Shown here one piece after another: positions 1-64,000 of a DNA stretch of 64,000 nucleotides; within the stretch, counting starts at the first letter, position 1, and the number at the start of each line of letters is the position of its first letter. Origin of the DNA: Thermoproteota archaeon (lineage in GTDB: Archaea; Korarchaeota; Korarchaeia; Korarchaeales; Korarchaeaceae); the NCBI GenBank assembly GCA_027491915.1, contig JAOZGC010000001.1, forward strand, positions 124,001 through 188,000, written 5' to 3'. The position numbers and the translations under genes were made by a program. Under the pieces are notes generated by a model, which saw only the letters and a program-made list of their open reading frames with translations, was not told the origin of the DNA and searched no databases.

Positions 1-1
1 G

Positions 2-430
2 GGCGTGGCCCACGTCGGCAGGGTTTGGGAGATCGACCCGGGGCTGGCCGAGGAGATGGTCGAGGTCAACCTGATGGGCGCCTTCTACATGATGAGGGAG
101 GCGATCCCCCACATGCTGGAGAGGGGCCGGGGGGACGTGGTCAACGTGATATCCCAGCTGGGCAAGTGGACGGCCCCCGGGTGGGGCATGTACTCGGCCT
201 CCAAGCACGCCCTCGCCGCCCTGACCGCCACCCTGAGGGAGGAGCTGGCCGGGACCGGGGTCAGGGTCGTGGGGGTGTACCCGGGGGCCGTGGACACCCC
301 CCTGCTCAGGAGGCTGGGCAGGACCAGGCCCGGCATCCTCTCCCCGGACGACGTCGCCGACGCGGTCGCCTTCGTCCTCAGCAGGAGGGCCGGGGTTATG
401 ATATACGACGTCACCATACTTCCCGGGTGA
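2..430 (+). CDS. Short-chain dehydrogenase/reductase (SDR), 5' partial
   Basis: This is the C-terminal part of a Rossmann-fold NAD(P)-dependent oxidoreductase; the reading frame is open to the window edge, so the start and the glycine-rich cofactor motif lie upstream. The first residues, GVAH, fit the end of the SDR NNAG segment. The catalytic pattern is visible: VNVIS supplies the serine and YSASKHA supplies the YxxxK pair, followed by PGAVDTPL, the usual loop after the active site. The substrate cannot be told from this fragment. The next gene, a nitroreductase, begins four bases after the stop and is probably co-transcribed. Confidence 0.9.
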   Translation, partial: GVAHVGRVWEIDPGLAEEMVEVNLMGAFYMMREAIPHMLERGRGDVVNVISQLGKWTAPGWGMYSASKHALAALTATLREELAGTGVRVVGVYPGAVDTPLLRRLGRTRPGILSPDDVADAVAFVLSRRAGVMIYDVTILPG

Positions 431-434
431 GCGG

Positions 435-1016
435 GTGGACCTCTTAGAGGTGCTCGCCAGGAGGAGGTCGGTCAGGTCCTACCTGCCGGATCCCCCGGAC
501 GAGGGGGACCTGAACCTGATCCTCGAGGCGGCCTCAACCGCCCCGTCGGCAGGCGACCTCCAGGCCTACGTCTGCGTGGTGGTCAGGAGGCGAGAATCCC
601 TAAGGAGACTGGCCGATGCCTGTTACGGCCAGGATTTCGTCGCCGAGGCGCCGGCGGCGCTGGTGTTCCTGGCGGATCCGGACAGGTCCGCCCGGAGGTA
701 CGGCAGCAGGGGGAGGAACTTGTACTGCGTTCAGGACGCTACAATAGCCGCGTCCTACGCCCAGCTCGCCGCCGAGGACCTGGGCTACGGGAGCTGCTGG
801 GTGGGCGCCTTCGACGACCGGTCCGTGCGGGGCGCGGTCGGGGCGGGGAGGGAGCTGATCCCCATAGCCGTGATTCCCCTGGGGAGGCCGGCTGAGATCC
901 CGGAGGTCACCCCCAGGAGGCCTATCCCGGAGGTGTTCAGGCTGGAGGACGTAGGGACCCCTTTCCCGCATCGACCCGTCAGGAGGGATCTCCTCAGACC
1001 CGCTGCCCGTTTTTAA
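435..1016 (+). CDS. Nitroreductase family flavoprotein
   Basis: The 193-residue protein starts with the family signature LLEVLARRRSVRSYLPDPP, in which the RRSVR stretch normally contacts the FMN phosphate. The middle part has ASYAQLAAEDLGYGSCWVGAF, the typical second half of the fold, and the C-terminus has IPLGRPAE. Family members are FMN-dependent NAD(P)H oxidoreductases of about this length, usually dimers in the cytoplasm. The natural substrate cannot be inferred. The GTG start lies four bases after the upstream SDR stop, suggesting one operon. The stop codon overlaps the TATA-like element of the next gene. Confidence 0.88.
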   Translation: MDLLEVLARRRSVRSYLPDPPDEGDLNLILEAASTAPSAGDLQAYVCVVVRRRESLRRLADACYGQDFVAEAPAALVFLADPDRSARRYGSRGRNLYCVQDATIAASYAQLAAEDLGYGSCWVGAFDDRSVRGAVGAGRELIPIAVIPLGRPAEIPEVTPRRPIPEVFRLEDVGTPFPHRPVRRDLLRPAARF

Positions 1017-1018
1017 TA
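1010..1018 (+). promoter_or_regulatory. TATA-like element for the small membrane protein
   Basis: The run TTTTTAATA lies 23-31 bases before the ATG at 1041 and stands out in very GC-rich surroundings. A GGTGATC ribosome binding site follows just before the start, so this gene seems to have a short leader. Confidence 0.55.
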
Positions 1019-1040
1019 GAATTCCGCCCCCGGTGATCCC

Positions 1041-1397
1041 ATGCCGACGCCGCCTGCCGCGGGCGCGGTGAGACTCGTCGTGGGATTCTTGATTAACGCG
1101 CTGGTGCTCTGGATTGCCCAGAAGGCCGTCCTGCCGTCTGACAAGGAGAAAGGCCTGCTCTCTGTGGCAGCGCTGGCCCTGCTGGGATCGGTGGTCAGCT
1201 GGTTCCTGTCTGCGGTCATCCCCTTCTGGCTCCTCTACGAGCTGGTCTACCTGGCGGTCTGGATCTGGATGATAGCCAAGTGGTTCGACGTTGGATACGT
1301 CCTGGCGGCCGCCATAGCCTTCGTGGCCTGGCTGGTGCACCTGGCGGTGGGCCTGGTCATAGGCGCCGTGAAGCTGGCGGCGTCCGTGCTGCCGTGA
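1041..1397 (+). CDS. Small four-helix membrane protein, unknown function
   Basis: The 118-residue protein is mostly hydrophobic, with about four predicted membrane segments (roughly residues 10-27, 38-58, 60-80 and 85-115) and one short charged loop (PSDKEKG). I recognise no family. The ATG is preceded by GGTGATCCC, a good match to the archaeal 16S 3' end, and by its own TATA-like element, so this is very likely a real gene. It lies between a nitroreductase and a surface phosphoesterase; neither neighbour suggests a role. Confidence 0.75.
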   Translation: MPTPPAAGAVRLVVGFLINALVLWIAQKAVLPSDKEKGLLSVAALALLGSVVSWFLSAVIPFWLLYELVYLAVWIWMIAKWFDVGYVLAAAIAFVAWLVHLAVGLVIGAVKLAASVLP

Positions 1398-1433
1398 CCG
1401 AGCGGAAGACGCTTCGCCGGGGAGGTGGTGTTA

Positions 1434-3287
1434 GTGGTGGTCGAGATGGCCTCGGGTTCCCGCGGGGGCCGCCTGCTGGTTGGCCTGGCGGCGGTCCTGG
1501 CTTTCCTGGCGGTAGCCCCCGCGGTTCCGACCCTGTCCGAGGAGCAGGGGTACCCGCCGGGGGAGCCGATATCGGGGATCTACTACCCGAGGATAGTTGC
1601 GCCGGCCATCGTGGCCCCGGGATCGAGCTTCCAGGCGTGGGTGTCCGGGGAGGGGATAACCCCATCCTCGGCCGTCCTCGTGCCGACCTCGCCCCTGGCC
1701 GGGGAGGTGGAGCTCCAGATAGGCGGCGTTGAGAGCCGAGGCGGGCTGACCAGGGTGACGCTGTCCGTGCCGGAGGACGCCGCCCTCGGACTCTACGGCC
1801 TCCGCCTCGAGACCCCCAGCGGGACCCTCTCGGAGCCGAGGTCCGTGGCCGTAGTGAACCAGTCGAAGGGATCCCTCCTGGTGGCCCAGATCACCGACTC
1901 CCACATGTCTTTCCAGGGAATAAGGAGGAGGGCCATAGGAACTTTCCTCAGGTCCCTGCAGGCCGCCGAGGCCATGGGGGCCGACGTGATCCTCCTGACC
2001 GGGGACATCCTAGACGCCAACGCGGCCAGGCCGGAGTACGAGTGGTTCAGGAATCTCCTCTCCGAGGAGGGACCGGACGTTCCCATCCTGTTCGTCCTGG
2101 GGAACAGCGAGGACTACAGGGAGAGGAAGAAGCCGCTGAACCTCATCTACCTGACCCCCAGGAACTACACCGCCAGGTACGGACCCGTCGAGTTCTTCGT
2201 CTGGAACACCGACACCGGGAAGCCGGACGAGGTGCAGCCGGGGTGGAGGGACTGGCTGGACTCCGTCACGGCGGCCTCGGACGCCCCCACCAAGGTCATA
2301 CTCCAGCACTACCCGTTCGTGTCGGAGGACTTCGGTCCCAGGGACGACGAGCTCGACATATGTGGGAGGAACGGGGTCGACGCCATCATAACGGGCCACT
2401 GGCACAGCGAGTTCCTGCTGACGAACCAGAGTCCCATCCTCGTCGTCACAGTCGCCACGGAGCCCTTCGCCAGGAAGGTGCCCGGTGGGGGTAGGAGGTA
2501 CGTCGGCTTCAGGATCATGAGGATGGACGCCGAGGGGGTCCACCTGGAGCCGGACCCGGTCAACGCCCCCGGGTTCGACGCCTCCATCCCCCTGGCCAAC
2601 CTGTCCTACGAGTACCTCTCGGACGCCCTGGGGTCCAGCCCGGCCGTCAGGATAAGCGTCAGGAACGGACTCATCTTCCCGCTGACCTTCCGCCCGACCT
2701 TCCTCCTCAGGGGGATCGGGTCGCCCCTGGAGGTCTCGGGCCATCCGGCCGAGATGTCTTACCTGGAGGCGCCGGACGGGACCCTGGTGGTATCCCTGAA
2801 CTTCACCGCCGAGCCGGGGGAGGCCTTCAACATCACGGTCTCCCCGGAGGGATACTCCGACGATTCTCCGCCAGAGTTGTCGCTGCAGGGCCCCTCGGAG
2901 TTCAAGCCCGGCGAGAAGAACGTCGTCCTGATAGACGTGAGCGACGTGGGACTTGGGGTCTCCGAAGTCAGGGTTCAGGCCAGCGCCGACAACAGGACGT
3001 GGACCGACGTCGAGGTCGAGAAGCTCTACTTTTACAAGGGGAGGGGGAGGTATATGGCCATGGTCCCAGCCCCGGAGGGTTCCTCCGGGATGTACGTGAG
3101 GGCGACCGCGGAGGACGCCGCGGGGAACTCCGCCGAGGCCAGCGCCGTCCTGGGCAGCCCCTCTGCGCCGGCTCCTGCCCAGCCCGCCCGGACGCAGGGC
3201 CAGGGCGGGGTCGACCTCATCCCGGTCGTGGCGGTGGCCGCCGTCCTGGCCGCCGCCCTGGTGGTCGCCTTGGCGAGGAGGAGGTGA
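1434..3287 (+). CDS. Secreted, membrane-anchored metallophosphoesterase
   Basis: This is a calcineurin-like phosphoesterase displayed on the cell surface. A hydrophobic export segment (LLVGLAAVLAFLAVAPAVP) leads into a beta-rich N-terminal domain. The metal-binding motifs then follow in family order: ITDSH, GDILD, GNSED in place of GNHD, QHY and TGHWHSE. A second beta-sandwich domain follows, and a proline/alanine linker leads to a C-terminal membrane helix and an RRR tail. The frame is open from GTG 1425, but GGAGGTG at 1421-1427 suits the GTG at 1434 best; ATG 1446 is also possible. Its place ahead of an ABC importer suggests release of a nutrient from an organophosphate or nucleotide, which is inference. 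The Asn in the GNHD position is unusual but not unknown. Confidence 0.85.
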   Translation: MVVEMASGSRGGRLLVGLAAVLAFLAVAPAVPTLSEEQGYPPGEPISGIYYPRIVAPAIVAPGSSFQAWVSGEGITPSSAVLVPTSPLAGEVELQIGGVESRGGLTRVTLSVPEDAALGLYGLRLETPSGTLSEPRSVAVVNQSKGSLLVAQITDSHMSFQGIRRRAIGTFLRSLQAAEAMGADVILLTGDILDANAARPEYEWFRNLLSEEGPDVPILFVLGNSEDYRERKKPLNLIYLTPRNYTARYGPVEFFVWNTDTGKPDEVQPGWRDWLDSVTAASDAPTKVILQHYPFVSEDFGPRDDELDICGRNGVDAIITGHWHSEFLLTNQSPILVVTVATEPFARKVPGGGRRYVGFRIMRMDAEGVHLEPDPVNAPGFDASIPLANLSYEYLSDALGSSPAVRISVRNGLIFPLTFRPTFLLRGIGSPLEVSGHPAEMSYLEAPDGTLVVSLNFTAEPGEAFNITVSPEGYSDDSPPELSLQGPSEFKPGEKNVVLIDVSDVGLGVSEVRVQASADNRTWTDVEVEKLYFYKGRGRYMAMVPAPEGSSGMYVRATAEDAAGNSAEASAVLGSPSAPAPAQPARTQGQGGVDLIPVVAVAAVLAAALVVALARRR

Positions 3288-3302
3288 ACCCGCCGGGCGA
3301 CC

Positions 3303-3314
3303 ATTTTTATTATT
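3303..3314 (+). promoter_or_regulatory. TATA-like element for the anchored surface protein
   Basis: ATTTTTATTATT stands alone in GC-rich sequence 28-39 bases before the proposed TTG start at 3342. It marks a transcript separate from the upstream phosphoesterase. Confidence 0.55.
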
Positions 3315-3341
3315 CCGCCCCCGGTGGGATCAGGTGATCCC

Positions 3342-4367
3342 TTGAGGATCCCGAAGTACGCGCTGTTGGTGGTGCCGCTGGCGGTACTCTTCGTCCTACC
3401 AGCCTTCTCCGCGATCTCCGCGCAGCAGCAGAAGGTGATAGCCCTTGACCTGACCGAGGGCAGGCCGAAGGATCCGGGCCACGAGACCGCCTGGATCCCC
3501 GCGATAGAGGGCAACCTGACCCAGGCCGGCTATAGGGTGATCGAGATAACCGACGGTATAACCCCGGAGAAGCTCCAGGGGGTCGACGCCCTTGTGGTCC
3601 CCAAGCTCTACAACGCCCAGTCCGTCTACTCGAACGCCGAGATTCGGGCCATAGCCGACTGGTTCAAGGAGGGCGACAAGTTCCTCTGGATAGGGGCGGA
3701 CAGCGACTGGGTCGAGGACTACCTGAAGGACACCGGCTGCGGGTTCAAGACCGTGAACCCGAACAAGATCCTGGAGGCCGTGGGCTCTCACCTGAGGCTG
3801 GATCCCTGCAGCATAGAGGACCCGGAGACCAACGCTGGGGCGCCCTACAGGGTTGTGTCGAACCACACCAACAAGCAGCCGTGGGCCTCCGAGATAACCC
3901 AGGGCGTGACCCAGGTCCTGTTCCACGGGCCGACCCACGTGATCGGGTATAAGGACGGACAGTACGTCCCGCTCGATCAGGTCCTGGGCGACAACCTCAT
4001 GTGGCTCTTCGAGACGACGCCGGGCAAGGGCGTGGTGGTCGACCACGACGACGACCCGACCAGCTACGTCTACCAGGAGGGGGACAACATAACCGCCTAC
4101 CTGGCCGCCGCCGAGAAGGTGGACGTCGGCGGGGGCAAGATCAGCAAGGTGATAGTGACCGGGGAGTCCCTCATAGGAGACAGGTGCGTGTTCAACTGGG
4201 AGTACCACGGGGTCAGGCTCGACGGCCCCAAGTTCGTCATGAACGCCTTCGCCTGGGGCCTCAAGCCGGAGTCCGCGCCTGGACCGGGAATGGACGTGAT
4301 AATAGGGGGCATAGTGGTCATAGTGATCATAGTGGCTGTCCTCTACTTCGCCCTGGCCAAGAAGTGA
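3342..4367 (+). CDS. Membrane-anchored surface protein with a GATase/DUF4350-like fold
   Basis: The 341-residue protein has an N-terminal export signal (YALLVVPLAVLFVLPAFSAISA) and a C-terminal membrane helix (VIIGGIVVIVIIVAVLYFAL) ending in KK. Between them lies a Rossmann-like domain: VIALDLTEGRP, VDALVVPKLY, IADWFKEGDKFLWIG. This resembles the glutamine-amidotransferase-like domains of surface proteins near ABC transporters. I see no catalytic cysteine triad, so it is probably a binding module. The frame opens at GTG 3324, but GGTGATCC right before TTG 3342 picks the TTG. It is followed by the binding protein of an iron-type importer and may assist capture of the same ligand. Confidence 0.75.
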   Translation: MRIPKYALLVVPLAVLFVLPAFSAISAQQQKVIALDLTEGRPKDPGHETAWIPAIEGNLTQAGYRVIEITDGITPEKLQGVDALVVPKLYNAQSVYSNAEIRAIADWFKEGDKFLWIGADSDWVEDYLKDTGCGFKTVNPNKILEAVGSHLRLDPCSIEDPETNAGAPYRVVSNHTNKQPWASEITQGVTQVLFHGPTHVIGYKDGQYVPLDQVLGDNLMWLFETTPGKGVVVDHDDDPTSYVYQEGDNITAYLAAAEKVDVGGGKISKVIVTGESLIGDRCVFNWEYHGVRLDGPKFVMNAFAWGLKPESAPGPGMDVIIGGIVVIVIIVAVLYFALAKK

Positions 4368-4402
4368 GCCCGAGGGGGCGCGGCGGCGCGCCCCACCAAT
4401 CC

Positions 4403-4414
4403 CTTTTTCTTATT
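4403..4414 (+). promoter_or_regulatory. TATA-like element for the ABC importer operon
   Basis: CTTTTTCTTATT is the only AT-rich stretch between the surface protein and the binding-protein gene, 38-49 bases before TTG 4452. A GGGAGGGATCC ribosome binding site follows. The three importer genes then run with gaps of under 35 bases. Confidence 0.5.
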
Positions 4415-4451
4415 CGTCTCCCGCCTCCGGACCAAGGGAGGGATCCCCAAG

Positions 4452-5864
4452 TTGAGACCCGGTTCGGTGGGGGCGAGGACGATAGCCCTCGCCGTCGTCG
4501 TAGTGGTCCTTATCGGAGCCGCGGCCCTCTTCCTGATGCCGAAGGCGGGCGGCGGAGGGGGAGGCGGCAGGCCGAAGAGGAAGGGCATAGAGCTGAAGGT
4601 GGTGACCAGGCACGACTCCGCCATATTCCTGCTGTACAAGGAGGAGTTTCTGAAGTCGGACCTGGCGCGGGAGTACAACATATCAGACGTCAGGTTCCTC
4701 CCGACCCGACCGGCCCTCTGGGCCAAGACCATAAGGGACAACAAGGTCGACATAGGCTGGGGAGGCGGGCCAACCCTTTTCGACGACATGCTCTCCCAGG
4801 GACTGCTGGCCCCGATCACCGATCCGGACACCCTAGCCGAGATTGAGGCGATCCCGGACGAGATAGCAGGCGGGCCCATGAAGAGGGTGGTCGACGGCCA
4901 GGTCTACTGGGTGGCCGCCGCCATAAGCTCGTTCGGCATGACGGTCAACACCCACTTCCTGGGCGAGTACAACCTGCCGGAGCCGCAGATGTGGGAGGAC
5001 CTGGCGTCCGAGGCCTACGCCCGGGTACTCCCGACCCCCGTCGTGGCCTTCGCCAGGGCGACCACCTCGACCAGCCACACCAGGATATACGAGATAATCC
5101 TCCAGAAGTTCGGCTGGGACAGGGGGTGGAGTCTCATAGCCCTGCTGACCGCCAACGGGAGGCCGTACGGCGGATCCGTCGAGGCCCAGACCGCGGTGGA
5201 GAGCGGGGAAGTCGGGGTCTCCATATCCATAGACTTCTACGGCTACACCTCCCAGATACAGAATCCGGCGTGCAAGTACGTCCTGCCCCAGAACGAGTCC
5301 ATAGTGAACGGAGACCCGATCGCCCTGACCTCCGTTTCGGAGCACCCCGAGGCTGCCCAAGCCTTCATAAGGTTCGTCCTCTCCATAGACGGCCAGAAGC
5401 TGTGGCTCAACAGGAGGATCAACAGGATGCCCGTCAGGGGAGAGGTGTTCCAGACCCCAGAGGGTCAGCAGAGGCCTGACCTGTACGAGAGGTACCAGGC
5501 CACGATGAACAACATAGGGATCGAGTTCAACGACAGCGAGGCCCTCAGCTACGAGCACGCCATCAGGGAGTGGCTGGACGCCGCCCTGGTGGAGAACCAC
5601 GAGCTGCTGGTCCAGGCCTGGTCCAGCCTGGTCAGGGCCAGGGACCAGGGGCTGATAGACAACGCCACCTTCGAGCAGCTCAAGTGGGAGCTGACCAAGC
5701 CGCCGACCTGGCAGGGGACCACCTGGACCAAGGAGTACGCCCAGTCGGTCAACGACCGCATAGCGACGGACCCCGAGTTCCTCTCCCAGTTCAGGAGCAT
5801 GTGGAGACAGGCGATGGAGGCCCAGATTCGGTCGGTCCTCGATCAGATACCTCCCACCGGCTGA
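4452..5864 (+). CDS. ABC transporter extracellular solute-binding protein, iron/family 1 type
   Basis: The 470-residue protein has an N-terminal membrane anchor (IALAVVVVVLIGAAALFLM), a glycine-rich linker, and a two-lobed type II binding fold. The first strand LKVVTRHDSAIF, the segment VDIGWGGGPTLFDDML and the hinge-like DPIALTSVSEHPEAAQAFIRF are typical of the Fe(III)/thiamine/putrescine-like group. A C-terminal helical extension of about 100 residues is longer than usual. The TTG start has a GGGAGGGATCC site upstream. It sits first in an operon with a fused permease and an ATPase. Iron is a plausible ligand by family, but thiamine, phosphonate-like compounds or a small organic acid cannot be excluded. 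Confidence 0.85.
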   Translation: MRPGSVGARTIALAVVVVVLIGAAALFLMPKAGGGGGGGRPKRKGIELKVVTRHDSAIFLLYKEEFLKSDLAREYNISDVRFLPTRPALWAKTIRDNKVDIGWGGGPTLFDDMLSQGLLAPITDPDTLAEIEAIPDEIAGGPMKRVVDGQVYWVAAAISSFGMTVNTHFLGEYNLPEPQMWEDLASEAYARVLPTPVVAFARATTSTSHTRIYEIILQKFGWDRGWSLIALLTANGRPYGGSVEAQTAVESGEVGVSISIDFYGYTSQIQNPACKYVLPQNESIVNGDPIALTSVSEHPEAAQAFIRFVLSIDGQKLWLNRRINRMPVRGEVFQTPEGQQRPDLYERYQATMNNIGIEFNDSEALSYEHAIREWLDAALVENHELLVQAWSSLVRARDQGLIDNATFEQLKWELTKPPTWQGTTWTKEYAQSVNDRIATDPEFLSQFRSMWRQAMEAQIRSVLDQIPPTG

Positions 5865-5881
5865 GGGGCGGGTGTGTGTAG

Positions 5882-7687
5882 GTGAGCAGGGACCCCCTCA
5901 TCCTGGGAATGCTGGCCGTCTCGCTGGGCCTCTTCACGGCGGTGCTGCTGATACCCATGTTCGAGATAGTGGCCAACGCCTTCTGGTACCAGGGATCGCC
6001 GTCAACCTACTGGCTGGAGTACGTCCTGAGGGACCCGTTCTACTTCCCCGTGAGCGCTTGGGTCGACGGGCGGGTCCCCTTTCTCCACCTGGAGATAACC
6101 ACTGTGGGCAGCCCTTACACGATAAGGGGGGACACCTTGATAATATCGGGCGTCGACTACGGGGTGATCCTCAACACCCTCATGGTGGCCGTCACGGTGA
6201 CCCTGATATCGACCGCCATCGGGGTCACCCTGGCCTTCTTCTTCTCCAGGTACTCCTTCCCCGGGGCCAACGCCCTCAGGACAGCCATGATGGTCCCGAT
6301 ATTGACCACTCCCTTCGTGGGCGCGGTGGGGCTCAGGAGGATGATCTCCATCCACGGGACCCTGAACACCATATTCTACGACTACCTGCACCTCCTCCCC
6401 TACAGGGTGGTCTTCGATGGGCTCGCCGCCGTGATCCTGGTCCAGAGCCTGGTCTTCTATCCCATCGTGATGATCAACGCCTACGCCACCATGGTGTCCA
6501 TAGATCCGACCATGGAGGAGCAGGCCGAGATATTCGGGTCCAGCGGCTTCAAGCTGTTCAGGACCATAACCCTGCCGCTGGCCATGCCCGGGATAGAGGC
6601 GGGATCCCTGCTCGTCTTCATCCTGAGCCTGGAGGACCTGGGGACCCCCATAGTCTTCCAGGGGTCCAACGCGGAGAAGCTCCTGACCTACCAGATATTC
6701 ACCAAGATATTCTCTCAGACCGGGCTAATACTGCCAGAGGGGACGGCCCTGGCCTTCTACCTCCTGTTCTTCTCCATGGTGGCCTTCTTCGTGATAAGGA
6801 AGTACGTGGCCCTGAAGCAGTACGCCATGCTCAGCAGGGGCGGGACCTGGAGGCCCAGGACCAGGAGGATAGGGGCGGCCAGGACCATTCTGGTCTACGC
6901 CGTGTCCCTGACCATCCTGTTCTTTGCCCTCCTGCCGCACATTGGGGTCATCCTCCTCTCCGTGGCTGACACCTGGGGGCCGTCCCCGATACCCGAATCT
7001 TTCTCTCTCAAGAACTTCAGGTTCATAGTCGAGGACCATCTCACCTTCAGCTCCGTCAGGAACAGCCTGATCTACAGCACGGTGGCCACCCTCATCATAA
7101 TGGTGGTCGGCTCTGGCGCCGCGTACGTCGTGTCCAGGGAGGGGGGAAGGTGGTCCGAGATCCTCAACTACCTCGCCACCATGCCCATAGCCGTCCCCGG
7201 GATAGTCGTGGCCGCCGGCCTCTTCTACACCTACTCCGCAACCCCCCTGAATCCCGTGATCAACCCGGCCTACCTGCTGACCCTGGCCTACTCGGTGAGG
7301 AGGATGCCCTTCACGGTGAGATCCGCCTTCGCCGGCATGCTCCAGACCCACGTCAACTTGGAGGAGGCTGCCTGGAATCTGGGGGCCAGCAGGACCAGGG
7401 CCTTCTTCAACGTGGTGGTCCCCCTGGTGCTCCCAAACGTGATAGGGGGGGCCATGCTCAGCTTCGTGTACTGCATGTCCGAGGTGAGCACCAGCCTGGT
7501 GCTGGGCGGGGCGAACCCTGCCTTCGCCCCCATAACCTGGAAGATGGCCGACATCCTCTACTCGCTGGGAGGAGGTCAGTTCCCGACGGCCGCCCTGGGG
7601 GTGCTCCTCATGTCCCTCCAGCTGGCCGCCATAGTAGGCTCGAACGTCCTGCTCAAGCAGAGGGTGTCCGCCCTGGTCGGGGCTTGA
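5882..7687 (+). CDS. ABC transporter permease, two fused permease domains (FbpB-like)
   Basis: The 601-residue membrane protein holds two BPD-type permease domains in one chain, as in iron(III) importers of the FbpB/CysTW type. Each half has about six membrane helices and its own EAA loop that docks the ATPase: [20 protein letters not shown] near residue 210 and [20 protein letters not shown] near residue 494. A basic linker ([11 protein letters not shown]) joins the halves near residue 325. The GTG start lies 17 bases after the binding-protein stop, and the ATPase follows directly. Together they make a complete importer. Confidence 0.9.
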
Positions 7688-7697
7688 GGTGTCTAAT

Positions 7698-8762
7698 ATG
7701 GTGTCCATAAGGACCGAGGAGATAACCAAGAGGTTCGGCGACGTCGTCGCCTTGGACGGCGTCTCCCTGAACGTGAGGGAGGGCGAATTCTTCGCCCTCC
7801 TCGGACCGAGCGGGTGCGGCAAGACGACCCTGCTCCGAGTGATAGCCGGGCTCGAGAGGCAGGACGAGGGCAGGGTTTACTTCGACGGGAGGGACGTTTC
7901 CGATCTCCCTCCCCACGAGAGGAGGGTGGCCATGGTGTTCCAGAACTACGCCCTCTGGCCCCACATGACCGTGTTCGACAACGTGGCCTACGGGCTGAAG
8001 TTGAAGGGGCTCCCCAAGGAGGAGATAGCGGAGAAGGTCAGGTGGGCCCTGAGGCTCGTCAGGCTGGAGGGCATGGAGGACCGGACCCCCTTCCAGCTGA
8101 GCGGGGGCCAGCAGCAGAGGGTGGCCCTGGCCCGGGCCCTCGCCGTCGAGCCTGAGGCGCTGCTGCTGGACGAGCCGCTGAGCAACCTGGACGCCAAGCT
8201 CAGATTGGAGATGAGGGGAGAGCTCAGGAAGCTCCAGAGGGAACTTGGCGTGACTGCGGTCTACGTCACCCACGATCAGGAGGAGGCGATGAGTCTCGCC
8301 GACAGGATAGCGGTCATGAACAGGGGGAGGATACTCCAGGTGGGGACGCCGGCCGAGATATACGAGAGGCCCGCCAACTACTTCGTCGCCGACTTCATAG
8401 GGCAGAGCACCTTCATACCGGGGACCGTGAGGTCCGCCTCCGGCGAGGTGTACGAGGTGGAGACCAACTTGGGGGTAATGAGGGCCGTCCCCAGCACCCC
8501 CGGGTCGGACTTCCACCCCGGCGAGGAGGTCATCTTGGCCGTCCGACCGGAGAACCTGCGCCTCGGGTGCGGCCGGGGATCCAACGAGGTGGAGGTCAAG
8601 GTGGTGCACGTGGCCTACCTGGGGAAGCACCTCCGCCTCCTCGGAGAGGCTGACGGCATAAGGGTCGTGGCCGAGCTGGACAAGGACTCCGAGGTGGGCT
8701 CCGGAGAGACCGTCCGGCTGTGCGCCGATCCCGAGGACGTCCTCATCATAAGGAGGTCCTAG
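7698..8762 (+). CDS. ABC transporter ATP-binding protein with TOBE domain
   Basis: The 354-residue ATPase has every expected motif: Walker [10 protein letters not shown], the aromatic residue before it in [10 protein letters not shown]-loop [11 protein letters not shown], signature [15 protein letters not shown], Walker [16 protein letters not shown] and the switch histidine in [11 protein letters not shown]. The C-terminal third forms the TOBE/MOI-like regulatory domain found in MalK, PotA and FbpC. The frame opens at GTG 7689, but GAGGTG at 7687-7691 has proper spacing only for ATG 7698, giving [14 protein letters not shown]. It powers the fused permease encoded upstream. Confidence 0.92.
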
Positions 8763-8798
8763 GCCGGGCCAGCCGGATCGGCGGCCGGAGGGGCTCCC

Positions 8799-8806
8799 CT
8801 TTTATC
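8799..8806 (+). promoter_or_regulatory. TATA element of the leaderless helicase gene
   Basis: CTTTTATC is centred about 27 bases before GTG 8829, and no ribosome binding site lies between. This spacing predicts transcription starting at or next to the start codon. Confidence 0.6.
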
Positions 8807-8828
8807 TCCCCCGGGAGGCTCCCCCCAC

Positions 8829-10700
8829 GTGGAGCTCTTCCCCTACGAGCCTCGCCCCGGCCAGGAGGAGCTGATCGCGCTCGTCAGGAGGGCGGCGGAG
8901 AGGGGGGAGAGGCTGTGCGTCCACGCCCCGACCGGCTTCGGGAAGACCCCCGCCGTGCTGGCCGGCCTCCTCCAGGCGGCCAGGACCAGGGGGCTGAGGA
9001 TCCTGTGGGCCGTCAGGACGGGCAACGAGACGGACAGGCCGATAGAAGAGCTGAAGGAGCTGGCCAGATCCAGGGGAATCGCCGTCCCCGCCCTCTCCAT
9101 CAGGGGGAAGAGGGACATGTGCCTCCTCGGGAGGAGGCTGGGCGTGTCGGATTACGCCGGGGTCAGCGCCCTCTGCAGGCTCAGGAGGAGGGACTGCCCT
9201 TACTTCTCCAGGCTGACCGAGGTGATCCCCTCCCTCGACGGGCCAAAGACCTTCTCCGAGGTGCTTACCGAGGCCAAGTCCATGGGGGTCTGCCCGTACT
9301 TCTACCAGCTGCGCCTGCTGGAGGACGCGACGCTGGTGAGCCTCAGCTACAACTACGTCCTCGGCCCAACCGGCCGGGTCCTCAGGAGGGCCTTCAGATT
9401 CAGCAAGTCCATCCTGGTGGTAGACGAGGCCCACAACATACCCGACGCGGCCTGCAGCCTGAACTCGGACTCCATCACCCTAAACACGGTTGACAGGGCA
9501 ATCTCCGAGATAATCAAGTACTTCCCCGAGGAGACCGACCTGGTCCAGAAGGTGAGGGCCCTCAGGGCGGCCATGGAGGCGGTCTCCGGGCCGGTGACCG
9601 AGGACTCCACCTTCTCGCCGACGGACCTGCTGGTGGAGTCGGGCGTTGGCGACGAGGATCTGGAGAGGATGGCCTCCCTGGGGGAGGCGGTGTACAGGGC
9701 CCGGATAGAGGAGGGGAAGGTGCCCAGGTCCTACCTCCACAGGCTGGCCGAGTTCCTCTCCCTGGCCTCGGCGTCCGTGGGGGAGGAGGGGGTGGCCTTC
9801 CTGGTGACCAGGGAGTCCCGTGGGGTCAGATTCGAGGTCTGGGACATGAGGGCCCCCGAGATACTCGGGGAGGTCTGGCCCTCCTTCAGGGCGGTCGTGC
9901 TCATGTCCGGCACCCTGGCCCCGGTGGAGACGTTCGCCGAGGTGGCCGGCCTGGAGGGATGCTCCTCCAAGGTGTTCCCGTCCATGGCGGACCCCTCGAA
10001 GGTGGTCTCCCTGATAACCGCCGGGCTGACCACCAGGGGGGAGAAGATGTCAGAGGAGATGGTCGACGGCTATGTGGAGACGATCGGAGATTTCATATCG
10101 GCGGTTCCGGCCAACGTGGCCGTTTTCTCGGCGAGCTACAGGATACAGGGAGAGATACTCCCCGGGCTGGCGGAGGCCGCGGCCGAGACCGGCAGGAGGC
10201 TCCTGGTTGAGAGCGAGGGGATGACGGGTGACGAGGCCGCCAGGGTCCTCGCCGAGCTGAAGTCGGCAGCCAGGTCGGGGCATCACGCCGTCCTGGTCGC
10301 CCCGATGGGTGGGAGATTCGCCGAAGGAGCGGATCTGCCCGGGGAAGAGCTCGCCGCGGTCTTCCTGGTTGGGATACCCTTCGACAGGCCCAACACGAGG
10401 ACCAGGCTGAAGATCTCCTACTACTCCAGGCTCTTCCCCGGGAGGGGGAGGTTCATAGCCTACGTCGTGCCGGCCCTGAGGAGGGCGTCTCAGGCCCTGG
10501 GTAGGGTGATACGCTCCAGGTCTGAGGGGGGAGCCTTCGTTCTCGGGGACGAGAGGTACTCCTTCCGGAGGTACTTCGAGCTCCTCCCGGACTACGTCAG
10601 GACTACGGCCCGCGTCGTCAGGCCCTACGAGGTCGGGGACGAGGTCAGGTCCTGGTCCGAGGGGGCCCTCAAACGCCGTGGCGGTCCAGCAACTCCCTGA
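8829..10700 (+). CDS. XPD/Rad3-family Fe-S DNA helicase
   Basis: The 623-residue superfamily 2 helicase has Walker A APTGFGKT (33-40), DEAH box VVDEAH (198-203), and late motifs including LMSGTL and QALGRVIRS. Four cysteines at about 98, 116, 123 and 155, between motif Ia and motif II, match the 4Fe-4S cluster of XPD helicases. Such enzymes unwind DNA 5' to 3' in repair; archaeal members are 550-650 residues. The last 32 bases overlap the convergent spermidine synthase gene. The cysteine spacing suits archaeal XPD better than DinG. Confidence 0.88.
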   Translation: MELFPYEPRPGQEELIALVRRAAERGERLCVHAPTGFGKTPAVLAGLLQAARTRGLRILWAVRTGNETDRPIEELKELARSRGIAVPALSIRGKRDMCLLGRRLGVSDYAGVSALCRLRRRDCPYFSRLTEVIPSLDGPKTFSEVLTEAKSMGVCPYFYQLRLLEDATLVSLSYNYVLGPTGRVLRRAFRFSKSILVVDEAHNIPDAACSLNSDSITLNTVDRAISEIIKYFPEETDLVQKVRALRAAMEAVSGPVTEDSTFSPTDLLVESGVGDEDLERMASLGEAVYRARIEEGKVPRSYLHRLAEFLSLASASVGEEGVAFLVTRESRGVRFEVWDMRAPEILGEVWPSFRAVVLMSGTLAPVETFAEVAGLEGCSSKVFPSMADPSKVVSLITAGLTTRGEKMSEEMVDGYVETIGDFISAVPANVAVFSASYRIQGEILPGLAEAAAETGRRLLVESEGMTGDEAARVLAELKSAARSGHHAVLVAPMGGRFAEGADLPGEELAAVFLVGIPFDRPNTRTRLKISYYSRLFPGRGRFIAYVVPALRRASQALGRVIRSRSEGGAFVLGDERYSFRRYFELLPDYVRTTARVVRPYEVGDEVRSWSEGALKRRGGPATP

Positions 10701-11508
10701 TGAAGGGCGGCAGGTTCGACAGGCCGACGTGAACCTCGGGGGTGTAGAACCTCGTCCTGCCCTCGAGCCCCCTCTCCTCGTACCTCCGCCTCAGCTCGGC
10801 CGGGGGTACTTCGAGATCCGCGTCCCTCGATCCCAGGACGAAGGCCCACATCCCGCTCTGGTATGAGGGGACGAAACCGAGGATGACCTTGACCCTCCCG
10901 AGAACCCTCTTCACGGTGGCGCAAAGCGAGCCCGTCACGTCTGGGTACAGGAAGGGGGTCTCACCCTGGGCCTCCACGATCCCCCCCTCCAGGAGCACCC
11001 TCGCGACCCCCGAGTAGAACCGATCGGAGAACAGCGGGGAGGCCTCGCCTATGGGGTCTGTGCTGTCCACCACGACGACGTCGAACCTCTCTCCCGTCTC
11101 CTCGACGTACCTCACACCGTCCCCTATCACCAGCTCGTGCCTGGGGTCTGAGTACCCGGAGGATAGCCCCGGGAGGAATCTCCTGGCGGCCTCCACAACG
11201 GCGGCGTCCAGCTCCACCTGAACCACCCTCTCGACCGTCGGGTGCTTCAAGACCTCCCTCACGGCCCCGCCGTCCCCTCCCCCCACGACTAGCACCCTCC
11301 TGGGGTCCGGGTGGGTCAGCATGGCCGGGTGGACGAGCATCTCGTGGTAGAGGAACTCGTCCCTCTCCGTGAGCTGGATCCTGCTGTCGAGGGCGAGCAC
11401 CCTACCCATCTCGTAGCTGTCGAAGACGTCTATCCTCTGGTGGTCGCTGATCTCGGATAGGAGGAACCTGCGCACCCTGAGGCTGATCCTGAGATCCTCC
11501 GTCTGCAT
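10669..11508 (-). CDS. speE: Spermidine synthase-type aminopropyltransferase
   Basis: The 279-residue enzyme transfers an aminopropyl group from decarboxylated SAM to a polyamine. It has YHEMLVHPAM (54-63), the nucleotide loop VVGGGDGG (74-81), the acidic VELD (98-101) and the catalytic VVDSTDP (146-152), all at their usual places. The N-terminal strand RVRRFLLSEISDHQRIDVFDS is typical. Archaeal enzymes often accept several amines, so the product may be spermidine, thermospermine or another thermophile polyamine. It overlaps the convergent helicase by 32 bases. Confidence 0.93.
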   Translation of the reverse strand: MQTEDLRISLRVRRFLLSEISDHQRIDVFDSYEMGRVLALDSRIQLTERDEFLYHEMLVHPAMLTHPDPRRVLVVGGGDGGAVREVLKHPTVERVVQVELDAAVVEAARRFLPGLSSGYSDPRHELVIGDGVRYVEETGERFDVVVVDSTDPIGEASPLFSDRFYSGVARVLLEGGIVEAQGETPFLYPDVTGSLCATVKRVLGRVKVILGFVPSYQSGMWAFVLGSRDADLEVPPAELRRRYEERGLEGRTRFYTPEVHVGLSNLPPFIRELLDRHGV

Positions 11509-11653
11509 CTCAGAGTACCAGCACTCCGGTTTCCCCCCTCTGATCTCCGGTATCGTCAGCTCTCACACCCCTGCCGCCCGATTAACCTGACCTGCCTTAT
11601 AACCCATCCACGACGATCTGATCCTACTAACGGAGGGCCGGCCGGCTGGCGGA

Positions 11654-13021
11654 CTATTCCCTCCTGGGGTGGATGGCCTCCTTGGGAGCCCTCTCAAAGG
11701 GCTCGAGGTAGGGCCTGAGCGCCTTGGGTATCACCACCGTCCCGTCCGGCTCCTGATAGTTCTCGACTATGGCGGTCAGGGCCCTGGTGGTGGCTATGGC
11801 GGTGCTGTTCAGCGTGTGAACGTAGCCCCTGGTCCCGTCCCCCCTGATGAACCTTATGCCCAGCCTGTGGGACTGCCAGTCGGTGCAGTTGCTGCAGCTC
11901 ACCATCTCCCTGTACCGGCCCTGGGCCGGCATCCACGCCTCCAGGTCGTACTTCCTAGCCGCCGGCGCGCCCAGGTCGTGGGCGCATATGTCCACCACCC
12001 TGTAGGGTATGCCGAGCTCCCTCCACAGCATCTCGGCGTTGGATATGAGCCTCTCGTGCCACTCCCAGCTCTCCTCCGGCATGGAGAACACGACCTGCTC
12101 AACCTTGTGGAACTGGTGGACGCGAAACACGCCCTTCACGTCCCTGCTGTGCCCGGCCCCCGCCTCCTTCCTGAAGCACGGGCTAATCCCCAGGTAGGTC
12201 CTCGGGAGCTGAGCCGGCTGCAGCTCCTCCCCGTAGTGGAGGGCCACCAGGGGGTGCTCGGACGTGGCTATGAGGAACAGGTCCTCCCCCTCTATCTTGT
12301 ATATCGCGTCCTCGAAGTCCTCCAGGGCTACTACTCCTCTGTAGGCGTTTCCCCCGAGCAAGTAGGGCGGCTGGACCAGGGTGAAGCCTGCCGCCGTCAG
12401 CCTGTCCACGGCGAACGCGACGAGGGCCATGTCTAGCCAGACCAGGTCGTCGAACAGATAGAAGAACCTGGATCCGGACACCCGGGCGGCCCTGAGGGTG
12501 TCCGACATCCTCAGCACCTTCTCCATCTCGTCGGCGTGACCGGAGGGCCTCCAGTCCAAGATCTCGTGATCAACCCGGAATCCCCACCGCTCCGTCTCCC
12601 CCCGGAACGTCTCCAGGTGACCCTCCCAGACACGGGGCCTCCCCCAGAACCTGATCGGGATGGAGTCCTCGCCCTCGGGGCAGTCGGGAACCTCCGGGTG
12701 GAGGAGGTTGGGCATGGCCCGCAGGACCTCCTCCCTGGCCTCCCCCACCTCCCTGAACCTGGCCTCCACCTCCTCCAGGCGGGCCGCCAGTTCCCTGGCC
12801 TCAGCTATGAGTTTCCGCCTCTCCTCATCCCCCGCCCCGCGTATGAGGGCGCTGATCCTGTTCCTCCGGGACCTCAGGGAGTCTACCTCCACCTTGAGCT
12901 TCCTCCACTCGTCGTCCAGCTCCCTGGCGCGCCGGGCCAGGGAGGGATCCATCCCCCTCCTGCGCAGGATCTCCCCGACCTCTTCCGGCCTCTCCCTGAG
13001 GGCCGCCAGGACGCTCCACAA
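11654..13021 (-). CDS. serS: Seryl-tRNA synthetase, standard class II type
   Basis: The 455-residue protein charges tRNA-Ser. An N-terminal long coiled coil (about residues 25-105, rich in Arg/Glu/Leu) grips the tRNA, and the class II catalytic core follows with motif 2 around RTYLGISPCFRKEAGAGHS and motif 3 around TRALTAIVENYQEPDG. CSNCTDWQSHRLGIRF matches the family. This is the common type, not the rare methanogen form. It starts with TTG after GGAGAGGG, and a TATA-like element lies about 34 bases upstream. No neighbour is functionally linked. Confidence 0.96.
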   Translation of the reverse strand: MWSVLAALRERPEEVGEILRRRGMDPSLARRARELDDEWRKLKVEVDSLRSRRNRISALIRGAGDEERRKLIAEARELAARLEEVEARFREVGEAREEVLRAMPNLLHPEVPDCPEGEDSIPIRFWGRPRVWEGHLETFRGETERWGFRVDHEILDWRPSGHADEMEKVLRMSDTLRAARVSGSRFFYLFDDLVWLDMALVAFAVDRLTAAGFTLVQPPYLLGGNAYRGVVALEDFEDAIYKIEGEDLFLIATSEHPLVALHYGEELQPAQLPRTYLGISPCFRKEAGAGHSRDVKGVFRVHQFHKVEQVVFSMPEESWEWHERLISNAEMLWRELGIPYRVVDICAHDLGAPAARKYDLEAWMPAQGRYREMVSCSNCTDWQSHRLGIRFIRGDGTRGYVHTLNSTAIATTRALTAIVENYQEPDGTVVIPKALRPYLEPFERAPKEAIHPRRE

Positions 13022-13050
13022 CTTCCCTCTCCTGGCGGGGGCCGGCCGCC

Positions 13051-13060
13051 CTTTTAAAAT
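13051..13060 (-). promoter_or_regulatory. TATA-like element for serS
   Basis: ATTTTAAAAG on the minus strand lies about 34 bases before the TTG at 13021. It is wedged between the stop of the upstream exporter gene (13064) and serS, so serS has its own promoter. Confidence 0.6.
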
Positions 13061-13063
13061 CGC

Positions 13064-14287
13064 TCAGTCCACCCTGGCCCACCTTCCGAACAGGGCCGCG
13101 GCCGCCGCCATGGAGACGGCGGCCGTGACGGCCAGCAAGGCGGCGCCGGGGGCGACTTCCGCCAGGGTTGCCCCTCCCAGCAGGATGGCATCCATTATCT
13201 CGACCGACTTGGCGAACGGGAGCAGCTCCGCCGCCGTCCTGAGGGGCTCCGGCAGGAACTGGATCGGGAAGTAGAGGCCGGACACGAACTGGAGCATTAT
13301 GGCCACCACCACGACCGCCTCGCTCGCCGCCCTCTGGTTCGACGACGCCTCCGCCACCGCCATGCCGATTCCTATGGAGGCCGCGTCCCCCGCCAGCACC
13401 ATGGGGATCATGAGCGGGTCCCAGTTTACGTCCGCCCCGGAGAAGGCCGCCGCGGCGGCCACCAGCACGACCTGGGACAGCGTGAGTATGGCCAGGGCGG
13501 AGAGCAGCTTGCCCGCGAGCACGCTCCAGACGCTGGCGGTCGATAGCCTGATCCTCTTGAGGGTCCCGCCCTCCTTCTCCCCCGCGAGCAGGGCGGTGGA
13601 GGTGACCATGCCGGAGAACAGGTAAGAGTAGGAGATCATGGCGGATATCCAGTGACCCGGATTCTCCCAGTAAGACTCCGCCTCTGCCGTGACCTCGGGC
13701 TTGGAGAGGAGGGCCACCTTGGCCTCCACGGGCCGCATCATGAACTCCAGCCACCTGGCGGCCTCCTCCCTGCTCATCGTCCACCCGCCGGAGCTCAGGT
13801 TCTCGGGCATGTGGGAGACCGCGATCTCCACGGCCCTCCTGCTGAACTCCTCTCCGAACCTGAGGGTGAACTCCGCCGCGAAGCTCGTGAGCATCTGCTT
13901 TATGGTGGCATCCCCCTCCCTCACGTAGAAGCCGACGGCGGCCCTGCGTCCCGAGGTCAGGTTGGCCTGGAATCCCGCCGGGATTATCAGCAGGCCCGAT
14001 ATCCCATCTCTCCCCTCCCTGGCCGCGGCCCTGGCCTCCTCCTGATCTGAGAAGGGGATCAACCTGACCACCCCGGTGGAGTTCATGGCCGAGGCGTAGG
14101 ACCTGGACAGGTTCGTCCCGTCCAGGTCCACGACCGCCACCGGGATGGCCTTCTCCCCACCGCCGCCGAAGATCGATCCGAAGAACAGCATCATCATTAT
14201 CGGGAAGGCCAGGGTCCAGAACACGGTTGACTTGGACCTGAGGAACTCCTTGACATCCTTCTTCAGGATCCCCGTCTCCGGCCTCAT
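13064..14287 (-). CDS. ABC-2 type exporter permease
   Basis: The 407-residue protein has the ABC-2 layout: one N-terminal helix (FWTLAFPIMMMLFFGSIF), a large extracytoplasmic domain (about residues 45-205), then five helices in the C-terminal half. The conserved GEKEGGTLKRIRLS loop before the third helix contacts the ATPase. It overlaps the upstream ATPase gene by four bases (ATGA), so the two form an exporter. Substrates of this class range from drugs to polymers and cannot be assigned here. Confidence 0.88.
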   Translation of the reverse strand: MRPETGILKKDVKEFLRSKSTVFWTLAFPIMMMLFFGSIFGGGGEKAIPVAVVDLDGTNLSRSYASAMNSTGVVRLIPFSDQEEARAAAREGRDGISGLLIIPAGFQANLTSGRRAAVGFYVREGDATIKQMLTSFAAEFTLRFGEEFSRRAVEIAVSHMPENLSSGGWTMSREEAARWLEFMMRPVEAKVALLSKPEVTAEAESYWENPGHWISAMISYSYLFSGMVTSTALLAGEKEGGTLKRIRLSTASVWSVLAGKLLSALAILTLSQVVLVAAAAAFSGADVNWDPLMIPMVLAGDAASIGIGMAVAEASSNQRAASEAVVVVAIMLQFVSGLYFPIQFLPEPLRTAAELLPFAKSVEIMDAILLGGATLAEVAPGAALLAVTAAVSMAAAAALFGRWARVD

Positions 14288-15219
14288 GCGACCGCCTCCC
14301 TGAGACTCTTCCCGGTTAGGTTCATGAACACGTCCTCCAGCGTCGGCGACCTGATCTGAACCGCCTCGGATCCTATCCCGGCCGAGTTAAGCGTGGAGAT
14401 GACCTCGGGCACCATCCTCTCCGGGTCCTCCGCCTCCATCACTATGCCGTCCGGCGTGAGCCTCCCCCCCCATCCGGACAGGACCTCCAGGGCCCGGGCC
14501 TCATCCCTCATCCTCACCCTGACCACCACCTTAGATCTCCCGCCGAACCTCCTCTTCAGGTCGTCGGGATCTCCCACCTCCACCACCCTGCCGGCGTCCA
14601 TGACCGCCACCCTGTCGCACAGCTCGTCGGCCTCCTCCATGTAGTGGGTCGAGAGGATGACTGTCCTCCCCCGGCCCTTCATGTCCAGTATCACCTCCCA
14701 GAAGTCCCTCCTGGCGTCCGGATCGAGTCCCACGGTCGGCTCGTCCATTATGACCACGATTGGGTCGGTCAGCAGGGACGCCGCCAGGCTGACCCTCCTC
14801 TTCAGACCCCCGCTCAGCTTCCCGAACCTCCTCCCCATGATGTCCGATATGGAGAGGGCCTCGGCGATCTCCCGCACCGCCACCTCGAACCTCTCCTCAT
14901 CCATTGAGTAGAGAGAGGCTATGAACTCCAGGTTCTCCTCGACCGTCAGGTCCCCATACAGCATGGTCTCCTGGGGAACGAAGGCGACGACGTCTCCCAC
15001 GGGCTCCCTGGTGGGATCCCTGCCGGCCACCCGGACCTTCCCCGAATCCGGCCTCCTCAGGCCGACCAGGATCTCCATGAGCGTGGTCTTCCCCGCGCCG
15101 TTCGGCCCAAGCAGCCCGAAGACCTCCCCCTCCATGACCTCCAGGCTGACCCCATCGAGGGCGATCACCTCGCCGTATCTCTTGCTCACCCCGACGGCCT
15201 CCACGACCGGGCTCCCCAA
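14284..15219 (-). CDS. ABC-2 type exporter ATP-binding protein
   Basis: The 311-residue ATPase has Walker A GPNGAGKTT, Q-loop FVPQETMLYGDLT, signature KLSGGLKRRVSLAASLL, Walker B VVIMDEPTVGLD and the histidine in ILSTHYMEEAD. A C-terminal extension of about 80 residues is usual in drug/NatA-type exporters. It precedes and overlaps its permease by four bases. The proposed start is TTG 15219; an in-frame GTG at residue 6 is an alternative. An AT-rich region with an inverted repeat lies just upstream. Confidence 0.9.
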   Translation of the reverse strand: MGSPVVEAVGVSKRYGEVIALDGVSLEVMEGEVFGLLGPNGAGKTTLMEILVGLRRPDSGKVRVAGRDPTREPVGDVVAFVPQETMLYGDLTVEENLEFIASLYSMDEERFEVAVREIAEALSISDIMGRRFGKLSGGLKRRVSLAASLLTDPIVVIMDEPTVGLDPDARRDFWEVILDMKGRGRTVILSTHYMEEADELCDRVAVMDAGRVVEVGDPDDLKRRFGGRSKVVVRVRMRDEARALEVLSGWGGRLTPDGIVMEAEDPERMVPEVISTLNSAGIGSEAVQIRSPTLEDVFMNLTGKSLREAVA

Positions 15220-15251
15220 GACCGACGCACCGACAATAAGTTAGAATTTCT

Positions 15252-15277
15252 GATAATTTAAATTTAACTAAATTATC
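15252..15277. repeat. Inverted repeat before the exporter operon
   Basis: Two perfect 9-base arms, GATAATTTA and TAAATTATC, are separated by eight bases. The repeat includes the stop codon of the HD-domain gene (15268-15270) and lies 33 bases before the exporter ATPase start. It may be an operator or part of an AT-rich promoter for the exporter; a transcript end for the HD gene is also possible. Confidence 0.5.
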
Positions 15278-16098
15278 GGCAGGTAGAAGGAGAAGGAGAT
15301 CGGGGCCGCCCCCTCCCCGGGGCACTCCTCCTCCACCTCGAGGACGACGCCGCCCCTCCTCCCCCTCTTGGTCCTCAGGATGACCTCCGGCCTCCCCCCT
15401 CCGCCGCAGTCGGACCTCGCCACCACGAGGACCGGGATCCCCTCGACCTCCGCCTCCTCGACCTCGAATCTCTCGGAGAAGAGCTCCCCAACCTCCTCCA
15501 ACAGCCTGACGATCGCCTCCTCCCCGTTCCCGACGATCCTCCCCGCCACCTTCCTACCCTCATCGGTCAGGAGAATCCTCTCGGCGTTCCTGGAGTAGGT
15601 CAGGAACTGGCTGGCCCTCAGCTCCACGAACCTCAGCGGGTCGTCACCCCTGAGGGCCCACTTCATCGCCCCCACCAGCAGCCCGTGAACGCCCACCTTG
15701 TCGAGCACGTCGGCGTCGTGCAGGGCCGCCTGCTCAGGCGAGACGTACCTCCCGGAGTACATCCACCTTATGGCCTCGGCCACCTTATCCGCCAGCTCCT
15801 CCCCTCCCCCGCAGCCGACCACGATCTCCCTGGCCGACTCAGCGGACGCCAGCTCGTCCTCTCCCCTTCCTAGGACCCGTCCGCCGCTGAACTTCCCCAC
15901 GTCGTGGAGCAGGCCGGCCAGGGCCGCCACCATGGGATCCCCCCCCTCTGATAGGGCCAACCTCCTTGAGAGCCGGGAAACCCGGAGGGAGTGCGCCAGG
16001 AGGCTCCTGGGCTCCGGGGGGGACTCCCTGAGCAGCCTCTCCTCTGCGCCCGTCAGCCCGCGCTCGACGGCCGACCTGACCCTGAAGTATAGGTCCAT
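15268..16098 (-). CDS. HD-domain phosphohydrolase
   Basis: The 276-residue protein has an HD metal site: His36 in LLAHSLRVS and the HD pair at 65-66 in GLLHDVGKF, followed by a conserved aspartate in ALHDADVLDKVGVHG. Similar small archaeal HD proteins hydrolyse nucleotides or cyclic nucleotides, but the substrate cannot be told. A second domain of about 110 residues (from LTDEGRKVAGR) is unknown. The ATG lies about 27 bases from a TATA-like element that also sits about 26 bases before the divergent mobA-like gene. No ribosome binding site is seen, so the transcript is probably leaderless. Confidence 0.75.
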   Translation of the reverse strand: MDLYFRVRSAVERGLTGAEERLLRESPPEPRSLLAHSLRVSRLSRRLALSEGGDPMVAALAGLLHDVGKFSGGRVLGRGEDELASAESAREIVVGCGGGEELADKVAEAIRWMYSGRYVSPEQAALHDADVLDKVGVHGLLVGAMKWALRGDDPLRFVELRASQFLTYSRNAERILLTDEGRKVAGRIVGNGEEAIVRLLEEVGELFSERFEVEEAEVEGIPVLVVARSDCGGGGRPEVILRTKRGRRGGVVLEVEEECPGEGAAPISFSFYLPII

Positions 16099-16121
16099 CG
16101 GGGGCGCTTCGACCGTGGGAG

Positions 16122-16129
16122 ATTATAAC
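16122..16129. promoter_or_regulatory. TATA-like element placed for two divergent leaderless genes
   Basis: The short AT-rich element around ATTATAAC is the only one between the HD gene (ATG 16098, minus) and the mobA-like gene (GTG 16152, plus). It is near-symmetric and lies about 27 bases from each start codon. Both genes lack a ribosome binding site. Confidence 0.5.
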
Positions 16130-16151
16130 GTCGCGGAGACCCGGCCCGTTT

Positions 16152-17150
16152 GTGATATCGGCCGTTGTGCTTGCCGGCGGCAGGGGCAGGAGGTTCCAGT
16201 CCGGCGGCGATTGGGTCGACAAGCTGGCGGCCGAGCTGGGTGGGAGACCGGTGATCTCCAGGGTCCTCTCGGCGGTCTCTGAGGTCGCCTCCGAGGTTGT
16301 CGTGGCCGTCGACTCCCCCGAGAGGGGCAGGAGGTACCTGGAATTCGTCCCGGCCGGGGTGGATTCGAGGCTGGCCCTGGATCCGCCGTCGCCCTACAGA
16401 TCTCCGGCGCTGGGCGTCTTCTCGGGAGTCTCTTCAGCCCGGGGGGATGTAATCTTGGTCGTCCCTGGGGACGCGGCCTTCGTCAGGCCGGCCGCCCTCG
16501 AGGGTCTCGCGCGGGCGGTCTCCCCCGGCGGGTCAGAGGCGTCGGCGCCGATGTGGTCCGGCGGGATCGTGGAGACCCTGTTCATGGCCCTGGACGGGGA
16601 TTGGGCCAGGGAGGCGGCAGCCCTCCTGGCGGATGGCGGCTGGCGGAGGCCCGACGGCCTCATCAGGGGCGCCCCCCGCGCCTCCCTGCTGCCGGCGGAG
16701 GACCTCTCCGGCGGGGACTGCCGCACCTTCATGACCGTGAACACCAGGGAGGACCTCGAATCTGGTCTCCTCAGGCCCGGACCGGGCGGAAGGGAGATCA
16801 GGCTGAGCGGCGGCGACGTCCGGCCGTCCGACGTCCCCTCCACCGGGTTGGCGGATCTCCTGAGGGCGGCCCCCTTCTGGGCCGGGGTCCTAGCCCTCGC
16901 CGGTCGCTCCCCGGACGCGGCGGTCGGGGTGGAGGCCTTTCGCCTCGAGGCGTCCAAACTCTCGGCGGTCGGGGTGGACTTCCTGGCCGCCCACGCGCTG
17001 AAAGACGCCGCCAGGGCCGCCCGGATGGCCGGCATGCCGGGTGCCGCCGAGGACCTCCGCTCTGAGGCTGAGGCCATCCTCAATTCTCTCGACAGAGGGT
17101 CGTGCGAGGTAGGCCTCAGGAGATTCTCCTCGGAGATGAGAATATCCTGA
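16152..17150 (+). CDS. MobA-like molybdenum cofactor nucleotidyltransferase with C-terminal extension
   Basis: The first 200 residues form a MobA-type nucleotidyltransferase: the nucleotide loop VVLAGGRGRRF near the N-terminus, a lysine in WVDKLAAELGG, and the metal aspartate in VVPGDAAF. In family members this attaches GMP (or CMP) to molybdopterin. The last ~130 residues are a helical region (ALKDAARAARMAGMPGAAEDL) absent from normal MobA, of unknown function. The gene overlaps the convergent fdhD by 35 bases; both products serve molybdenum enzymes such as the formate dehydrogenase at 31 kb. A related sugar or inosinate nucleotidyltransferase is the alternative. Confidence 0.7.
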   Translation: MISAVVLAGGRGRRFQSGGDWVDKLAAELGGRPVISRVLSAVSEVASEVVVAVDSPERGRRYLEFVPAGVDSRLALDPPSPYRSPALGVFSGVSSARGDVILVVPGDAAFVRPAALEGLARAVSPGGSEASAPMWSGGIVETLFMALDGDWAREAAALLADGGWRRPDGLIRGAPRASLLPAEDLSGGDCRTFMTVNTREDLESGLLRPGPGGREIRLSGGDVRPSDVPSTGLADLLRAAPFWAGVLALAGRSPDAAVGVEAFRLEASKLSAVGVDFLAAHALKDAARAARMAGMPGAAEDLRSEAEAILNSLDRGSCEVGLRRFSSEMRIS

Positions 17151-17946
17151 CCCCAGCCCCTAGTATCCAGACCAAGGTCAGGTCGGCCCTGACGGCGTAG
17201 TCCACGGCCAGGGAGGTGGGCGCCGAGAGGGAGGCCACCACAGGGACGTTGGCCCTGGCGGCCTTCGACACTATGTCGGAGCTCGCCCGACCCGACACCC
17301 CGAGCAGCTTGTCCGACATGTCCACCCCGGCCAGGAGGCCCCACCCTATCAGCTTGTCCACGGCGTTGTGCCTGCCGACGTCCTCCGCGAACCCGACCAT
17401 CTCGCCCCGTCCGTCGGCCAGAACGGCCGAGTGGGCCCCCCTGGTCCTGGCGTAGGCCCGGCTCGTGGCCAGCAGCCGCGGGATCGACAGCAGGACCTGG
17501 GGGTCGAACCTCGCCTCCGACCTGACCCTCGAGTCGGGGGGCGGCATGTAGACCGCGCACCCCGACTCCAGCACCGGGGCCTCCTCCCTCTCTGGGGACT
17601 CACCGAGGCCAGTTCTGAGTCTGACCCTGGCGCCCAGTGGGAACATCTCCACCTCGGCTACGTCGTCCGGTCCGGAGATCAACCCTGAGGAGAAGAGGTG
17701 CCCGAAGACGAACTCCCTCTCCATCCCGGGCGTCATGGCGAAGGTCCTGTACCTCCTGCCCTCGAGATATATCGTGAACTCCCTCTCCTCTATCAGGCTG
17801 AGCCGCACCTCCCTCGCGCCTGCGGCCGGGTCCCAGCTTATCGCCCTGAACTCCCTGAACTCCCCCGCCAAGGAGGCTCCCGACCGGGAGACCTCTGGGG
17901 TTGATAAAGGTTGAGAGCCCACGGGGGGCCTCAGGCCGCCCGTCAC
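17116..17946 (-). CDS. fdhD: FdhD, formate dehydrogenase accessory sulfurtransferase
   Basis: The 276-residue protein matches FdhD, which passes sulfur from a cysteine desulfurase to the molybdenum cofactor of formate dehydrogenase. Conserved blocks are FVFGHLFSSGLI, RGAHSAVL, FAEDVGRHNAVDKLIG, VSGRASSDIVSKAARANVP and SAPTSLAVDYA. The usual CxxC sulfur-transfer pair is changed: Cys130 is present, but the partner position holds Tyr133 (GCAVYM). The first cysteine is the essential one in the E. coli protein as I know it, so activity is still plausible. It overlaps the mobA-like gene tail to tail. Confidence 0.92.
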   Translation of the reverse strand: MTGGLRPPVGSQPLSTPEVSRSGASLAGEFREFRAISWDPAAGAREVRLSLIEEREFTIYLEGRRYRTFAMTPGMEREFVFGHLFSSGLISGPDDVAEVEMFPLGARVRLRTGLGESPEREEAPVLESGCAVYMPPPDSRVRSEARFDPQVLLSIPRLLATSRAYARTRGAHSAVLADGRGEMVGFAEDVGRHNAVDKLIGWGLLAGVDMSDKLLGVSGRASSDIVSKAARANVPVVASLSAPTSLAVDYAVRADLTLVWILGAGVRIFSSPRRIS

Positions 17947-18037
17947 TCCTCACCTCGGGTCGAGCCTCGGCGCGACATCCCTTCACCTCTTCACCGGCCC
18001 CCGGTGGACGGGGGATTGGCGGATAAAAATTCGAACC

Positions 18038-18514
18038 TCAGGCCGACCTGGAGGACAGGACGGACAGGATGAACTCGTCTATCCCCTCGGACCACCTCCT
18101 CTTTATCACGACCTCGTTCCTGTAGATCACCACGGCGGCCACGTAGGGGCCCTCGCCGACGAAGACCTTGGGCTTCTCGGAGACGGGCTCCAGGAAGCCC
18201 AGCCTGACCATGGCCGTCACCAGGGAGTAGACCTTCTTGTGTTTCGGGAATAAGAAGGCCATCTCCCCGTCGAAGGCTATGCACCTCCTCCCCATGACGA
18301 GCATGCCCCTCTTCCCGGCGAGTCTCTCGAAGGCGTTGTCTATCAACCTCATTATCATCCCGGCGTCGGCCCTTGTGAGGGCGGCCTTCCTCCCCCTGCC
18401 GTAGATCCTGCCCAGGATGGACACTATCCCGCCGCCCCCCTTCTTCCCTCCCCCTCCCTCCTCCTTTCTCTCCTCCTCCCCACCCTCCTCCCTATCTCCC
18501 CCGTCCCTCTGCAA
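18038..18514 (-). CDS. Hypothetical protein with charged glycine-rich N-terminus
   Basis: The 158-residue protein has a first 30 residues of Glu/Lys/Gly repeats, probably unstructured, followed by a compact domain of about 125 residues (from IVSILGRIYGRGRKAALTRADAG) with alternating strands and helices and many Arg/Lys. I do not recognise it. If translation begins at a later start the low-complexity tail may be shorter. It stands alone between fdhD and a surface protein gene. Confidence 0.55.
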   Translation of the reverse strand: MQRDGGDREEGGEEERKEEGGGGKKGGGGIVSILGRIYGRGRKAALTRADAGMIMRLIDNAFERLAGKRGMLVMGRRCIAFDGEMAFLFPKHKKVYSLVTAMVRLGFLEPVSEKPKVFVGEGPYVAAVVIYRNEVVIKRRWSEGIDEFILSVLSSRSA

Positions 18515-18598
18515 AGCCTATCCCCTCTGCGCGATCTCGATCGAATCCCAGGCGGCGGAGAAAAAATAAAAAATTGGGCGCGTGGGGGCCCGGCGGGC

Positions 18599-20293
18599 TC
18601 ATATCCACCCGACTCCCTCCGAGGGGCGTTTCCTCTTCGGGCCCTCTCCCCTTCCAGTCCTCCTCGGCCCGCTCGGCCCTCTCCGGGAGGCCCTCTCACC
18701 CCTCGGGATGGCCGCCCTCCCTCCCTTCTCGGCCTTCTTGGCCCTCCTTCCTCTCCTCGGGACCCGCCTCTTCTTCAAGGCTGGTTTGGTCCCCCTCCTA
18801 GATCTCCTCCACCTCCAGATCTTCCTGACCCCGACCAGAGCCCCGACGCCGCCCAGGATGGACGCCGCGCCGAGCAGGATGGGCTCTGACCCGGGGGGCA
18901 GGATCTCCCTCTCCTCGGCCTCTGCCGGGGGAGACACCACGAGGTTGGCGGTCTCGTTTCCCGCCGAAACCAGGTAGACGCCGATCCTCGGGGGGAGGAA
19001 CCTGAAGGTCACGTTGACGCTGGATTCGGGGGGGACCTCCACCTCCCTCGCCCCCACTCCGCTCCCGTTGAGCTCGATGGACACCGGGCACCTGACCCCC
19101 GTCTCTCCCGGGTTGCTCAGGACGACCGTGGCGTTCACCGAGGAGCCCACCACCACGCTGTCCCTCTCCAGGGAGAGGTCCACTATCTCGCAGGATCCTG
19201 GGGTGATCACGTGGACGGTGATCGGCCGGAGGTTGTTGACCCTTATCTCGTGATCCCCGGGCTCGTCCAACCTGATGACCCACGTCTCGTGCAGGCTGGA
19301 CGCTGGCTGAACCGTCACGGTGCGCCTCTGATCGCTGAGCTCCGACCCGTCGACGAACAGCTTCAGCGTGGCCTCTCCCTCGCTCTCCCCCAAATTGGCC
19401 ACGGTCACGGTCACCGCCACCTTGCCGCCTGGGTAGATAGAGGTCTCGTTGGCTATCAGGCCGGAGACCTCTATGTTCGGGCCGCCGAGCACGTGGACCA
19501 CCTGGGTCCTGTCCCCCACGGTTACCTGGTGGTCGCCCGGCTCGCCCATGGTCAGCCTGAAGGTGACGACCTCGGAATCGCCCGGATCCAGGTGGATCCT
19601 CTTGGTCCCGGCCGCCCCGCCGTCCACGTACACCCTGACCTGCTCGTCCGCGGGGGCCGTCCCGTCGTTGACGAGGGTCGCCCTGACCACCACCTCTCCC
19701 CCGACCTCGACCTCCCTAGGGTTGACGCTCATGTCGGCCACCCTGACCCTGGCCACGGCCCTCAGGGTGACCTCGGCGTGGGGGCGGCAGCCGGGCTCGC
19801 TGGGACTCGTCTGCGCCCAGACCTCCAGGAACCTGGACACGTCCCCCACCCCCCCGTACACTATCCATATCTTGAACGTGCCCGACTCTCCGGGGGTCCT
19901 GAGGAGGACGCTCCCCTCCAGGGTCACCTCCTGCTGGGGCACCCCGTCGTATATCACCTTGTAGTAGCCGGACGGCGGAGGATAGCTGGGCGTCCACGAG
20001 GGGACCACCATCAGCACGATGTGGCTTCCAGGGGGGAGCTTGGCCGGGTTGATCACTATCCTGTACCTTATGGTCAGGGTCCTGCCGGCGTCCAGGGTGG
20101 TGGTCCTCTGGAAGCCCGGCGAGCTGTCCAGGTCGACGTAGTCGACCTTGACCACGTCTTGAGGGGTCAGCTTGTTGCACGGGACGGCGCAGGCCCCCGT
20201 CGGGGTCCGCAGGGGGGCCGCGGCCGCCCCGCCCGCCGCGGCCGCCGACAGGAAGATCAGCGCGGCCGCCGGGATCGCCATGGCGCGGGGCAT
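18599..20293 (-). CDS. Secreted CARDB-type surface protein with basic cytoplasmic tail
   Basis: The 564-residue protein has an export signal (AIPAAALIFLSAAAAGGAAAA), a beta-rich region and at least three CARDB-like beta-sandwich repeats, each opening like VADMSVNPREVEVGGEVVVRA or IEVSGLIANETSIYPGGKVA. A membrane helix (ILLGAASILGGVGALVGV) follows near residue 470. After it comes a tail of about 80 residues very rich in Arg/Lys (KKRRVPRRGRRAKKAEKGG), which should face the cytoplasm. CARDB proteins mediate adhesion or surface structure; the basic tail is unusual and could bind nucleic acid or phospholipid. A TATA element lies about 30 bases before the ATG. Confidence 0.75.
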   Translation of the reverse strand: MPRAMAIPAAALIFLSAAAAGGAAAAPLRTPTGACAVPCNKLTPQDVVKVDYVDLDSSPGFQRTTTLDAGRTLTIRYRIVINPAKLPPGSHIVLMVVPSWTPSYPPPSGYYKVIYDGVPQQEVTLEGSVLLRTPGESGTFKIWIVYGGVGDVSRFLEVWAQTSPSEPGCRPHAEVTLRAVARVRVADMSVNPREVEVGGEVVVRATLVNDGTAPADEQVRVYVDGGAAGTKRIHLDPGDSEVVTFRLTMGEPGDHQVTVGDRTQVVHVLGGPNIEVSGLIANETSIYPGGKVAVTVTVANLGESEGEATLKLFVDGSELSDQRRTVTVQPASSLHETWVIRLDEPGDHEIRVNNLRPITVHVITPGSCEIVDLSLERDSVVVGSSVNATVVLSNPGETGVRCPVSIELNGSGVGAREVEVPPESSVNVTFRFLPPRIGVYLVSAGNETANLVVSPPAEAEEREILPPGSEPILLGAASILGGVGALVGVRKIWRWRRSRRGTKPALKKRRVPRRGRRAKKAEKGGRAAIPRGERASRRGPSGPRRTGRGEGPKRKRPSEGVGWI

Positions 20294-20320
20294 GCTATCG
20301 CTCCCCCGGTACCTCCGGGT

Positions 20321-20330
20321 GTATATAGAT
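20321..20330 (-). promoter_or_regulatory. TATA element for the CARDB surface protein gene
   Basis: ATCTATATAC on the minus strand lies about 32 bases upstream of ATG 20293, a near-leaderless spacing. Confidence 0.6.
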
Positions 20331-20370
20331 CCCCCTAGTCGTCCGGCTCATCCCCGGCGAGATCCTCCGG

Positions 20371-20380
20371 ATTTTTTATA
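20371..20380 (+). promoter_or_regulatory. TATA element for the adenosine-specific kinase operon
   Basis: ATTTTTTATA lies about 35 bases before ATG 20410. GGGTGGGAG just before the start can serve as the ribosome binding site. Confidence 0.6.
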
Positions 20381-20409
20381 GTGCGGCGGGGCCTCCACCG
20401 GGTGGGAGT

Positions 20410-20916
20410 ATGGGGGGAAGCCGGGAAGTCTCCCTCGAGGTCGTCGATCTGACCCCCCCGGAGGGGTGCAGCGTCATCCTCGGCCAGACCCACTTCATAA
20501 AGAGCGTGGAGGACATATACGAGGCGCTGGCCGACTCGGCCCCCGAGATAAGGTTTGGAATCGCCTTCTGCGAGTCCTCCGGCGACAGACTGATCAGACA
20601 CTCGGGAAACGACGAGGACATGGAGGAGGCCGCCGTCGAGATGGCCAAGAGGCTCGGCGCCGGCCACTCCTTCGTCGCCGTGTTCCGGGGAGCATGGCCC
20701 GTCAACGTCCTCCCCAGGCTCAGGGGGGTCCCGGAGATCGTGACCCTCTTCGCGGCCACGTCCAACCCGCTCAGGGTTGTGGTGGCTCACGCCGGGGATC
20801 AGAGGGGGGTGGTGGCCGTACTCGACGGGTTCGCCCCGCTGGGAGTTGAGGGGGATGAGGGAAGGGCCTGGAGGAGGGACGTGGTGAGGAAGTTCGGCTA
20901 CAAGGAGCCGGGGTGA
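20410..20916 (+). CDS. Adenosine-specific kinase family protein
   Basis: The 168-residue protein matches the archaeal adenosine-specific kinase family (once DUF355). Typical blocks are ILGQTHFIKSVEDIYEAL, IRFGIAFCESSGDRLIRHSG and FRGAWPVNVLPRLRGVPEI, ending in VVVAHAGDQRGVVAVLDGF. The family has a compact fold reported to bind adenosine or AMP; the cellular role is not settled. It overlaps the next gene, a CBS-domain protein, by four bases (GTGA). CBS domains also bind adenosine nucleotides, which makes the pairing sensible. Confidence 0.92.
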   Translation: MGGSREVSLEVVDLTPPEGCSVILGQTHFIKSVEDIYEALADSAPEIRFGIAFCESSGDRLIRHSGNDEDMEEAAVEMAKRLGAGHSFVAVFRGAWPVNVLPRLRGVPEIVTLFAATSNPLRVVVAHAGDQRGVVAVLDGFAPLGVEGDEGRAWRRDVVRKFGYKEPG

Positions 20917-21695
20917 CCCGTCCGGTGACCTCGGTGAGGGGGCCGAGGGTCGGGGAGTTCATGTCCTCCCCGGTGCTGACCACGCCCCCGGGCGGGCTGC
21001 TCGAGGAGGCGGTCTCGCGGATGGCCGAGGAGAACGTCGGCAGCCTGGTGATCTCGCTCGACGGGCGGCCCACCGGGGTTATAACTGAGAGAGACGTCAT
21101 GGCCTTCGCCCTGGCCTCCGGCTGGCCGCCTGGCAGGGTTAAGGTCAGGGAGGCCGCCAGGGGCTGCTACGGCGTGATCGGGCCCGATGGGGATCTGGCA
21201 GAGGTGGCCAGGCTGCTGATAGCCTCCAGGGGGAGGGTGGTGGTCTTCGACTCCGGGGAGCTCTTGGGGATCGTCTCGGTCTCGGACGCGGTGAGGGCGT
21301 TCTCGACGCTCGGCGTGGAGGGGCCGCCGGTCTCGTCCTTCATGACCCGCCGGGTGAGGACCTTGGAGTCCACCAGGCTGGCCGTCGAGGCCATGAGGGT
21401 CCTCAGGGACGAGAGGATAGGGAGCGTCCTTGTGGTCGAGGGGAGAGAGCCCGTCGGGGTGTTCTCGGAGAGGGACGTCCTAACGAGGGTCCTCCACCCG
21501 ACCCCCAGGATGGGAGCCCCGCTATCGGAGGTCTCCAGCGGCCCCGTGATCACGATCCACCCGGACGCTTCGGCCAGGGATGCCTCCGGGGAGATGGCCC
21601 GCCTGGGGATAAAGAGGCTCTTCGTCGAGGAGGGCGGAGACGTGGTCGGGGTCGTCACCGCCAGGGACCTGGTGGAGATCATGGCCCGCGCTTGA
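20913..21695 (+). CDS. Four-CBS-domain protein
   Basis: The 260-residue protein is made of four CBS motifs in two Bateman modules. Motif ends are clear in RPTGVITERDVM, GELLGIVSVSDAV, REPVGVFSERDVL and GDVVGVVTARDLV. Such stand-alone CBS proteins sense AMP, ATP or SAM and regulate partner enzymes. No catalytic or DNA-binding domain is attached. It is translationally coupled to the adenosine-specific kinase upstream, which may be its partner. Its last 17 bases overlap the convergent thioesterase gene. Confidence 0.9.
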   Translation: MTRPVTSVRGPRVGEFMSSPVLTTPPGGLLEEAVSRMAEENVGSLVISLDGRPTGVITERDVMAFALASGWPPGRVKVREAARGCYGVIGPDGDLAEVARLLIASRGRVVVFDSGELLGIVSVSDAVRAFSTLGVEGPPVSSFMTRRVRTLESTRLAVEAMRVLRDERIGSVLVVEGREPVGVFSERDVLTRVLHPTPRMGAPLSEVSSGPVITIHPDASARDASGEMARLGIKRLFVEEGGDVVGVVTARDLVEIMARA

Positions 21696-22179
21696 GGCCG
21701 CCGGCGCCCGGGCCGCCCCCCGCCCCGTCGTTCTCGGCCGTCGATCTCAGCTTCGAGAGGAACCTCTCGGTGTCCACGACGAACCTCTCGTGGCTCCCCC
21801 TCCCTATGACCCTCTCCCCCCACAGGGCCTCCACCCTGAACAGGAGCCTCCTCCCCTCGACCCGCTCCAGCCTGACCCTGACCCTCACCCTGGCCCCCAG
21901 GGGGGCCGGCGCCACGTGGGCCACGTCCACCCTCGTGCCCACCGTTGTCTCGCCCTCTCCGAGGAGGGGCTCGACGGCCAGCCTGCACGTCTCCTCCATG
22001 AAGGCTATCATGCACGGCGTGGACAGCACCCTGAGTGACCCGGATCCGACGTGCGGGGCGGTCATGTCCTCCCCGACCTCGAACTCCCTCTCGGCGGTCA
22101 GGCCGGGACGCAACCCCCCGGACCCATTTCCGTCCAGTCCGATCCCCCCGCGACGATCACCCGGCCGACAGAAGATCAT
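21679..22179 (-). CDS. Hotdog-fold thioesterase, fluoroacetyl-CoA thioesterase-like
   Basis: The core has the pattern of FlK-like hotdog thioesterases: VLSTPCMIAFMEETCRLAVEP, GETTVGTRVDVAHVAPAPLG, and a closing WGERVIGRGSHERFVVDTERF. The Glu of MEE, the Thr of STP and the histidine in VAHVAP are at the expected catalytic or binding places. A CoA thioester is the likely substrate; fluoroacetyl-CoA itself is unlikely. The first ~22 residues do not look like the family, so the real start may be the TTG near 22113. It lies seven bases after the rhomboid gene and is probably co-transcribed. Confidence 0.82.
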   Translation of the reverse strand: MIFCRPGDRRGGIGLDGNGSGGLRPGLTAEREFEVGEDMTAPHVGSGSLRVLSTPCMIAFMEETCRLAVEPLLGEGETTVGTRVDVAHVAPAPLGARVRVRVRLERVEGRRLLFRVEALWGERVIGRGSHERFVVDTERFLSKLRSTAENDGAGGGPGAGGLKRGP

Positions 22180-22186
22180 TGCGCGA

Positions 22187-22825
22187 TCATCCGAACCCCA
22201 CTCCGGAGGACCAACGTCGACCTCTCGGGAGCCGCGGCGCCCAGAGGAATCCGAGGGCGACCCCGCAGGCGAATCCGGCCGCGTGGGCGGCCACGTCCAC
22301 GCCGGCCATGAACCCGCCGCTTATCACCAGGACGGCGGCCAGCGCGGTGGCCGGGGAGATCCTCCCGGTCGACCTGTACTCTTGGGTCACCAGCCAGCCG
22401 AACATCCCCAGGATCCCGGCCGACGCGCCGATCCCGATGGCCAACGGGTTGATCAGCGCTGAGGAGATCGACCCGACCGTTCCCGCCGTCAAGAAGAGGA
22501 TCGCGGTCCTGCCTCCTCCGAGGGGCGGTTCGATCCCCCTCCCCAGGACGTATAGGGCGTACTCGTTCAGCGCCAAGTGGGCCAGGTTGGCGTGCAGGAA
22601 CACCGACGTCAGGGCCGTCCACGGCCTCGACTCCAGGGATCTGAGGCTGGAGCCCAAGGTCAGCAGTATGGTCTCCCTGGGAGAGATCGGCGGCCAGCCG
22701 CAGGAGGCCAGGTAGGCGGCCGCCAGCGCCCCCAGCAGGAGGGAGGTCACGGGAGGCACCCTCCCCCACCTGGACGCGGCCAGGGCCGCCGCGGTCCCGA
22801 CGGCCGCGGACGCTATCGGATCCAT
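22187..22825 (-). CDS. Rhomboid-family intramembrane serine protease
   Basis: The 212-residue membrane protein has the rhomboid motifs. HANLAHLALNEY (78-89) forms the oxyanion and structural region, GASAG places the catalytic serine at 135, and Ala-His-Ala-Ala-Gly places the catalytic histidine at 181. About six helices are predicted. Such proteases cut membrane proteins near the outer leaflet. A TATA-like CTTTTTAC about 27 bases before the ATG suggests a leaderless transcript. The thioesterase gene follows closely, without an obvious link. Confidence 0.9.
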   Translation of the reverse strand: MDPIASAAVGTAAALAASRWGRVPPVTSLLLGALAAAYLASCGWPPISPRETILLTLGSSLRSLESRPWTALTSVFLHANLAHLALNEYALYVLGRGIEPPLGGGRTAILFLTAGTVGSISSALINPLAIGIGASAGILGMFGWLVTQEYRSTGRISPATALAAVLVISGGFMAGVDVAAHAAGFACGVALGFLWAPRLPRGRRWSSGVGFG

Positions 22826-22871
22826 CGGGGGGAGGTCCGCGCCGACCGTAAAAAGGGTGACCCCGGGCGGC

Positions 22872-24017
22872 TCACACCCCGGCCAGGGCCCAGAGCAGGG
22901 CGCGGGCCGCTATCCTGGGGGAGGAGGCGGCCACCTCGAAGATCCCCCTGACGCCCACGGCCCTAACCGCCGACAGGACCTGCTCGTCCACGTCGAACCC
23001 GAGCGACAGCTCTCCCTCCACCCCGGCGAGCCCCCTGAACAGGGAATCTATCTCTCGGGGGGAGGAGGAATCCAGGGCCCTCCTCAGAGCCCTCCCCACC
23101 CTCAACTCCAACCCGAAGGCGGACCTCCACATCCTCTCGTAGGAATCCAGACCCTTCCCATCCCTCCAGTTGGACATTATCGCCTCGGCGGCCATCTTGG
23201 CCGCGGAAACCCCCCAGTAAACGCCGCCCCTGCTTATGGGCTTGACCTGGCCGGCGGCGTCCCCGACCAAGACCACCCTGCCGACGGACAGGCGCCTCGG
23301 CATCCCGGCCGGTATGGCGCCCGCTTGGATCTCCCGCCACCGCCCCGGAGCCTCCTCGGCGGCCCATCGGACGACGGGATCTCCCGGTCCCCCGAGGGCC
23401 CCGGCCTTGAATCCCCCCCCGCTGGGTTGGAGCCAGGAGAACCTGCTGCCCGACCTCACCCTGACCCGGTACGACCCGGAGGGCCCCCCCTCCCCGCCGA
23501 CCAGGTTGACCCCCACCTCCACCGGTATCCCCCCGAGGCCGGAGGCCCTCCTCACGGTCGAGGCAGCCCCGTCTGCCCCGACGAGGTAGTCGAACTCCTC
23601 CTCCGATACCGCCCCCCCCTCGGAATAGACGGCCCTCCCGCCCCTCAGCCCCAGGAACCTGGCCCCGGTGATCAGGTCCACCCCCTCGGAGACCGCGGCC
23701 CGGGCTAACCCCCTGTCGACGGCCGGGCGGTCCACCACCAGGGCCAGGCGTCTCCCGCCGGCCCGCACCACGAGGTCTATCCCCGAGGGTGAGGAGAAGG
23801 TGGCCTCCCTTATCTCGTTGGTGATCCAAGAGCTCTGCCTGACCGGGAGGGCCTCCCACGCTCTCTCCCCCAGTATCCCGGAGCAGTGGGGCCTCTCGCC
23901 CGGCTCCCCCTTGGCCTCCAGCAGGAGGACGTCTGCGCCCTCGGAGGCCAGCGCGGCGGCCGCGGCGGACCCGGCCGGCCCGGCCCCCACCACCACAACC
24001 CTGGGCGCGCCGCTCAA
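22872..24017 (-). CDS. Geranylgeranyl reductase family flavoprotein
   Basis: The 381-residue protein begins with an FAD Rossmann motif, VVVVGAGPAGSAAAAALA. It has the family cysteine block ERPHCSGILGERAWE, the central YLVGADGAASTVRRASG and the late FAD motif VVLVGDAAGQVKPISRGGVYWG. Family members saturate the isoprenoid chains of archaeal lipids or related double bonds. The open frame extends 73 codons further, but TTG 24017 overlaps the thioredoxin-like gene's stop (TTGA) after GGGGAGGG, giving MSGAPRVVVVGAG. The thioredoxin-like protein upstream may supply electrons, which is inference. Confidence 0.88.
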   Translation of the reverse strand: MSGAPRVVVVGAGPAGSAAAAALASEGADVLLLEAKGEPGERPHCSGILGERAWEALPVRQSSWITNEIREATFSSPSGIDLVVRAGGRRLALVVDRPAVDRGLARAAVSEGVDLITGARFLGLRGGRAVYSEGGAVSEEEFDYLVGADGAASTVRRASGLGGIPVEVGVNLVGGEGGPSGSYRVRVRSGSRFSWLQPSGGGFKAGALGGPGDPVVRWAAEEAPGRWREIQAGAIPAGMPRRLSVGRVVLVGDAAGQVKPISRGGVYWGVSAAKMAAEAIMSNWRDGKGLDSYERMWRSAFGLELRVGRALRRALDSSSPREIDSLFRGLAGVEGELSLGFDVDEQVLSAVRAVGVRGIFEVAASSPRIAARALLWALAGV

Positions 24018-24265
24018 CCCTCCCCTCTTCCCTCCCAAAAGCCAAGGACGGACGGGTCCGTCGACCCCTGGCCGACCACCCTTCCGTCGACCAGGAGGGC
24101 CGGCAGGAACCTGATCCCCTTCCTCAGGATCAGGGCCTCTCCCTCCTCGGACCAGGCGGATATCTCCCTGAACTCCAACCCCCTCTCGGCGCAGATCTCC
24201 CTGATCCGCCTGGCGAACCTCAGCGACTCCCCGCACACGGGGGAGACCAGGACCTCAACCTTCAA
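24014..24265 (-). CDS. Small thioredoxin/glutaredoxin-like protein
   Basis: The 83-residue protein has the beta-alpha-beta start MKVEVLVSPVCGESLRFARR and the later cis-proline strand FLPALLVDGRVVGQG. These are marks of the thioredoxin fold in its shortest form. The active-site motif is CGES: one cysteine with serine in place of the second, so it would act by a monothiol mechanism or as an electron or sulfur carrier. TTG 24265 overlaps the regulator's stop (TTGA) and follows GGAGGAG with good spacing. It sits between a winged-helix regulator and a flavin reductase in one operon. Confidence 0.78.
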   Translation of the reverse strand: MKVEVLVSPVCGESLRFARRIREICAERGLEFREISAWSEEGEALILRKGIRFLPALLVDGRVVGQGSTDPSVLGFWEGRGEG

Positions 24266-24924
24266 CTCGACTCCTCCAGCCACGGGGCCTTCACGAAGAT
24301 GTAGACGTAGGGCTTCCTGTCGGTCTTCCTCTTGACGTAGCCGCCGTCCATCAGCTTCCTCAGGTGGTTCCTCACGCTGGACTCGCCGATCCCCACCGCC
24401 GCTATTATCTGCGTTGTGGTCATGGGCCCGCCCTCCTCGATCGCCCTCAGCACCCTCCACCTCGGGCTCTCCCTGAGGTAGTCCTCGACGCTCTTGGTCC
24501 TCCTCTTTCCCTCCGCCCTAATCCTCCTGAACATCTCGTCTGCGAGTCTATCTATCAGCTCTTCTACTATCTCGCGTATGCCGATCATGAGTCGGCTGTC
24601 CTTCGACCACCGGACATACCCCTCCACGGCCTCGCTCACGGTTCCTATCAGGTCGGACATGAAGTCCTCCAGGACCGAATCGACCAGGGCCCCGAACTCC
24701 CCGTTTGTGTCATCGACGCCCATGAGCCTGGCCCCCTCCAGTATTCTGTCCCTGAACTCCCCCCTCCTGATCTTGAATCGGTCGACGATCCTCCCCGTTA
24801 TCACCCGGGTCAGGTCGGCGAGGGACTCGTAAACCACCCCCTCCAGGTTTGACTCGTACTCTTCCCTCAGAGACTGCACTATTTCCCCTCTGGGATCGCT
24901 GGATTCCCCTGCTTCCCCGGCCAA
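24262..24924 (-). CDS. Winged-helix transcriptional regulator (ArsR-like C-terminus)
   Basis: The 220-residue protein has an N-terminal helical region of about 145 residues, rich in Asp/Glu/Arg and probably a sensor or dimer part. The C-terminal winged helix is PRWRVLRAIEEGGPMTTTQI, then ESSVRNHLRKLMDGGYVKRK and a wing strand. The recognition helix is near residues 180-195. The effector is unknown. It is the first gene of a three-gene operon with TTGA overlaps; autoregulation of the thioredoxin-like and reductase genes is likely. A TATA-like CATTTTAAGC lies upstream. TTG 24924 is the best available start. Confidence 0.78.
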   Translation of the reverse strand: MAGEAGESSDPRGEIVQSLREEYESNLEGVVYESLADLTRVITGRIVDRFKIRRGEFRDRILEGARLMGVDDTNGEFGALVDSVLEDFMSDLIGTVSEAVEGYVRWSKDSRLMIGIREIVEELIDRLADEMFRRIRAEGKRRTKSVEDYLRESPRWRVLRAIEEGGPMTTTQIIAAVGIGESSVRNHLRKLMDGGYVKRKTDRKPYVYIFVKAPWLEESS

Positions 24925-24983
24925 GCCGACATCGACCTCCCACCGGACCGGACGGGATTCCCTCCTGTTGGGGGGGCGGGTGC

Positions 24984-25877
24984 TTAAAATGCCTCGGGAC
25001 GGGAAGGGTTGTTACACGACCCGGATTTGCTGCTCACATCGCGCCCGCCAATAGGGGACACTATGAAGTCTATCCTCACCTTGTCCGCCCCCGGGGCGTA
25101 GTGACCGACCCTCTCCCACCCCTTAACCTCAACCCTGAGTCCCAGACAGCCCGCGACCCTCGAGACGGCCCCCACCTCCTCTCCCACCCCCTCTTCTCCC
25201 CTGCAGATCGCGTAGTAGTGGAGGATCCCCCCCCTCGGCGACAGGCACCTGAGGGCCAGGTCGACGTAGTCCCTCGCCCCCAGGGGTAGGGGCATGAGCA
25301 CCCTGTCGAACCTCCCGAAGAGTCGCGGGCACACCTCCCTCACGTCTCCCCGGATGACCTCCACCCTGCCCTCGAGCCCGTTCAGCCTGATGTTCTCCTC
25401 GAAGTACCTGACCGCGTCCTCGTTCACCTCGACCCCGATCACCTCCCCCACCTCGGGCTGGATCCGGCCTATCGCCACGGCGTAGGGCCCGACCCCGGCG
25501 AACATGACCAGCACCCTCTCGCCGGGTTCCACCTCCTCGGCGACCCTCCTCCTGTCCTCCCCCTCCCTGGGGGAGAAGTAGACCTTGGTCGGGTCCAGCT
25601 TGATCCTGTAGCCGTGCTCCCTGTGTATCACCTCGGTGTTCGGGTCCCCGGCCAACAGGGAGAGCCTCCTCAGCCTCTCCCTCCCCTCCCTGGGCCCGGC
25701 CTTCGCCAGGACAGACCTGACGTGCCGGTGCCTGCGCATGACCTCTGCCGCCACCTCCGCAGGGTCGTCCCCCTCCCTGAGCTCAACCACCGCGACCGCC
25801 CCGGTCTCCCTGGAGCCTATGATGTCCATGGGTATCCTGCGCCCGCGACCGCGCCCGCGGCCCAACCCGCCCATCAC
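24984..25877 (-). CDS. trm5: tRNA (guanine37-N1)-methyltransferase, Trm5 family
   Basis: The 297-residue protein matches archaeal Trm5, which methylates guanosine 37 in tRNA from SAM. HGYRIKLDPTKVYFSPRE opens the core, VLVMFAGVGPYAVAIGR is the SAM loop, GVEVNEDAVRYFEENIRLN is motif II, and VLMPLPLGARDYVD is the family's catalytic loop; GGILHYYAIC closes it. A short D1-like N-terminal part precedes. The gene overlaps tatD by four bases, and ATG 25874 is an alternative start. A wybutosine-type transferase is less likely from the catalytic loop. Confidence 0.88.
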   Translation of the reverse strand: MMGGLGRGRGRGRRIPMDIIGSRETGAVAVVELREGDDPAEVAAEVMRRHRHVRSVLAKAGPREGRERLRRLSLLAGDPNTEVIHREHGYRIKLDPTKVYFSPREGEDRRRVAEEVEPGERVLVMFAGVGPYAVAIGRIQPEVGEVIGVEVNEDAVRYFEENIRLNGLEGRVEVIRGDVREVCPRLFGRFDRVLMPLPLGARDYVDLALRCLSPRGGILHYYAICRGEEGVGEEVGAVSRVAGCLGLRVEVKGWERVGHYAPGADKVRIDFIVSPIGGRDVSSKSGSCNNPSRPEAF

Positions 25878-26638
25878 CCGATCCCGTAGACCCTGAGGGA
25901 ATTCTCCGTCGTGATCTCGGCCAGCTCCTGAGGATCAACTCCCTTCAGCCCGGCGACGTACTTCAGGGATGATATTATGTTGGCCGGCTCGTTCCTCCTC
26001 CCCGGATCCGGGGCGAGGACCGGGGAGTCGGATTCCAGGACCAGATTGTCCAGGGGAGACGCCAGCGCCACCCTCCTCACGTTGGGGCTCCTGACCACGT
26101 TGGTGGCGACGCTGATCATCCAGCCCCTGTCCGCGGCGAACCTCACGTCTGCGTCCGTCCCGCCGAAGGCGTGGAGCACCACCCTGGTGGCCCCGCGGGA
26201 GTCGAGCACCCTGAGGGCCGGCCTCTGGGACCACAGGCTGTGGACCACCACGGGCTTGTCCAGGTCCTCGGCCAGCCTGATCAGCCTGGAGAAACTTTCC
26301 TTCTGCCTCTCCCGCTCCGCGGTCGACCTGGCCACCCTGTAATCCAGCCCGACCTCCCCGACGGCCACTATCTCCCCCGCCCTCTCCTCTATCAGCTCGG
26401 CCAGCTTCTCCACCTCCTCGGGATCGGAGAAGTCCTCCGGATCAAGTCCCGCCGAGACCAGCACCAGCTCCGACCCCGAGAAGAGGGAAAGGGACCTCTC
26501 CACCTCCTCCCTCCCGAGGGGGGAGGTTACGGCCCCCACCATGCCCAGGTCGGCGGCCCTCCGGATCACCTCATCCCGATCCCCGTCGAAGGCGGGATCC
26601 TCCAGGTGACAGTGGGAGTCGAAGAACCTCACCGTCAT
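25874..26638 (-). CDS. TatD-family metal-dependent hydrolase
   Basis: The 254-residue protein has the TatD signatures: FFDSHCHLEDPAFDGD at the start (metal histidines HCH), VGEVGLDYRVA for the metal glutamate, VVVHSLWSQ and VLHAFGGTD for metal histidines, and LVLESDSPVL for the metal aspartate. TatD proteins are DNases, reported as 3'-5' exonucleases; other nucleic acids are possible. GGAGGTG with six-base spacing supports ATG 26638 over GTG 26647. It overlaps trm5 by four bases. Confidence 0.9.
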   Translation of the reverse strand: MTVRFFDSHCHLEDPAFDGDRDEVIRRAADLGMVGAVTSPLGREEVERSLSLFSGSELVLVSAGLDPEDFSDPEEVEKLAELIEERAGEIVAVGEVGLDYRVARSTAERERQKESFSRLIRLAEDLDKPVVVHSLWSQRPALRVLDSRGATRVVLHAFGGTDADVRFAADRGWMISVATNVVRSPNVRRVALASPLDNLVLESDSPVLAPDPGRRNEPANIISSLKYVAGLKGVDPQELAEITTENSLRVYGIG

Positions 26639-26689
26639 CGCTTCCACCTCCCCTACCCTACCTTTTTCCTTCCCTCCCCCTCCTAAACC

Positions 26690-27805
26690 TCACCCACCGC
26701 CCCCCGCAGGGAGCAGCCTGGCCCGACCGCCCAAGACCTCCACCCTGACCTCCGCCGAGGGGAGCGGGCGGCCCACCCCACCTCCCACCACGAAGTGGGA
26801 CACCCTGCCGTCCGAGGACACCACCGCGTCCCTCAGCGGGCCGGCCGGGGTCTCGTCCCCGACCTCCAGCGCCGGAAGTTCCAGCAGCTCGGGGGGCCAG
26901 TCCGGATCCGGCTGCGTCGTAGGGAGCAGCCAAATGGGTCTCGGTCCGGCCTCCGGCCTCAGGAGCCTCTCGACGTCTCCCCGGGACAGCTCCTCCAACA
27001 CCCTGAGCCGGCCGTCCCAGACGACCCTGGCCCCGGCCGGCCTCCCGTCCTCCACCCAGATCGTCCAGACCCCCATGTCCGCGGGATCGACCACCGCCTC
27101 CACCCGACCCACACCCAGGACCCCCCGGGCCAGCCTGAGGAGGTGGGTCAGCCTGGCCCTGTCCCCCCTCGCCTCCTTGACCAGGGCGGACAGGGCCCCG
27201 TACAGGGACCCGACCCACCACCTCCCGGAGCACCCGGCCCCCAGGAACTCCCCCCGACCATCCCCGACCAGCGTCCAGCACCTCCCGACCTCCCGGGTGA
27301 AGTGGGCGTCGCTCCCCCCTATCCCTGGCTTTCCCACTCTCTTGGCCAGGGCGGCGGCTCTGGCGTTCTGAGACGGCGTCGACCTGCCGTTCAGGATCTC
27401 TATCGCGTCCACCATCTCGGCCAGCCTCTCGGCCTCGTCGCACGCCGATGACCTCCTCCTGCAGTCCGTGGGGTGGGCGAGCACCGTGACGGCCCCCTGC
27501 TCCCTGGCCTCATCTATCACCTCGGCGGCTGGCCTCCTGGGCTCTATCCACTCCCGGACGCCCAACACTATCACGTCACCCTCCTCCGTCCTGACCTCCT
27601 CTCCCGGGACGATCTCCACCCCCAGCGCGTCGGCGGCCTCCGACGCCTCGGAGACCCCGATCACCTCGTTGTGGTCGGTCACCGCGAGGCCGTCCAGCCT
27701 GCGGGCCGCCGCCCTGACCGCGGCCCCCGGGCGCTGGGGCGAGTCCCTGGACCACCAGGTGTGGACGTGGAGGTCCAACCTCCTGAACCCACCCGACACA
27801 GCCAC
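26690..27805 (-). CDS. PHP-domain metal-dependent phosphoesterase
   Basis: The 371-residue protein has the four PHP metal motifs: LDLHVHTWWSRDS near residue 10, AVTDHNEV near 40, VLAHPTD near 110, and GIGGSDAHF near 160. PHP enzymes of this type cleave phosphoesters, including polynucleotide or nucleotide substrates. The C-terminal 170 residues form an unknown domain (WLLPTTQPDPDWPPELLELP) without a clear match. The GTG start follows GGTGATGTAGG, which also overlaps the upstream gene's stop, so the pair is co-transcribed with the tRNA thiolase. Confidence 0.85.
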   Translation of the reverse strand: MAVSGGFRRLDLHVHTWWSRDSPQRPGAAVRAAARRLDGLAVTDHNEVIGVSEASEAADALGVEIVPGEEVRTEEGDVIVLGVREWIEPRRPAAEVIDEAREQGAVTVLAHPTDCRRRSSACDEAERLAEMVDAIEILNGRSTPSQNARAAALAKRVGKPGIGGSDAHFTREVGRCWTLVGDGRGEFLGAGCSGRWWVGSLYGALSALVKEARGDRARLTHLLRLARGVLGVGRVEAVVDPADMGVWTIWVEDGRPAGARVVWDGRLRVLEELSRGDVERLLRPEAGPRPIWLLPTTQPDPDWPPELLELPALEVGDETPAGPLRDAVVSSDGRVSHFVVGGGVGRPLPSAEVRVEVLGGRARLLPAGGGG

Positions 27806-27811
27806 CCTACA

Positions 27812-28774
27812 TCACCCCCCGCCGGCCCGGCCCCAGGCCGGCCGGGAGATGCTCCTGACCGGCCCGTCGACGAGGTGCTCGGGGACCTCCCCTCCCATGG
27901 ACTCCACCGTCCGGCAGAAGGAGCACACCTCGGTCCTGCTGGGGAAGCCGCACCTGGAGCACGTCCCCATCTCGACGGGCCTGCCGAGGACGCCAGCCCT
28001 CCTCGCCAGCTCCCTGACGGAGCTCACCAGGTTGACCTTAGAGTCCGGCCACGTTGACTGGATCTCGTCGAGCAGGGGCTTTATGAGCCTCTGCTTGTCG
28101 AAGGCGTCCGGGGGACACCCAGCCTCGCAGGGCTCCAGTCCCCTGAGCCTGACGTAGCTGGCCGAGTCGGCGTCCCCAAGCCAGAACAGCGGCCTCACCC
28201 TCCCGACCAGTCCCCTGTCGAGCATGGGCGGGGTGACCGAGTCGAGGTACCTCAGGAAGGAGACGTTGTGGGTTATCAGGTTGTTCAGGGCGAAGTAGGC
28301 GTTGTCGTCCAGGTTGTGGCCCGTGGCCACGTAGTCGTAGCCAGCCTCGTAGGCGTACCTGTTCAGGACGTACCTGGTCACCGTGCCGCACAGCGCGCAG
28401 GCGTCCCTCGGATCGCTCAGGGACACGCCCAGCCTCTCCTTCAGCGAGAAGATCTCCCCGGGGATCCCGAGCTCTCCTGTCACCCTGCGGAAGAGGTCCG
28501 CGCACTCCTCCCTCCCGCCCGGGTCTATCATGAGGGCCCCGAGCTCGAGCCCGTACTCCCCGGCCTCGTCCGCCAGGGCCAGGAGGGTGGAGAGGGAGTC
28601 CTTCCCGCCGGAGACCCCGACCAGCACCTTCCTCCCCCTCCCGAGCCTGTTGAGGACCCTCCTGACCCTCTTCCTGAAGTACCTCATGAAGTGCTCCTCG
28701 CAGACCCAGTCCCCCAGGTTCGGCACGAAGACCTCTCCCCTCCTGCCGCAGTACCTGCACCGACCTCCCGCCAT
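27812..28774 (-). CDS. tRNA 2-thiolation protein, TtuA/Ncs6-like
   Basis: The 320-residue protein belongs to the TtcA/TtuA/Ncs6 ATP pyrophosphatase family that thiolates tRNA. It has an N-terminal zinc ribbon (CRYCGRRGEVF, later CEEHF), the PP-loop VLVGVSGGKDSLST, cysteines in ALCGTVTRY and the C-terminal ribbon GTCSRCGFPSRTEVCSFCRT. Family members bind an Fe-S cluster and take sulfur from a ubiquitin-like carrier. The ORF extends 46 codons upstream, but ATG 28774 begins the zinc ribbon and lies about 26 bases after a TATA-like TTAAAAGG, fitting a leaderless start. Confidence 0.9.
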   Translation of the reverse strand: MAGGRCRYCGRRGEVFVPNLGDWVCEEHFMRYFRKRVRRVLNRLGRGRKVLVGVSGGKDSLSTLLALADEAGEYGLELGALMIDPGGREECADLFRRVTGELGIPGEIFSLKERLGVSLSDPRDACALCGTVTRYVLNRYAYEAGYDYVATGHNLDDNAYFALNNLITHNVSFLRYLDSVTPPMLDRGLVGRVRPLFWLGDADSASYVRLRGLEPCEAGCPPDAFDKQRLIKPLLDEIQSTWPDSKVNLVSSVRELARRAGVLGRPVEMGTCSRCGFPSRTEVCSFCRTVESMGGEVPEHLVDGPVRSISRPAWGRAGGG

Positions 28775-28799
28775 CCGGCGGGCCGCCCGGCCCCTCCTT

Positions 28800-29264
28800 T
28801 TAATCGGCCGCCGCCCCGGCGCCGGCGCGCGCCGCGATCGCCTCCGCCGCCGCGTCCGCGATCCCCACCGCTGCCGCCGCCAGGGCCACCAGGGCGGGGA
28901 CCGACAGGTCAACTTCCACCCGGACCGTCCTCCCCCCGACGGCGACCGAGAGGACCGACCTCCCCGCGCTGAGGGGGTCCCCCAGGCCGAGGGCCGTCAG
29001 GATCGACAGGGCGGCCAGCCCGATCGAGGCCGCCCTGAGCATGGCGTCCGCCTCGCCCCCCTCCCGCGCGAGGGCCCTGGCGGCCGTCGCCGCCGCCAGC
29101 GCGGCGCCCGCGGCGGAGACCCTGAGGGAGGAGTCCCAGACGCTCGGGCTCAGGATCCGGACGTCGGGGATGCCCCCGAGGATCGCGGCCGCCGCCAGCG
29201 GTCCGGCGACCAGGAGGATCGCCTCGGCTGAGGCCTCCAACAGCGGCCGGATCCTGACCCTCAC
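28800..29264 (-). CDS. Hypothetical membrane protein
   Basis: The 154-residue protein is alanine-rich with about four membrane helices (for example ILLVAGPLAAAAILGGI and VPALVALAAAAVGIADAAAE) and one short beta-like segment (VGGRTVRVEVDL). I do not recognise the family. It overlaps the gene upstream by four bases (ATGA) and ends the operon led by the small gene at 30994. The next gene has its own promoter. Confidence 0.6.
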   Translation of the reverse strand: MRVRIRPLLEASAEAILLVAGPLAAAAILGGIPDVRILSPSVWDSSLRVSAAGAALAAATAARALAREGGEADAMLRAASIGLAALSILTALGLGDPLSAGRSVLSVAVGGRTVRVEVDLSVPALVALAAAAVGIADAAAEAIAARAGAGAAAD

Positions 29265-29665
29265 CCGCCGGTCACCTCCGACTCGATGGTCACCGAGGCG
29301 AGCCCGCCGGCCGAGACCGACAGGCCGATCCTCAGGGCGGATGGGGGGCCAGGCGAACGGACGCTGAGGGCGACGAGCCCCCGACCCAGCGGGGGGAGGG
29401 CGACCCCCTGCTCCCCCTCCCCGATCTCCGACCCGCCAGGCCCGAGGACCTCGACCCTGACCTTCACCTCGACGGGTAGGACCCCCCGGTTCTCCGCCCG
29501 GGACGAGAGTTCCACCCGGTCCGGATAGACCGCCACCCTGGCGCCCCCCATGGAGGCCAGCACCGACAGCATGGAGTGGAGGGACAGGGCCGCCAGCAGG
29601 ACTGAGGCGATCCAGAGCGCCCGGGAGACCCTCCCGAGCTGGCCCAAGGCCGCCACCCCCCTCAA
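29261..29665 (-). CDS. Hypothetical single-pass surface protein
   Basis: The 134-residue protein has one N-terminal membrane segment (LWIASVLLAALSLHSMLSVLA) and a beta-sandwich-like ectodomain (VAVYPDRVELSSRAENRG, VEVKVRVEVLGPGG). It may be anchored outside the cell. It overlaps both the DUF763 gene upstream and the membrane protein downstream by four bases, so all three are translationally coupled. The membrane neighbour may be its partner. Confidence 0.6.
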   Translation of the reverse strand: MRGVAALGQLGRVSRALWIASVLLAALSLHSMLSVLASMGGARVAVYPDRVELSSRAENRGVLPVEVKVRVEVLGPGGSEIGEGEQGVALPPLGRGLVALSVRSPGPPSALRIGLSVSAGGLASVTIESEVTGG

Positions 29666-30783
29666 CGCGGCAGCGCGGAGCTCAACCTCCTGAGGATCTC
29701 CCTCCTCTCCCCGGGCTGCAGGTCGGCCCCCTCGACCAGCTCCTCCAGGAGGGAGATGGCCCTGTCCATCCTGCCGACGTCCACCGGGTAGGGCACCCCG
29801 TCCTTCCCCCCGAAGGCGAACGAGTACCTCAGGGGATCCCTGCGGCTGACCTCCACCCCCTCCACGAGCTCCGCCAGGAGCGCCAGCGCCCTGACCGTGG
29901 CGGGTCCCACCCCCCTCACCGCCACGAGCTCCTCATAACCGTCGACCCCCATCTCGTAGGCCCTCCTCAGGGCCTCCCAGTTCACCCGCCTAGGCATGAC
30001 CAGGTAACTGGCCCCGCCCGCCCCCCGTCCCCCGTCGCCTCCCTCCCCCAGGTAGGGGGACAGCGGCCCCCTCAGGGCCTCCCTCAACGCGGAGGCCAGT
30101 TTCCTCGGCCCCTCCCTCACCAGGTCTACCGACGCCCCCCTCGCCTCCCGGCTGGCCTTGGACGTCATGTCGAGCACCGACCTCTCCGACCTGTCCCCCA
30201 TGATCCCGGAGTGCGGCTCCTCCACGAAGCTCTCAAGGCCCTCGCCCAGCCAGTGGTACCGCCTGGCGGTCTGGGCCCGCGGGTTCATCCCCTGCTGGAC
30301 CACCGCCCAGAGACCGTCCTCCGTCACGAACACCGCGTGGTGGTACAGGGAGTACCCGTCCTGCAGGACCGCCGAGTCGACCTTCGCCGCCATCCTGCTG
30401 GCCCTCAGCATCTCGGAGGCCCTCTCCCCTCCCAGCCCGAGTCGACCGGCCGCCTCGATCACCTCCCGGGGGACCTCCCTGGAGGCCCTCCCCTTCCCCC
30501 CGACGACCAGGACCCCGAGCTCCCCGTCCGCCAGGGCATCCCTGATGGCGGCCGTCAGCACAGTCGTGACGCCGGAGGAGTGCCAGTCGTACCCCAGGGC
30601 GCAGCCCAGGGCCTGGAACCAGACCGGATCCGAAACCCTCCTGAGGAGTTCCGCCCTCCCGCGGTCTTCTACCAGGATCTTCATCAGGATCCCGGAGAGC
30701 CTCCTCATCCTGTCGTAGAGCCACCTCGGGGCCCGCCCCGAGTGGAGCGGCAGGACCGCCACCCCGGACCTCCTCAACCTCAC
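29662..30783 (-). CDS. DUF763 family protein
   Basis: The 373-residue protein matches the archaeal/bacterial DUF763 family. The start RRSGVAVLPLHSGRAPRWLY is typical, followed by FQALGCALGYDWHSSGVTT and YHHAVFVTEDGLWAVVQQGMN. The C-terminal part has a helix-hairpin-helix-like GYEELVAVRGVGPATVRAL, which hints at nucleic-acid binding. The biochemical function is unknown. The frame is open to 30834, but the family begins near GTG 30783, after GGCGGTG. It is coupled by four-base overlap to the two downstream genes. Confidence 0.87.
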   Translation of the reverse strand: MRLRRSGVAVLPLHSGRAPRWLYDRMRRLSGILMKILVEDRGRAELLRRVSDPVWFQALGCALGYDWHSSGVTTVLTAAIRDALADGELGVLVVGGKGRASREVPREVIEAAGRLGLGGERASEMLRASRMAAKVDSAVLQDGYSLYHHAVFVTEDGLWAVVQQGMNPRAQTARRYHWLGEGLESFVEEPHSGIMGDRSERSVLDMTSKASREARGASVDLVREGPRKLASALREALRGPLSPYLGEGGDGGRGAGGASYLVMPRRVNWEALRRAYEMGVDGYEELVAVRGVGPATVRALALLAELVEGVEVSRRDPLRYSFAFGGKDGVPYPVDVGRMDRAISLLEELVEGADLQPGERREILRRLSSALPR

Positions 30784-30820
30784 CGCCCCCGGATCTGGGT
30801 CCGCGCGGCGGGCCGCCCGC

Positions 30821-30994
30821 TCAGTCCTTCCCACTCGGGACCGCGAACTTGTCCCTCTTCCTCGCTCCCCTCTTCCGGCACTTGGAGATCTCCGGATACA
30901 TCAGCTCCTCGAGCGCGAACAGGTCCTCGGGAACATCTTCGACGAAGTTATCGCCCTCCTCCCCCCTGTTCCCGTCTCCCTCGTGGTCCCCCAC
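30821..30994 (-). CDS. Small hypothetical protein, first gene of the DUF763 operon
   Basis: The 57-residue protein is acidic at the N-terminus (MGDHEGDGNRGEEGDNF) and basic at the C-terminus (KCRKRGARKRDKFAVPSGKD). It has a hydrophobic stretch DLFALEELMYPEI between. No family is recognised. Support for a real gene is a clear TATA (TTTATAAAA) and a GGTGATC ribosome binding site placed for GTG 30994. The DUF763 start follows 37 bases after its stop. The longer frame from 31003 would start inside the ribosome binding site. Confidence 0.55.
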   Translation of the reverse strand: MGDHEGDGNRGEEGDNFVEDVPEDLFALEELMYPEISKCRKRGARKRDKFAVPSGKD

Positions 30995-31024
30995 CGAGAT
31001 CACCCGCCGATACCTCCGGCGGCG

Positions 31025-31033
31025 TTTTTATAA
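31025..31033 (-). promoter_or_regulatory. TATA element for the DUF763 operon
   Basis: TTTATAAAA on the minus strand lies about 35 bases upstream of GTG 30994, with GGTGATC between. Confidence 0.65.
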
Positions 31034-31202
31034 ACCTCCGCACTCGACCCCCTCCCCTCCTCCCTCCCGCACGGATCTCCCGCCGGGTCCCGAGGCGGGG
31101 GCGGCTATCCTCATTCGTGAAATTGTTGAGCGGCTCCCGTCCCGGATCTCCCGGACGCCGATTCTCCGGACCCGGGGCTTCGTCCTCCTTTGTATTTTCT
31201 AT

Positions 31203-31214
31203 TGTTATATAACA
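31203..31214. promoter_or_regulatory. 12-base palindrome upstream of the formate dehydrogenase operon
   Basis: TGTTATATAACA is a perfect palindrome in the AT-rich block. It may be an operator, a second TATA-like element, or both, because it reads as TATA on each strand. Confidence 0.4.
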
Positions 31215-31224
31215 GGGTTTTTGA

Positions 31225-31251
31225 TATGAAATTTGATTCAAAAATTTCATA
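31225..31251. promoter_or_regulatory. Candidate operator before the formate dehydrogenase operon
   Basis: Two perfect 10-base arms, TATGAAATTT and AAATTTCATA, flank a seven-base spacer. The element lies eight bases upstream of the TATA box and so could bind a repressor or activator dimer. No regulator gene lies next to the operon. Confidence 0.55.
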
Positions 31252-31259
31252 CAACAAAG

Positions 31260-31268
31260 TTATATTAT
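31260..31268 (+). promoter_or_regulatory. TATA element for the formate dehydrogenase operon
   Basis: TTATATTAT lies about 45 bases before GTG 31310, leaving a leader of about 18 bases that contains the GGGGTGG ribosome binding site. Confidence 0.6.
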
Positions 31269-31309
31269 TCTGACAGCTCGGCGCCGACAGCCCACTCAAT
31301 AGGGGTGGG

Positions 31310-34300
31310 GTGAAACCGTTGGAGGAGACCGTTTCCGTAACCAGGAGGAGTTTTCTGAAGATGGCGGGCCTTGGAACCGTACCGATATTCCTCGGAGAGT
31401 CTGCGCGGGCGGTACTGGCAAAACCGCAGCCGAAGCGCTATGCCCTCGGTGAAATAAGTGGAAGGCGGCTGGAGGAAGCCCGGGAGATAAGGGGGATCTG
31501 CGCCTACTGCTCCGTCGGGTGCGGGATCATATTTCACCGCGTCGGAGACAAGGTGATACACGTAGAGGGCGATCCAGACAACCCGCTCAACGAGGGCAAG
31601 CTCTGTCCAAAGGGCCTGGCCTCCATAGAGCTGTTCGGTCAGAACAACCCGCGGAGGCTCAGGACCCCCATGATAAGGGTGAACCCAAAGCCGCCGGCCG
31701 ACGAGCTCAAGTCCGTCAGGAGCCAGGACGAGCTGAGGGCCGTCCTCGAGAAGTACAAGCCGGAGTGGAAGCCGGTGACCTGGGAGGACGCCTTCGAGTA
31801 CATAGCCGAGCGGATGAAGGCCATCCTGGACGAGGTCGGCTGGAGCCCGGTCCAGTCCGACGGCTACTACTACAAGGGCAAGATGTTTCCGATGATGATA
31901 GAGGCCGGCGCCAAGCTGACCAACGAGGAGGCCTACATAATAAGGAAGATCTCCGCCCTGATGGGCTCGAACAACATAGACCACGACGCCAGGAGGTGCC
32001 ACTCCACCACCGTGGCGGGCCTGGCGGGGACCGTCGGGTTCGGCGCCCAGACCCAGACCTTCATAGACACCCAGTTCATATCCGCCTACCTGATATTCGG
32101 CGGGAACCCGGCCGAGGCCCATCCCGTCAGCATGGGCCACACCCTCAAGGGCAAGGAGAGGGGGACCCTGACCCTGATAGTGGTGGACCCGAGGTACAAC
32201 AGGACCGCCAGCCAGGCCGACATATTCGCCTTCTTCAGGCCTGGCAGCGACCTGGCCTTCCTGCTCTACATACTGCACTACGCCTTCTGGGAGAGGAGTC
32301 CCCCGGTCGACCAGCTCGACACCTTCAGGGAGTTCGCCCAGAGGTTCAACGTGGACCTGGACGAGATAGCCGAGTTCAAGGAGATAGCCAAGGACTACAC
32401 GGCCGAGGAGGTATCCAAGATAACCGGCATACCGGTGGACAAGTTGAGGCAGATAGCCCAGACCTACGTGGAGAACTCAGGGGTGACGACCAACTTCAAG
32501 AGGTTCGGCTCCATACAGTGGGCCATGGGGCAGACCCAGCACCACGTGGGGACCCAGATAACCAGGCTGAGCACCCTGGTCCAGCTCACCCTGGGTAACA
32601 TGGGGTTCCCGGGAGGGGGTCTGAACCCGTACAGGGGCCACAGCAACGTCCAGGGGACCACCGACATGTGCATCCTGGCCCACATCCTCCCCGGGTACAT
32701 CAAGCTCCCGAGCAGCGTCGTGCAGATCAGGACCTATCAGGACTGGAAGAACCAGGGGTTCCCGGACGCGTGGCACTGGGAGATCCCTGAATGGGCCGGC
32801 GACTCCTTCGGCCCGCACGAGAGGGGCAGCGTCAACTCCTCCAAGATACTCTGGAGCTGGTGGTTCCACAACTGGAGGAAGTTCGAGCTGACCTGGGGGA
32901 TCTTCGTCGGGACGGACCCGGAGGACGACCCGCAGAACGGCACCCCCATAAGCGACATACCCTTCGGCGCGGGCTACACCGAGAACACCTGGTGGCAGGG
33001 CGTCATATTCGACGACGTCATCAAGGCCGCCGTGATAATGGCCGAGAACCCGGCCGTCAGCAACGCGGACACCCTGACCGAGTACATCGCCCTGGCCTCC
33101 CTCGATCTGCTGGTGGTGGTCGACCTCTGGGAGACCGAGACCGCCACCTTCGCCGACGTCCTGCTGCCGGGGGCCGTCCAGTACGAGAAGTACGGCAGCA
33201 TAACCAACAGCAACAGGTGGCTCCAGTGGCAGGACCGCGTCGTCCCCCCGGCCGGGGACGCGAAGCCCGACCTCTGGATAATGGTGAAGATGTGGGACTA
33301 CTTCAGGAAGAACGGGGTCGCCAGGCTGCCGAGCGAGATCTACGGCAAGACCGAGGAGAGGGTCCGGATAAGGAACCCGTACACCGGAGAGCCGGTGCAC
33401 CTCTACGACAGGAAGATATCCCCGTTCATGGACTACGCCACCGGGAGGTACCCCGATCCGGACTACGCCTACGTCGACCCGGAGCTGATATACAGGGAGA
33501 TAGACCTGGCGGTGGACCTCTACAACGGCATGTACGACTGGGCCGCCCACAAGAACCTCTCCAAGAGGAGGATCCCGATACTCAGGGGCGAGAACGAGAT
33601 AGACGGGATACTGGACTCGACCTACCAGATGCACAAGGACTGGGGGTGGACCTGGCCCAAGAACATAAGGATCCTGTACAACCTGTGGACCCTGTCCAAG
33701 ACCCTGGAGAGGACCGTCACCTACACCTTCCCCGCCGGGAAGTACGCGGTGGGTCCCGAGCTGGACGGTCAGACCTTCACCATAACCGGCGAGACCGGGG
33801 AGATAAGGGACGCCAAGACCGGGGAGTGGAGGCCGGCCTTCATACCGGGCCACAACTTCGTCATAGGGAAGTTCTACAAGAGGGCCTGGAGCGGCATGGC
33901 GGACATATTCACCGGGGCCGTCAGCCCCAGGGACCTGCTCTACGACGAGAGGGTGGTGGACAAGTTCGTCGTGTTCCACGAGGACGGAACCTACGAGATC
34001 CTTTCCTCCCGGGACATGGGGGTGAAGTGCGTCCTCTGCGAGAGCTTCTACTACGACCCAGAGGTTGTCTTCTCGGGCAAGGCCAACTACAAGAAGCCCT
34101 ACTACAAGGGGACCAAGGACCTTGGGGACGGGAGGATCCTGAAGTACGTCGGGTTCTACGACTGGGTCAAGGTCAGGGACGCCTTCTCCCAGGAGCTCGA
34201 GCAGCTGGCCTCCAGCATGGGGTTCAGGCAGGCCGTCATAGAGATGAAGAGCAGGTACGGGGAGTGGTACGCCTACCCGAGCCCGGACAACCCCAACGAG

Positions 34301-34963
34301 ATCTGGGCCTGGGACATGAGGTACCCGATCCACTACGAGCCGGCGGAGACCATATGCAGGGAGCTGGCCGTGAAGTACCCGGCCATGGCCTGGAGGAGGA
34401 AGGAGAACTTCAACCTCATAAGCCCGCCCAACCCGTACTACCAGGAGATAGCGGACACCGTCAACATAGTGCCCGACGAGATGGAGGTCCCCGAGGGGGC
34501 GGTCGTCGTCACGGCCACGACGAACAGGCTGACGGAGCACTTCCACACCGGTCAGCTGACGAGGAACGTCCCGCTGCTGGCCGAGCTGGTGCCAGAGCCC
34601 TTCGTGGACATACCTAAGCCCCTGGCCGACCGCCTGGGGATAAAGTCCGGGGACATAGTGGAGGTGGGCAACAACAGGAGCAGGATATACCTCAGGGCCA
34701 TGGTGACCAACAGGGTCCCGACCCTGAAGATAGGATCCCAGGGCAAGGACTGCTACACGGTGAACCTGCCGTGGCACTGGGGATGGGCGGGGGCCCACAG
34801 CACCTACGCCGTGGCCAACACGGTGTCCGGGATATACATGGACACCGTGACGACGATGCAGGAGACGAAGACCTTCCTGGTCTACATCAGGAAGGCGTCG
34901 CCCGCCAAGTACGACTACAGGCCGGGTGAGGAGAACAGGCCCGAGGTCCAGGTGAGGTGGTGA
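31310..34963 (+). CDS. Formate dehydrogenase catalytic (alpha) subunit, Tat-exported, FdnG-like
   Basis: The 1217-residue protein is a DMSO-reductase-family molybdenum/tungsten enzyme that oxidises formate, probably on the outer face of the membrane. A twin-arginine signal, TRRSFLKMAG (RR at 12-13), leads to a 4Fe-4S motif with Cys64, Cys67, Cys71 and Cys99. The metal ligand is Cys230 in RRCHSTTVAGL, followed by His231; this site holds selenocysteine in E. coli FdnG. The C-terminal cofactor domain carries RLTEHFHTGQLTRNVP. It is about 200 residues longer than FdnG, with the extra length around residues 750-1000. The ferredoxin-like and cytochrome b genes follow at once, and FdhD and FdhE homologues support the substrate. 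A nitrate, arsenate or other oxyanion reductase is the alternative. Confidence 0.87.
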   Translation: MKPLEETVSVTRRSFLKMAGLGTVPIFLGESARAVLAKPQPKRYALGEISGRRLEEAREIRGICAYCSVGCGIIFHRVGDKVIHVEGDPDNPLNEGKLCPKGLASIELFGQNNPRRLRTPMIRVNPKPPADELKSVRSQDELRAVLEKYKPEWKPVTWEDAFEYIAERMKAILDEVGWSPVQSDGYYYKGKMFPMMIEAGAKLTNEEAYIIRKISALMGSNNIDHDARRCHSTTVAGLAGTVGFGAQTQTFIDTQFISAYLIFGGNPAEAHPVSMGHTLKGKERGTLTLIVVDPRYNRTASQADIFAFFRPGSDLAFLLYILHYAFWERSPPVDQLDTFREFAQRFNVDLDEIAEFKEIAKDYTAEEVSKITGIPVDKLRQIAQTYVENSGVTTNFKRFGSIQWAMGQTQHHVGTQITRLSTLVQLTLGNMGFPGGGLNPYRGHSNVQGTTDMCILAHILPGYIKLPSSVVQIRTYQDWKNQGFPDAWHWEIPEWAGDSFGPHERGSVNSSKILWSWWFHNWRKFELTWGIFVGTDPEDDPQNGTPISDIPFGAGYTENTWWQGVIFDDVIKAAVIMAENPAVSNADTLTEYIALASLDLLVVVDLWETETATFADVLLPGAVQYEKYGSITNSNRWLQWQDRVVPPAGDAKPDLWIMVKMWDYFRKNGVARLPSEIYGKTEERVRIRNPYTGEPVHLYDRKISPFMDYATGRYPDPDYAYVDPELIYREIDLAVDLYNGMYDWAAHKNLSKRRIPILRGENEIDGILDSTYQMHKDWGWTWPKNIRILYNLWTLSKTLERTVTYTFPAGKYAVGPELDGQTFTITGETGEIRDAKTGEWRPAFIPGHNFVIGKFYKRAWSGMADIFTGAVSPRDLLYDERVVDKFVVFHEDGTYEILSSRDMGVKCVLCESFYYDPEVVFSGKANYKKPYYKGTKDLGDGRILKYVGFYDWVKVRDAFSQELEQLASSMGFRQAVIEMKSRYGEWYAYPSPDNPNEIWAWDMRYPIHYEPAETICRELAVKYPAMAWRRKENFNLISPPNPYYQEIADTVNIVPDEMEVPEGAVVVTATTNRLTEHFHTGQLTRNVPLLAELVPEPFVDIPKPLADRLGIKSGDIVEVGNNRSRIYLRAMVTNRVPTLKIGSQGKDCYTVNLPWHWGWAGAHSTYAVANTVSGIYMDTVTTMQETKTFLVYIRKASPAKYDYRPGEENRPEVQVRW

Positions 34964-34965
34964 TC

Positions 34966-35775
34966 ATGGCCGCCGGAGAGAAGGCGATTGTTTTCAACCC
35001 CGACGTCTGCATCGGGTGCCGCGCCTGCCAGACCGCCTGCCACGTCTGGAACGGCACCAGGCCCGAGGTCACGGACTTCTCGCCGTCCTTCACCAACCCC
35101 CAGGATCTCATGCCCAACGTCTGGATGATAATGACCTACAAGGAGGTGGGCCAGGGAGACGGCTTCGACTGGCTCTTCCTCAAGAGGCAGTGCATGCACT
35201 GCAGCGAGGCGCCCTGCGCCAAGGCCTGTCCTGTCGGGGCCATCGAGGTCCACCCGGACGGGTCCGTGGTGATCAGGTCGGACCGCTGCATAGGCTGCAG
35301 GTACTGCGTGGAGGCCTGCCCCTACGACGTCCCCAGGTACGACCCGACCACCAACAAGGTGTACAAGTGCACCATGTGCATAGACAGGACCCAGAACGGG
35401 CTGGAGCCGGCCTGCGTCTCGGCCTGCCCGACCGGGGCCCTGGAGTACGGGGACTACGACTCCCTCGTCTCCAAGTACAGGTCCGGCGGGTACGAGGTCT
35501 ACGGGGACCAGGTCAACGACTACGTCGGCCACACCCACTACGTGTACGTCACCAAGAGGTGGGCCGGCAAGCTGACCGACCCCGAGTACTTCGGGGAGCA
35601 CCTGCCAGCCAACCCGCGGAAGCCCGCCGTGCAGTTCAGCAAGGGCATCGTGAGGCCCGTCGGCTGGGGCCTCGTGGGGCTCACGGCGATCGGCCTGCTG
35701 GGGCACCTGGCCTTCTGGCGCTCCAAGCGCATGGAGGAGCAGGAGCAAGAGGGCGGAAAGGGAGGTAAGAAGTGA
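34966..35775 (+). CDS. Formate dehydrogenase iron-sulfur (beta) subunit, FdnH-like
   Basis: The 269-residue electron-transfer subunit has sixteen cysteines in four groups: CIGCRACQTACHVW, CMHCSEAPCAKACPVG, CIGCRYCVEACPYDVP and CTMCIDRTQ with CVSACPTG, enough for four 4Fe-4S clusters. A single C-terminal helix (GLVGLTAIGLLGHLAFW) anchors it in the membrane, as in FdnH. It has no signal of its own, so it should be carried out with the alpha subunit through Tat. ATG 34966 begins two bases after the alpha stop, after GAGGTGGTGATC. Confidence 0.93.
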   Translation: MAAGEKAIVFNPDVCIGCRACQTACHVWNGTRPEVTDFSPSFTNPQDLMPNVWMIMTYKEVGQGDGFDWLFLKRQCMHCSEAPCAKACPVGAIEVHPDGSVVIRSDRCIGCRYCVEACPYDVPRYDPTTNKVYKCTMCIDRTQNGLEPACVSACPTGALEYGDYDSLVSKYRSGGYEVYGDQVNDYVGHTHYVYVTKRWAGKLTDPEYFGEHLPANPRKPAVQFSKGIVRPVGWGLVGLTAIGLLGHLAFWRSKRMEEQEQEGGKGGKK

Positions 35776-35800
35776 GGAAGGGAAGAAGGAGGTGATTTGG

Positions 35801-36505
35801 ATGATGGAGGGAATGATCAGGGCCTTCAAGGAGTCTCAGATGTGGGTCCACATGCACCTCATACATTTCGTCGCGGCCTTCATAGTGTCCGGGCTGCCGC
35901 TGATAAGCAGGGACTGGTTCGGCTGGATAGCCTCCGCCGTCGGGTATCCGATATCGGAGGTCCTCGGCGGGTCCTACGCCCCCTACTCCATGGGAATACA
36001 GATACTGCGCTGGATACACAGGATCTCGGCTTTCGGGCTCGCGCTGGTGCTGGTCCCGTACATACTGCTGGAGATCTTCAGGATAACCAGCTGGGAGTCC
36101 TGGCCTGAGTGCTGGAGCCTCGGGTGCCTGTCCAGGGGGATCAGGGAGCTGATAGACTACTACGTCCACAAGAGGAGGGTGGAATTCGGCAAGTACAACC
36201 TGGGACAGAAGCTCTGGATATGGCTGGCGGCCCTCGGGCTTATCTGGATGTACTCGACGGGCATAGTGCTGTGGTTCAGGGACTGGTTCGATCCCGGCCT
36301 CTGGAGCCTGGCCCACGAGCTCCACGACATAGGGTTCTTCCTGGCGGTGATACTGCTGGCGGTGCACGTCTACCTGGCCACCATGATACCGGAGCACAGG
36401 CCCATGCTCGACGCCATGTTCAGGACCGGCTACCTCCCGGAGGAGTTCGTCAGGGACCACCACCCGAGGTGGTACAGGAAGCTTAAGGGCGAGGAGGGCG
36501 GCTGA
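35801..36505 (+). CDS. Formate dehydrogenase cytochrome b (gamma) subunit, FdnI-like
   Basis: The 234-residue protein has about four membrane helices and likely heme-ligand histidines in MHLIHFVAAFIVSGL, WIHRISAFGLALV and HDIGFFLAVILLAVHVYLAT. This fits the diheme cytochrome b556 that passes electrons to quinone. GGAGGTGATT spaces well to ATG 35801; GTG 35792 lies inside that site. It is the third gene of the operon. Confidence 0.9.
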   Translation: MMEGMIRAFKESQMWVHMHLIHFVAAFIVSGLPLISRDWFGWIASAVGYPISEVLGGSYAPYSMGIQILRWIHRISAFGLALVLVPYILLEIFRITSWESWPECWSLGCLSRGIRELIDYYVHKRRVEFGKYNLGQKLWIWLAALGLIWMYSTGIVLWFRDWFDPGLWSLAHELHDIGFFLAVILLAVHVYLATMIPEHRPMLDAMFRTGYLPEEFVRDHHPRWYRKLKGEEGG

Positions 36506-36510
36506 ACCAA

Positions 36511-37365
36511 GTGGACCCAGATGAGACGTCGCTGAGGGAGGCCGTCGACCTGCTCTCCATGGAGCGGCCCGATGGCCGCCCCTCCCTCCTTTTTCTCGCG
36601 GATCTCTTGGATGTTCAGGAGGAGATTAGCAGATCGCTTGTCGCCGAGATCGAGGGCGCCGACGAGCTGAGGGAGGCCGCCAGGAGGGCGATCGATGAGG
36701 GTAGGCCCGTCCTGGAGGTCACCGGTCTGCCGGAGGTGCCGCGCGACCTCATCCTGCGGGCCACCCGCGAGGTACTGGGGGTCGTGGAGAGGCACAGGGA
36801 CGACCTGGCGGATCAGGTTGCGGAGCTGCGCGGGGCCGTCGAGGATGGGAGGCTCAGGCCCATGGCCCTCCTCTCCGCCGTGCTCAGGGGAGACCTGGAC
36901 ACGATCCAGAGGGCTGCCGAGTCCGTCGGCGTCGACTCCCAGCTGCTCCACGCGGTGGTCCTCTGGGTGACCCAGCCCGCCCTGAGGGCGGTCGCCTCCC
37001 TCGTCTCCGGGGAGCTGAACCTCGAGAGGTGGTACAGGGGGTACTGCCCGGTCTGCGGCAGCAGGACGAGGATCGGCTACATGAGGGGCGAGGGGAAGAA
37101 GCTATTCCTCAGGTGCGACGTGTGCGGCACGGAGTGGCCCTTCAGGAGGGTGACCTGCCCCTTCTGCGGGAACGAGGATCAGGAGAGGCTGGGATACATA
37201 GTGGTAGACGGCGACAGGAGGTTCAGGCTCTACCACTGCGACGAGTGCGGGTCTTACTGGAAGGTGGTCGACGAGGAGCTGGTCGGCAGGAGGGTGCCCA
37301 GGGAGCTATACGACTTCTGGACGTCCCACCTCGACGAGGTGGCCGCCGAGAGGGGGATGAGGTAG
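36511..37365 (+). CDS. fdhE: FdhE-like formate dehydrogenase maturation protein
   Basis: The 284-residue protein has an N-terminal helical domain and four C-terminal CxxC pairs: CPVCGS, CDVCGT, CPFCGN and CDECGS, forming rubredoxin-like iron sites as in FdhE. FdhE acts in the cytoplasm on the folded formate dehydrogenase before export. The motif CDVCGTEWPFRRVTCPFCG is characteristic. It begins five bases after the cytochrome b stop with GTG, as the last gene of the operon. Confidence 0.92.
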   Translation: MDPDETSLREAVDLLSMERPDGRPSLLFLADLLDVQEEISRSLVAEIEGADELREAARRAIDEGRPVLEVTGLPEVPRDLILRATREVLGVVERHRDDLADQVAELRGAVEDGRLRPMALLSAVLRGDLDTIQRAAESVGVDSQLLHAVVLWVTQPALRAVASLVSGELNLERWYRGYCPVCGSRTRIGYMRGEGKKLFLRCDVCGTEWPFRRVTCPFCGNEDQERLGYIVVDGDRRFRLYHCDECGSYWKVVDEELVGRRVPRELYDFWTSHLDEVAAERGMR

Positions 37366-37417
37366 GGCGACCCTCTCCGCCCCCCGGCCCGCCGCCCCCG
37401 CGGCGTCGGGTCGTCCC

Positions 37418-37426
37418 ATTTTATTT
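37418..37426 (+). promoter_or_regulatory. TATA element for the sulfatase-like gene
   Basis: ATTTTATTT lies about 32 bases before ATG 37454 and is the only AT-rich run after the fdhE stop. Confidence 0.55.
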
Positions 37427-37453
37427 CCGCCCGGTCCGGGGTCCGGAGCCCGG

Positions 37454-38707
37454 ATGCCTCCGAGGAACGTGGTCCTCCTGCTGGTCGACTGCCTCAGGGC
37501 CGACAAGGTCTACGGCCGGGAGAGGACCTGTCAGACCCCCAACTTGGACGGGCTGAGGTCCAGGGGCGTGAGCTTCATCCAGGCCGTGACCGCCAGCACC
37601 ACCACCACGCCCAGCCTCTCCAGCATGCTCACCGCCCTCTACCCGCCGGACCACGGGGTCAGGTCCCTCTACGGCTACAGGCTCAGGCCCTGGGTTAGGA
37701 CCTACCCCCAGATCCTGAGGTCGGCCGGCTATCACGCCTTCATCCACGCCGCCGGCCCCCTGTCCCCGGGAGCGTCGGGGATAGGGGGCTTCGAGAGGTG
37801 GTGGTTCTTCGAACAGGCCGGGGGAGGGGCCTACGGGCCGAAACACAGAGACCTGATATCCAAGCTCAGGGAAGGCCTGCCGGAACCCTGGTTCCTGCTG
37901 ATCCACCTGTGGGAACTTCACAGCCCGAGGTACGTCCCCCGGGAGTACAACAGGAGCGAGTTCGGGGCCAACCCATACGAGAGGGCCCTGTCCGCCTTGG
38001 ACCACAAGATCGGGGAGATCCTCGACCTGGTGGACCCGTCAGACCTGGTGATCCTGACCGGGGACCACGGCGAGATGATAGCCGATACCATGGCCGGGTA
38101 CTGGATCCTCAGGGCCAGGAACCTGATCCTGAGGGCCCTCGGGAAGGTGGGCCTGGTCGAGCCGGGCCTCCTGAGGAGGACCGGCCACGGGTTCCACGTC
38201 CTGGAGCCGCTGGTGAGGGTCCCCCTGATAGCGGCCGGGGGGCCCCTGCCGCGGGGCGCCGAGGTGAGGGAGCAGGTGAGTCTGGTGGACGTCATGCCCA
38301 CCGTATCCGACCTGGTTGGGCTGGGGGTCCACCCGAGGTATCCGATCCGGGGGAGGAGCCTGACAGGGCTGATCCGGGGGGAGGCTGATGGGTGGGTCGA
38401 GGAGGCCTACGTCGAGGCGGCCGGGAGCGTCCTGCCCAGGAGGGAGCTATGGATATCCGGCCTGAGGACTCCCAAGTACAAGTACGCCTTCACGCCCTAC
38501 GCCGCCAGGATAAGGGAGTTCCTGTTCGACCTGGAGCGGGACCCGGGGGAGACCAGGAACCTGGCCCGGGATCTGCCCGAGGTCGCCCGGGCCATGCGCG
38601 GGAGGGTGGAGAGGATACTCAGGGAGGCCGAGGTGGCCTCCAGGATCAGGTCCGCCGCCGCGAGGCTGAGGTCCAGGATCGCGGGCCGCGGGAGGGGGGC
38701 GGGCTGA
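37454..38707 (+). CDS. Sulfatase/alkaline phosphatase-superfamily hydrolase
   Basis: The 417-residue enzyme has the superfamily metal sites: VVLLLVDCLRADK at the N-terminus, LHSPRYVPREYN in the middle and VILTGDHGEMIAD later. The nucleophile region is TASTTTTPSLSSMLTALYPP; threonine or serine stands where true sulfatases have Cys/Ser-x-Pro-x-Arg. Thr is typical of phospho-transferring relatives, so a phosphodiester or phosphoglycerol substrate is as likely as a sulfate ester. No signal peptide is visible. A sugar epimerase begins two bases after the stop, suggesting a glycan role. Confidence 0.82.
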   Translation: MPPRNVVLLLVDCLRADKVYGRERTCQTPNLDGLRSRGVSFIQAVTASTTTTPSLSSMLTALYPPDHGVRSLYGYRLRPWVRTYPQILRSAGYHAFIHAAGPLSPGASGIGGFERWWFFEQAGGGAYGPKHRDLISKLREGLPEPWFLLIHLWELHSPRYVPREYNRSEFGANPYERALSALDHKIGEILDLVDPSDLVILTGDHGEMIADTMAGYWILRARNLILRALGKVGLVEPGLLRRTGHGFHVLEPLVRVPLIAAGGPLPRGAEVREQVSLVDVMPTVSDLVGLGVHPRYPIRGRSLTGLIRGEADGWVEEAYVEAAGSVLPRRELWISGLRTPKYKYAFTPYAARIREFLFDLERDPGETRNLARDLPEVARAMRGRVERILREAEVASRIRSAAARLRSRIAGRGRGAG

Positions 38708-38708
38708 G

Positions 38709-39623
38709 GTGGAGGTGGCGGTCACCGGCGGGCTCGGCTTCATAGGGAGGCACACCGTCGAGCTCCTCTCCTCCGGGGGGCACTCGGTGAGGGTGCTGGA
38801 CGACCTGAGCAGGGCCGCCCCCGGGGGGGCGCCCGAGGGGGCGCGGGTGGTTCGGGTGGACGTGAGGGACCTAGACGGGGTCAGGGAGGCCCTGGAGGGG
38901 GTGGACGCGGTTATACACCTGGCCGCCCTCACTGACGTGAGGGAGTCGGCCGAGAGGCCCCTCCTATACCACGAGGTGAACTCCACCGGGACCCTGAACG
39001 TGCTGAGGGCGTCCGTCGAGGCCGGGGTCTCCAGGGTGGTCTACGCCTCCAGCGCGGCCGTCTACGGCGAGCCCGAGACCCTCCCGATCCGGGAGGATCA
39101 CCCCACCAGGCCCACCTCCATATATGGGGCAACCAAGCTGTCCGGAGAGGCCTACTGCAGGGCAGCCCACGGGACCTACGGCCTCTCCGTCGTGGTGCTC
39201 AGGTACTTCAACGTCTACGGCCCGGGGCAGAACGTCCACTACGCCGGGGTGATCGCCAAGTTCGCGGAGAGGATATCCAAGGGTCTCCCCCTGGTGATCT
39301 ACGGGGACGGGAGGCAGACCAGGGACTTCATACACGTGAGGGACGTGGCGAGGGCCAACCTCGTCGCCCTGGAGGCGCCCGTGGACTTTGGGGTGTTCAA
39401 CGTAGCCACCGGCAGGGAGGTCAGCGTGCTGGAGCTGTCGCGCGTGATGCAGGAGGCCGCCGGGGTTGAGGTCGGGGTCGAGTTCGGGCCCCCCATACCG
39501 GGGGACATAAGGAGGAGCGTGGGCGATCCGTCCAAGATCGAGGAACTTGGGTTCAGGGCCGAGACTCCGCTGGAGGAGGGGATCAAGGACCTGATCTCCC
39601 CCGGAGGCCCGGAGAACTGGTGA
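38709..39623 (+). CDS. NAD-dependent sugar-nucleotide epimerase (GalE-like)
   Basis: The 304-residue extended SDR has the NAD motif VTGGLGFIGRHTVE, the catalytic serine in VVYASSAAVYGEP and the YxxxK in SIYGATKLSGE, then LRYFNVYGPGQNVHYAGVI. Proteins of this pattern interconvert UDP-glucose and UDP-galactose or their relatives. It follows the hydrolase gene by one base and probably shares its transcript, perhaps in making surface or lipid sugars. Substrate specificity is not certain. Confidence 0.9.
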   Translation: MEVAVTGGLGFIGRHTVELLSSGGHSVRVLDDLSRAAPGGAPEGARVVRVDVRDLDGVREALEGVDAVIHLAALTDVRESAERPLLYHEVNSTGTLNVLRASVEAGVSRVVYASSAAVYGEPETLPIREDHPTRPTSIYGATKLSGEAYCRAAHGTYGLSVVVLRYFNVYGPGQNVHYAGVIAKFAERISKGLPLVIYGDGRQTRDFIHVRDVARANLVALEAPVDFGVFNVATGREVSVLELSRVMQEAAGVEVGVEFGPPIPGDIRRSVGDPSKIEELGFRAETPLEEGIKDLISPGGPENW

Positions 39624-39631
39624 TCCAATCA

Positions 39632-39665
39632 CAACGCGTCGGATCCTGGTTTAGCGGACGCGTTG
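39632..39665 (+). repeat. Inverted repeat, candidate transcript-end hairpin
   Basis: Perfect nine-base arms, CAACGCGTC and GACGCGTTG, enclose a 16-base loop, nine bases after the epimerase stop. It could form a strong hairpin in RNA; a protein-binding palindrome is the other possibility. No T-rich tract follows. Confidence 0.4.
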
Positions 39666-39783
39666 GGACCGGGCGGGCGGGGGGGACCGCGTCTGGGGTC
39701 GGGCGAGCCCGCCGTCCGACCGTGGGGGGATGGGGGCGCCTCCCCCAGGAAAACCCCTTAATGGGTCGGGGGGTCCCCGCGAG

Positions 39784-41541
39784 ATGCCGGGCGGGGCGCG
39801 CGGGACCCTATTCTCCGATTTGGCGTCGATCGCCAGGGAGGTGGCCTCCACCGCCTCCAGAAGGGAGAAGGCCCTGATCCTCGCCAGGTTCCTGAAGGAT
39901 CTCTCCCCGGACGAGGCGACCCACGCGGCCATGCTCCTCACCGGGCGGGTTTTCCACCCGTGGGAGCCCGCGAGGCTCAACGTGTCCTGGCCCACCGTGT
40001 GGAGGGTGGTGTCGTCCCTGGTCTCGGCCGACGAGCGGGAGGTCAGGGAGGTGGCCTCGGCCGGGGTCGATCTGGGGGAGGCCGTCAGGCTGGTCCTGTC
40101 CGCGCTGCCGCGGAAGAGGCAGGAGACCCTGGCGGAATTCGGTCAGGGGCCCGGAGGGGTGGGTGGGGAGGGGGCGGCCGGGAGGTTGACCCTGGAGGGA
40201 GCGTACTCGGCCCTCCGGTCACTGGCCGGGATCTCCGGCCCAGGATCCAGGGCCAGGAGGGAGGCGGTGCTGAGGGCCCTCTTTTCCGCGGCCGATCCCG
40301 ACGAGGCCTGGCTGCTGGCAAACGTCCTGGTCGGGGAGACCAGGCTGGGGCTGAGCGAGGGGATCCTCCTGGACGCCGTCGCCGCGGCCCTGGGGACCCC
40401 CAGGTGGAAGGTCGAGAGGGCCGCCGCGGTCGCGGGGGGTCCGGCGGAGGTGCTCAGGGAGGGGCTGGCCGGCGGGGACGTCTCCTCCCTCCTCTCTCCC
40501 AGGACCTTCATTCCCGTCAGGCCCATGCTGGCCCAGCCGGCCGACGACGTCGGGGAGGCGCTGGACCAGCTGGGCGGGGAGGCCTCCCTGGAGTACAAGC
40601 TCGACGGGGTCAGGGTCCAGATACACTTTCGGGGCGGCAGGGTGGCGGTGTACAGCAGGAGGATGTCCGACATAACCTCCAGCGTGCCGGAGGTCGTCCG
40701 GGGGACGCTGGAGGGTCTCAGGGTGGATGAGGCCATACTGGACGGGGAGGTGGTGGCCGAGGGGAGGGACGGGCGGCCGCTGCCCTTCCAGCTCCTGATG
40801 AGGAGGTTCAGGAGGCTCGACCTGCCGGAGGAGGTGGTCAGGAGGATCCCCCTGAGGGCCTACCTTTTCGACGTCCTGCTCGTGGACGGCAGACCTACCC
40901 TGGACGAGCCCTACGAGGCCAGGCGGCGCATACTGGAGGAGGTTATATCGCCCCCCCTGGATCCGGTCCCCTCCATCGCGACGTCGGACCCGGACGAGGC
41001 CGGGGAATTCATGGAGGAGGCCGTCTCCGCCGGACACGAGGGGGTGGTGGTCAAGAGGCCCTCCTCCCCCTACGTCCCCGGGGCGAGGGGCGGGAACTGG
41101 CTGAAGGTGAAGAGGGTCAGGACCGTGGACCTCGTGATAGTGGCGGCCGAGAGGGGATACGGCAGGAGGCACCGGTGGTACAGCGACTACCACCTGGCGG
41201 CCAGGGATCCCGAGACCGGGGAGCTGGTCGAGGTGGGGAAGACCTTCAAGGGGCTCACCGACGAGGAGTTCGAGTGGATGACCGGGAAGCTCAGGTCCAT
41301 AGCGGTGGAGGAGCGCGGGGGGTTCATCAGGGTCAGGCCCGAGGTGGTGGTGGAGGTGGCCTTCAGCGACGTCCAGAGGAGCCCCAAGTACCCCTCCGGG
41401 GTGGCCCTCAGGTTCGCCCGGATAGTGAGGATAAGGACGGACAAGTCCCCCGAGGAGGCGGACACCGTGGACCGGCTCCGGGAGCTGCTGCCGCGGGAGG
41501 GGGAGCGGGAGGAGGAGCAGGAGGAGGGCGGGGGTGGGTGA
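39784..41541 (+). CDS. lig: ATP-dependent DNA ligase
   Basis: The 585-residue ligase has an N-terminal DNA-binding domain, the adenylation motif LEYKLDGVRVQIH with catalytic Lys near residue 272, motif III around LDGEVVAEGRDG, motif IV around EGVVVKRPSSPY and motif V in GNWLKVKRV. It ends in the OB domain and a Glu/Gly tail. This is the replicative/repair ligase of archaea, about 560-600 residues. The ORF opens 18 codons earlier, but ATG 39784 fits the family start and lies about 27 bases after a TATA-like CTTAATG. It stands alone. Confidence 0.95.
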   Translation: MPGGARGTLFSDLASIAREVASTASRREKALILARFLKDLSPDEATHAAMLLTGRVFHPWEPARLNVSWPTVWRVVSSLVSADEREVREVASAGVDLGEAVRLVLSALPRKRQETLAEFGQGPGGVGGEGAAGRLTLEGAYSALRSLAGISGPGSRARREAVLRALFSAADPDEAWLLANVLVGETRLGLSEGILLDAVAAALGTPRWKVERAAAVAGGPAEVLREGLAGGDVSSLLSPRTFIPVRPMLAQPADDVGEALDQLGGEASLEYKLDGVRVQIHFRGGRVAVYSRRMSDITSSVPEVVRGTLEGLRVDEAILDGEVVAEGRDGRPLPFQLLMRRFRRLDLPEEVVRRIPLRAYLFDVLLVDGRPTLDEPYEARRRILEEVISPPLDPVPSIATSDPDEAGEFMEEAVSAGHEGVVVKRPSSPYVPGARGGNWLKVKRVRTVDLVIVAAERGYGRRHRWYSDYHLAARDPETGELVEVGKTFKGLTDEEFEWMTGKLRSIAVEERGGFIRVRPEVVVEVAFSDVQRSPKYPSGVALRFARIVRIRTDKSPEEADTVDRLRELLPREGEREEEQEEGGGG

Positions 41542-41574
41542 TCAGCCGGCCGCCCCCGCGGTCGGGCCGCCGAC

Positions 41575-41934
41575 TCACGGCAGCAGGACCAGCCCGTAGT
41601 CGACGAGCCTCTCGTAGTGCCTCCTGTTTCTGGTCAGGAGCGGTATGTCGAAGGATATGGCTGTGGCGCCGGTGATGAGGTCTCTCTCTTCGATTGGCTC
41701 CCCCCTGGACCTGAGGTCTCTGTATATCTCTACCGACCTCTCCAACACCTCGTTGGTCGGCGGGAGGACTGTGAACACCTCCTCCAGCCTTCTCTTCGCG
41801 TTCGAGAAGTCTTTCCTCCCCCTCAAGAACTCGTAGAGGGAGATCCAAGATATGAAGAGCTGGGCCCTCGGGAGGGTGGTCTCTCCCCTCTCAACGTCTA
41901 TCAGGACGTCGGTGTCCACCATCACCCGCCTCAA
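41575..41934 (-). CDS. vapC: VapC-type PIN-domain toxin
   Basis: The 119-residue PIN nuclease has the acidic metal residues: Asp in VMVDTDVLIDVE, Glu in ISLYEFLRG, and Asp in EERDLITGATAISFDIPLLTRN. VapC proteins cut RNA, often tRNA. Its start (TTG 41934, or ATG 41922) lies inside the end of the antitoxin gene, a 44-base overlap typical of toxin-antitoxin pairs. Confidence 0.9.
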   Translation of the reverse strand: MRRVMVDTDVLIDVERGETTLPRAQLFISWISLYEFLRGRKDFSNAKRRLEEVFTVLPPTNEVLERSVEIYRDLRSRGEPIEERDLITGATAISFDIPLLTRNRRHYERLVDYGLVLLP

Positions 41935-42154
41935 CCCCCTCGTCCCCTCCCCCCAACCTGAGCCTCACCCTCTCGAAGGGGAGATCCCTGTTATCCGCCG
42001 TTTCTCTCAAGAAAACTTCCAACCTCTCGATCTTTGAGTCCAGGCTCGCGCGCAGCAGGTCTGAGAGGAATTCCTCCCAGGTCCTATCTCCCTTCAGGGC
42101 GCTGAGCCTCTCCTTCAGGTCTGCGCTTATCGTTATCGTGGTCCTGCTCGCCAT
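41891..42154 (-). CDS. vapB: VapB-type antitoxin with ribbon-helix-helix-like start
   Basis: The 87-residue protein begins with the antitoxin strand MASRTTITISADLKERLSAL and continues with TWEEFLSDLLRAS, as in archaeal VapB/DUF217-type antitoxins that bind DNA and the toxin. The C-terminal end is charged and glycine-rich where it overlaps the toxin gene. A palindrome lies just upstream and may be its own operator. Confidence 0.85.
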   Translation of the reverse strand: MASRTTITISADLKERLSALKGDRTWEEFLSDLLRASLDSKIERLEVFLRETADNRDLPFERVRLRLGGGDEGVEAGDGGHRRPDRR

Positions 42155-42175
42155 CCGACCCCTCCGGGTCTCTGA

Positions 42176-42193
42176 ATTTTGAATTTAAAATTA
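42176..42193. promoter_or_regulatory. Palindrome and AT-rich promoter before vapBC
   Basis: Arms AATTTT and AAAATT flank six bases, 22 bases upstream of the vapB start in the only AT-rich stretch nearby. It is well placed for VapB autoregulation. It may equally be just an AT-rich TATA region. Confidence 0.4.
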
Positions 42194-42235
42194 AAAAATT
42201 CGCGCGACCGCAGGGGGCCGGGCCCCCCAGCCAGC

Positions 42236-43858
42236 TCACAGCACCCCCCTCTTCCCCCCGGCGTAGGCCCAGCCGGCGGCCGCCAGGGCGGCCGACTCAA
42301 CCAGGGCCGGCGCCGCCGGGGGGATCGCCGCCGCGGCGTCCACCCACCAGGCCGCCGGCAGGAACCTCACAAACCCGGCGGCCTTGGCCGCGTAGAGCAG
42401 GTAGGGGGCGACCGCCAGGCTGGCCATGAGGCCGAACATCAGGATCTCCCCGAGGAAGGCCAGCACGATGGTCAGGCCGGAGAAGGTCTGCTGGCTCCAG
42501 GTCGAGGGTTGCTCCGGTAGCCTCCCCGCCGCGAACCCGGCGTTCAGGAGGGCCGAGCCGGCGGCCGCCAGCTCGTAGGACGCCCCCGCCGCCGCGGCCG
42601 AGGCGGGATCCCCCAGGGCCGCGCAGGCGGCCGCCAGAGCGGCCGCGGCCGGGACGTTCAGGAGGGCCATGAGGGCGGCCTTCTCCCTGGCCAGCTCGGC
42701 CTTTGTCAGCGGCAGGACGTACAGCAGTCTGGCCCCCTCCCCCTCCACCACGAACAGGTTCGTGACCCCCAGCCCACCGATCCCGCCGAGGAAGAGGGCC
42801 GCCGCCGGGACGGCCGGGGTCAGCACCCTGAGCCAGGTGGGGTCGACCCAGCCGCCGACCGCCAGGGCCGTCGGGGCCACTATCAGTATGGGGATGGCGG
42901 CCGTGTAGACGGTGGAGGCGAGGATCCTGGGGTTCCTGGCCAGGAGCCTCAGGTCCTTGATAATCCTCTGGGCCGACCCGGCCCTGACCGCCCAGCCCGC
43001 GCTCGGGGGAGGCTGCGATGGCAGCAGGTAGGAGCCGAGCGACGCGGCCCTCCACAGCCTGGAGGACCCGAGCAGGAACGTCAGGGCGGCCGCCGCGGAG
43101 GTGGCCAGGGCCGAGGCCGCCGCCGCAGGGTCGCCCAGGGCGGCGGCCGCGTAGCAGAATGGAGGGATCTCGGCCACCCAAGGAGCCGCCCCGGGGCCCC
43201 CGGCCTCCCCCCCAGCGGTCCCACCCACGGACCCTACCACGCTGGGGACGAAGCCGGCCAGGAAGAAGGAGATCCAGAGGACCGTCTGGATCGCCCTGGC
43301 GATCCGGCTCCTGGTGTACTTCGGCGTCAGGGACCCTATGAGGTAGCCTATCCCGGAGGCCAGCGCCGCCAGGGAGGCGGCCTCCAGGAGACCCCACGCG
43401 GCCAGGGAGGGGAGCCCGAGCATCCAGGCCGCCACGCAGGAGCCGGGGATCACAGCCATGACCGCGGCCGCCAGCCCCCAGTACACCCCAACCGCCAGGA
43501 GGGCCCTCCTAATCACCCCCTCCCCCACAGGGAGGTGCCTCAGGGGAGTCAGCAGGTCCTCGGCCATCACGGTGTGGACCGCCATGGTCATCCCGAAGGC
43601 CGCCATGAAGAACTCCATGAAGCCCATCAGTCCCATAGAGACTGTGAGGAAGGAGAGATCCCCCTCAACCGCCGACGTCCACCCCAGGAACACGGAGGCG
43701 GCCGATAGGAGGAGTCCCACCACGGCGTTCGACTTGATCAGGTTGCCGGCCCCATAGAAAACCCACCTCCACGACCGTTGGCCGACTCCAGCCCTCCTGG
43801 CGGCCCTGTACGCCGCCTCCCTCGCCAGGATCGAGGCGAGCTCCCTCCAGCCGGTCAC
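42236..43858 (-). CDS. ABC exporter permease, large membrane protein
   Basis: The 540-residue protein has about twelve membrane helices, alanine-rich, in two halves joined by a cytoplasmic loop with YTRSRIARAIQTVLW. A second interface-like segment is AQRIIKDLRLLARNPRIL. The layout fits ABC-2-type permeases of the larger class. GTG 43858 overlaps the ATPase stop (GTGA), so translation is coupled; the upstream ATG would sit inside the ATPase gene. No substrate can be inferred. Confidence 0.8.
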   Translation of the reverse strand: MTGWRELASILAREAAYRAARRAGVGQRSWRWVFYGAGNLIKSNAVVGLLLSAASVFLGWTSAVEGDLSFLTVSMGLMGFMEFFMAAFGMTMAVHTVMAEDLLTPLRHLPVGEGVIRRALLAVGVYWGLAAAVMAVIPGSCVAAWMLGLPSLAAWGLLEAASLAALASGIGYLIGSLTPKYTRSRIARAIQTVLWISFFLAGFVPSVVGSVGGTAGGEAGGPGAAPWVAEIPPFCYAAAALGDPAAAASALATSAAAALTFLLGSSRLWRAASLGSYLLPSQPPPSAGWAVRAGSAQRIIKDLRLLARNPRILASTVYTAAIPILIVAPTALAVGGWVDPTWLRVLTPAVPAAALFLGGIGGLGVTNLFVVEGEGARLLYVLPLTKAELAREKAALMALLNVPAAAALAAACAALGDPASAAAAGASYELAAAGSALLNAGFAAGRLPEQPSTWSQQTFSGLTIVLAFLGEILMFGLMASLAVAPYLLYAAKAAGFVRFLPAAWWVDAAAAIPPAAPALVESAALAAAGWAYAGGKRGVL

Positions 43859-44622
43859 CCGACCCCCTCCCCCCATAGCATCGAGAGGAGATCCCTGACC
43901 TCTCCGGCCAGGCCGGTCACCTCGAGGAAAACGGACTCCAGGTCCTCGGCATCCCTCATACCCTTGAGCTCGTCCGGAGCCCCCCTGGCCACGACCCTCC
44001 CGGCGTGGACGATTGTTATCTCGTCGGCCACGGCCTCGGCCAGCTCGAGGACGTGGGTCGAGAACACGACGGTCTTCCCCTCGGCCGCCGCCTTCCTCAT
44101 GATCTCCCTGAGAACCCTGCCCACCTCTGGGTCCAGCCCGGAGAAGGGCTCATCCATGAGGATCACCTCCGGATCGTGCAGCAGGGCCAGGGCTATCGAG
44201 ACCTTCCTCCTGTTACCGTGACTGAGCTCTCCGCACAGCTTTCCCATCTCACCCTCGAGCTTGAGCAGGGCGACCAGCGTCCTGGTCCTCTCCTCCAGGT
44301 CGTCTGAACCGATCTCGTACACAGAACCGACGAAGGAGATGAGCTCCGCCGGCGTCAGGCTCTCGTACAGGACGTTCTCCTCCGGGACGTAGCCGACCAG
44401 CCTCCTGGCCGCCACCGGATCCCGCGAGGGGTCAACCCCGTCCACCCTCACCTCCCCCTCATCCGGCCTGACCACGCCCACGGCCATGGACATCAGGGTG
44501 CTCTTCCCGGAGCCGTTGGGACCCAGTATGGCGTGGATCACCCCAGGCTCGAAGGAGGCGGTGACCCCGTCCAGGGCGACCACGTCGCCGTACCTTTTCC
44601 TGACCCCCCTGTAGGAGAGCAT
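43855..44622 (-). CDS. ABC exporter ATP-binding protein
   Basis: The 255-residue ATPase has Walker A GPNGSGKST, the Q-loop region VGYVPEENVLYE, signature-like ELSHGNRRKVSIALALL, Walker B VILMDEPFSGLDPE and the switch histidine in VFSTHVLELAEAV. The signature has LSHG instead of LSGG. An open frame continues about 190 codons upstream, but that part is antisense to the cytochrome maturation gene. ATG 44622 follows GGGAGGGGAG and a TATA-like TAAAAAC. Confidence 0.9.
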   Translation of the reverse strand: MLSYRGVRKRYGDVVALDGVTASFEPGVIHAILGPNGSGKSTLMSMAVGVVRPDEGEVRVDGVDPSRDPVAARRLVGYVPEENVLYESLTPAELISFVGSVYEIGSDDLEERTRTLVALLKLEGEMGKLCGELSHGNRRKVSIALALLHDPEVILMDEPFSGLDPEVGRVLREIMRKAAAEGKTVVFSTHVLELAEAVADEITIVHAGRVVARGAPDELKGMRDAEDLESVFLEVTGLAGEVRDLLSMLWGEGVG

Positions 44623-44828
44623 CCCACTCCCCTCCCGAACGGAGTTTTTACCTTTTCCTGGGGCCCGCCGGGCGTGAGGGATAGAGATTTTCGGAAGGGG
44701 GCGCCGACGCGCTCCGGGGATGGCCCCCGACGGAGGAGCCGCCTCGCCGCAGCTTCCCGGATCCGGCGTTCCCTGGTGACGGCGATCCGGATCAACTAGA
44801 TGCGCCCGCCGCCGGGGGAGATCACGAG

Positions 44829-47642
44829 TTAAACCGACCTCCGGAGGGATATGCCCCAGTGAGATATCTCCGCTGACCTCCTTAGCCTGAGGAAAATGAG
44901 GCCAACCTCCGAGGCGACCATCAGGGATGCCCCGAGCCATAACAGAGAGATCCCGGGGATCATCTTGACCTGGACGCTGATCCCCCGGCCGCGCAGGACC
45001 GAAGACGACGGATCGAATCTGGACGCCCGATCGTACAGGTCCAATATCTGGGGTACCACCTCCCCCGCATCGGTCGGCGCGCCCAGATAGGAGACGGTGA
45101 GGAGGGACGCCAAGGCGAGCTTCTGCTCCTCCCCCAATCCTTCGAAGGTCTTCCCGAGGTAGAAGACCATGAGCTCGTGGAATCCCACGCTCCACCTCCT
45201 CCCCCTGAGTATGGGGGGGTTGAACACGAGGTACAGATCGTCGGCCCCGATCCCCACGGGCATCACCTGGGCCACCAGGCCGTGAATCCCCTGGACCTCC
45301 CCGTTGACATCGAATCGGATCCTCACATCTCTCTCGACTCCCCCAACCCGCATCTCAAGGAGGAGCTCGGCCCCTCCCGGAACCTCCTCCGGAACCGGCA
45401 GGTAGCCCTCGCATCCCGGGGGAAGCTCGGGTCGAAGCTGGGCCGCCGCCAGGCATCCCTCGGGCGGCGGCAGGGCGATCTCATCCGGGAGGGAGTCCAG
45501 TCCGTGCTCCTCTATTATCTCCAGCAGGTCGGCGATCACCTCGGGGTTCTCCTGCCCGACGTAGAAGGACGTGAGGGTGGGGGCCGGGGCCGGGACGTCC
45601 ACCTTCCCCCCGTCCGGGAAGACGTAGTACCCCTCGTCGACCCTCATGACCTCTCCCTCAGCGGGATCGTCCGAGGGGATCAGGACGGCCCTCTCCACCT
45701 CCAGTTCTCCCGACCCGAGGCGTAGGGAGAGAGGATTCCTGAACTCCAGCCTCACCGCCGACCCGCCCGCCTGCCGCGAGGGCGGGGTCAGGGATACGTT
45801 CCCCCTGACCTCGACCTCGAGAGACGCCCCGGAGACGTCGGCCGCGATGCGGCCGTAGACCTTTGGATCCCCGACGGAAACCAGGGCGGTCTCCGGCGTT
45901 CCCCCACCCACCGGGGTGACCTCGGCCTCGGCCGACGATTCCCCCACCGCGGCGGCTCCCCCCCTCAGCATTCTGTGCAGCCTCAGGGCGCCGCCGTACT
46001 CCTCCGCCACCCTGTAGATGTAATCCAGGGTCCAGAGGAACGCCAGGGCGGCCCCCCTGTGTATCTCCGACCTGCCGACGTAGGGGGAGTATATGTCCAC
46101 CTCTCCCCCAGACATCCTGTACTCGTAATCCCTGAACTCCAGGTCGACGTCGCCGATCCCCACGTCGGCGCCGGGCGGTATGGACAGCTCCTCGAAGTAG
46201 GACCTACCGTAGGCGAAGGGACCGCTGATCGCTATCCCGAGCATGATCAGCGCGGCCGCCGAGTGGAGGGCCGACAGGAGGGCCGCCGCCGGCGCCCGGG
46301 CCGAGGCCCACCGGTAGAGCGACACGAGGCCGGAGGCCACCCCCACCACGGAGAAGGGTGTCAGTACCGATATCATGGCGTTGGTGACCGCGGGGCTTGC
46401 GGGCGACCAGACGAGCCTGCCGGAGAGAGTCAGGTGGAGCAGGACCCCCGACAGGATCGAGGTCCCCGCCAGGAGGCCAGAGGCCTCCCTCCAGCCGATG
46501 CCCCCTCCGAGCCCCAGGGTGCACAGGGGTATGGACGCGGTCAGCGCCAGCGCGAGGGGGAGCAGGATGGGGTGGAAGAACCCCACGGCCGAGTCCATCT
46601 GGGGGACGTCCACCCCGAGTCCGGCCAGGCTGCCGACCGTCCCGACGGTGAGCACCGCCGCGAGGAACAAGAACATCATGGAGAGCGACAGGTAGGACAC
46701 GACGAGCCCGAGCCTGTAGGGAGTGGAGGTCGGCTTGCCTATTCCCTGCCCCCCAGATCTCCTGAGCCCCGCCGCCACGAAGGCCGATGCCAGGGAGAGT
46801 GTGAGTACCCCGGTGGCCGATCTGGCGGAGGCGAAGCTGTGCAGGGGGGACACCCCTCCCCTGGTGACCAGGATGGCCAGGAAGACGCTCCCCGCCGATG
46901 CCATGAGGGAGGTGTAGGATAGGCCCCTGTCCAGCGGTCTGACGTGCATGAACGCCGTCAGGGCTAGCCAGGGAACAAGCTCTGCCGTCTCGACCGGATC
47001 CCAGGCCCAATAGCCCCCCCACCCGAAGGTGACGTAGCTCCAATAGCCGCCGAGGACCAGTCCCAGGGTGAGCAGCACCCAGCCGGCCTCCGCCAGCGAG
47101 TCGCTCGCCTCCAGGCGGCCCCTGTGGGCCGCCACGGCCGCCGCGGATATCAGGGCGTATCCCGCGAACGTTGAGAGGGGGTGCGGGTATATCCAGGGGC
47201 TCTTGAGCAGGGGGTTCAGTCCCATTCCGGCGGCGGCCGCCGGGGCCGCCGATTCGAAGGCCCCGTCCAAGAGCGCCAGGGCCGCCGAGGAGGCCGCCAG
47301 AATAGAATACTCGGCATCCAGTTTCGGATCGTGGTGGCGCCTCCCGTGGGCGAGGGCCACCGCAGATAGTATGGCCGCGAACAGGAGCAGGCTCCCCCCA
47401 CCTCCTGCCCAGCTGGACGCGACCCTGAACGCTAGGGGCATCCCCCTCGACGACGACTCGTAAACCGGTCTCAGGGTGTAGTCCTGGGAGACGAACGCCC
47501 AGACGTAGGCCATCCAATCCGCGATTATCAGGAGGTGAGCGACTAGCGAGAGGCGGGTTCTCCTGCCGGAGGCCCAGGAGGCGGCGGCCGACGCCAGCAG
47601 GAGGGCCGCGCCGGAGGAAGCCACCACCCCGGTGTAGTGCAA
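44829..47642 (-). CDS. ccmF: CcmF-like heme lyase with large extracytoplasmic domain
   Basis: The 937-residue membrane protein carries the heme-handling WWD-type motif WGGYWAWDPVETAEL (208-222), with conserved histidines in YPHPLSTFAGY (His154) and AFMHVRP (His233), typical of CcmF. It would attach heme to apocytochrome c outside the membrane. E. coli CcmF is about 650 residues; here about 415 residues (480-893) lie between the last two membrane helices, many beta-like. The final helix is SLLWLGASLMVASEVGLIF. The open frame begins further upstream, but TTG 47642 follows GGAGGGATCG after the previous stop. It is the last gene of the Ccm operon. Confidence 0.88.
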   Translation of the reverse strand: MHYTGVVASSGAALLLASAAASWASGRRTRLSLVAHLLIIADWMAYVWAFVSQDYTLRPVYESSSRGMPLAFRVASSWAGGGGSLLLFAAILSAVALAHGRRHHDPKLDAEYSILAASSAALALLDGAFESAAPAAAAGMGLNPLLKSPWIYPHPLSTFAGYALISAAAVAAHRGRLEASDSLAEAGWVLLTLGLVLGGYWSYVTFGWGGYWAWDPVETAELVPWLALTAFMHVRPLDRGLSYTSLMASAGSVFLAILVTRGGVSPLHSFASARSATGVLTLSLASAFVAAGLRRSGGQGIGKPTSTPYRLGLVVSYLSLSMMFLFLAAVLTVGTVGSLAGLGVDVPQMDSAVGFFHPILLPLALALTASIPLCTLGLGGGIGWREASGLLAGTSILSGVLLHLTLSGRLVWSPASPAVTNAMISVLTPFSVVGVASGLVSLYRWASARAPAAALLSALHSAAALIMLGIAISGPFAYGRSYFEELSIPPGADVGIGDVDLEFRDYEYRMSGGEVDIYSPYVGRSEIHRGAALAFLWTLDYIYRVAEEYGGALRLHRMLRGGAAAVGESSAEAEVTPVGGGTPETALVSVGDPKVYGRIAADVSGASLEVEVRGNVSLTPPSRQAGGSAVRLEFRNPLSLRLGSGELEVERAVLIPSDDPAEGEVMRVDEGYYVFPDGGKVDVPAPAPTLTSFYVGQENPEVIADLLEIIEEHGLDSLPDEIALPPPEGCLAAAQLRPELPPGCEGYLPVPEEVPGGAELLLEMRVGGVERDVRIRFDVNGEVQGIHGLVAQVMPVGIGADDLYLVFNPPILRGRRWSVGFHELMVFYLGKTFEGLGEEQKLALASLLTVSYLGAPTDAGEVVPQILDLYDRASRFDPSSSVLRGRGISVQVKMIPGISLLWLGASLMVASEVGLIFLRLRRSAEISHWGISLRRSV

Positions 47643-47662
47643 TCTACGATCCCTCCGCCCGG

Positions 47663-48706
47663 CTACTCCAGCATCAGGTATATCCCCAGCGCGGCCAGGA
47701 TCGCCCCGGCCGACCTCTCGAACCACTTGGAGGACGAGATGGGGCCGCCCAAAACCCCGACCCTCCCGATCAGGTACAGCGAGGCCGCCAGGGCGGCGGA
47801 CATCCCGGCGGCCAGCAGGACCGCGCCGGCCACGCCCGTCGCCGGGTCTCCGGCCGCCCCCACCAACGCGACGTAGCCCGCCAGCAGGGGCAGGCCGCAC
47901 TGCGCCGCCACCAGCCCGAAGCCGAAGCAGGCGGCCGGCAGGCTCGAGGACAGGATGGACCTAATCCTCCTCCCGGGGATCGGGCAGGAGTCAGAGGCGG
48001 AGAACGCCGCGATCGACCCGAAGAGGACGGCCGCCGAGGCCATGGCCCTCCTCACGCCTCCCATAACCCCGATGGCGGCGGACGAGGCCAGCCCCAGGAG
48101 GGCGGCCAGGGCCGCGGTTCCCAGGAAGGAGGAGGCGGCGCAGAGGATGTAGTCCCTGGCCCTCCTCCCCCCGCCGACGGTCGCGTAGGCCGCCACCAGG
48201 GGGGCCGAACACGGAGACAGGGCCATCAGCGCCCCCAGCGCCGGGAGGAGGTACAGGGGGGCAGACGCCGGTCCGGCCGCGCTCTCGGCCTCGGCCGACC
48301 CGACCGACTCCTCTATCCACTCCCTGAGCACTGCCTCCGGGTCCCCGCCCACCTCCCCGACCAACCTGCCCACGACCGCCCCCTCCCTGAGCACCAGGAA
48401 GGTGGGAGTCTCCGTCACCCCGTACTCGGAGAAAGTCCGGTCGGTCTCCCCCGGTATGAGGGGCACGTCGACCGCCCTCACCCCGGGGGGAGGCGAGGCC
48501 TCTATGGAATCCCACGCAGGCTTCATCCTCTCGCAAGAGGGGCAGGTCCAGCTCCAGAACATGACCGCCACGACCCCCCTCTCGAGGTCGCCCGCCGCCG
48601 TCAGCCCCCCAATCCCCCGCCCGACCGGGGGGGCCAAGACGATCCCGAGGCCGACGGACGAGACCACGACGACGGCCGCCAGCATCCCCTGACCCTCGAT
48701 CCTCAA
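47663..48706 (-). CDS. Thioredoxin domain fused to CcdA-like membrane protein
   Basis: The 347-residue protein starts with a membrane anchor, then a thioredoxin domain with redox motif WTCPSCERMKPAW (CPSC at 55-58) and the cis-proline strand TETPTFLVLREG. A CcdA/DsbD-type membrane half follows, with cysteines in ALSPCSAPLVAAYA and AAQCGLPLLAGYV. The fusion joins reductant transfer across the membrane (CcdA) with its thiol partner (CcmG/TlpA-like) and would keep apocytochrome cysteines reduced. GGAGGTG overlaps the CcmB stop and suits TTG 48706. Confidence 0.88.
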   Translation of the reverse strand: MRIEGQGMLAAVVVVSSVGLGIVLAPPVGRGIGGLTAAGDLERGVVAVMFWSWTCPSCERMKPAWDSIEASPPPGVRAVDVPLIPGETDRTFSEYGVTETPTFLVLREGAVVGRLVGEVGGDPEAVLREWIEESVGSAEAESAAGPASAPLYLLPALGALMALSPCSAPLVAAYATVGGGRRARDYILCAASSFLGTAALAALLGLASSAAIGVMGGVRRAMASAAVLFGSIAAFSASDSCPIPGRRIRSILSSSLPAACFGFGLVAAQCGLPLLAGYVALVGAAGDPATGVAGAVLLAAGMSAALAASLYLIGRVGVLGGPISSSKWFERSAGAILAALGIYLMLE

Positions 48707-48710
48707 GGAC

Positions 48711-49361
48711 TCACACCTCCAGCACGTATCCGGCCAGGGCGGACGCCAGCAGCGAGAAGAACGCCCCGGTCAGCGCGAGCGCGACGATCCCGGAGCGTCC
48801 CCCGACCGACAGGAACGCCAGGATCTCTTGGACGGCCGGGAGGCTCAGCACCAGGATCATCGTGGGGAGCAGAATTCCCCTGGCCCTCAGATATACCGCC
48901 ATGGCCGAGGAGAGGGCGGAGACGGCCGAGAGATACAGGCCGGCCGCCGCCGACATCGAGAACAGGTAGGGCAGGTCCCCTATCGCCTCACCTGACAGCA
49001 CCGCGACCGCCGCGAGCGAGATTCCGATGAGACCCTCCATTAGGGTGACGCTGAGCAGCAGCTTGGCGGCGAAGAAAGTCGTCGGCCGAACCGGGGTTAG
49101 CCTGACCCCGTCCAGGGTTCCCAGATCCTCCTCCCTTACTATCGTCATGATCGAGGTGAACACCGCCAGGAAGACGGCTATCAGGGCGATGCCGGCGCCG
49201 ATCAGGGGCAGGGGATCCTCCGGAGAGAGCCTGTTTACCGCGAAACCCAACACGCTGGAGGAGGCCACCGAGAAGACGACGGCCCCGCCGAGCTCCGGGA
49301 GATTCCTGGCCTCCAGCCTCAGATCCTTCCAGAGGATCGTCCTAACCTGGTTCAGCCTCAA
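48711..49361 (-). CDS. ccmB: CcmB heme exporter permease
   Basis: The 216-residue protein has six membrane helices and the family start TILWKDLRLEARNLPEL, then IVREEDLGTLDGVRLTPV, the loop that contacts CcmA. In Ccm systems CcmAB drives release of heme-loaded CcmE from CcmC. It overlaps ccmA by 20 bases. Confidence 0.92.
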   Translation of the reverse strand: MRLNQVRTILWKDLRLEARNLPELGGAVVFSVASSSVLGFAVNRLSPEDPLPLIGAGIALIAVFLAVFTSIMTIVREEDLGTLDGVRLTPVRPTTFFAAKLLLSVTLMEGLIGISLAAVAVLSGEAIGDLPYLFSMSAAAGLYLSAVSALSSAMAVYLRARGILLPTMILVLSLPAVQEILAFLSVGGRSGIVALALTGAFFSLLASALAGYVLEV

Positions 49362-49974
49362 CTCTGCCGTCCCCCCCTATCTTGAATACCCTATCTACTA
49401 TCAGGCTCGGATCGGTGGGCGACGTCAAGAGGACCGCCCCGCCGGACGACGAGATCCTTCGCAGGAGGGTCCGAATCCACCTCCTCCCGGGCTCGTCCAA
49501 GCCAGCCGTCGGCTCGTCCATCAGGACGAGTCGGGGTGAGTGGATCAAGGTCCTGACGATGTCCACCCTCTTGCGCCATCCGTAGCTCAGCTTGGAGACC
49601 GCAGCGTCCATCAGATCCGACAACCCGAGCTCCTCTATGATCCCCCGAACGTGGGAGATCCCCGGGAGACCGTGGAGTCCCGCATAGTAGGCCAGGTTCT
49701 CCCTCACCGTCAGGTCCCCGTAGAGAGGGGGGGTGTGGGGCAGCAGGCCAACGGTGGCCTTCGCCTCGGGTCTCCTGGCGTCCACGCCGGAGACCAGGAC
49801 CCTCCCCCTGGACGGCGTTATCAGGCCGGCGGCGAGCCTGAGCAGCGTCGTCTTTCCCGACCCGTTCGGCCCGACTACCGCCGCCACCTCTCCCCCTCTG
49901 AGGCTCAGGTTGACCTCCCTGAGCACGTAACCGGATCCAAAACCCTTCCAAACGTCCCTGAACTCCAGCAGCAC
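49342..49974 (-). CDS. ccmA: CcmA heme-export ATPase
   Basis: The 210-residue ATPase has Walker A GPNGSGKTT, signature-like KLSYGWRKRVDIVRTLI, Walker B LVLMDEPTAGLDEPGRRW and a short C-terminus, as in CcmA. It has the signature motif LSYG rather than LSGG, a common CcmA variation. It overlaps ccmB by 20 bases and directly abuts ccmE. Confidence 0.92.
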   Translation of the reverse strand: MLLEFRDVWKGFGSGYVLREVNLSLRGGEVAAVVGPNGSGKTTLLRLAAGLITPSRGRVLVSGVDARRPEAKATVGLLPHTPPLYGDLTVRENLAYYAGLHGLPGISHVRGIIEELGLSDLMDAAVSKLSYGWRKRVDIVRTLIHSPRLVLMDEPTAGLDEPGRRWIRTLLRRISSSGGAVLLTSPTDPSLIVDRVFKIGGDGRVEAEPG

Positions 49975-50391
49975 TCAACCACCCGTGGCCGGCGGGGCAT
50001 CATAGGCCCTGTGGCAGCCTTGTAGGATCTGCTCTATCTCTATCTCCCCGAGCACGCCCTCCCCCTCACCCGCCGGGTAGAACACGCCCCTGATCACTAT
50101 CTCCTGGTCCACCGTCCTGTGAGACGGGGGGGCCCCGTACTGGCCCAGGAACTTGGTCAGGTTGTAGACCGCGCGCACGGCATTGCCCTCGTCGTCTCCC
50201 AGGACGAAGACCAGCAGATCCCTCTCCGGCTCGATCTCCGTGTCCACCAGGCGGGCCCTGACGGTCACCGCGGTCGGCCTCCTGTACTCGGCCAGCTCGC
50301 CCACGTCGACGTAAGAGCTGGACGCGACGGCCGCGTACCCGACGAGCGCGAGCAGCACGGCCGCCGACGCAGCCAGCGCCAGCGCCCTCAA
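49975..50391 (-). CDS. ccmE: CcmE heme chaperone, archaeal CxxxY type
   Basis: The 138-residue protein has a membrane anchor (AASAAVLLALVGYAAVA), an OB-type beta barrel and the heme-binding end QGCHRAYD. The heme-linking residue is Cys126 with Tyr130, the CxxxY variant known from archaea and some sulfate reducers, instead of the usual HxxxY. It carries heme from CcmC to CcmF outside the membrane. It overlaps ccmC by four bases and is followed at once by ccmA. Confidence 0.93.
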   Translation of the reverse strand: MRALALAASAAVLLALVGYAAVASSSYVDVGELAEYRRPTAVTVRARLVDTEIEPERDLLVFVLGDDEGNAVRAVYNLTKFLGQYGAPPSHRTVDQEIVIRGVFYPAGEGEGVLGEIEIEQILQGCHRAYDAPPATGG

Positions 50392-51434
50392 GCTGCCCCC
50401 TCCCTCGAAAGGCGGGCCAGCCCCAGCGGGACGGCCGCGTATATCAGGGAGTTGATCGGGTTCCCCCAGTATGGGACAAGCCTGAGATCCTCGGCCATGA
50501 CGATTCCCCCTTCCAACCTTCCTCTCACCAGGATCCAGTGGCCCCGGAGCGTGAGTACCTCCTCTCCCCCCACCTGCACGGTCAGGGGGCGTATGGGCGG
50601 ATCTCCACGATACTCAAGATCCAACTCCTCGCCCTCCGCCGCGACCCTGAGCCTCAACGTCCCGTTCTCCGCCTCGCCCGATACTACCAGGGCCTTGAAC
50701 TCCCCGGCCCGGGGGTCGGTGCCCGCGAGACTCGGCGGGAGCTGGAGGGCCGCCACCGCCAGCGCGGCCAGGACGACGGGGGCGGCCACGTAAATCGGGA
50801 TGCCGCCCCGCCCCGCGGATGCGGCCAAGAGAACGGCCTCCGCGGAGATCAATGCGGTTCTGCTGGCGAAGAGGATCGCCGTCAACCCCCCGTGGACGAA
50901 GGCCGCCGTCTCGGGTGCCACTGGGTGGAGGCTGGGCATGGCGTAGGGGACGACGAAGCTCAGGGGGACCGTGGAGTAGGCCGCCGCGGCGAAGGCCATG
51001 GAGACCCTGGGCCTGACGTCCGGATCCTTTACACTCGATCTGACAGCGAGATAAACCGTGAAGGCCAGGAACATGAAGAGGACGCCGGTCTCCCTCGGAT
51101 CCCAGTTCCACGGCGAGCCCCAGGACTCTGAGGCCCACACCATGCCGGTCGCCAGCGTGGCCGCGCCGGCGACCAGCCCGGCCAGTATGAACGAGTGGGC
51201 CGCGCGCTCGGCGCTCTCAGACCCCCTAACGAGGAACGCCAGGGCGAAGGCAAATCCCAGGGTGAACAGGACGTAGGTTGCCACCGAAACGGGGACGTGG
51301 ATGTACAGGTTCCTGTAGGCGGTTGGATCTCCGAGCGGGACCACCGACGGGAATGGACCCATCACCTGAGAGACGAACAGGGTCGCGGCGTCCAGAGTGG
51401 AGATCAGGGCCGCGGTCGCCAGGCGGGCTCTCAT
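50388..51434 (-). CDS. ccmC: CcmC-like heme handler with extra C-terminal domain
   Basis: The first 230 residues are CcmC: RNLYIHVPVSVATYV (His46), the WWD-type motif ESWGSPWNWDPRETG (103-117) and a second histidine in MPSLHPV, with six membrane helices. CcmC loads heme onto CcmE. The remaining ~115 residues form a beta-rich extracytoplasmic segment, including TLRGHWILVRGRLEGGIVMA, then a last membrane-like end. This part resembles an OB strand pattern like that of CcmE, but I cannot prove it. ATG 51434 follows GGTGATC and a TATA. It is the first gene of the Ccm operon. Confidence 0.88.
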   Translation of the reverse strand: MRARLATAALISTLDAATLFVSQVMGPFPSVVPLGDPTAYRNLYIHVPVSVATYVLFTLGFAFALAFLVRGSESAERAAHSFILAGLVAGAATLATGMVWASESWGSPWNWDPRETGVLFMFLAFTVYLAVRSSVKDPDVRPRVSMAFAAAAYSTVPLSFVVPYAMPSLHPVAPETAAFVHGGLTAILFASRTALISAEAVLLAASAGRGGIPIYVAAPVVLAALAVAALQLPPSLAGTDPRAGEFKALVVSGEAENGTLRLRVAAEGEELDLEYRGDPPIRPLTVQVGGEEVLTLRGHWILVRGRLEGGIVMAEDLRLVPYWGNPINSLIYAAVPLGLARLSREGAA

Positions 51435-51463
51435 CGGCTGATCACCAGGGTTCCCTTGGAGGC

Positions 51464-51471
51464 GATAAAAG
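51464..51471 (-). promoter_or_regulatory. TATA element for the Ccm operon
   Basis: CTTTTATC on the minus strand lies about 33 bases before ATG 51434, with GGTGATCAG between. It should drive the whole six-gene operon. Confidence 0.65.
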
Positions 51472-51532
51472 GGTGGGGGGGAGGGTAGGGGAGGGCGAAT
51501 CAGGTCGGGTGGGGTGAATCGTTGGAGGACCC

Positions 51533-51546
51533 TCCCCCCGGGGGGA
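51533..51546 (-). repeat. GC palindrome after the cytochrome b gene
   Basis: TCCCCCCGGGGGGA is a perfect 14-base palindrome 12 bases beyond the stop of the cytochrome b gene on its strand. It might stop or protect that transcript, but no T-tract is present, so the role is open. Confidence 0.3.
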
Positions 51547-51558
51547 ACTTCGATGGCC

Positions 51559-52269
51559 TCAGGCCGACGGCTCGTCCCTGTATCCGAAGACTATCGACCT
51601 GAGCATCCCGTAGACCCAGCCGGCGTAGGCGTGCACTATGAGGACCACGAGCACCGCGGCCGCCAGGAGGAAGTGGGCCGCCCTGGTCGCCACGGCCTCC
51701 CTGGTCCCTATCACCAGGGCGGCTGCGCCCTGGACCTGGAGGTTGTCCGGTATCACGGCCGCGCACAGCCTGTGCACCTGCGCCAGCGGCTCTGGGAACA
51801 TCAGGGCCAGCCCGGTGACTATGATGCCCGCCCCCAGCAGGAACCAGAGCCACCAGGCGAGAACCTCGGTCGGGACTACCTTCTCCACGTAGTCCCCCCT
51901 GTCCTCATCGTACCTTATGGGTTCGGAGACGTGCCTGCCGGTGAACCAGGCCCTGACCTCCGCGAAGAAGAAGTCGAACCCGGCCGGTATCCTCCTGAGG
52001 CCGTACCACCTGTACTCCCCGTCCATGACGAACAGGTATATGAAGAACAGGGCGGTGGCCGCGAACGCCAGCCCCGTGACCTCGTGCAGCTGCCTGGCCG
52101 TACCCCTGGAGATTATCTCCATGTTCAGGGCCTCTGAGAGGCTTATTCCCGTTACCCCGAGGATCGCCCCCTCGGCCACCATGAGCCAGTGGACTATCCT
52201 GAACAGCAGGGAGTGCCTCCTTACCCTGACCCTCCCGCCGGCCTCACTCCTCGCCGCCATGGCCGCCAC
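51559..52269 (-). CDS. Membrane cytochrome b, formate dehydrogenase gamma/hydrogenase cytochrome b type
   Basis: The 236-residue protein has about four helices and likely heme histidines in LFRIVHWLMVAEGAILG, RQLHEVTGLAFAATALFF and VLIVHAYAGWVYGM. This is the cytochrome b561-type fold used by quinone-reactive partners of periplasmic redox proteins. It overlaps the upstream diheme cytochrome c gene by 14-26 bases and is probably its membrane partner. It is a second such cytochrome b, distinct from the one in the formate dehydrogenase operon. Confidence 0.85.
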   Translation of the reverse strand: MAAMAARSEAGGRVRVRRHSLLFRIVHWLMVAEGAILGVTGISLSEALNMEIISRGTARQLHEVTGLAFAATALFFIYLFVMDGEYRWYGLRRIPAGFDFFFAEVRAWFTGRHVSEPIRYDEDRGDYVEKVVPTEVLAWWLWFLLGAGIIVTGLALMFPEPLAQVHRLCAAVIPDNLQVQGAAALVIGTREAVATRAAHFLLAAAVLVVLIVHAYAGWVYGMLRSIVFGYRDEPSA

Positions 52270-53257
52270 CCACCGCCCTCTTTATCAGGTGGATCGCGAC
52301 TCCGCCGACGGCGGCTCCGGTCAGGAACCCGGCCCAGGTGTTGAGCGGGGTGCCGTAGGCGGTCTGGAGCCTGGCCTCGGCCACGTGGGGCCTCATGTCC
52401 TTGTGGCAGGTCTCGCACTGCAGGAATCCCCTGGTGAACTGGCCGCCCTCGTAGTCCTTACCCTTGTAGTGGCAGGTCCTGCACTCGGCCGTCGTCTGGG
52501 AGAGGGTTATCCCGGCGATGGCCTCCTCCAGCGCCCCCCTGAGGTCGGCGTTCAGGAGCTCCACCGCCTTGGCCGCGACGTCACCGGTCAGCCTGGCGCA
52601 CCTCTCGGACCTCTCCGCGGAGCCGCTCGCGTAGCCGGATATCTCGCACCACTTGCCCACGGATACGTGGCACAGCACGGACCCGCTCACGTTCTGGGGG
52701 AGGACCTTGTCGCTCTTGTACTTGGGGACCAGGAACTGGTGGCCGCTGGCGTAGGAGTTGGACGTGTCGCTCGGGAAGGGGGTGATCTCGTACCACCTCA
52801 TGAGGGCCTTTCCTATCTTGTCCCAGTTCTCGCTCACCATGGTGACGGCAGAGATCGACCCGTTGAGCGCGCCGCACAGGGTTCCCCAGGCCACCCCCCC
52901 GCCGTAACCGTACTGCATCATCCCGTGGAGGTGCCTCTTCTCCTCCAGGGCGCTCAGGACCTCCTCCCTATCGGGCAGCGGGAGTAGCGTGTAGGGATAT
53001 CCCACCTGCTCCTTCAGGGCCGTCATGATCGCCCAGAAGCTCCCTCCCCCACACTCGAAGGAGTAGTACCCGAGGTGGCCCAGCTTCCTCACGTACTCCG
53101 GATCCAGCTCGACGTAGGGCCACGGCAGCTCCGGGGCTCCCTGCTCCTCCTGGGCCACGACCGGCTCCACCCTGAGGGACGCCACCACGCTCCCGACTGA
53201 GGCGACGGCCAGCCCCTTCAGGAAGGATCTCCTGCTGGTGTCAACCAAGTTCGACAC
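52244..53257 (-). CDS. Tat-exported diheme cytochrome c, split-Soret type
   Basis: The 337-residue protein has a twin-arginine signal (TSRRSFLKGLAVASVG, RR at 9-10) and a core with GMMQYGYGGGVAWGTLCGALNG, as in split-Soret cytochromes of sulfate reducers. Two CxxCH heme sites follow (CRTCH 259-263, CETCH 281-285) and then a C-terminal membrane helix. Extra cysteines (Cys69, Cys128, Cys196, Cys204, Cys220) could bind a cluster. The open frame begins at ATG 53281, but that ATG lies inside a TATA-like TATTATAAAT; GTG 53257 is about 25 bases downstream, fitting a leaderless start. The Ccm operon lies just beyond the partner cytochrome b. Confidence 0.85.
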   Translation of the reverse strand: MSNLVDTSRRSFLKGLAVASVGSVVASLRVEPVVAQEEQGAPELPWPYVELDPEYVRKLGHLGYYSFECGGGSFWAIMTALKEQVGYPYTLLPLPDREEVLSALEEKRHLHGMMQYGYGGGVAWGTLCGALNGSISAVTMVSENWDKIGKALMRWYEITPFPSDTSNSYASGHQFLVPKYKSDKVLPQNVSGSVLCHVSVGKWCEISGYASGSAERSERCARLTGDVAAKAVELLNADLRGALEEAIAGITLSQTTAECRTCHYKGKDYEGGQFTRGFLQCETCHKDMRPHVAEARLQTAYGTPLNTWAGFLTGAAVGGVAIHLIKRAVGGGHGGEE

Positions 53258-53279
53258 CTTAGCCGGGCCCGTGGCCGTC

Positions 53280-53289
53280 ATTTATAATA
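53280..53289 (-). promoter_or_regulatory. TATA element for the cytochrome c operon
   Basis: TATTATAAAT on the minus strand is about 25 bases from GTG 53257. A second AT-rich block around 53375-53400 (minus GATATAAATTTA) lies further upstream and may add regulation. Confidence 0.5.
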
Positions 53290-53408
53290 TGAGATCTGCG
53301 AAATAGGCGTTTATCTTTGAATTTTGCCCGCAAACTTCGCCTTCCGTGCCCGAAACCGGGTGCAATAAAAATCATTAAATTTATATCTGATGATCTATTC
53401 ATCTGGGA

Positions 53409-54383
53409 CTAAGCCAAGACCCACATGGGGGAGCGCGCCCCCGAGGTCCTCTCCAGGAGCCCCTTCCCCCTCAGGCTCTTGAGAGCGCTGTAGATCGTCC
53501 TCGGTGGGAGCCCCGTCCTCCTCTTCAGCTCGGAGGTGCTCATGGGGCCGAACTCCTTGATCACAAAAAGCACGAACCTCTCGGAGGGCGACAGGTCGCC
53601 GGGCTCCCGCTTGCTCTTTATCAGGAAGGTGTCCCCCCTCACCCCGACCCTGATGCTCTCCAGGGACAGGACGTCCCCCCACCCGATGTTCCCCAGGTTC
53701 ACGTCCGGCCCCAACCTCCTGATCAGCTCTATCTGCTGCCCGGTCCTGGGGGCCTCGAATATGATCTTGGAGTGATCGAACGTGGATGCGATGGCCGAGA
53801 GCCTGTGGGACAGTATGTTGCCGCTCTCGTCGAATATGCAGGATGCCCGCCCGAACTCCCTCCCCTCTATTACGACCTTCCAGACGGATCCCCCGCGGAA
53901 GGCTGCGTCTATTTCCGCCGTTACCTCCCTCAGGGACAGCCTCCTGGTTGGATCCTTCTTGCCCACCTCGAATGTCACCTTGAATCCCTGCTCCCTGGCG
54001 TGGTCGGCCAGCTCGAGGCGCTCCTCGAGCGGCACGTCTATTATGCCGGAACTCACCTCGGCCACGTTGAATCCCACCTCCCAGGCTCTCTCCAAGAACT
54101 CCCTGGCCCTCCCCCTGACGTAGCTGAGCTCGAACAGGGTTCCCCCGAACCCCACGTCCAGGTCGAACTGGTGATACAGCGATATCCTCTCCCTCAGCAC
54201 CTCCTCATCGACCAGCAGCGGGAGGCCCCACCCGAGCTTCACGTAGTCGACGTAGGGCGATCTCTCCTCCAAGCCCAGGCAGCCGGTCGGGCCGTCTAAC
54301 TTGTCTAAAACCATCGTGATCCCGATCTCCCTCGGCTTCCCCGGTCTCCTGTTCAGCAGCCCCTCCCAGAGCCGCCCCGGCAT
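53409..54383 (-). CDS. ComA-like phosphosulfolactate synthase fused to a winged helix
   Basis: The first ~245 residues match the ComA (phosphosulfolactate synthase) TIM barrel: REIGITMVLDKLDGPTG, DYVKLGWGLPLLV, VGFGGTLFEL, VTFEVGKKDPTR, WKVVIEGREFG and GPDVNLGNIGWGDVL. ComA makes the first intermediate of coenzyme M from phosphoenolpyruvate and sulfite. The C-terminal ~75 residues are a winged helix: SERFVLFVIKEFGPMSTSEL, RTIYSALKSLRGKGLLER. So this may be a ligand-sensing regulator built on a ComA barrel, or a bifunctional enzyme. The open frame begins at TTG 54434, but the family match and a TATA about 28 bases upstream favour ATG 54383. Confidence 0.85.
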   Translation of the reverse strand: MPGRLWEGLLNRRPGKPREIGITMVLDKLDGPTGCLGLEERSPYVDYVKLGWGLPLLVDEEVLRERISLYHQFDLDVGFGGTLFELSYVRGRAREFLERAWEVGFNVAEVSSGIIDVPLEERLELADHAREQGFKVTFEVGKKDPTRRLSLREVTAEIDAAFRGGSVWKVVIEGREFGRASCIFDESGNILSHRLSAIASTFDHSKIIFEAPRTGQQIELIRRLGPDVNLGNIGWGDVLSLESIRVGVRGDTFLIKSKREPGDLSPSERFVLFVIKEFGPMSTSELKRRTGLPPRTIYSALKSLRGKGLLERTSGARSPMWVLA

Positions 54384-54406
54384 CCCGACAGTCTCGGTGG
54401 GATCTC

Positions 54407-54416
54407 TATTAAAATA
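54407..54416 (-). promoter_or_regulatory. TATA element for the ComA-winged helix gene
   Basis: TATTTTAATA on the minus strand lies about 28 bases before ATG 54383 with no ribosome binding site, fitting a leaderless transcript. Confidence 0.55.
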
Positions 54417-54609
54417 GCTCTCATCACGCGTCAATTTATTTTACCTTCGGGTGAGGAGACGCCGGGCGGCGCCGTCCGGGGGCAACCCATCCCCTGTGGG
54501 AGGCGGCGCCGATCCGACCGGGGGGCCTCACCTCACGCCGAAGACGCCCGGCGATCCCGTGATCGGACCGTCAGGAAAACCCGGGGGACTGGCCCGCGAT
54601 ATTCGACCC

Positions 54610-55380
54610 GATCCAGCTCAGGGGGAGGGATCCCCCGTGACGGGCTCCGCCTCCGGAATGTGGAGGGCCAGCCCTCAGGTCGCCGAGGCCGGGTCGGATC
54701 TACGTCCTGGCGGACGTGAACCGGGCCCCCCCGAAGTGGCGCGGGAGGTCGCGGAGTTCGGCGTGGGGATCGAAAGAGAGGGTGGGTGGCGGACCTGTCC
54801 AAGAGACGGGAGACGGGCAAACTCTGGTTTTCCCTCTCCGCCGGGAGCCTGACATCCTGGTGAACGACGCCGACGTCTATACGATCAGGGGCTCCCTGGG
54901 CGTGAACAAGGAATACCTCGGGGGGACCATGGAGTGAACCCGACGTCCGCGTTCTGAATGCGCCGAAGGATGATAGCCGCCGGGAGAGGCGCCGGAGGGG
55001 TCTTAGTAAACGTTGGCTCCATAGGGGCGATCCCCTCCCTCGGGGAGGACTCGTCCCACTGTACGCTGGGCGGAGCCGGGGTGATATCCCCTGACCGAGC
55101 CCCCGCCAGGGAGTGGGGGGAAATCCAGGATCAGGATCAGGATCAGCTCCATACCCGGTGGACGGTCACTCCCCGTAGACCAGGTAGGCGGCCGAGAGGA
55201 TCGTCTCGGGCTCCCTTCTTGGCCAGGGGGTGCAAGAGAGGGGAAGGAGATGGTCCCGAATGGGGAGGATGGGTCACTCGGGCGAGGTGGCGAGGACCGC
55301 GCTGTTGCTGGTCAGCTACGTCAACGGCGCCCCCTGGCGGTGGACTGGGAGTTCCCCGTCTACCTGAGCTGGCCGGAGAA
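54610..55380 (+). pseudogene. Decayed short-chain dehydrogenase gene
   Basis: All main SDR blocks survive in order but in different reading frames: VTGSASGMWRA (54637), YVLADVNRAPPK, VAREVAEFGVGI, DILVNDADVYT for the NNAG strand, VNPTSAF, MIAAGRGAGGVLVNVGSIGA for the catalytic strand, AREWG and finally GRMGHSGEVARTALLLVS near 55263-55316. At least three frame changes and an in-frame TGA (54955-54957) break it, and the YxxxK is degraded to SSHCTLGG. It cannot make an enzyme. Bounds are approximate. The open frames here are relics and not genes. Confidence 0.85.
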
Positions 55381-55385
55381 TGGCC

Positions 55386-55595
55386 TCAGTCCCTCCCCTC
55401 AACCAGGAACGCCACCTTCACGTCCGCCCTGTACTCGCTTATCTCTCCCCCCTCCACCTTGGCCGTCATCCCGACGATCTCGACCCCCACTATGTTCCTG
55501 ACGGTCTTGCCCGCCTCCTTGACGGCGTTCCTGGCGGCGTCCTCCCACCCGACCTTGGAGGTCCCCACGAGCTCTATCACCTTGACTATCGGCAT
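55386..55595 (-). CDS. Dodecin-family protein
   Basis: The 69-residue protein matches dodecin: MPIVKVIELVGTSKVGWEDA, KEAGKTVRNIVGVEIVGMTA and the closing strand YRADVKVAFLVEG. Dodecins form hollow 12-mers that store flavin. The tryptophan of flavin dodecins, in the NIxWxEV segment, is glycine here (NIVGVEI), so flavin stacking is doubtful. A long upstream open frame is not needed: ATG 55595 has a TATA-like TTATCTT about 26 bases upstream. Confidence 0.85.
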   Translation of the reverse strand: MPIVKVIELVGTSKVGWEDAARNAVKEAGKTVRNIVGVEIVGMTAKVEGGEISEYRADVKVAFLVEGRD

Positions 55596-55678
55596 ATCCC
55601 GGGGGCGCCCGACTTCAAGATAACCCTTTGGGCGTCGGCGGCAGGGTAGGGCCACGCGGACCGGCCGCCCCGCCGTCG

Positions 55679-57157
55679 TCACGATAGGTACCTCCTCTCC
55701 AGGTACTCCAGGAACCTCTCCGGGTTCAGGTCTTCCCCCAGCGCCCGCCTGATCAACTCCCTCGGGGGATACACCGCGCCCCACCTGTGTATCCTCTCCC
55801 GCAGGAAGCCCATTATCCGGTCGAACCTCCTCCCGGCGACCATGCCCTCGACGTCCCCGATGGCCGCCGCCACCTGGGCCGCGAGCATCCTCCCCACGGC
55901 GTAGGTGGGGAAGTAGCCCACGTACCCCTGGGACCAGTGCACGTCCTGGAGCACCCCCTCACTGTCGCTGGGCGGCCTGATCCCCACCAGCCTCTCCATC
56001 TCGTCGTCCCACACCTGCGGCAGCTCGGGCACGGATATCCCCCCCTCCATGATCCCCTTCTCGATCTCGTACCTGAGGTACACGTGGAGGACGTACTGGA
56101 CCTCGTCGGCCTCCACCCTTATCGGCTCCGGCCTCACCATGGTTAGGTAGGAGCGGGCCTCGTCGAGGCCGTATCTCCTCAGGAAGGGGAGGGCCATTGC
56201 CATGGCGTCCCAGAACACCTCCACGAAGGGGGCGCTCCTACCCACGACGGACTCCCAGAATATCGACTGGGACTCGTGAACCCCGTCCGACACTCCCTCT
56301 CCCACGGGGGTGTACCTGTACGCCTCGTCCACGTTGAGCTCGTAGGTCGCGTGGCCGAACTCGTGCACGGCCGCCAGGAGGGACCTCCTGAAGTCCCTCC
56401 CGTGGTACCAGGTGGTTATCCTTACGTCGTCCAATCCCAACCCGACGGTGAACGGGTGGGCGGACACGTCCATCCTGGCCCTGTCCCAGGGGAACCCCAT
56501 GGAGGAGAGCACGTGCTCGTTGAGCATCCTCATCCTTCCCTCTTCGTACTCCTCCCGCTCCAGCGGGTGCTCGTCCGGGGTCCTCTCCCTGGCCCTCCTG
56601 AAAAGGTTCGACAGCCGCCCCACCACGGAGAACATCTCCTCGCAGTCCCTGACCGTCAGCCCCTCCTCGTGCCTGTCCAGGAGGGCGTCGTAGGGGTGAG
56701 CCTCGTACCCCAGGAGCTCGGCCTTCCTCCTCTGTATGTCGAACACCCTCTCCAGGTGGGGGGCGAAGGAGCGGAAGTCCCCCCTCTCCTTGGCCCTCAC
56801 CCAGACCCTGAAGGCCTCGGTCGTCACCCTAGCCTCCTCCTGAAGGAGCTCGGGCGGAATCTTCCTGTAATACTCAATCTCCCTCTTCAGAACCCTGATG
56901 ACGCCCGCCTCGAAGTCGTTGATCGGTCTCGCCGAATCCACGAGGCCTGTGAACTCCGGATGCGTCATCAATCCCTGAAGCATCTTCCTTATGGCTGCCC
57001 GGGCCTCCCCCCTCTCGGCAAATCCCCCTCGGGGTATGTAGGTCTCCATGTCCCACCCCATGAGGGCCAGGGCATGTTGGAGGGACCAGATATCCCTGTA
57101 CCTCCGCAGGATCTCCCTAACCTCTCGGCTCTCTGCCGGGGTCCTCTCCCCAGACAT
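55679..57157 (-). CDS. Carboxypeptidase Taq, M32 family
   Basis: The 492-residue zinc metallocarboxypeptidase has HEFGH at 265-269 and the downstream glutamate in HESQS (295), plus the family blocks DVSAHPFTVGLGLDDVRITT and PVGEGVSDGVHESQSIFW. The C-terminal YFPTYAVGRMLAAQ is also conserved. M32 enzymes remove C-terminal residues in the cytoplasm and are often heat-stable. The ATG follows GAGGGATG. It stands alone. Confidence 0.95.
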   Translation of the reverse strand: MSGERTPAESREVREILRRYRDIWSLQHALALMGWDMETYIPRGGFAERGEARAAIRKMLQGLMTHPEFTGLVDSARPINDFEAGVIRVLKREIEYYRKIPPELLQEEARVTTEAFRVWVRAKERGDFRSFAPHLERVFDIQRRKAELLGYEAHPYDALLDRHEEGLTVRDCEEMFSVVGRLSNLFRRARERTPDEHPLEREEYEEGRMRMLNEHVLSSMGFPWDRARMDVSAHPFTVGLGLDDVRITTWYHGRDFRRSLLAAVHEFGHATYELNVDEAYRYTPVGEGVSDGVHESQSIFWESVVGRSAPFVEVFWDAMAMALPFLRRYGLDEARSYLTMVRPEPIRVEADEVQYVLHVYLRYEIEKGIMEGGISVPELPQVWDDEMERLVGIRPPSDSEGVLQDVHWSQGYVGYFPTYAVGRMLAAQVAAAIGDVEGMVAGRRFDRIMGFLRERIHRWGAVYPPRELIRRALGEDLNPERFLEYLERRYLS

Positions 57158-57307
57158 CCCTCGGGGGGACGGGATTCAGGCTATAGGCTTTTCCGTTCAG
57201 CCGGACCCCCTGCCCGGGGGTTCGGCGTCTCCCCCCCCAGCCGGCGGCGCCACCTTCAAAACAACGCTTAAATCGTTTCACCCAATTCTCCGATCTCTCG
57301 ATCTCCC

Positions 57308-60300
57308 GTGGGTAAGGGGGGCTTCCCGCTGGCGGCGATCCTGGCGATACTCCCGCTTATCCCTGCCGCGCTTCCGGCGCGGGCGGGCGGAGGGGTTGAC
57401 CTGTCAGGGAGGGTTGTGGGCCCGGGTCCCCGGGTCGCGCCGCCCGAGGGATTCTCCCTCCTGCTCTCCGCCGAGGTGGCGCCCGCCGCGCGCGAGTACG
57501 ACCCGCCCGCCCTTGCGCCCGACCTGCCCTCGGGCCTGACGGATCCCGACGATGGGAGGGAATCGGTCTCGGCGACGGTCCCTCCGGGGACCGTCTGCCT
57601 GACTCCAAGGGGGTGGCGGGAGGCCCCCCACCCGAGGCTGGCGGCCTACGACGGGGGGACGTGCGACGCCGGTCCCCCGGGAGACGGGGCAGTAACCCTG
57701 GTCTTGGCCGCCCCGGGCCGGCCGGCCGGGCCGTCGGGCGGGGATCCCACCTACGTCGTCAACAATACCGCCGACTCCGGTCCGGGCAGCCTCAGGTGGG
57801 CCCTGTCCGAGGCGGCGTCCGACGGGCTCCCCTCCAGGATAACCTTCGACCTCCCCGAGACCGACCCCGGGTACAACGGGACCCACTGGGTGATACACCT
57901 CTCCTCACCCCTGACCGTGTCCGGAGAAGCGACCGACCTGGACGGGACCACGCAGGCCGGTTACTCCGGATCCCCGGTGGTGGTGATAGACGGCTCGTCC
58001 CTCTCCTGGGACGCGGTCACGGTGGCCGGGGACAACTGCACCATATCGGGGATCGCCGTCGTGGGACCACCTCCGTCGGGAGGATTCAACTACGCCTGTC
58101 TCTGGGTGAACTCAGGCGTCGAGAACCTGACCGTGAGATCCTCGGTCTTCAGGGGACCCTCGCCGCCGACCGGCTCGGGGGCCAGCAGATCCTACAGCTG
58201 CTACTACGGGATCTTCCTGGACGATCACTCGGAGGGCGCCCTAATCGAGGGATCCACCTTCCGGTGGGTCGACAGGGGCATCATGGCCAGGAGGTACTAT
58301 CACGGGGAGAGGGCCCCGGTCATCAGGGCCTGCGACTTCGAGGACGTCGCCTACGGGGTGAAGCTCTACGGGGTCGCCCGGGGATCGTCGGTGGTCCTGG
58401 TTGAGGGCTCCACCTTCAACCGCTCTTACTACTACGGAGTTTACTCCTACGTGGCCGCCGTCCGGATCGAGAACTGCATCTTTGAGGCCTCTCCCGTCTA
58501 CTGGATGCCCGACTGGTGGACGTGGACCAGCGCCGTGGGACTCGTCGGCACCACCAGCGCCGTCGGGTGGTACGACGTCGTCAGGCCCGAGATCAGGAGA
58601 TCCACCTTCATCCAGGGATCCGCCGAACCGCCGCCCTTCGACGGCGGAACCGCCCTCTGCGGGTACTTCTCGGACCCCCTCGTGACGGACGTGGTCGTCA
58701 GGCAGGAGAAGCCCGTCCAGGCCGTGATGATCCGTGGGGGGACTGGATACGATCCCTCCATCCCCTCCCTCTCCAGGTGGACCCTGAGGAACGTCACCCT
58801 GATTGGCTTCGGCCCTGGAGGGCAGAGCCACGTGGGCGTGCTCGCCTCGGGAGGGGGATACGGCATGTCCGGGGTGGAGGTCATATCCTCCGAGATCGAG
58901 AACTTCACCGTCGGCGTCAGGCTGTGGAATCCTGGGGGGCCCTCCAGCAGGGTGGACTACGCCTGGATCGGCTGCACCAGGATCTCCGGATGCTCGGACG
59001 CCGCCCTCTCCGTAGAAGACGACTCCAGGAACGTGACGGTCAACAGGTCCAGGTTCGAGTCCAGCGGGGTGGGGGTCAGGGTATCCCCATCGGCCTCGGA
59101 CGTCCTGATATACGACGACGTCTTCGACTGCGTCGAGAATTCCGAGGATCCCGCGGTCGACTGCGTCGAGAATTCCGAGGATCCCGCGGGGGCGGCCTCC
59201 TGGTACGTTTCCCCGAGGCCCGGGCCCAACGTGGTCGGCGGGCCCTGGATAGCAGGAAGCTGGTGGAGCGACTACCTGGGATCCGACCTGGACGGGGATT
59301 GGCTCGGGGATACGGACTTGCCCCACAGGGGGGACGTGCACCCCCTCCTGATCCCGCCGGACCCGGCCAAGGCGGACCTGGAGGAGGTCGAGCTGACGTA
59401 CGCAGATCCCGGAGGACCCCCCGTCTCCCCCGGGGACGAGCTGGTCTTCTCCGTCCTGGTGGTCAACTCCGGCTCCCTGGACGCCCTGGCCAACCTGACC
59501 CTGAGGCTGCCCCCGGGCCTGACGGGGCCAACCTTCGTCTCCCCGCCTCCGGGGGCCGTCAACTCCTCTGGCCCTGGATTGGTGTCCGTCCTCGGCATAT
59601 CCGTGCCGGCCGGATCCTCGGCCGCCGTGACGTTCGGGGCCCAGGTGTCCGCCCCGTCAGGATCCTCGGTTCCGGTCCAGGGTTGGGTGACCTACTCCGA
59701 GGTGGGGTGCGGCTGCTGCGCTGGGGCGGAGCCCACAGACGATCCGACCACCCCGGCGCCGGACGACCCCACGGTCGTGGAGGTCGCGGGCGCAGCCTCG
59801 CTGAGGATCGAGGTCTCGGGCATCCCGCCGTCGGCGTCCGTGGAGGTCTACGTGAACGGCTCCCCGGCCGGAACGGTCTCCCCCGGATCTCCCCTGGATC
59901 TCTCGCTGGATCCCGGGTGGGTGGAGGTGGACGTGGGGTCCCTGTCCGTCGGCCCGGGTACGAGGCTGGAGGCCAGGTGGTGCTCGGTCAACGGGACCCG
60001 GACGGCGAGGCCTGCGTCCCTCCGCCTCGAGAGATCTGCGCTGATCTCTTTCAACTTCTCCGCCAAGCACAGGGTTGAGGCCGTCTCAAGGTTCGGCTCA
60101 GTCCGGGGTGCCGGATGGTACTGGGCCGGCTCCCGGGCGTCGGTCTGCGTCTCCCCCACGGAGTTCGAGGGACCCACGGTCAGGGCCCACTTCCGCGGGT
60201 GGTCCGGGTTCCCGGTCGGCTCCAGGTGCGCCTCCTTCAGGGTGGTCTCCCCCACGAGGCTGACGGCCCTCTGGCGAGTGGATTATCTGGTGGAGGTGGA

Positions 60301-61768
60301 CTCCCCGTTCGGCCGCGCCTCGGGGGCCGGCTGGTACCCGGAGGGTTCGGTCGCCGAGATCAGGGTCCCCGGATCGGTGCCCCTGGGTCCGGGTTCCAGG
60401 GCCGTCTTCTCCCGGTGGGCCGGCGACGCGGAGGGGTCGTCTCCGACCTTGAGGCTCGTGGTGGACTCTCCCAAGAGGATCTCGGCGATCTGGTCCCTGG
60501 AGCACCTGGTCGTGGTCTCCTCCGACCCGCCGGGCGGGCTAAACCTGAGCGAGTGGGTCCCGGCCGGTGAGACCTTCTCCTTCGAGGCCCCAGCTATCAT
60601 GAACGTGTCCGGTTCGCCCTGCGCATTTTCCGGGTGGTCCGGCTCGGTCTCCTCCCAGGAGAGGAGGATCAGCCTGGTGGTCGACGGCCCCAAGAGGCTG
60701 GTGGCCTCCTGTTCCCGGTGGGCGTCCGTGGAGGTCAGGACCTCCCCGGCGCTCCCCATCGATCTGGGGATCGGTAGGGTGGAGGTTGGCTCCGAGGTGT
60801 GCGTCGAGGCGCCCGAGTTCTTCCAGAACGAGAGCGGGGTCAGGTGGAGATTCTCCGGCTGGGAGGGGTTCCCGGGGGAGGGGAGGGAGATCTGCCTCAC
60901 CGCCCTCGGGAGGAGCACCCTGACCGCCACGTACTCCAGGGAGTACCTGGTCCGGGTCGAGGCCCCCGGGGAGCTGGGGCCGTTCGGCTCCGGGTGGTAC
61001 CCCGAGGGGGCGGAGGCGGAGGTCGGCGTCTCCGCCACGACCGCCGGAGGGGAAGGCGGAGCTCGGATCAGGCTGCTCGGGTGGGAGACGCCCTCCGGGA
61101 GCCGCCCCCCGGTCCGGAAGATCCGGATCAGGGTGGTTGGACCGACCTCGGTCAGGGCCGTGGCGGCCCGGGAGGTGAGGGTTAGCATAGAGCCGCGCCT
61201 CCCGGAGGAACTGCCGCCCCCGTCCGGCCTCCTCATGCTGGCCCGGAAGAGGGTCGAGGTCAGGTTGGAGGAGCCCGTGGACCTCTACGTTCCCCTGAAC
61301 TCGACGATCGAGATATACGCCCGACCGATCGAGCCGCTGGGTCTCTTCTCGGCCAGGGTGCTCCTCGGGGTCGAGGTATCCCGGGGCTCGTGGTCCACCC
61401 CGAGTCCGGGCGCGGTCAGGTTGGTGGTCGGAGGTCCGACCTCGGTGAGGCTGGAGTTCTCCCAGCTCTTCTCCTACCTGCCCGCGGCCGCCGCGGCGTC
61501 GGCCGCGACGGCCCTCATCCTGGGCAGGAGGAAGGGGAGGGCGGAGGCCGCGTCCCAAACGCTGATCGCGGCCCTCTCCCTCGGGGTGATCCCCCTGCTC
61601 CTGAGGACGGCGTGGATCGGCCCGGCGGTCGCGATCGCCTCGACCACTTGGTGCTTCCTCGCCCCCTGGGTCGCCCTCTCCCTTGCCCTGTCGGCGGCCT
61701 CCGCCGCCGTCCCCAGGTCGGCCAGGGCGCGCGGCTCCCCCGGCCGACCTTTATTTACTCGCGAGTAA
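57308..61768 (+). CDS. Giant surface protein: beta-helix, DUF11-like domain, GWY repeats
   Basis: The 1486-residue protein has an export signal (LAAILAILPLIPAALPARA). A right-handed beta-helix follows from about 148 (VVNNTADSGPGSLRWALSEA) to about 650, the fold of surface adhesins and polysaccharide lyases. A DUF11-like beta-sandwich lies at about 684-824, then about five repeats of about 75 residues at 915-1295 with the pattern GAGWYPEGS and later SGW or RWAG. Three membrane helices end the chain. No catalytic residues are obvious, so adhesion or a cell-wall role is likely. The GTG has a TATA-like CTTAAATC 34 bases upstream. It holds a 33-base tandem duplication. Confidence 0.85.
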   Translation: MGKGGFPLAAILAILPLIPAALPARAGGGVDLSGRVVGPGPRVAPPEGFSLLLSAEVAPAAREYDPPALAPDLPSGLTDPDDGRESVSATVPPGTVCLTPRGWREAPHPRLAAYDGGTCDAGPPGDGAVTLVLAAPGRPAGPSGGDPTYVVNNTADSGPGSLRWALSEAASDGLPSRITFDLPETDPGYNGTHWVIHLSSPLTVSGEATDLDGTTQAGYSGSPVVVIDGSSLSWDAVTVAGDNCTISGIAVVGPPPSGGFNYACLWVNSGVENLTVRSSVFRGPSPPTGSGASRSYSCYYGIFLDDHSEGALIEGSTFRWVDRGIMARRYYHGERAPVIRACDFEDVAYGVKLYGVARGSSVVLVEGSTFNRSYYYGVYSYVAAVRIENCIFEASPVYWMPDWWTWTSAVGLVGTTSAVGWYDVVRPEIRRSTFIQGSAEPPPFDGGTALCGYFSDPLVTDVVVRQEKPVQAVMIRGGTGYDPSIPSLSRWTLRNVTLIGFGPGGQSHVGVLASGGGYGMSGVEVISSEIENFTVGVRLWNPGGPSSRVDYAWIGCTRISGCSDAALSVEDDSRNVTVNRSRFESSGVGVRVSPSASDVLIYDDVFDCVENSEDPAVDCVENSEDPAGAASWYVSPRPGPNVVGGPWIAGSWWSDYLGSDLDGDWLGDTDLPHRGDVHPLLIPPDPAKADLEEVELTYADPGGPPVSPGDELVFSVLVVNSGSLDALANLTLRLPPGLTGPTFVSPPPGAVNSSGPGLVSVLGISVPAGSSAAVTFGAQVSAPSGSSVPVQGWVTYSEVGCGCCAGAEPTDDPTTPAPDDPTVVEVAGAASLRIEVSGIPPSASVEVYVNGSPAGTVSPGSPLDLSLDPGWVEVDVGSLSVGPGTRLEARWCSVNGTRTARPASLRLERSALISFNFSAKHRVEAVSRFGSVRGAGWYWAGSRASVCVSPTEFEGPTVRAHFRGWSGFPVGSRCASFRVVSPTRLTALWRVDYLVEVDSPFGRASGAGWYPEGSVAEIRVPGSVPLGPGSRAVFSRWAGDAEGSSPTLRLVVDSPKRISAIWSLEHLVVVSSDPPGGLNLSEWVPAGETFSFEAPAIMNVSGSPCAFSGWSGSVSSQERRISLVVDGPKRLVASCSRWASVEVRTSPALPIDLGIGRVEVGSEVCVEAPEFFQNESGVRWRFSGWEGFPGEGREICLTALGRSTLTATYSREYLVRVEAPGELGPFGSGWYPEGAEAEVGVSATTAGGEGGARIRLLGWETPSGSRPPVRKIRIRVVGPTSVRAVAAREVRVSIEPRLPEELPPPSGLLMLARKRVEVRLEEPVDLYVPLNSTIEIYARPIEPLGLFSARVLLGVEVSRGSWSTPSPGAVRLVVGGPTSVRLEFSQLFSYLPAAAAASAATALILGRRKGRAEAASQTLIAALSLGVIPLLLRTAWIGPAVAIASTTWCFLAPWVALSLALSAASAAVPRSARARGSPGRPLFTRE
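59126..59191 (+). repeat. 33-base perfect-reading tandem duplication in the surface protein gene
   Basis: Two copies of the same 33 bases, differing only in the last bases, add a second DCVENSEDPA motif. The duplication keeps the frame and falls at the end of the beta-helix, where repeats can lengthen the fiber. Confidence 0.85.
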
Positions 61769-61783
61769 ATTACTCGAGGGTAA
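61753..61783. promoter_or_regulatory. Palindromic operator before the ATPase-DUF234 gene
   Basis: An 18-base perfect palindrome (61753-61770, core TTTACTCGCGAGTAAA) is followed by an imperfect palindrome TTACTCGAGGGTAA (61770-61783), centred 15 bases apart. The stop codon of the surface protein gene lies inside. The block sits directly before ATG 61787 and covers the promoter (CTTTATTTA), so binding would switch transcription off. The encoded protein has a winged-helix segment and may bind it itself. Confidence 0.6.
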
Positions 61784-61786
61784 ACA

Positions 61787-63223
61787 ATGGCGGCGGCGTT
61801 CGTCGACAGGGAGGGGGAGCTGGCCTCCCTGGAGGGCAGGTACGGATCGGGGAGGCTCGAGTTCGTCGTGGTGTACGGCAGGAGGAGGGTGGGAAAGACG
61901 GCCCTCATCCTTAAGTTCATGGAGGGGAAGCCCGGGGTCTACCTGCTGGCCAGGCAGACCAGCGAGGCGGAGAACCTGGCCAGGTTCTCCCTCAGGATGG
62001 CCGAGGCGCTGGGAGACCGGGTCCTGGCCAAGAATCCCCTGAGGAGCTGGGACGCCTTCTTCTCCTACCTGTCCAGGTTGGACGGCAGGAGGGCCGTGAT
62101 CGCCCTGGACGAGTTCCAGTACCTGGTGGAGGCGAATCCCTCGCTCCCCTCCGTGATGCAGGAGTACCTGGATGGGGAGCTGGCTGAGACGGACCTCTTC
62201 CTGATAGCGTGCGGGTCGAGCGTCGGCATGATGGAGAGGATCTCCGGGTACGGCTCCCCCCTATACGGGAGGAGGACGGGCCAGATCCTCCTCAGGCCGC
62301 TCAGGTTCCACCAGATCGGGGGTTTCTTCCCCCGGTACCGGTGGGATGACCTGGTGAGGGTATACGGGATCTTGGGCGGGACCCCGGCCTACCTCAGGGA
62401 GTTCTCCGATGGCCTGTCTCCCCTGGGCAACCTGAGGGAGAGGTACCTGAGGCCCGACTCCCTCCTCTACATGGACGCCCCCTTCATCCTGAGGGAGGAG
62501 CTCCCCGACCCGAGGAACTACTTCGCCATAATGGAGGCGGTGGCCCGGGGGAGGACCACCCTGGGGGAGATAATCTCCGACACGGGGCTCCCCAGGGGAA
62601 CCGTGGGAAAGTACCTGTCCGTCCTGAGGGACCTCGGCCTGGTCAGGAGGGAGGTCCCGGTGACCGAGAGCTGGAAGAGCAGGAGGGGGAGGTACCGCCT
62701 GAGCGACCCCTACCTCTCCTTCTGGTTCAGGTTCGTCCACCCCAACTCCGACCTGATAGAGGCCGGGAGGATCGACCCCGTGCTGGAGGAGGTGAGAGCC
62801 GAGCTGGACTCGTACCTGGGGCCCATCTTCGAGGAGGTGGCGAGGGAGGCGGTGCTGGAGGCCTGCCGAGATCTCGGCCTCTCCCCCTCCAGGGTCGGGA
62901 GGTGGTGGGGGAAGAGGGGGGAGGAGGTGGACCTGGTAGTCTTGGACCGGCGCGGGAGGGTCGCCCTCCTCGTCGAGGTCAAGTGGGCGGACCTGAGTGG
63001 GAAGGAGGCGGCCGGGATCCTGAGGAACCTCAGGAGGAAGTCCGAGGGGCTGTTGGAGGGGTACAGGAAGCTCTACGGCCTGGTGGCCAGGAGGCTGGAG
63101 GCCGCGGTCCGGGGAGCCGACCTGACCCTCGACCTGGGCGACTTCGACCGAATCTGGGGGTCTAAGGGGGACCCGGCCGGGCGGGCTGACCGGTCGGTCG
63201 GGCGGCCGGACCGACTAGGTTAA
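61787..63223 (+). CDS. Archaeal ATPase with winged helix and DUF234 nuclease-like domain
   Basis: The 478-residue protein belongs to the archaeal ATPase (ATPase_2)/DUF234 family. Walker A is GRRRVGKTA (31-39), Walker B is VIALDEFQYLV (104-114), and a sensor-like LIACGSS follows. A winged helix (TTLGEIISDTGLPRGTVGKY) leads to the DUF234 part, which has the PD-(D/E)xK pattern: Asp382 in EEVDLVVLD, then Glu397 and Lys399 in LVEVKW. Such proteins are common in thermophilic archaea, often in variable spots, and their role is unknown. The ATG follows the palindromic operator closely. Confidence 0.88.
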   Translation: MAAAFVDREGELASLEGRYGSGRLEFVVVYGRRRVGKTALILKFMEGKPGVYLLARQTSEAENLARFSLRMAEALGDRVLAKNPLRSWDAFFSYLSRLDGRRAVIALDEFQYLVEANPSLPSVMQEYLDGELAETDLFLIACGSSVGMMERISGYGSPLYGRRTGQILLRPLRFHQIGGFFPRYRWDDLVRVYGILGGTPAYLREFSDGLSPLGNLRERYLRPDSLLYMDAPFILREELPDPRNYFAIMEAVARGRTTLGEIISDTGLPRGTVGKYLSVLRDLGLVRREVPVTESWKSRRGRYRLSDPYLSFWFRFVHPNSDLIEAGRIDPVLEEVRAELDSYLGPIFEEVAREAVLEACRDLGLSPSRVGRWWGKRGEEVDLVVLDRRGRVALLVEVKWADLSGKEAAGILRNLRRKSEGLLEGYRKLYGLVARRLEAAVRGADLTLDLGDFDRIWGSKGDPAGRADRSVGRPDRLG

Positions 63224-63227
63224 TTCT
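63219..63227 (+). promoter_or_regulatory. TATA-like element for the ferritin-like/VIT1 gene
   Basis: GGTTAATTC lies about 26 bases before GTG 63249 with no ribosome binding site, again fitting a leaderless start. Confidence 0.5.
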
Positions 63228-63248
63228 CTCCAACCCATCCCCCGCCGG

Positions 63249-64000
63249 GTGGTCGACCTGGCCGAGACCCGCCGCCTGCTCCTGGAATTCCAGAGAGACG
63301 AGATAACCGAGAGGGAGGTGTACCTCAGGCTGGCCGAGATCTCCCCGCCGGAGAACGCCGAGATCCTCAGGAGAATGGCCGAGGAGGAGCTGAGGCACTA
63401 CGAGTTCTGGTCCGCCCACACTGGGGTGGAGGTGGGGCCCGACAGGCTGAGGGTCCTCCTCTACACCCTGGCCGCCAGGCTGCTGGGCCTGACCTTCGCC
63501 CTCAGGCTTATGGAGGGGAGGGAGTCGGGGGCCCAGAGGAACTACTCCAAGGTGGCCGGGGAGATACCCGGGGTCGAGGACGTGATGAGGGACGAGGAGA
63601 GGCACGAGGCCGAGCTCCTCGGCATGATAGAGGAGGAGAGGTTGAGGTACCTCGGATCGGTCGTTCTGGGTCTGAACGACGCTCTGGTGGAGCTCACCGG
63701 GGCGGTCGCCGGCCTCAGCACCACCCTGCGGGACACCACCCTGGTGGCCGTGGCCGCCTCGGTGACGGGGTTCGCGGCCTCCCTCTCGATGGCCGCCTCG
63801 GAGTACCTGTCCCAGAGGTCGGAGGGGGCCGAGAGGCCGGGGAAGGCCGCGCTGTACACGGGCGCGGCTTACTTGATGACGGTCTCGGTGCTCGTGGCCC
63901 CCTTCTTCCTGACGGCCGACTACGCGCTCGCCCTGGCGCTCTCCCTGCTGGGCGGGCTGGCGGTCCTGGTGGCCTTCAACTTCTACTACTCGGTCGTCAG
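63249..64000 (+). CDS. Ferritin-like (rubrerythrin-type) domain fused to VIT1/CCC1 transporter, 3' partial
   Basis: The visible 250 residues begin with a ferritin-like helical domain with metal-ligand glutamates and histidines: LLLEFQRDEITEREVYLRL, MAEEELRHYEFW and DEERHEAELLG. It is followed by a VIT1/CCC1-type membrane part: LGLNDALVELTGAVAGLS, FAASLSMAASEYLSQRS and two further helices before the window ends. This family moves iron or manganese across the membrane. The proposed start is GTG 63249. The end lies outside the window. Confidence 0.88.
   Translation, partial: MVDLAETRRLLLEFQRDEITEREVYLRLAEISPPENAEILRRMAEEELRHYEFWSAHTGVEVGPDRLRVLLYTLAARLLGLTFALRLMEGRESGAQRNYSKVAGEIPGVEDVMRDEERHEAELLGMIEEERLRYLGSVVLGLNDALVELTGAVAGLSTTLRDTTLVAVAASVTGFAASLSMAASEYLSQRSEGAERPGKAALYTGAAYLMTVSVLVAPFFLTADYALALALSLLGGLAVLVAFNFYYSVV

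Follow-up and report, generated by a model that had tools for sequence, protein, structure and literature searches.

The standard archaeal form of the cytochrome c maturation (Ccm) system, as outlined in Allen 2006 and Gupta 2022, lacks CcmH and has a CcmE of the CxxxY type. In Methanosarcina acetivorans, CcmABCEF is sufficient without CcmD, CcmH, or CcmI (Gupta et al. 2022, PMC9084895), and deleting ccmG and ccdA had little effect on the level of cytochrome c in the reducing conditions of the laboratory (PMC9084895). Like the locus that we describe here, M. acetivorans encodes CcmA, CcmB, CcmC, a CxxxY-type CcmE, and CcmF, as well as CcdA and a thioredoxin-like reductant, and has no CcmD, CcmH, or CcmI; unlike our locus, its genes lie at several loci, its CcmF is split in two, no fusion of CcmC is reported, and it encodes CcmG and CcdA separately (PMC9084895). 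A variant of System I that archaea share with some bacteria (Allen et al. 2006; Goddard et al. 2010) also combines a CxxxY-type CcmE with the lack of CcmH. It differs in that some of its bacterial CxxxY members (Desulfovibrio) need CcmD, and the literature consulted does not mention a C-terminal OB domain like the one that we found in CcmC.

The locus lies in the window (the whole stretch of 64,000 nucleotides that was analysed), within a genome that is 91% complete. Six genes on the minus strand (44829-51434) are arranged in the order ccmC, ccmE, ccmA, ccmB, a thioredoxin-CcdA fusion (trx-ccdA), and ccmF. They are tightly packed: ccmC and ccmE overlap by 4 nt, ccmE and ccmA abut (0 nt), ccmA and ccmB overlap by 20 nt, and gaps of 4 nt and 20 nt precede trx-ccdA and ccmF. 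(A scan for sigma-70 promoters gave no match, which has little meaning in an archaeon.) The first-pass annotation had proposed this compact set of six genes, and the coordinates, junctions, family matches, and motifs bear it out. Its central claim, a Ccm operon that lacks CcmH, is not new, because Ccm systems with a CxxxY-type CcmE and no CcmH were already the established archaeal form. The label "minimal" is doubtful, because two proteins exceed their usual size. Overall, we consider it quite probable that this is a functional archaeal System I operon without CcmH, that its main and perhaps only client is a split-Soret diheme cytochrome c, and, with less certainty, that an OB-fold domain in CcmC docks CcmE or ligates heme.

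CcmA, CcmB, CcmC, CcmE, and CcmF are all encoded, as judged by profile and profile-profile matches (for CcmA, by the ABC family and its position). CcmA (49342..49974, minus strand) is an ABC ATPase that matches PF00005 (1.9e-29) and scores just below the cut-off of TIGR01189 (127.5 vs 131.6 bits). CcmB (48711..49361, minus strand) is the membrane subunit (PF03379, 1.9e-9). CcmE (49975..50391, minus strand; 138 amino acids) has an N-terminal transmembrane anchor and a TTG start codon that overlaps the stop codon of ccmC. Its putative heme-binding motif is CHRAY (C126 to Y130; 50002..50016, minus strand), and C126, H127, and Y130 are invariant in 11 aligned sequences. This CcmE does not match the Pfam model for CcmE, and comparing its profile to PDB sequences gave weak chance matches only and no CcmE. 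Its profile does align, near full length and with CxxxY on CxxxY, to archaeal CcmE proteins that match PF03100 (hhalign E = 9e-12, probability 97). So, the identity of CcmE rests on the hhalign comparison, the motif, and the position of the gene.

The thioredoxin-CcdA fusion (47663..48706, minus strand; 347 amino acids) comprises a signal anchor, a thioredoxin domain with a CPSC motif (PF00085, 9.7e-7), and a CcdA half with SPCSAP and QCGLP motifs. The transmembrane cysteines of the CcdA half (SPCxxP and QCxLP) are invariant in eight aligned sequences; the window's copy does not reach the Pfam model, and the homolog from the relative L029 matches PF02683 weakly (0.012). CcmF (44829..47642, minus strand) has 937 amino acids if translation begins at the TTG codon at 47642; the mechanically predicted reading frame of 1023 amino acids extends too far upstream. 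CcmF matches PF01578 (7.6e-19) and TIGR00353 (121 bits), and its best match in the PDB, by profile (8.2e-27) and by fold (2e-9), is 6zmq. The motif of its WWD domain, GWGGYWAWDPVE, is invariant in the alignment, and H154, H233, H268, and H460 are invariant in every aligned row that covers them. The enlarged extracytoplasmic domain (about residues 483-896; 44955..46196, minus strand) is only partly reliable in the structural model (mean pLDDT 69). Within this domain, H822 is invariant, H787 is conserved in 15 of 16 sequences, and C730 and C744 are patchy.

The first-pass annotation had noted that the cluster has no CcmH, CcmI, or CcmD. For CcmH and CcmI, profile searches beyond the cluster agree: CcmH (PF03918) was found neither in the 91%-complete genome nor, above the cut-off, in 17-18 genomes of the family, and CcmI (TIGR03142) had no match in six genomes (this one and five relatives). 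For CcmD (PF04995), nothing scored above the cut-off in the same six genomes, but the model has just 44 positions and gives weak signals in most control genomes. A caveat is that CcmH or further c-type cytochromes may lie in the missing part of the genome, given its completeness of 91%.

Could other proteins stand in for the missing ones? The first-pass annotation suggested that the thioredoxin-CcdA fusion and the larger CcmF replace CcmG and CcmH, which could occur if C730 and C744 of CcmF took the thiol role of CcmH. CcmH is indeed absent, the CcmF ectodomain is enlarged, trx-ccdA directly precedes ccmF, and the cysteine pair is kept in the CcmF proteins of this lineage's family (with a shifted alignment in L035) and in L123. 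But the pair is missing from L112, L118, L121, L094, and L115, some of which have an equally enlarged CcmF. Also, near full-length homologs of the fusion occur where neither CcmC nor CcmF has a match, in three or more relatives with near-complete genomes, so we rejected the idea that the fusion is an invention specific to Ccm. Finally, cytochrome c is still produced in M. acetivorans, which has no CcmH, once ccmG and ccdA are deleted (PMC9084895). Because the cysteine pair is patchy and the fusion is found in relatives that lack ccm genes, the replacement of CcmG and CcmH in this way is weakly founded, and we consider it quite unlikely.

We also examined the genes upstream of the operon, which the first-pass annotation had overlooked while identifying the ccm genes correctly. 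A cytochrome b561-type membrane protein (51559..52269, minus strand; PF01292, 3.4e-14) is the partner of a split-Soret cytochrome c (52244..53281, minus strand) that has a Tat signal and two CxxCH motifs (52403-52417 and 52469-52483). The split-Soret protein matches NF047622 (1.5e-46), under that model's curated cut-off. The same pair occurs in the relative L033, and Pyrodictium delaneyi has a comparable pair (Pyrde_1256/1257; PMC8105010). Where the gene upstream of the operon can be read in relatives, it encodes a cytochrome c: split-Soret in the window and in L033, and octaheme in L029, L031, L032, L034, and L059. Among exact CxxCH codon patterns in this 91%-complete genome, only those of the split-Soret gene convincingly belong to an exported protein; the other nine matches are in cytoplasmic proteins or chance frames. 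The adjoining split-Soret diheme cytochrome c is thus likely to be the operon's main, and perhaps its only, client here. (In a search for the source of heme, the best AhbD-like match was well under that model's cut-off.)

The same gene block is found in six relatives, and the six-gene order also occurs in L112, a Pyrodictiaceae-like metagenome-assembled genome. In a tree of CcmC, this lineage groups with Pyrodictiaceae, and L111 and L112 form the sister group. L112 shares the OB tail of CcmC, the thioredoxin-CcdA fusion, and a large CcmF (1004 amino acids); it differs in that its CcmF lacks the cysteine pair and that the neighbor of the L112 and L111 clusters is an octaheme cytochrome c.

CcmC (50388..51434, minus strand; 348 amino acids) consists of a core with six transmembrane helices (residues 1-205) and a C-terminal tail. 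The protein matches PF01578 (5.5e-28). Its predicted structure has a pLDDT of 83 and resembles that of E. coli CcmC (7f02_C/8ce1_C; Foldseek 4.3e-5; Z = 17.5). The WxWD loop reads GSPWNWDPRE, and H46 and H170 are invariant in all 21 sequences. CcmC and CcmF each retain all of their known residues for handling heme. The fold of the core, the WxWD loop, and the two heme-ligand histidines are shared with the E. coli CcmABCD/E complex (7f02, 8ce1; PMC10457321); E. coli differs in that CcmC has no such tail, CcmD is present, CcmE uses H130, and CcmFH joins the heme.

The assignment as CcmC in the first-pass annotation holds, but it overlooked the tail (50388..50795, minus strand). In the AlphaFold model, the tail comprises TM7 (214-236), an OB-fold domain (about 238-321), and TM8 (324-345), and both helices are predicted with good confidence. 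The ectodomain of E. coli CcmE is also an OB-type beta barrel, and fold matches of the OB domain include that protein (1sr3; Z = 7.4, with an rmsd of 2.0 across 68 residues and 21% identity), in a tie with many other, unrelated OB folds. By hhalign, the tail has a probability of 1.6 against PF03100-positive CcmE and of 0.4 against the lineage's own CcmE. Because neither HxxxY nor CxxxY occurs where the OB domain of the window's CcmC ends, we did not class the tail as a CcmE. We rejected a plain duplicate of CcmE, since the profile comparison detects no sequence homology and the heme motif is missing. Apparently, this extra heme-carrier-like domain in CcmC was previously unreported.

What might the tail do? 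It could serve only structure or thermostability, as an ectodomain uninvolved in heme transfer: its sequence varies widely between lineages, and the archaea behind L037, L095, and L096 have a short CcmC without it. But H299 (50538..50540, minus strand) is the sole fully invariant residue of the tail (21 of 21 sequences), whereas nearly all other residues of the OB domain differ. Position 322 is tyrosine or histidine in 20 of 21 sequences (histidine in 11; the window's copy has Y322-W323), and both residues can ligate heme. We therefore consider a purely structural role somewhat unlikely. Another idea is that the tail, with its two extra helices, fills the role of CcmD. In bacteria, CcmD is a small subunit with one transmembrane helix; it sits against CcmC and frees holo-CcmE. 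This would fit with the confidently predicted helices and with the lack of any CcmD above the cut-off in the six genomes, and CcmD touches the C terminus of CcmC in E. coli (PMC10457321). However, M. acetivorans manages without CcmD or such a fusion (PMC9084895), and CcmD is so short and variable that a clean search is hard; we think that this role is unlikely. We give similarly little credence to a more elaborate proposal, in which the OB domain is a built-in, CcmE-like relay whose H299, aided by the tyrosine or histidine at 322, moves heme from the WxWD loop to the separate CcmE and makes CcmD unnecessary, while the operon travels whole from one lineage to another, next to a client cytochrome that is exchanged (two-heme split-Soret or eight-heme).

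The reading that we favor, a functional operon in which the OB domain may dock CcmE or ligate heme, leads to the following scheme; we infer its catalytic steps, the client, and what the OB domain does. By analogy to known systems, CcmA and CcmB would drive the complex. CcmC would hold heme between H46 and H170, at the WxWD loop, and pass it to the cysteine of the CHRAY motif in CcmE. CcmF, with its WWD domain and four conserved histidines, would attach the heme to the cysteines of the CxxCH motifs, which the thioredoxin-CcdA fusion would keep reduced by passing electrons across the membrane. Less certainly, the OB domain of CcmC, which carries the invariant H299 and is placed outside the membrane between the two extra helices, may dock CcmE or transiently ligate heme during its transfer.

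It is not yet settled how archaea attach heme to cytochrome c without the help of CcmD, CcmH, and CcmI (PMC9084895). A compact operon with an apparent client next to it, and with an added domain in CcmC, is a small system for the hand-over of heme from CcmC to CcmE. The nearest relatives of its CcmC are in hyperthermophiles. If the count of clients holds, then a whole maturation machine is kept for one cytochrome.

The six cytochrome c maturation (ccm) genes are closely packed on the minus strand, from 51434 down to 44829, in the order ccmC, ccmE, ccmA, ccmB, a thioredoxin-CcdA fusion, and ccmF. (Successive intergenic distances are -4, 0, -20, +4, and +20 nt.) The first-pass annotation had proposed this gene content, and it holds up. 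Pfam and NCBIfam matches back CcmC, CcmB, CcmF, the ABC ATPase, and the thioredoxin domain. Pfam's CcmE model (PF03100) has no match in the window's genome; the window's CcmE is too diverged for it. In a profile comparison, this CcmE aligns to PF03100-positive archaeal CcmE proteins (loci L098-L102) with E = 9e-12, motif on motif. The CcdA half of the fusion was identified from two invariant cysteine motifs and a weak DsbD_TM match in one relative.

We then examined the heme-handling residues. The heme-ligand histidines of CcmC, H46 and H170, are present in all 21 sequences, and the window's CcmC retains the WxWD loop. In CcmF, which has the WWD motif, H154, H233, H268, and H460 are retained in every alignment row that covers them. 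(We take these to correspond to H173, H261, H303, and H491 in E. coli.) So, neither protein has lost a needed residue.

The first-pass annotation also noted the lack of CcmH, CcmI, and CcmD in the cluster. We found neither CcmH nor CcmI in the window's genome, nor CcmH in 17 relatives. As the genome is 91% complete, the case for their absence is strong but not final. For CcmD, nothing passed the cut-off in the window's genome or five relatives, although the short model used (PF04995, 44 positions) gives weak matches in most control genomes too. The operon is not novel in lacking CcmH, because the CcmH-less form with a CxxxY-type CcmE is the usual archaeal System I: in Methanosarcina acetivorans, CcmABCEF functions without CcmD, CcmH, or CcmI, and ccmG and ccdA can be deleted (Gupta et al., PMC9084895), while Kletzin et al. 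(PMC4429474) reported CcmH homologs from a single archaeon.

Could the thioredoxin-CcdA fusion and the enlarged CcmF together replace CcmG and CcmH, as had been suggested? The core of CcmF resembles Thermus CcmF (6zmq) both in profile (8.2e-27) and in fold (2e-9), and a large insertion precedes the last helix (about residues 483-896, where the model is poor in places). Within the insertion, H822 is found in 16/16 sequences and H787 in 15/16. The insertion's cysteine pair is patchy: it occurs in sequences from the window's family and in L123, and other homologs lack it. Furthermore, homologs spanning nearly the whole thioredoxin-CcdA fusion occur in relatives without Ccm. Both observations weaken the idea that these proteins are shaped for replacing CcmG and CcmH.

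CcmF was detected in 9 of the 24 genomes of the family grouping, including the window's. The six-gene order is whole in L029, L031, L032, L033, L036, and L034 (where the contig ends within ccmF); L030 starts inside ccmC. In genome G017 the genes lie on two contigs, with ccmC-E-A-B beside an octaheme cytochrome on C16 (L059) and trx-ccdA and ccmF on C38 (L035). The near-complete genomes G003, G007, and G011 have no matches to CcmC or CcmF. When named bacterial and archaeal genomes were scanned, the long CcmC turned up in MAGs with the labels Pyrodictiaceae, Desulfurococcales, Acidilobaceae, Aeropyrum, Thermodiscus, and Thermoproteaceae. One Pyrodictiaceae-like locus, L112, has the same gene order, with the thioredoxin-CcdA fusion and a 1004-amino-acid CcmF. 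In a maximum-likelihood tree of CcmC, the family's seven sequences form one group, sister to L111 (also Pyrodictiaceae-like) and L112 (support 99/99). This tree and the patchy distribution fit a transfer between the lineages; its direction would hang on the rooting, by three long-branched outgroup rows.

The region downstream of ccmF on the same strand (42236-44649) probably encodes an unrelated ABC exporter, made up of a 12-TM membrane protein (PF09847, 42236-43876) and an ABC ATPase (within 43855-44649). In relatives, the ABC transporter that lies beyond ccmF is a different one. Elsewhere in the window, 53409-54434 encodes a ComA-type phosphosulfolactate synthase (PF02679, 2.8e-68) whose C-terminal domain is a winged helix of MarR/TrmB-like type. 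The 1486-amino-acid product of 57308-61768, probably a surface protein, is hydrophobic at its C-terminal end and has matches of the beta-helix/NosD type.

What does the operon mature? Two genes sit directly upstream of ccmC: one of the cytochrome b561 type, and one for a split-Soret cytochrome c that is Tat-exported and bears two CxxCH motifs. L033 has the same pair ahead of ccmC, and Pyrodictium delaneyi expresses a comparable one (split-Soret Pyrde_1256 and cytochrome b Pyrde_1257; PMC8105010). The eleven CxxCH matches in the DNA of the window's genome yield one convincing exported protein, the split-Soret cytochrome (two matches are its own); the rest belong to glycyl-tRNA synthetase or MoaA, or lie in frames that match by chance. 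From the neighborhood and this count, we infer that the split-Soret cytochrome is the operon's client. In L029 (5615-7564), L031, L032, L034, and L059 (4130-6118), the gene directly upstream of ccmC instead encodes an exported cytochrome c with eight CxxCH motifs (PF13447, weakly similar to hydrazine dehydrogenase). Octaheme genes are also near the ccm clusters of L111 and L112. The split-Soret gene of genome G014 (L033:12157-13173) has one in-frame TAG after '...YTTLPIPSK', and a second split-Soret copy in G017 (L047) has one TGA and one TAG; these stops may reflect decay, sequencing error, or readthrough. As for heme, a radical SAM/SPASM protein in the window's genome (L131, G000:C4:586196-587245) is closest to the heme b synthase AhbD, at 270 of 500 bits, well below the cut-off. 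Similar matches occur in relatives, including those without ccm.

The unusual part of CcmC is its C-terminal tail. In the predicted structure (pLDDT 83, pTM 0.83), the canonical six helices are followed by an OB-fold domain of seven beta strands, flanked by two further helices, the seventh and the eighth. The first part of the model aligns structurally with E. coli CcmC (Z 17.5). Fold matches to the OB domain include E. coli CcmE (1sr3), with Z 7.4 and 21% identity at an rmsd of 2.0 over 68 residues. However, dozens of unrelated OB proteins score equally well, so on the predicted model this match is to the fold class only, and profile comparison found no sequence link between the tail and CcmE. 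H299 is invariant (21/21) and almost nothing else in the domain is; position 322, at the domain's end, is tyrosine in 9/21 and histidine in 11/21. The papers searched, mostly more recent ones, do not mention such a tail. Overall, the operon is conserved, very probably works, and belongs to a known kind of archaeal Ccm system; its OB-domain CcmC deserves testing.

Follow-up and report, generated by a model that had tools for sequence, protein, structure and literature searches.

A phosphosulfolactate-synthase-like barrel fused to a winged helix: a candidate regulator of sulfur assimilation in archaea

The window, i.e. the whole stretch of 64,000 nucleotides that was analysed, contains a gene in which a phosphosulfolactate (PSL) synthase-like barrel of the ComA type is fused to a winged-helix domain. 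The fusion protein is probably (at a probability of roughly 0.6) a one-component transcriptional regulator that derives from PSL synthase, senses sulfite and/or phosphoenolpyruvate (PEP) and tunes sulfur-assimilation genes. Direct support comes from its architecture, its single origin, its divergent pairing with cysH(-sat), a palindrome, the retention of core residues and the loss of a lysine. A more far-reaching version, according to which a coenzyme M enzyme was converted only once into a sulfite/PEP-reading factor controlling assimilatory sulfate reduction in two phyla, is offered tentatively, at slightly less than even odds.

The gene forms a single reading frame with zero internal stops across 324 residues, as determined by translation of the window (Table 1). 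The Pfam ComA model (PF02679) matched residues 12-251 with 230.6 bits (cutoff 25.2), and residues 263-316 were matched by four winged-helix models (score/cutoff): MarR_2 (28.3/27), TrmB (27.5/25.6), HTH_27 (26.7/22.2) and MarR (25.8/24.6). The AlphaFold2 model, generated with an alignment of 52 sequences, reached a mean pLDDT of 90.6 and comprised the barrel and, C-terminal to it, a winged helix with three helices (266-278, 283-290 and 294-306), with a recognition helix at about 294-306 and a two-strand wing (310-314 and 319-323). Its top PDB match in Foldseek was 1QWG, the ComA protein of M. jannaschii (TM 0.89 by target length, 37% identity over the structural alignment). According to Pfam and AlphaFold2, MarR/TrmB effector or dimerisation regions are absent, which leaves the ComA barrel as the sole domain apart from the winged helix. 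Third-position GC amounted to 0.87 for the barrel and 0.92 for the winged helix, which marks both parts as coding sequence read in a shared frame. The barrel running into a winged helix, as proposed by a first-pass annotation, was thus borne out by Pfam and AlphaFold2 within one open reading frame; of the two objections raised there, a frameshift and a fold lacking the winged helix, both were checked and neither applies.

Table 1. Positions of the fusion gene, its parts and its neighbours in the window.
Feature	Position	Strand	Remarks
Cytochrome b561-type membrane protein	51559..52269	-	PF01292 above cutoff
Split-Soret-type cytochrome c, Tat signal	52244..53281	-	NF047622 159 bits (below cutoff of 400); PF09719 above cutoff
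ComA-barrel/winged-helix fusion ORF	53409..54383	-	324 aa; ATG at 54383, stop at 53409
Winged helix	53412..53597	-	Residues 263-324; Pfam models and AlphaFold2
Linker	53598..53630	-	Residues 252-262; low model confidence, pLDDT <50 at 257-259
PSL-synthase-like (beta/alpha)8 barrel	53631..54350	-	Residues 12-251; PF02679 and Foldseek
Thr214 codon	53742..53744	-	FEAPxK lysine position, after strand 7; never Lys in fusions
Lys143 codon	53955..53957	-	Aligns with Lys137 of M. jannaschii ComA; invariant in all groups compared
TATA-like box, A/T-rich	54408..54416	-	About 25-33 bp upstream of ATG; assigned by sequence, without statistics; leaderless-type promoter

The distribution of the fusion was surveyed in 29 genomes of the window's phylum and, more widely, in 394 archaeal genomes, followed by the phylum and class of two matches. 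ComA was present in 8 of the 29 genomes, as a fusion in seven members of one family and as a standalone protein in one further genome (G002). The same fusion occurred in three families (f25, f68 and f180) of a second archaeal phylum, which, judging from the character of its genomes, we take to be probably Thermoplasmatota; one more sequence, from family f153, is of equal length and lies inside the fusion clade. A maximum-likelihood tree built from the barrel placed all 48 fusions in a single clade (support 97/97) and likewise grouped the seven fusions of the window's phylum (100/98). Their common grouping indicates that the ComA/winged-helix fusion most likely arose once. The fusion, which the first-pass annotation had suggested looking for elsewhere, was found in six relatives and in many genomes of the second phylum. 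That two genes were joined artificially, by a frameshift or in the assembly, was ruled out and carries a negligible probability, since 48 sequences of the same architecture from many genomes fall into one clade. Viral contigs were searched and contained no relatives, and no earlier description of a ComA/winged-helix fusion was found in the literature searched.

Among all 49 fusion loci examined (ORF clustering and targeted search), a few of which are near-copies of each other (e.g. L125 and L143), cysH adjoined the fusion gene in 28, always in divergent orientation. The pairing was seen in the second phylum, in 21/24 loci of f68, 4/4 of f180 and 3/13 of f25, and cysH was followed by the ATP sulfurylase gene (sat) in 18 loci. 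The identities of CysH (APS/PAPS reductase) and ATP sulfurylase were confirmed by NCBIfam; the product of CysH is sulfite. The remaining 10 of the 13 f25 loci had no adjacent cysH, and in four f25 loci of this kind the fusion gene was neighboured by a gene for a type I phosphodiesterase, a homologue of which (45-49% identical) adjoins ATP sulfurylase in the window's phylum. This family, with genes near fusions in one phylum and beside ATP sulfurylase in another (L130-L133; L190, L191, L192), is possibly an uncharacterised sulfate-assimilation enzyme.

The intergenic regions between cysH and the fusion gene in f68 and f180 (~80-185 bp, mostly 100-140 bp) were analysed with a palindromic mixture model. 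They contained a putative operator, a palindrome of 19-21 bp (best 21-mer aATAtGnAAAwTTTnCaTATt), with a log-likelihood ratio (LLR) of 147.8, compared to 52.1 +/- 2.6 (maximum 55.7) in 12 dinucleotide-shuffled sets. When only one sequence per genus was used, the LLR was 73.5 (37.5 +/- 3.6 in plain shuffles). With leave-one-genus-out matrices, the top site across the full 5-18 kb of the locus fell into this intergenic region in 18/25 loci, and its empirical frequency was <0.05 in 23/25; these statistics are inflated because related loci share ancestry. When the palindrome constraint was lifted, the fitted motif retained only partial symmetry (correlation of 0.32 with its reverse complement). 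The weakest sites among the f68 loci were those of L057 and L141, whose gene starts are uncertain. Exact matches to the strict pattern were rare, at 0-3 places per genome in five genomes; three genomes had matches, at 1-3 places, and the cysH/fusion locus was one of them each time. The remaining strict-pattern sites in the genomes scanned lie in or near genes without an evident sulfur link and give no sign of a wider regulon. TATA-like boxes were present near -28 of both divergent genes in many loci, so that the putative site typically sits upstream of each promoter in the space between the two; such an arrangement would suit an activator as well as a dual regulator. An equivalent search in f25 returned no convincing operator, its borderline motif consisting partly of a TATA-like box.

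ComA adds sulfite to PEP (PMC3087415), and these substrates led to the proposal of a sulfur-assimilation regulator that senses sulfite and/or PEP. We infer its ligand, its binding to the motif and the sign of the regulation as follows. The barrel would bind sulfite, as released by CysH, and/or PEP or a product analogue, the bound ligand would alter the binding of the winged helix to the operator-like palindrome, and the altered binding would tune the sulfur-assimilation genes together with the regulator's own gene in a feedback loop. Of the two readings given by the first-pass annotation, self-regulated coenzyme M synthesis and a barrel turned sensor, the latter is the better half; synteny and the operator-like site argue for it, while the ligand and the loss of catalysis would be its presumptive parts.

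The active site was compared between the fusions, 30 mostly methanogen-type standalone ComA proteins and 13 other standalone homologues. K49, E85, E109, E139, K143, E173, R175, E176, E210, N229 and N232 were kept in all or nearly all fusions. Among them, Lys143 corresponds to the residue of M. jannaschii ComA that we take to be the catalytic base. Position 214, in contrast, is occupied by Lys in 30/30 of the methanogen-type and 12/13 of the remaining standalone proteins (42/43) and is replaced by Glu in 41/41 fusions of the second phylum and by Val, Thr or Leu in those of the window's phylum. The fusions also lack the Arg154 and Asp146 that the methanogen enzymes have, Arg246 is mostly lost, and two residues are deleted after EVGKKxP; the window protein has T214, V154 and V246, with the Asp146 position deleted. 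Comparison with the ComA active site, as recommended beforehand, thus gave a divided answer, with a conserved core and the loss of Lys214, Arg154, Asp146 and, mostly, Arg246. This pattern would fit a retained binding pocket with changed chemistry; the intact core residues, taken by themselves, would fit an active enzyme equally well.

Whether the fusion could serve coenzyme M synthesis was judged from a profile search for comB and comE in 32 genomes, including two methanogen controls. The cutoff of the ComE model was exceeded solely in these two controls (best score in the fusion genomes tested, 49.7 bits or less), and mcrA was found only in the two methanogens and in none of the fusion genomes tested. 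PF04029 (ComB phosphatase family) had no match in any fusion genome tested from f25 or the window's phylum, but was present in 12/12 genomes tested from f68/f180 and common in control genomes lacking ComA. In the window's own genome (assembly 91% complete), comB and mcrA were undetected and comE had no match above cutoff. The earlier remark that the fusion gene lies apart from other coenzyme M genes consequently holds in a stronger form, and the suggested search of this assembly for comB and mcr returned neither. Against TIGR03849, the isofunctional ComA model of NCBIfam, the window protein scored 233.2 bits and two fusions of the second phylum 219.6 and 219.5 bits, all below the cutoff of 280. 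Genome G002, from the same phylum as the window, has a standalone comA that shares a contig (L015; G002:C22, 13.8-16.2 kb) with a comE-like gene and comB; its ComE-model score was 218.4 (cutoff 221.5), and the mcrA model had no match. Its standalone comA represents the canonical com cluster of the phylum, separate from the fusions, and G002 may possess a coenzyme M pathway with mcrA undetected. A self-regulating enzyme of coenzyme M biosynthesis, to which the ComA proteins as nearest solved structures would point, is largely refuted and highly improbable, given that mcrA and above-cutoff comE matches were lacking in all fusion genomes tested, that those from the window's phylum had no comB and that G002 possesses its canonical comA, along with comB and a comE-like gene, as a separate gene; the self-regulation once suggested for the window's gene found no support, its genome lacking comB and mcrA matches and any comE match above cutoff.

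Another explanation is a trigger enzyme, i.e. a barrel that still acts as PSL synthase and traps sulfite on PEP, with the winged helix coupling this activity to the expression of sulfur-assimilation genes. The conservation of K143, E139, E173, R175, E176, E210, N229 and N232 in nearly all fusions and the PF04029 proteins of f68/f180 speak for this arrangement, but in the window's phylum and in f25 the tested fusion genomes lack this family, which is common without ComA, the fusions have Lys214 replaced and Arg246 and Arg154 mostly lost, and their protein stays below the TIGR03849 cutoff, so that we regard it as unlikely. Quite unlikely, too, is a sensor of another ligand (a sulfonate, a phospho-acid or a sulfate-like anion) that is linked to sulfur only indirectly, or a protein that regulates redox genes in the organism from which the window stems. 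The loss of Lys214 and the altered loop after RE.G could shift the choice of ligand, and the next genes in the window encode cytochromes, whereas the pairing with cysH, which spans two or three families, and the association with Sulf_transp genes argue against these alternatives.

That association was seen in the window's phylum, where a Sulf_transp gene (PF04143, YeeE-type) lies directly downstream of three of the seven fusions (two of these loci are from one genus and nearly identical). Sulf_transp occurred in 6/7 fusion genomes versus 3/22 other genomes of the phylum (Fisher p = 0.001, uncorrected for kinship). If the role deduced in the second phylum is transferred to the window's phylum, the targets of the regulator are likely sulfur-uptake genes. 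The window's genome (91%-complete assembly) contained neither a Sulf_transp nor an ATP sulfurylase gene. A classical cysH was rejected there, as the sole match to the PAPS-reductase domain was a 572-aa frame of a kind shared with fusion-free relatives. The gene for the split-Soret-type cytochrome c follows the fusion gene on the same strand at a distance of 127 bp, and genes for the cytochrome b561-type protein and cytochrome c maturation also lie downstream, confirming the redox gene neighbourhood that had been pointed out; the split-Soret cytochrome/cytochrome b genes are the sole positional candidate in this genome and may or may not be a target. Inverted repeats around the window gene were only short and chance-like, and the fusion-gene promoters of the phylum alone had no motif above shuffles at any width. 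An operator shared between fusion and Sulf_transp genes was discarded, as its signal above shuffles was driven by the conserved promoters of orthologous Sulf_transp genes. Just upstream of the Sulf_transp TATA box, a conserved element around GCAAATAAGACAGATGTCT was observed in this phylum (L173, L175, L177, L178, L179).

The fusion shares its barrel fold and core active-site residues with ComA (PF02679/TIGR03849; 1QWG), from which it differs by the C-terminal winged helix, the sub-cutoff TIGR03849 score, the missing coenzyme M pathway, the lack of Lys214, Arg246 and Arg154 and the two-residue deletion after EVGKKxP. With MarR/TrmB-type domains it has the winged-helix fold and above-cutoff Pfam matches in common, whereas its putative sensor half is a metabolic-enzyme barrel instead of sugar-binding or dimerisation parts. 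An IMPDH-related winged-helix protein of Methanothermobacter binds the mcr promoter, with its CBS domains as suspected sensor (PMC3087415). Both proteins are relatives of metabolic enzymes that carry a winged helix, with binding to a target promoter predicted for the fusion; the IMPDH-related protein belongs to an unrelated enzyme family and differs in its suspected CBS-domain sensor and its mcr promoter target. Enzyme-derived one-component regulators are known as a kind, and the version based on ComA would be new. In bacteria, sulfur assimilation or the response to sulfite is controlled by CysB, CymR and the LysR-type protein YeiE, which belong to other protein families and have other sensor folds than the fusion. 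The literature searched described neither an archaeal regulator of assimilatory sulfate reduction nor any regulator with a ComA-derived sensor, such as a ComA-based archaeal counterpart to CysB, CymR or YeiE. The family yields a precise prediction, with one palindrome, one promoter pair and two candidate ligands used by the parent enzyme. An annotation as 'phosphosulfolactate synthase' in a genome need not mean that coenzyme M is made, a caution that bears on claims of methane or alkane metabolism in uncultured archaea.

Several further observations were made in the course of this analysis. L058 (G177, 9051-9920) and L059 (G171, 8829-9644) encode distant PF02679 homologues of 271-289 aa with strongly divergent motifs (RGPYY, FEA.DP and YGLWGDK), which are likely a different enzyme of the PF02679 superfamily. 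In the window, the C-terminal part of the frame at 55386-55784 (-) appears by eye similar to dodecin, a small flavin-binding protein. The frame at 57308-61768 (+), 1486 residues long, has repeated 'GSGWYPEG..'-like stretches and C-terminal hydrophobic segments and resembles a large surface protein; in L010 and L013, similar-looking repeats occur in proteins encoded close to the fusion gene.
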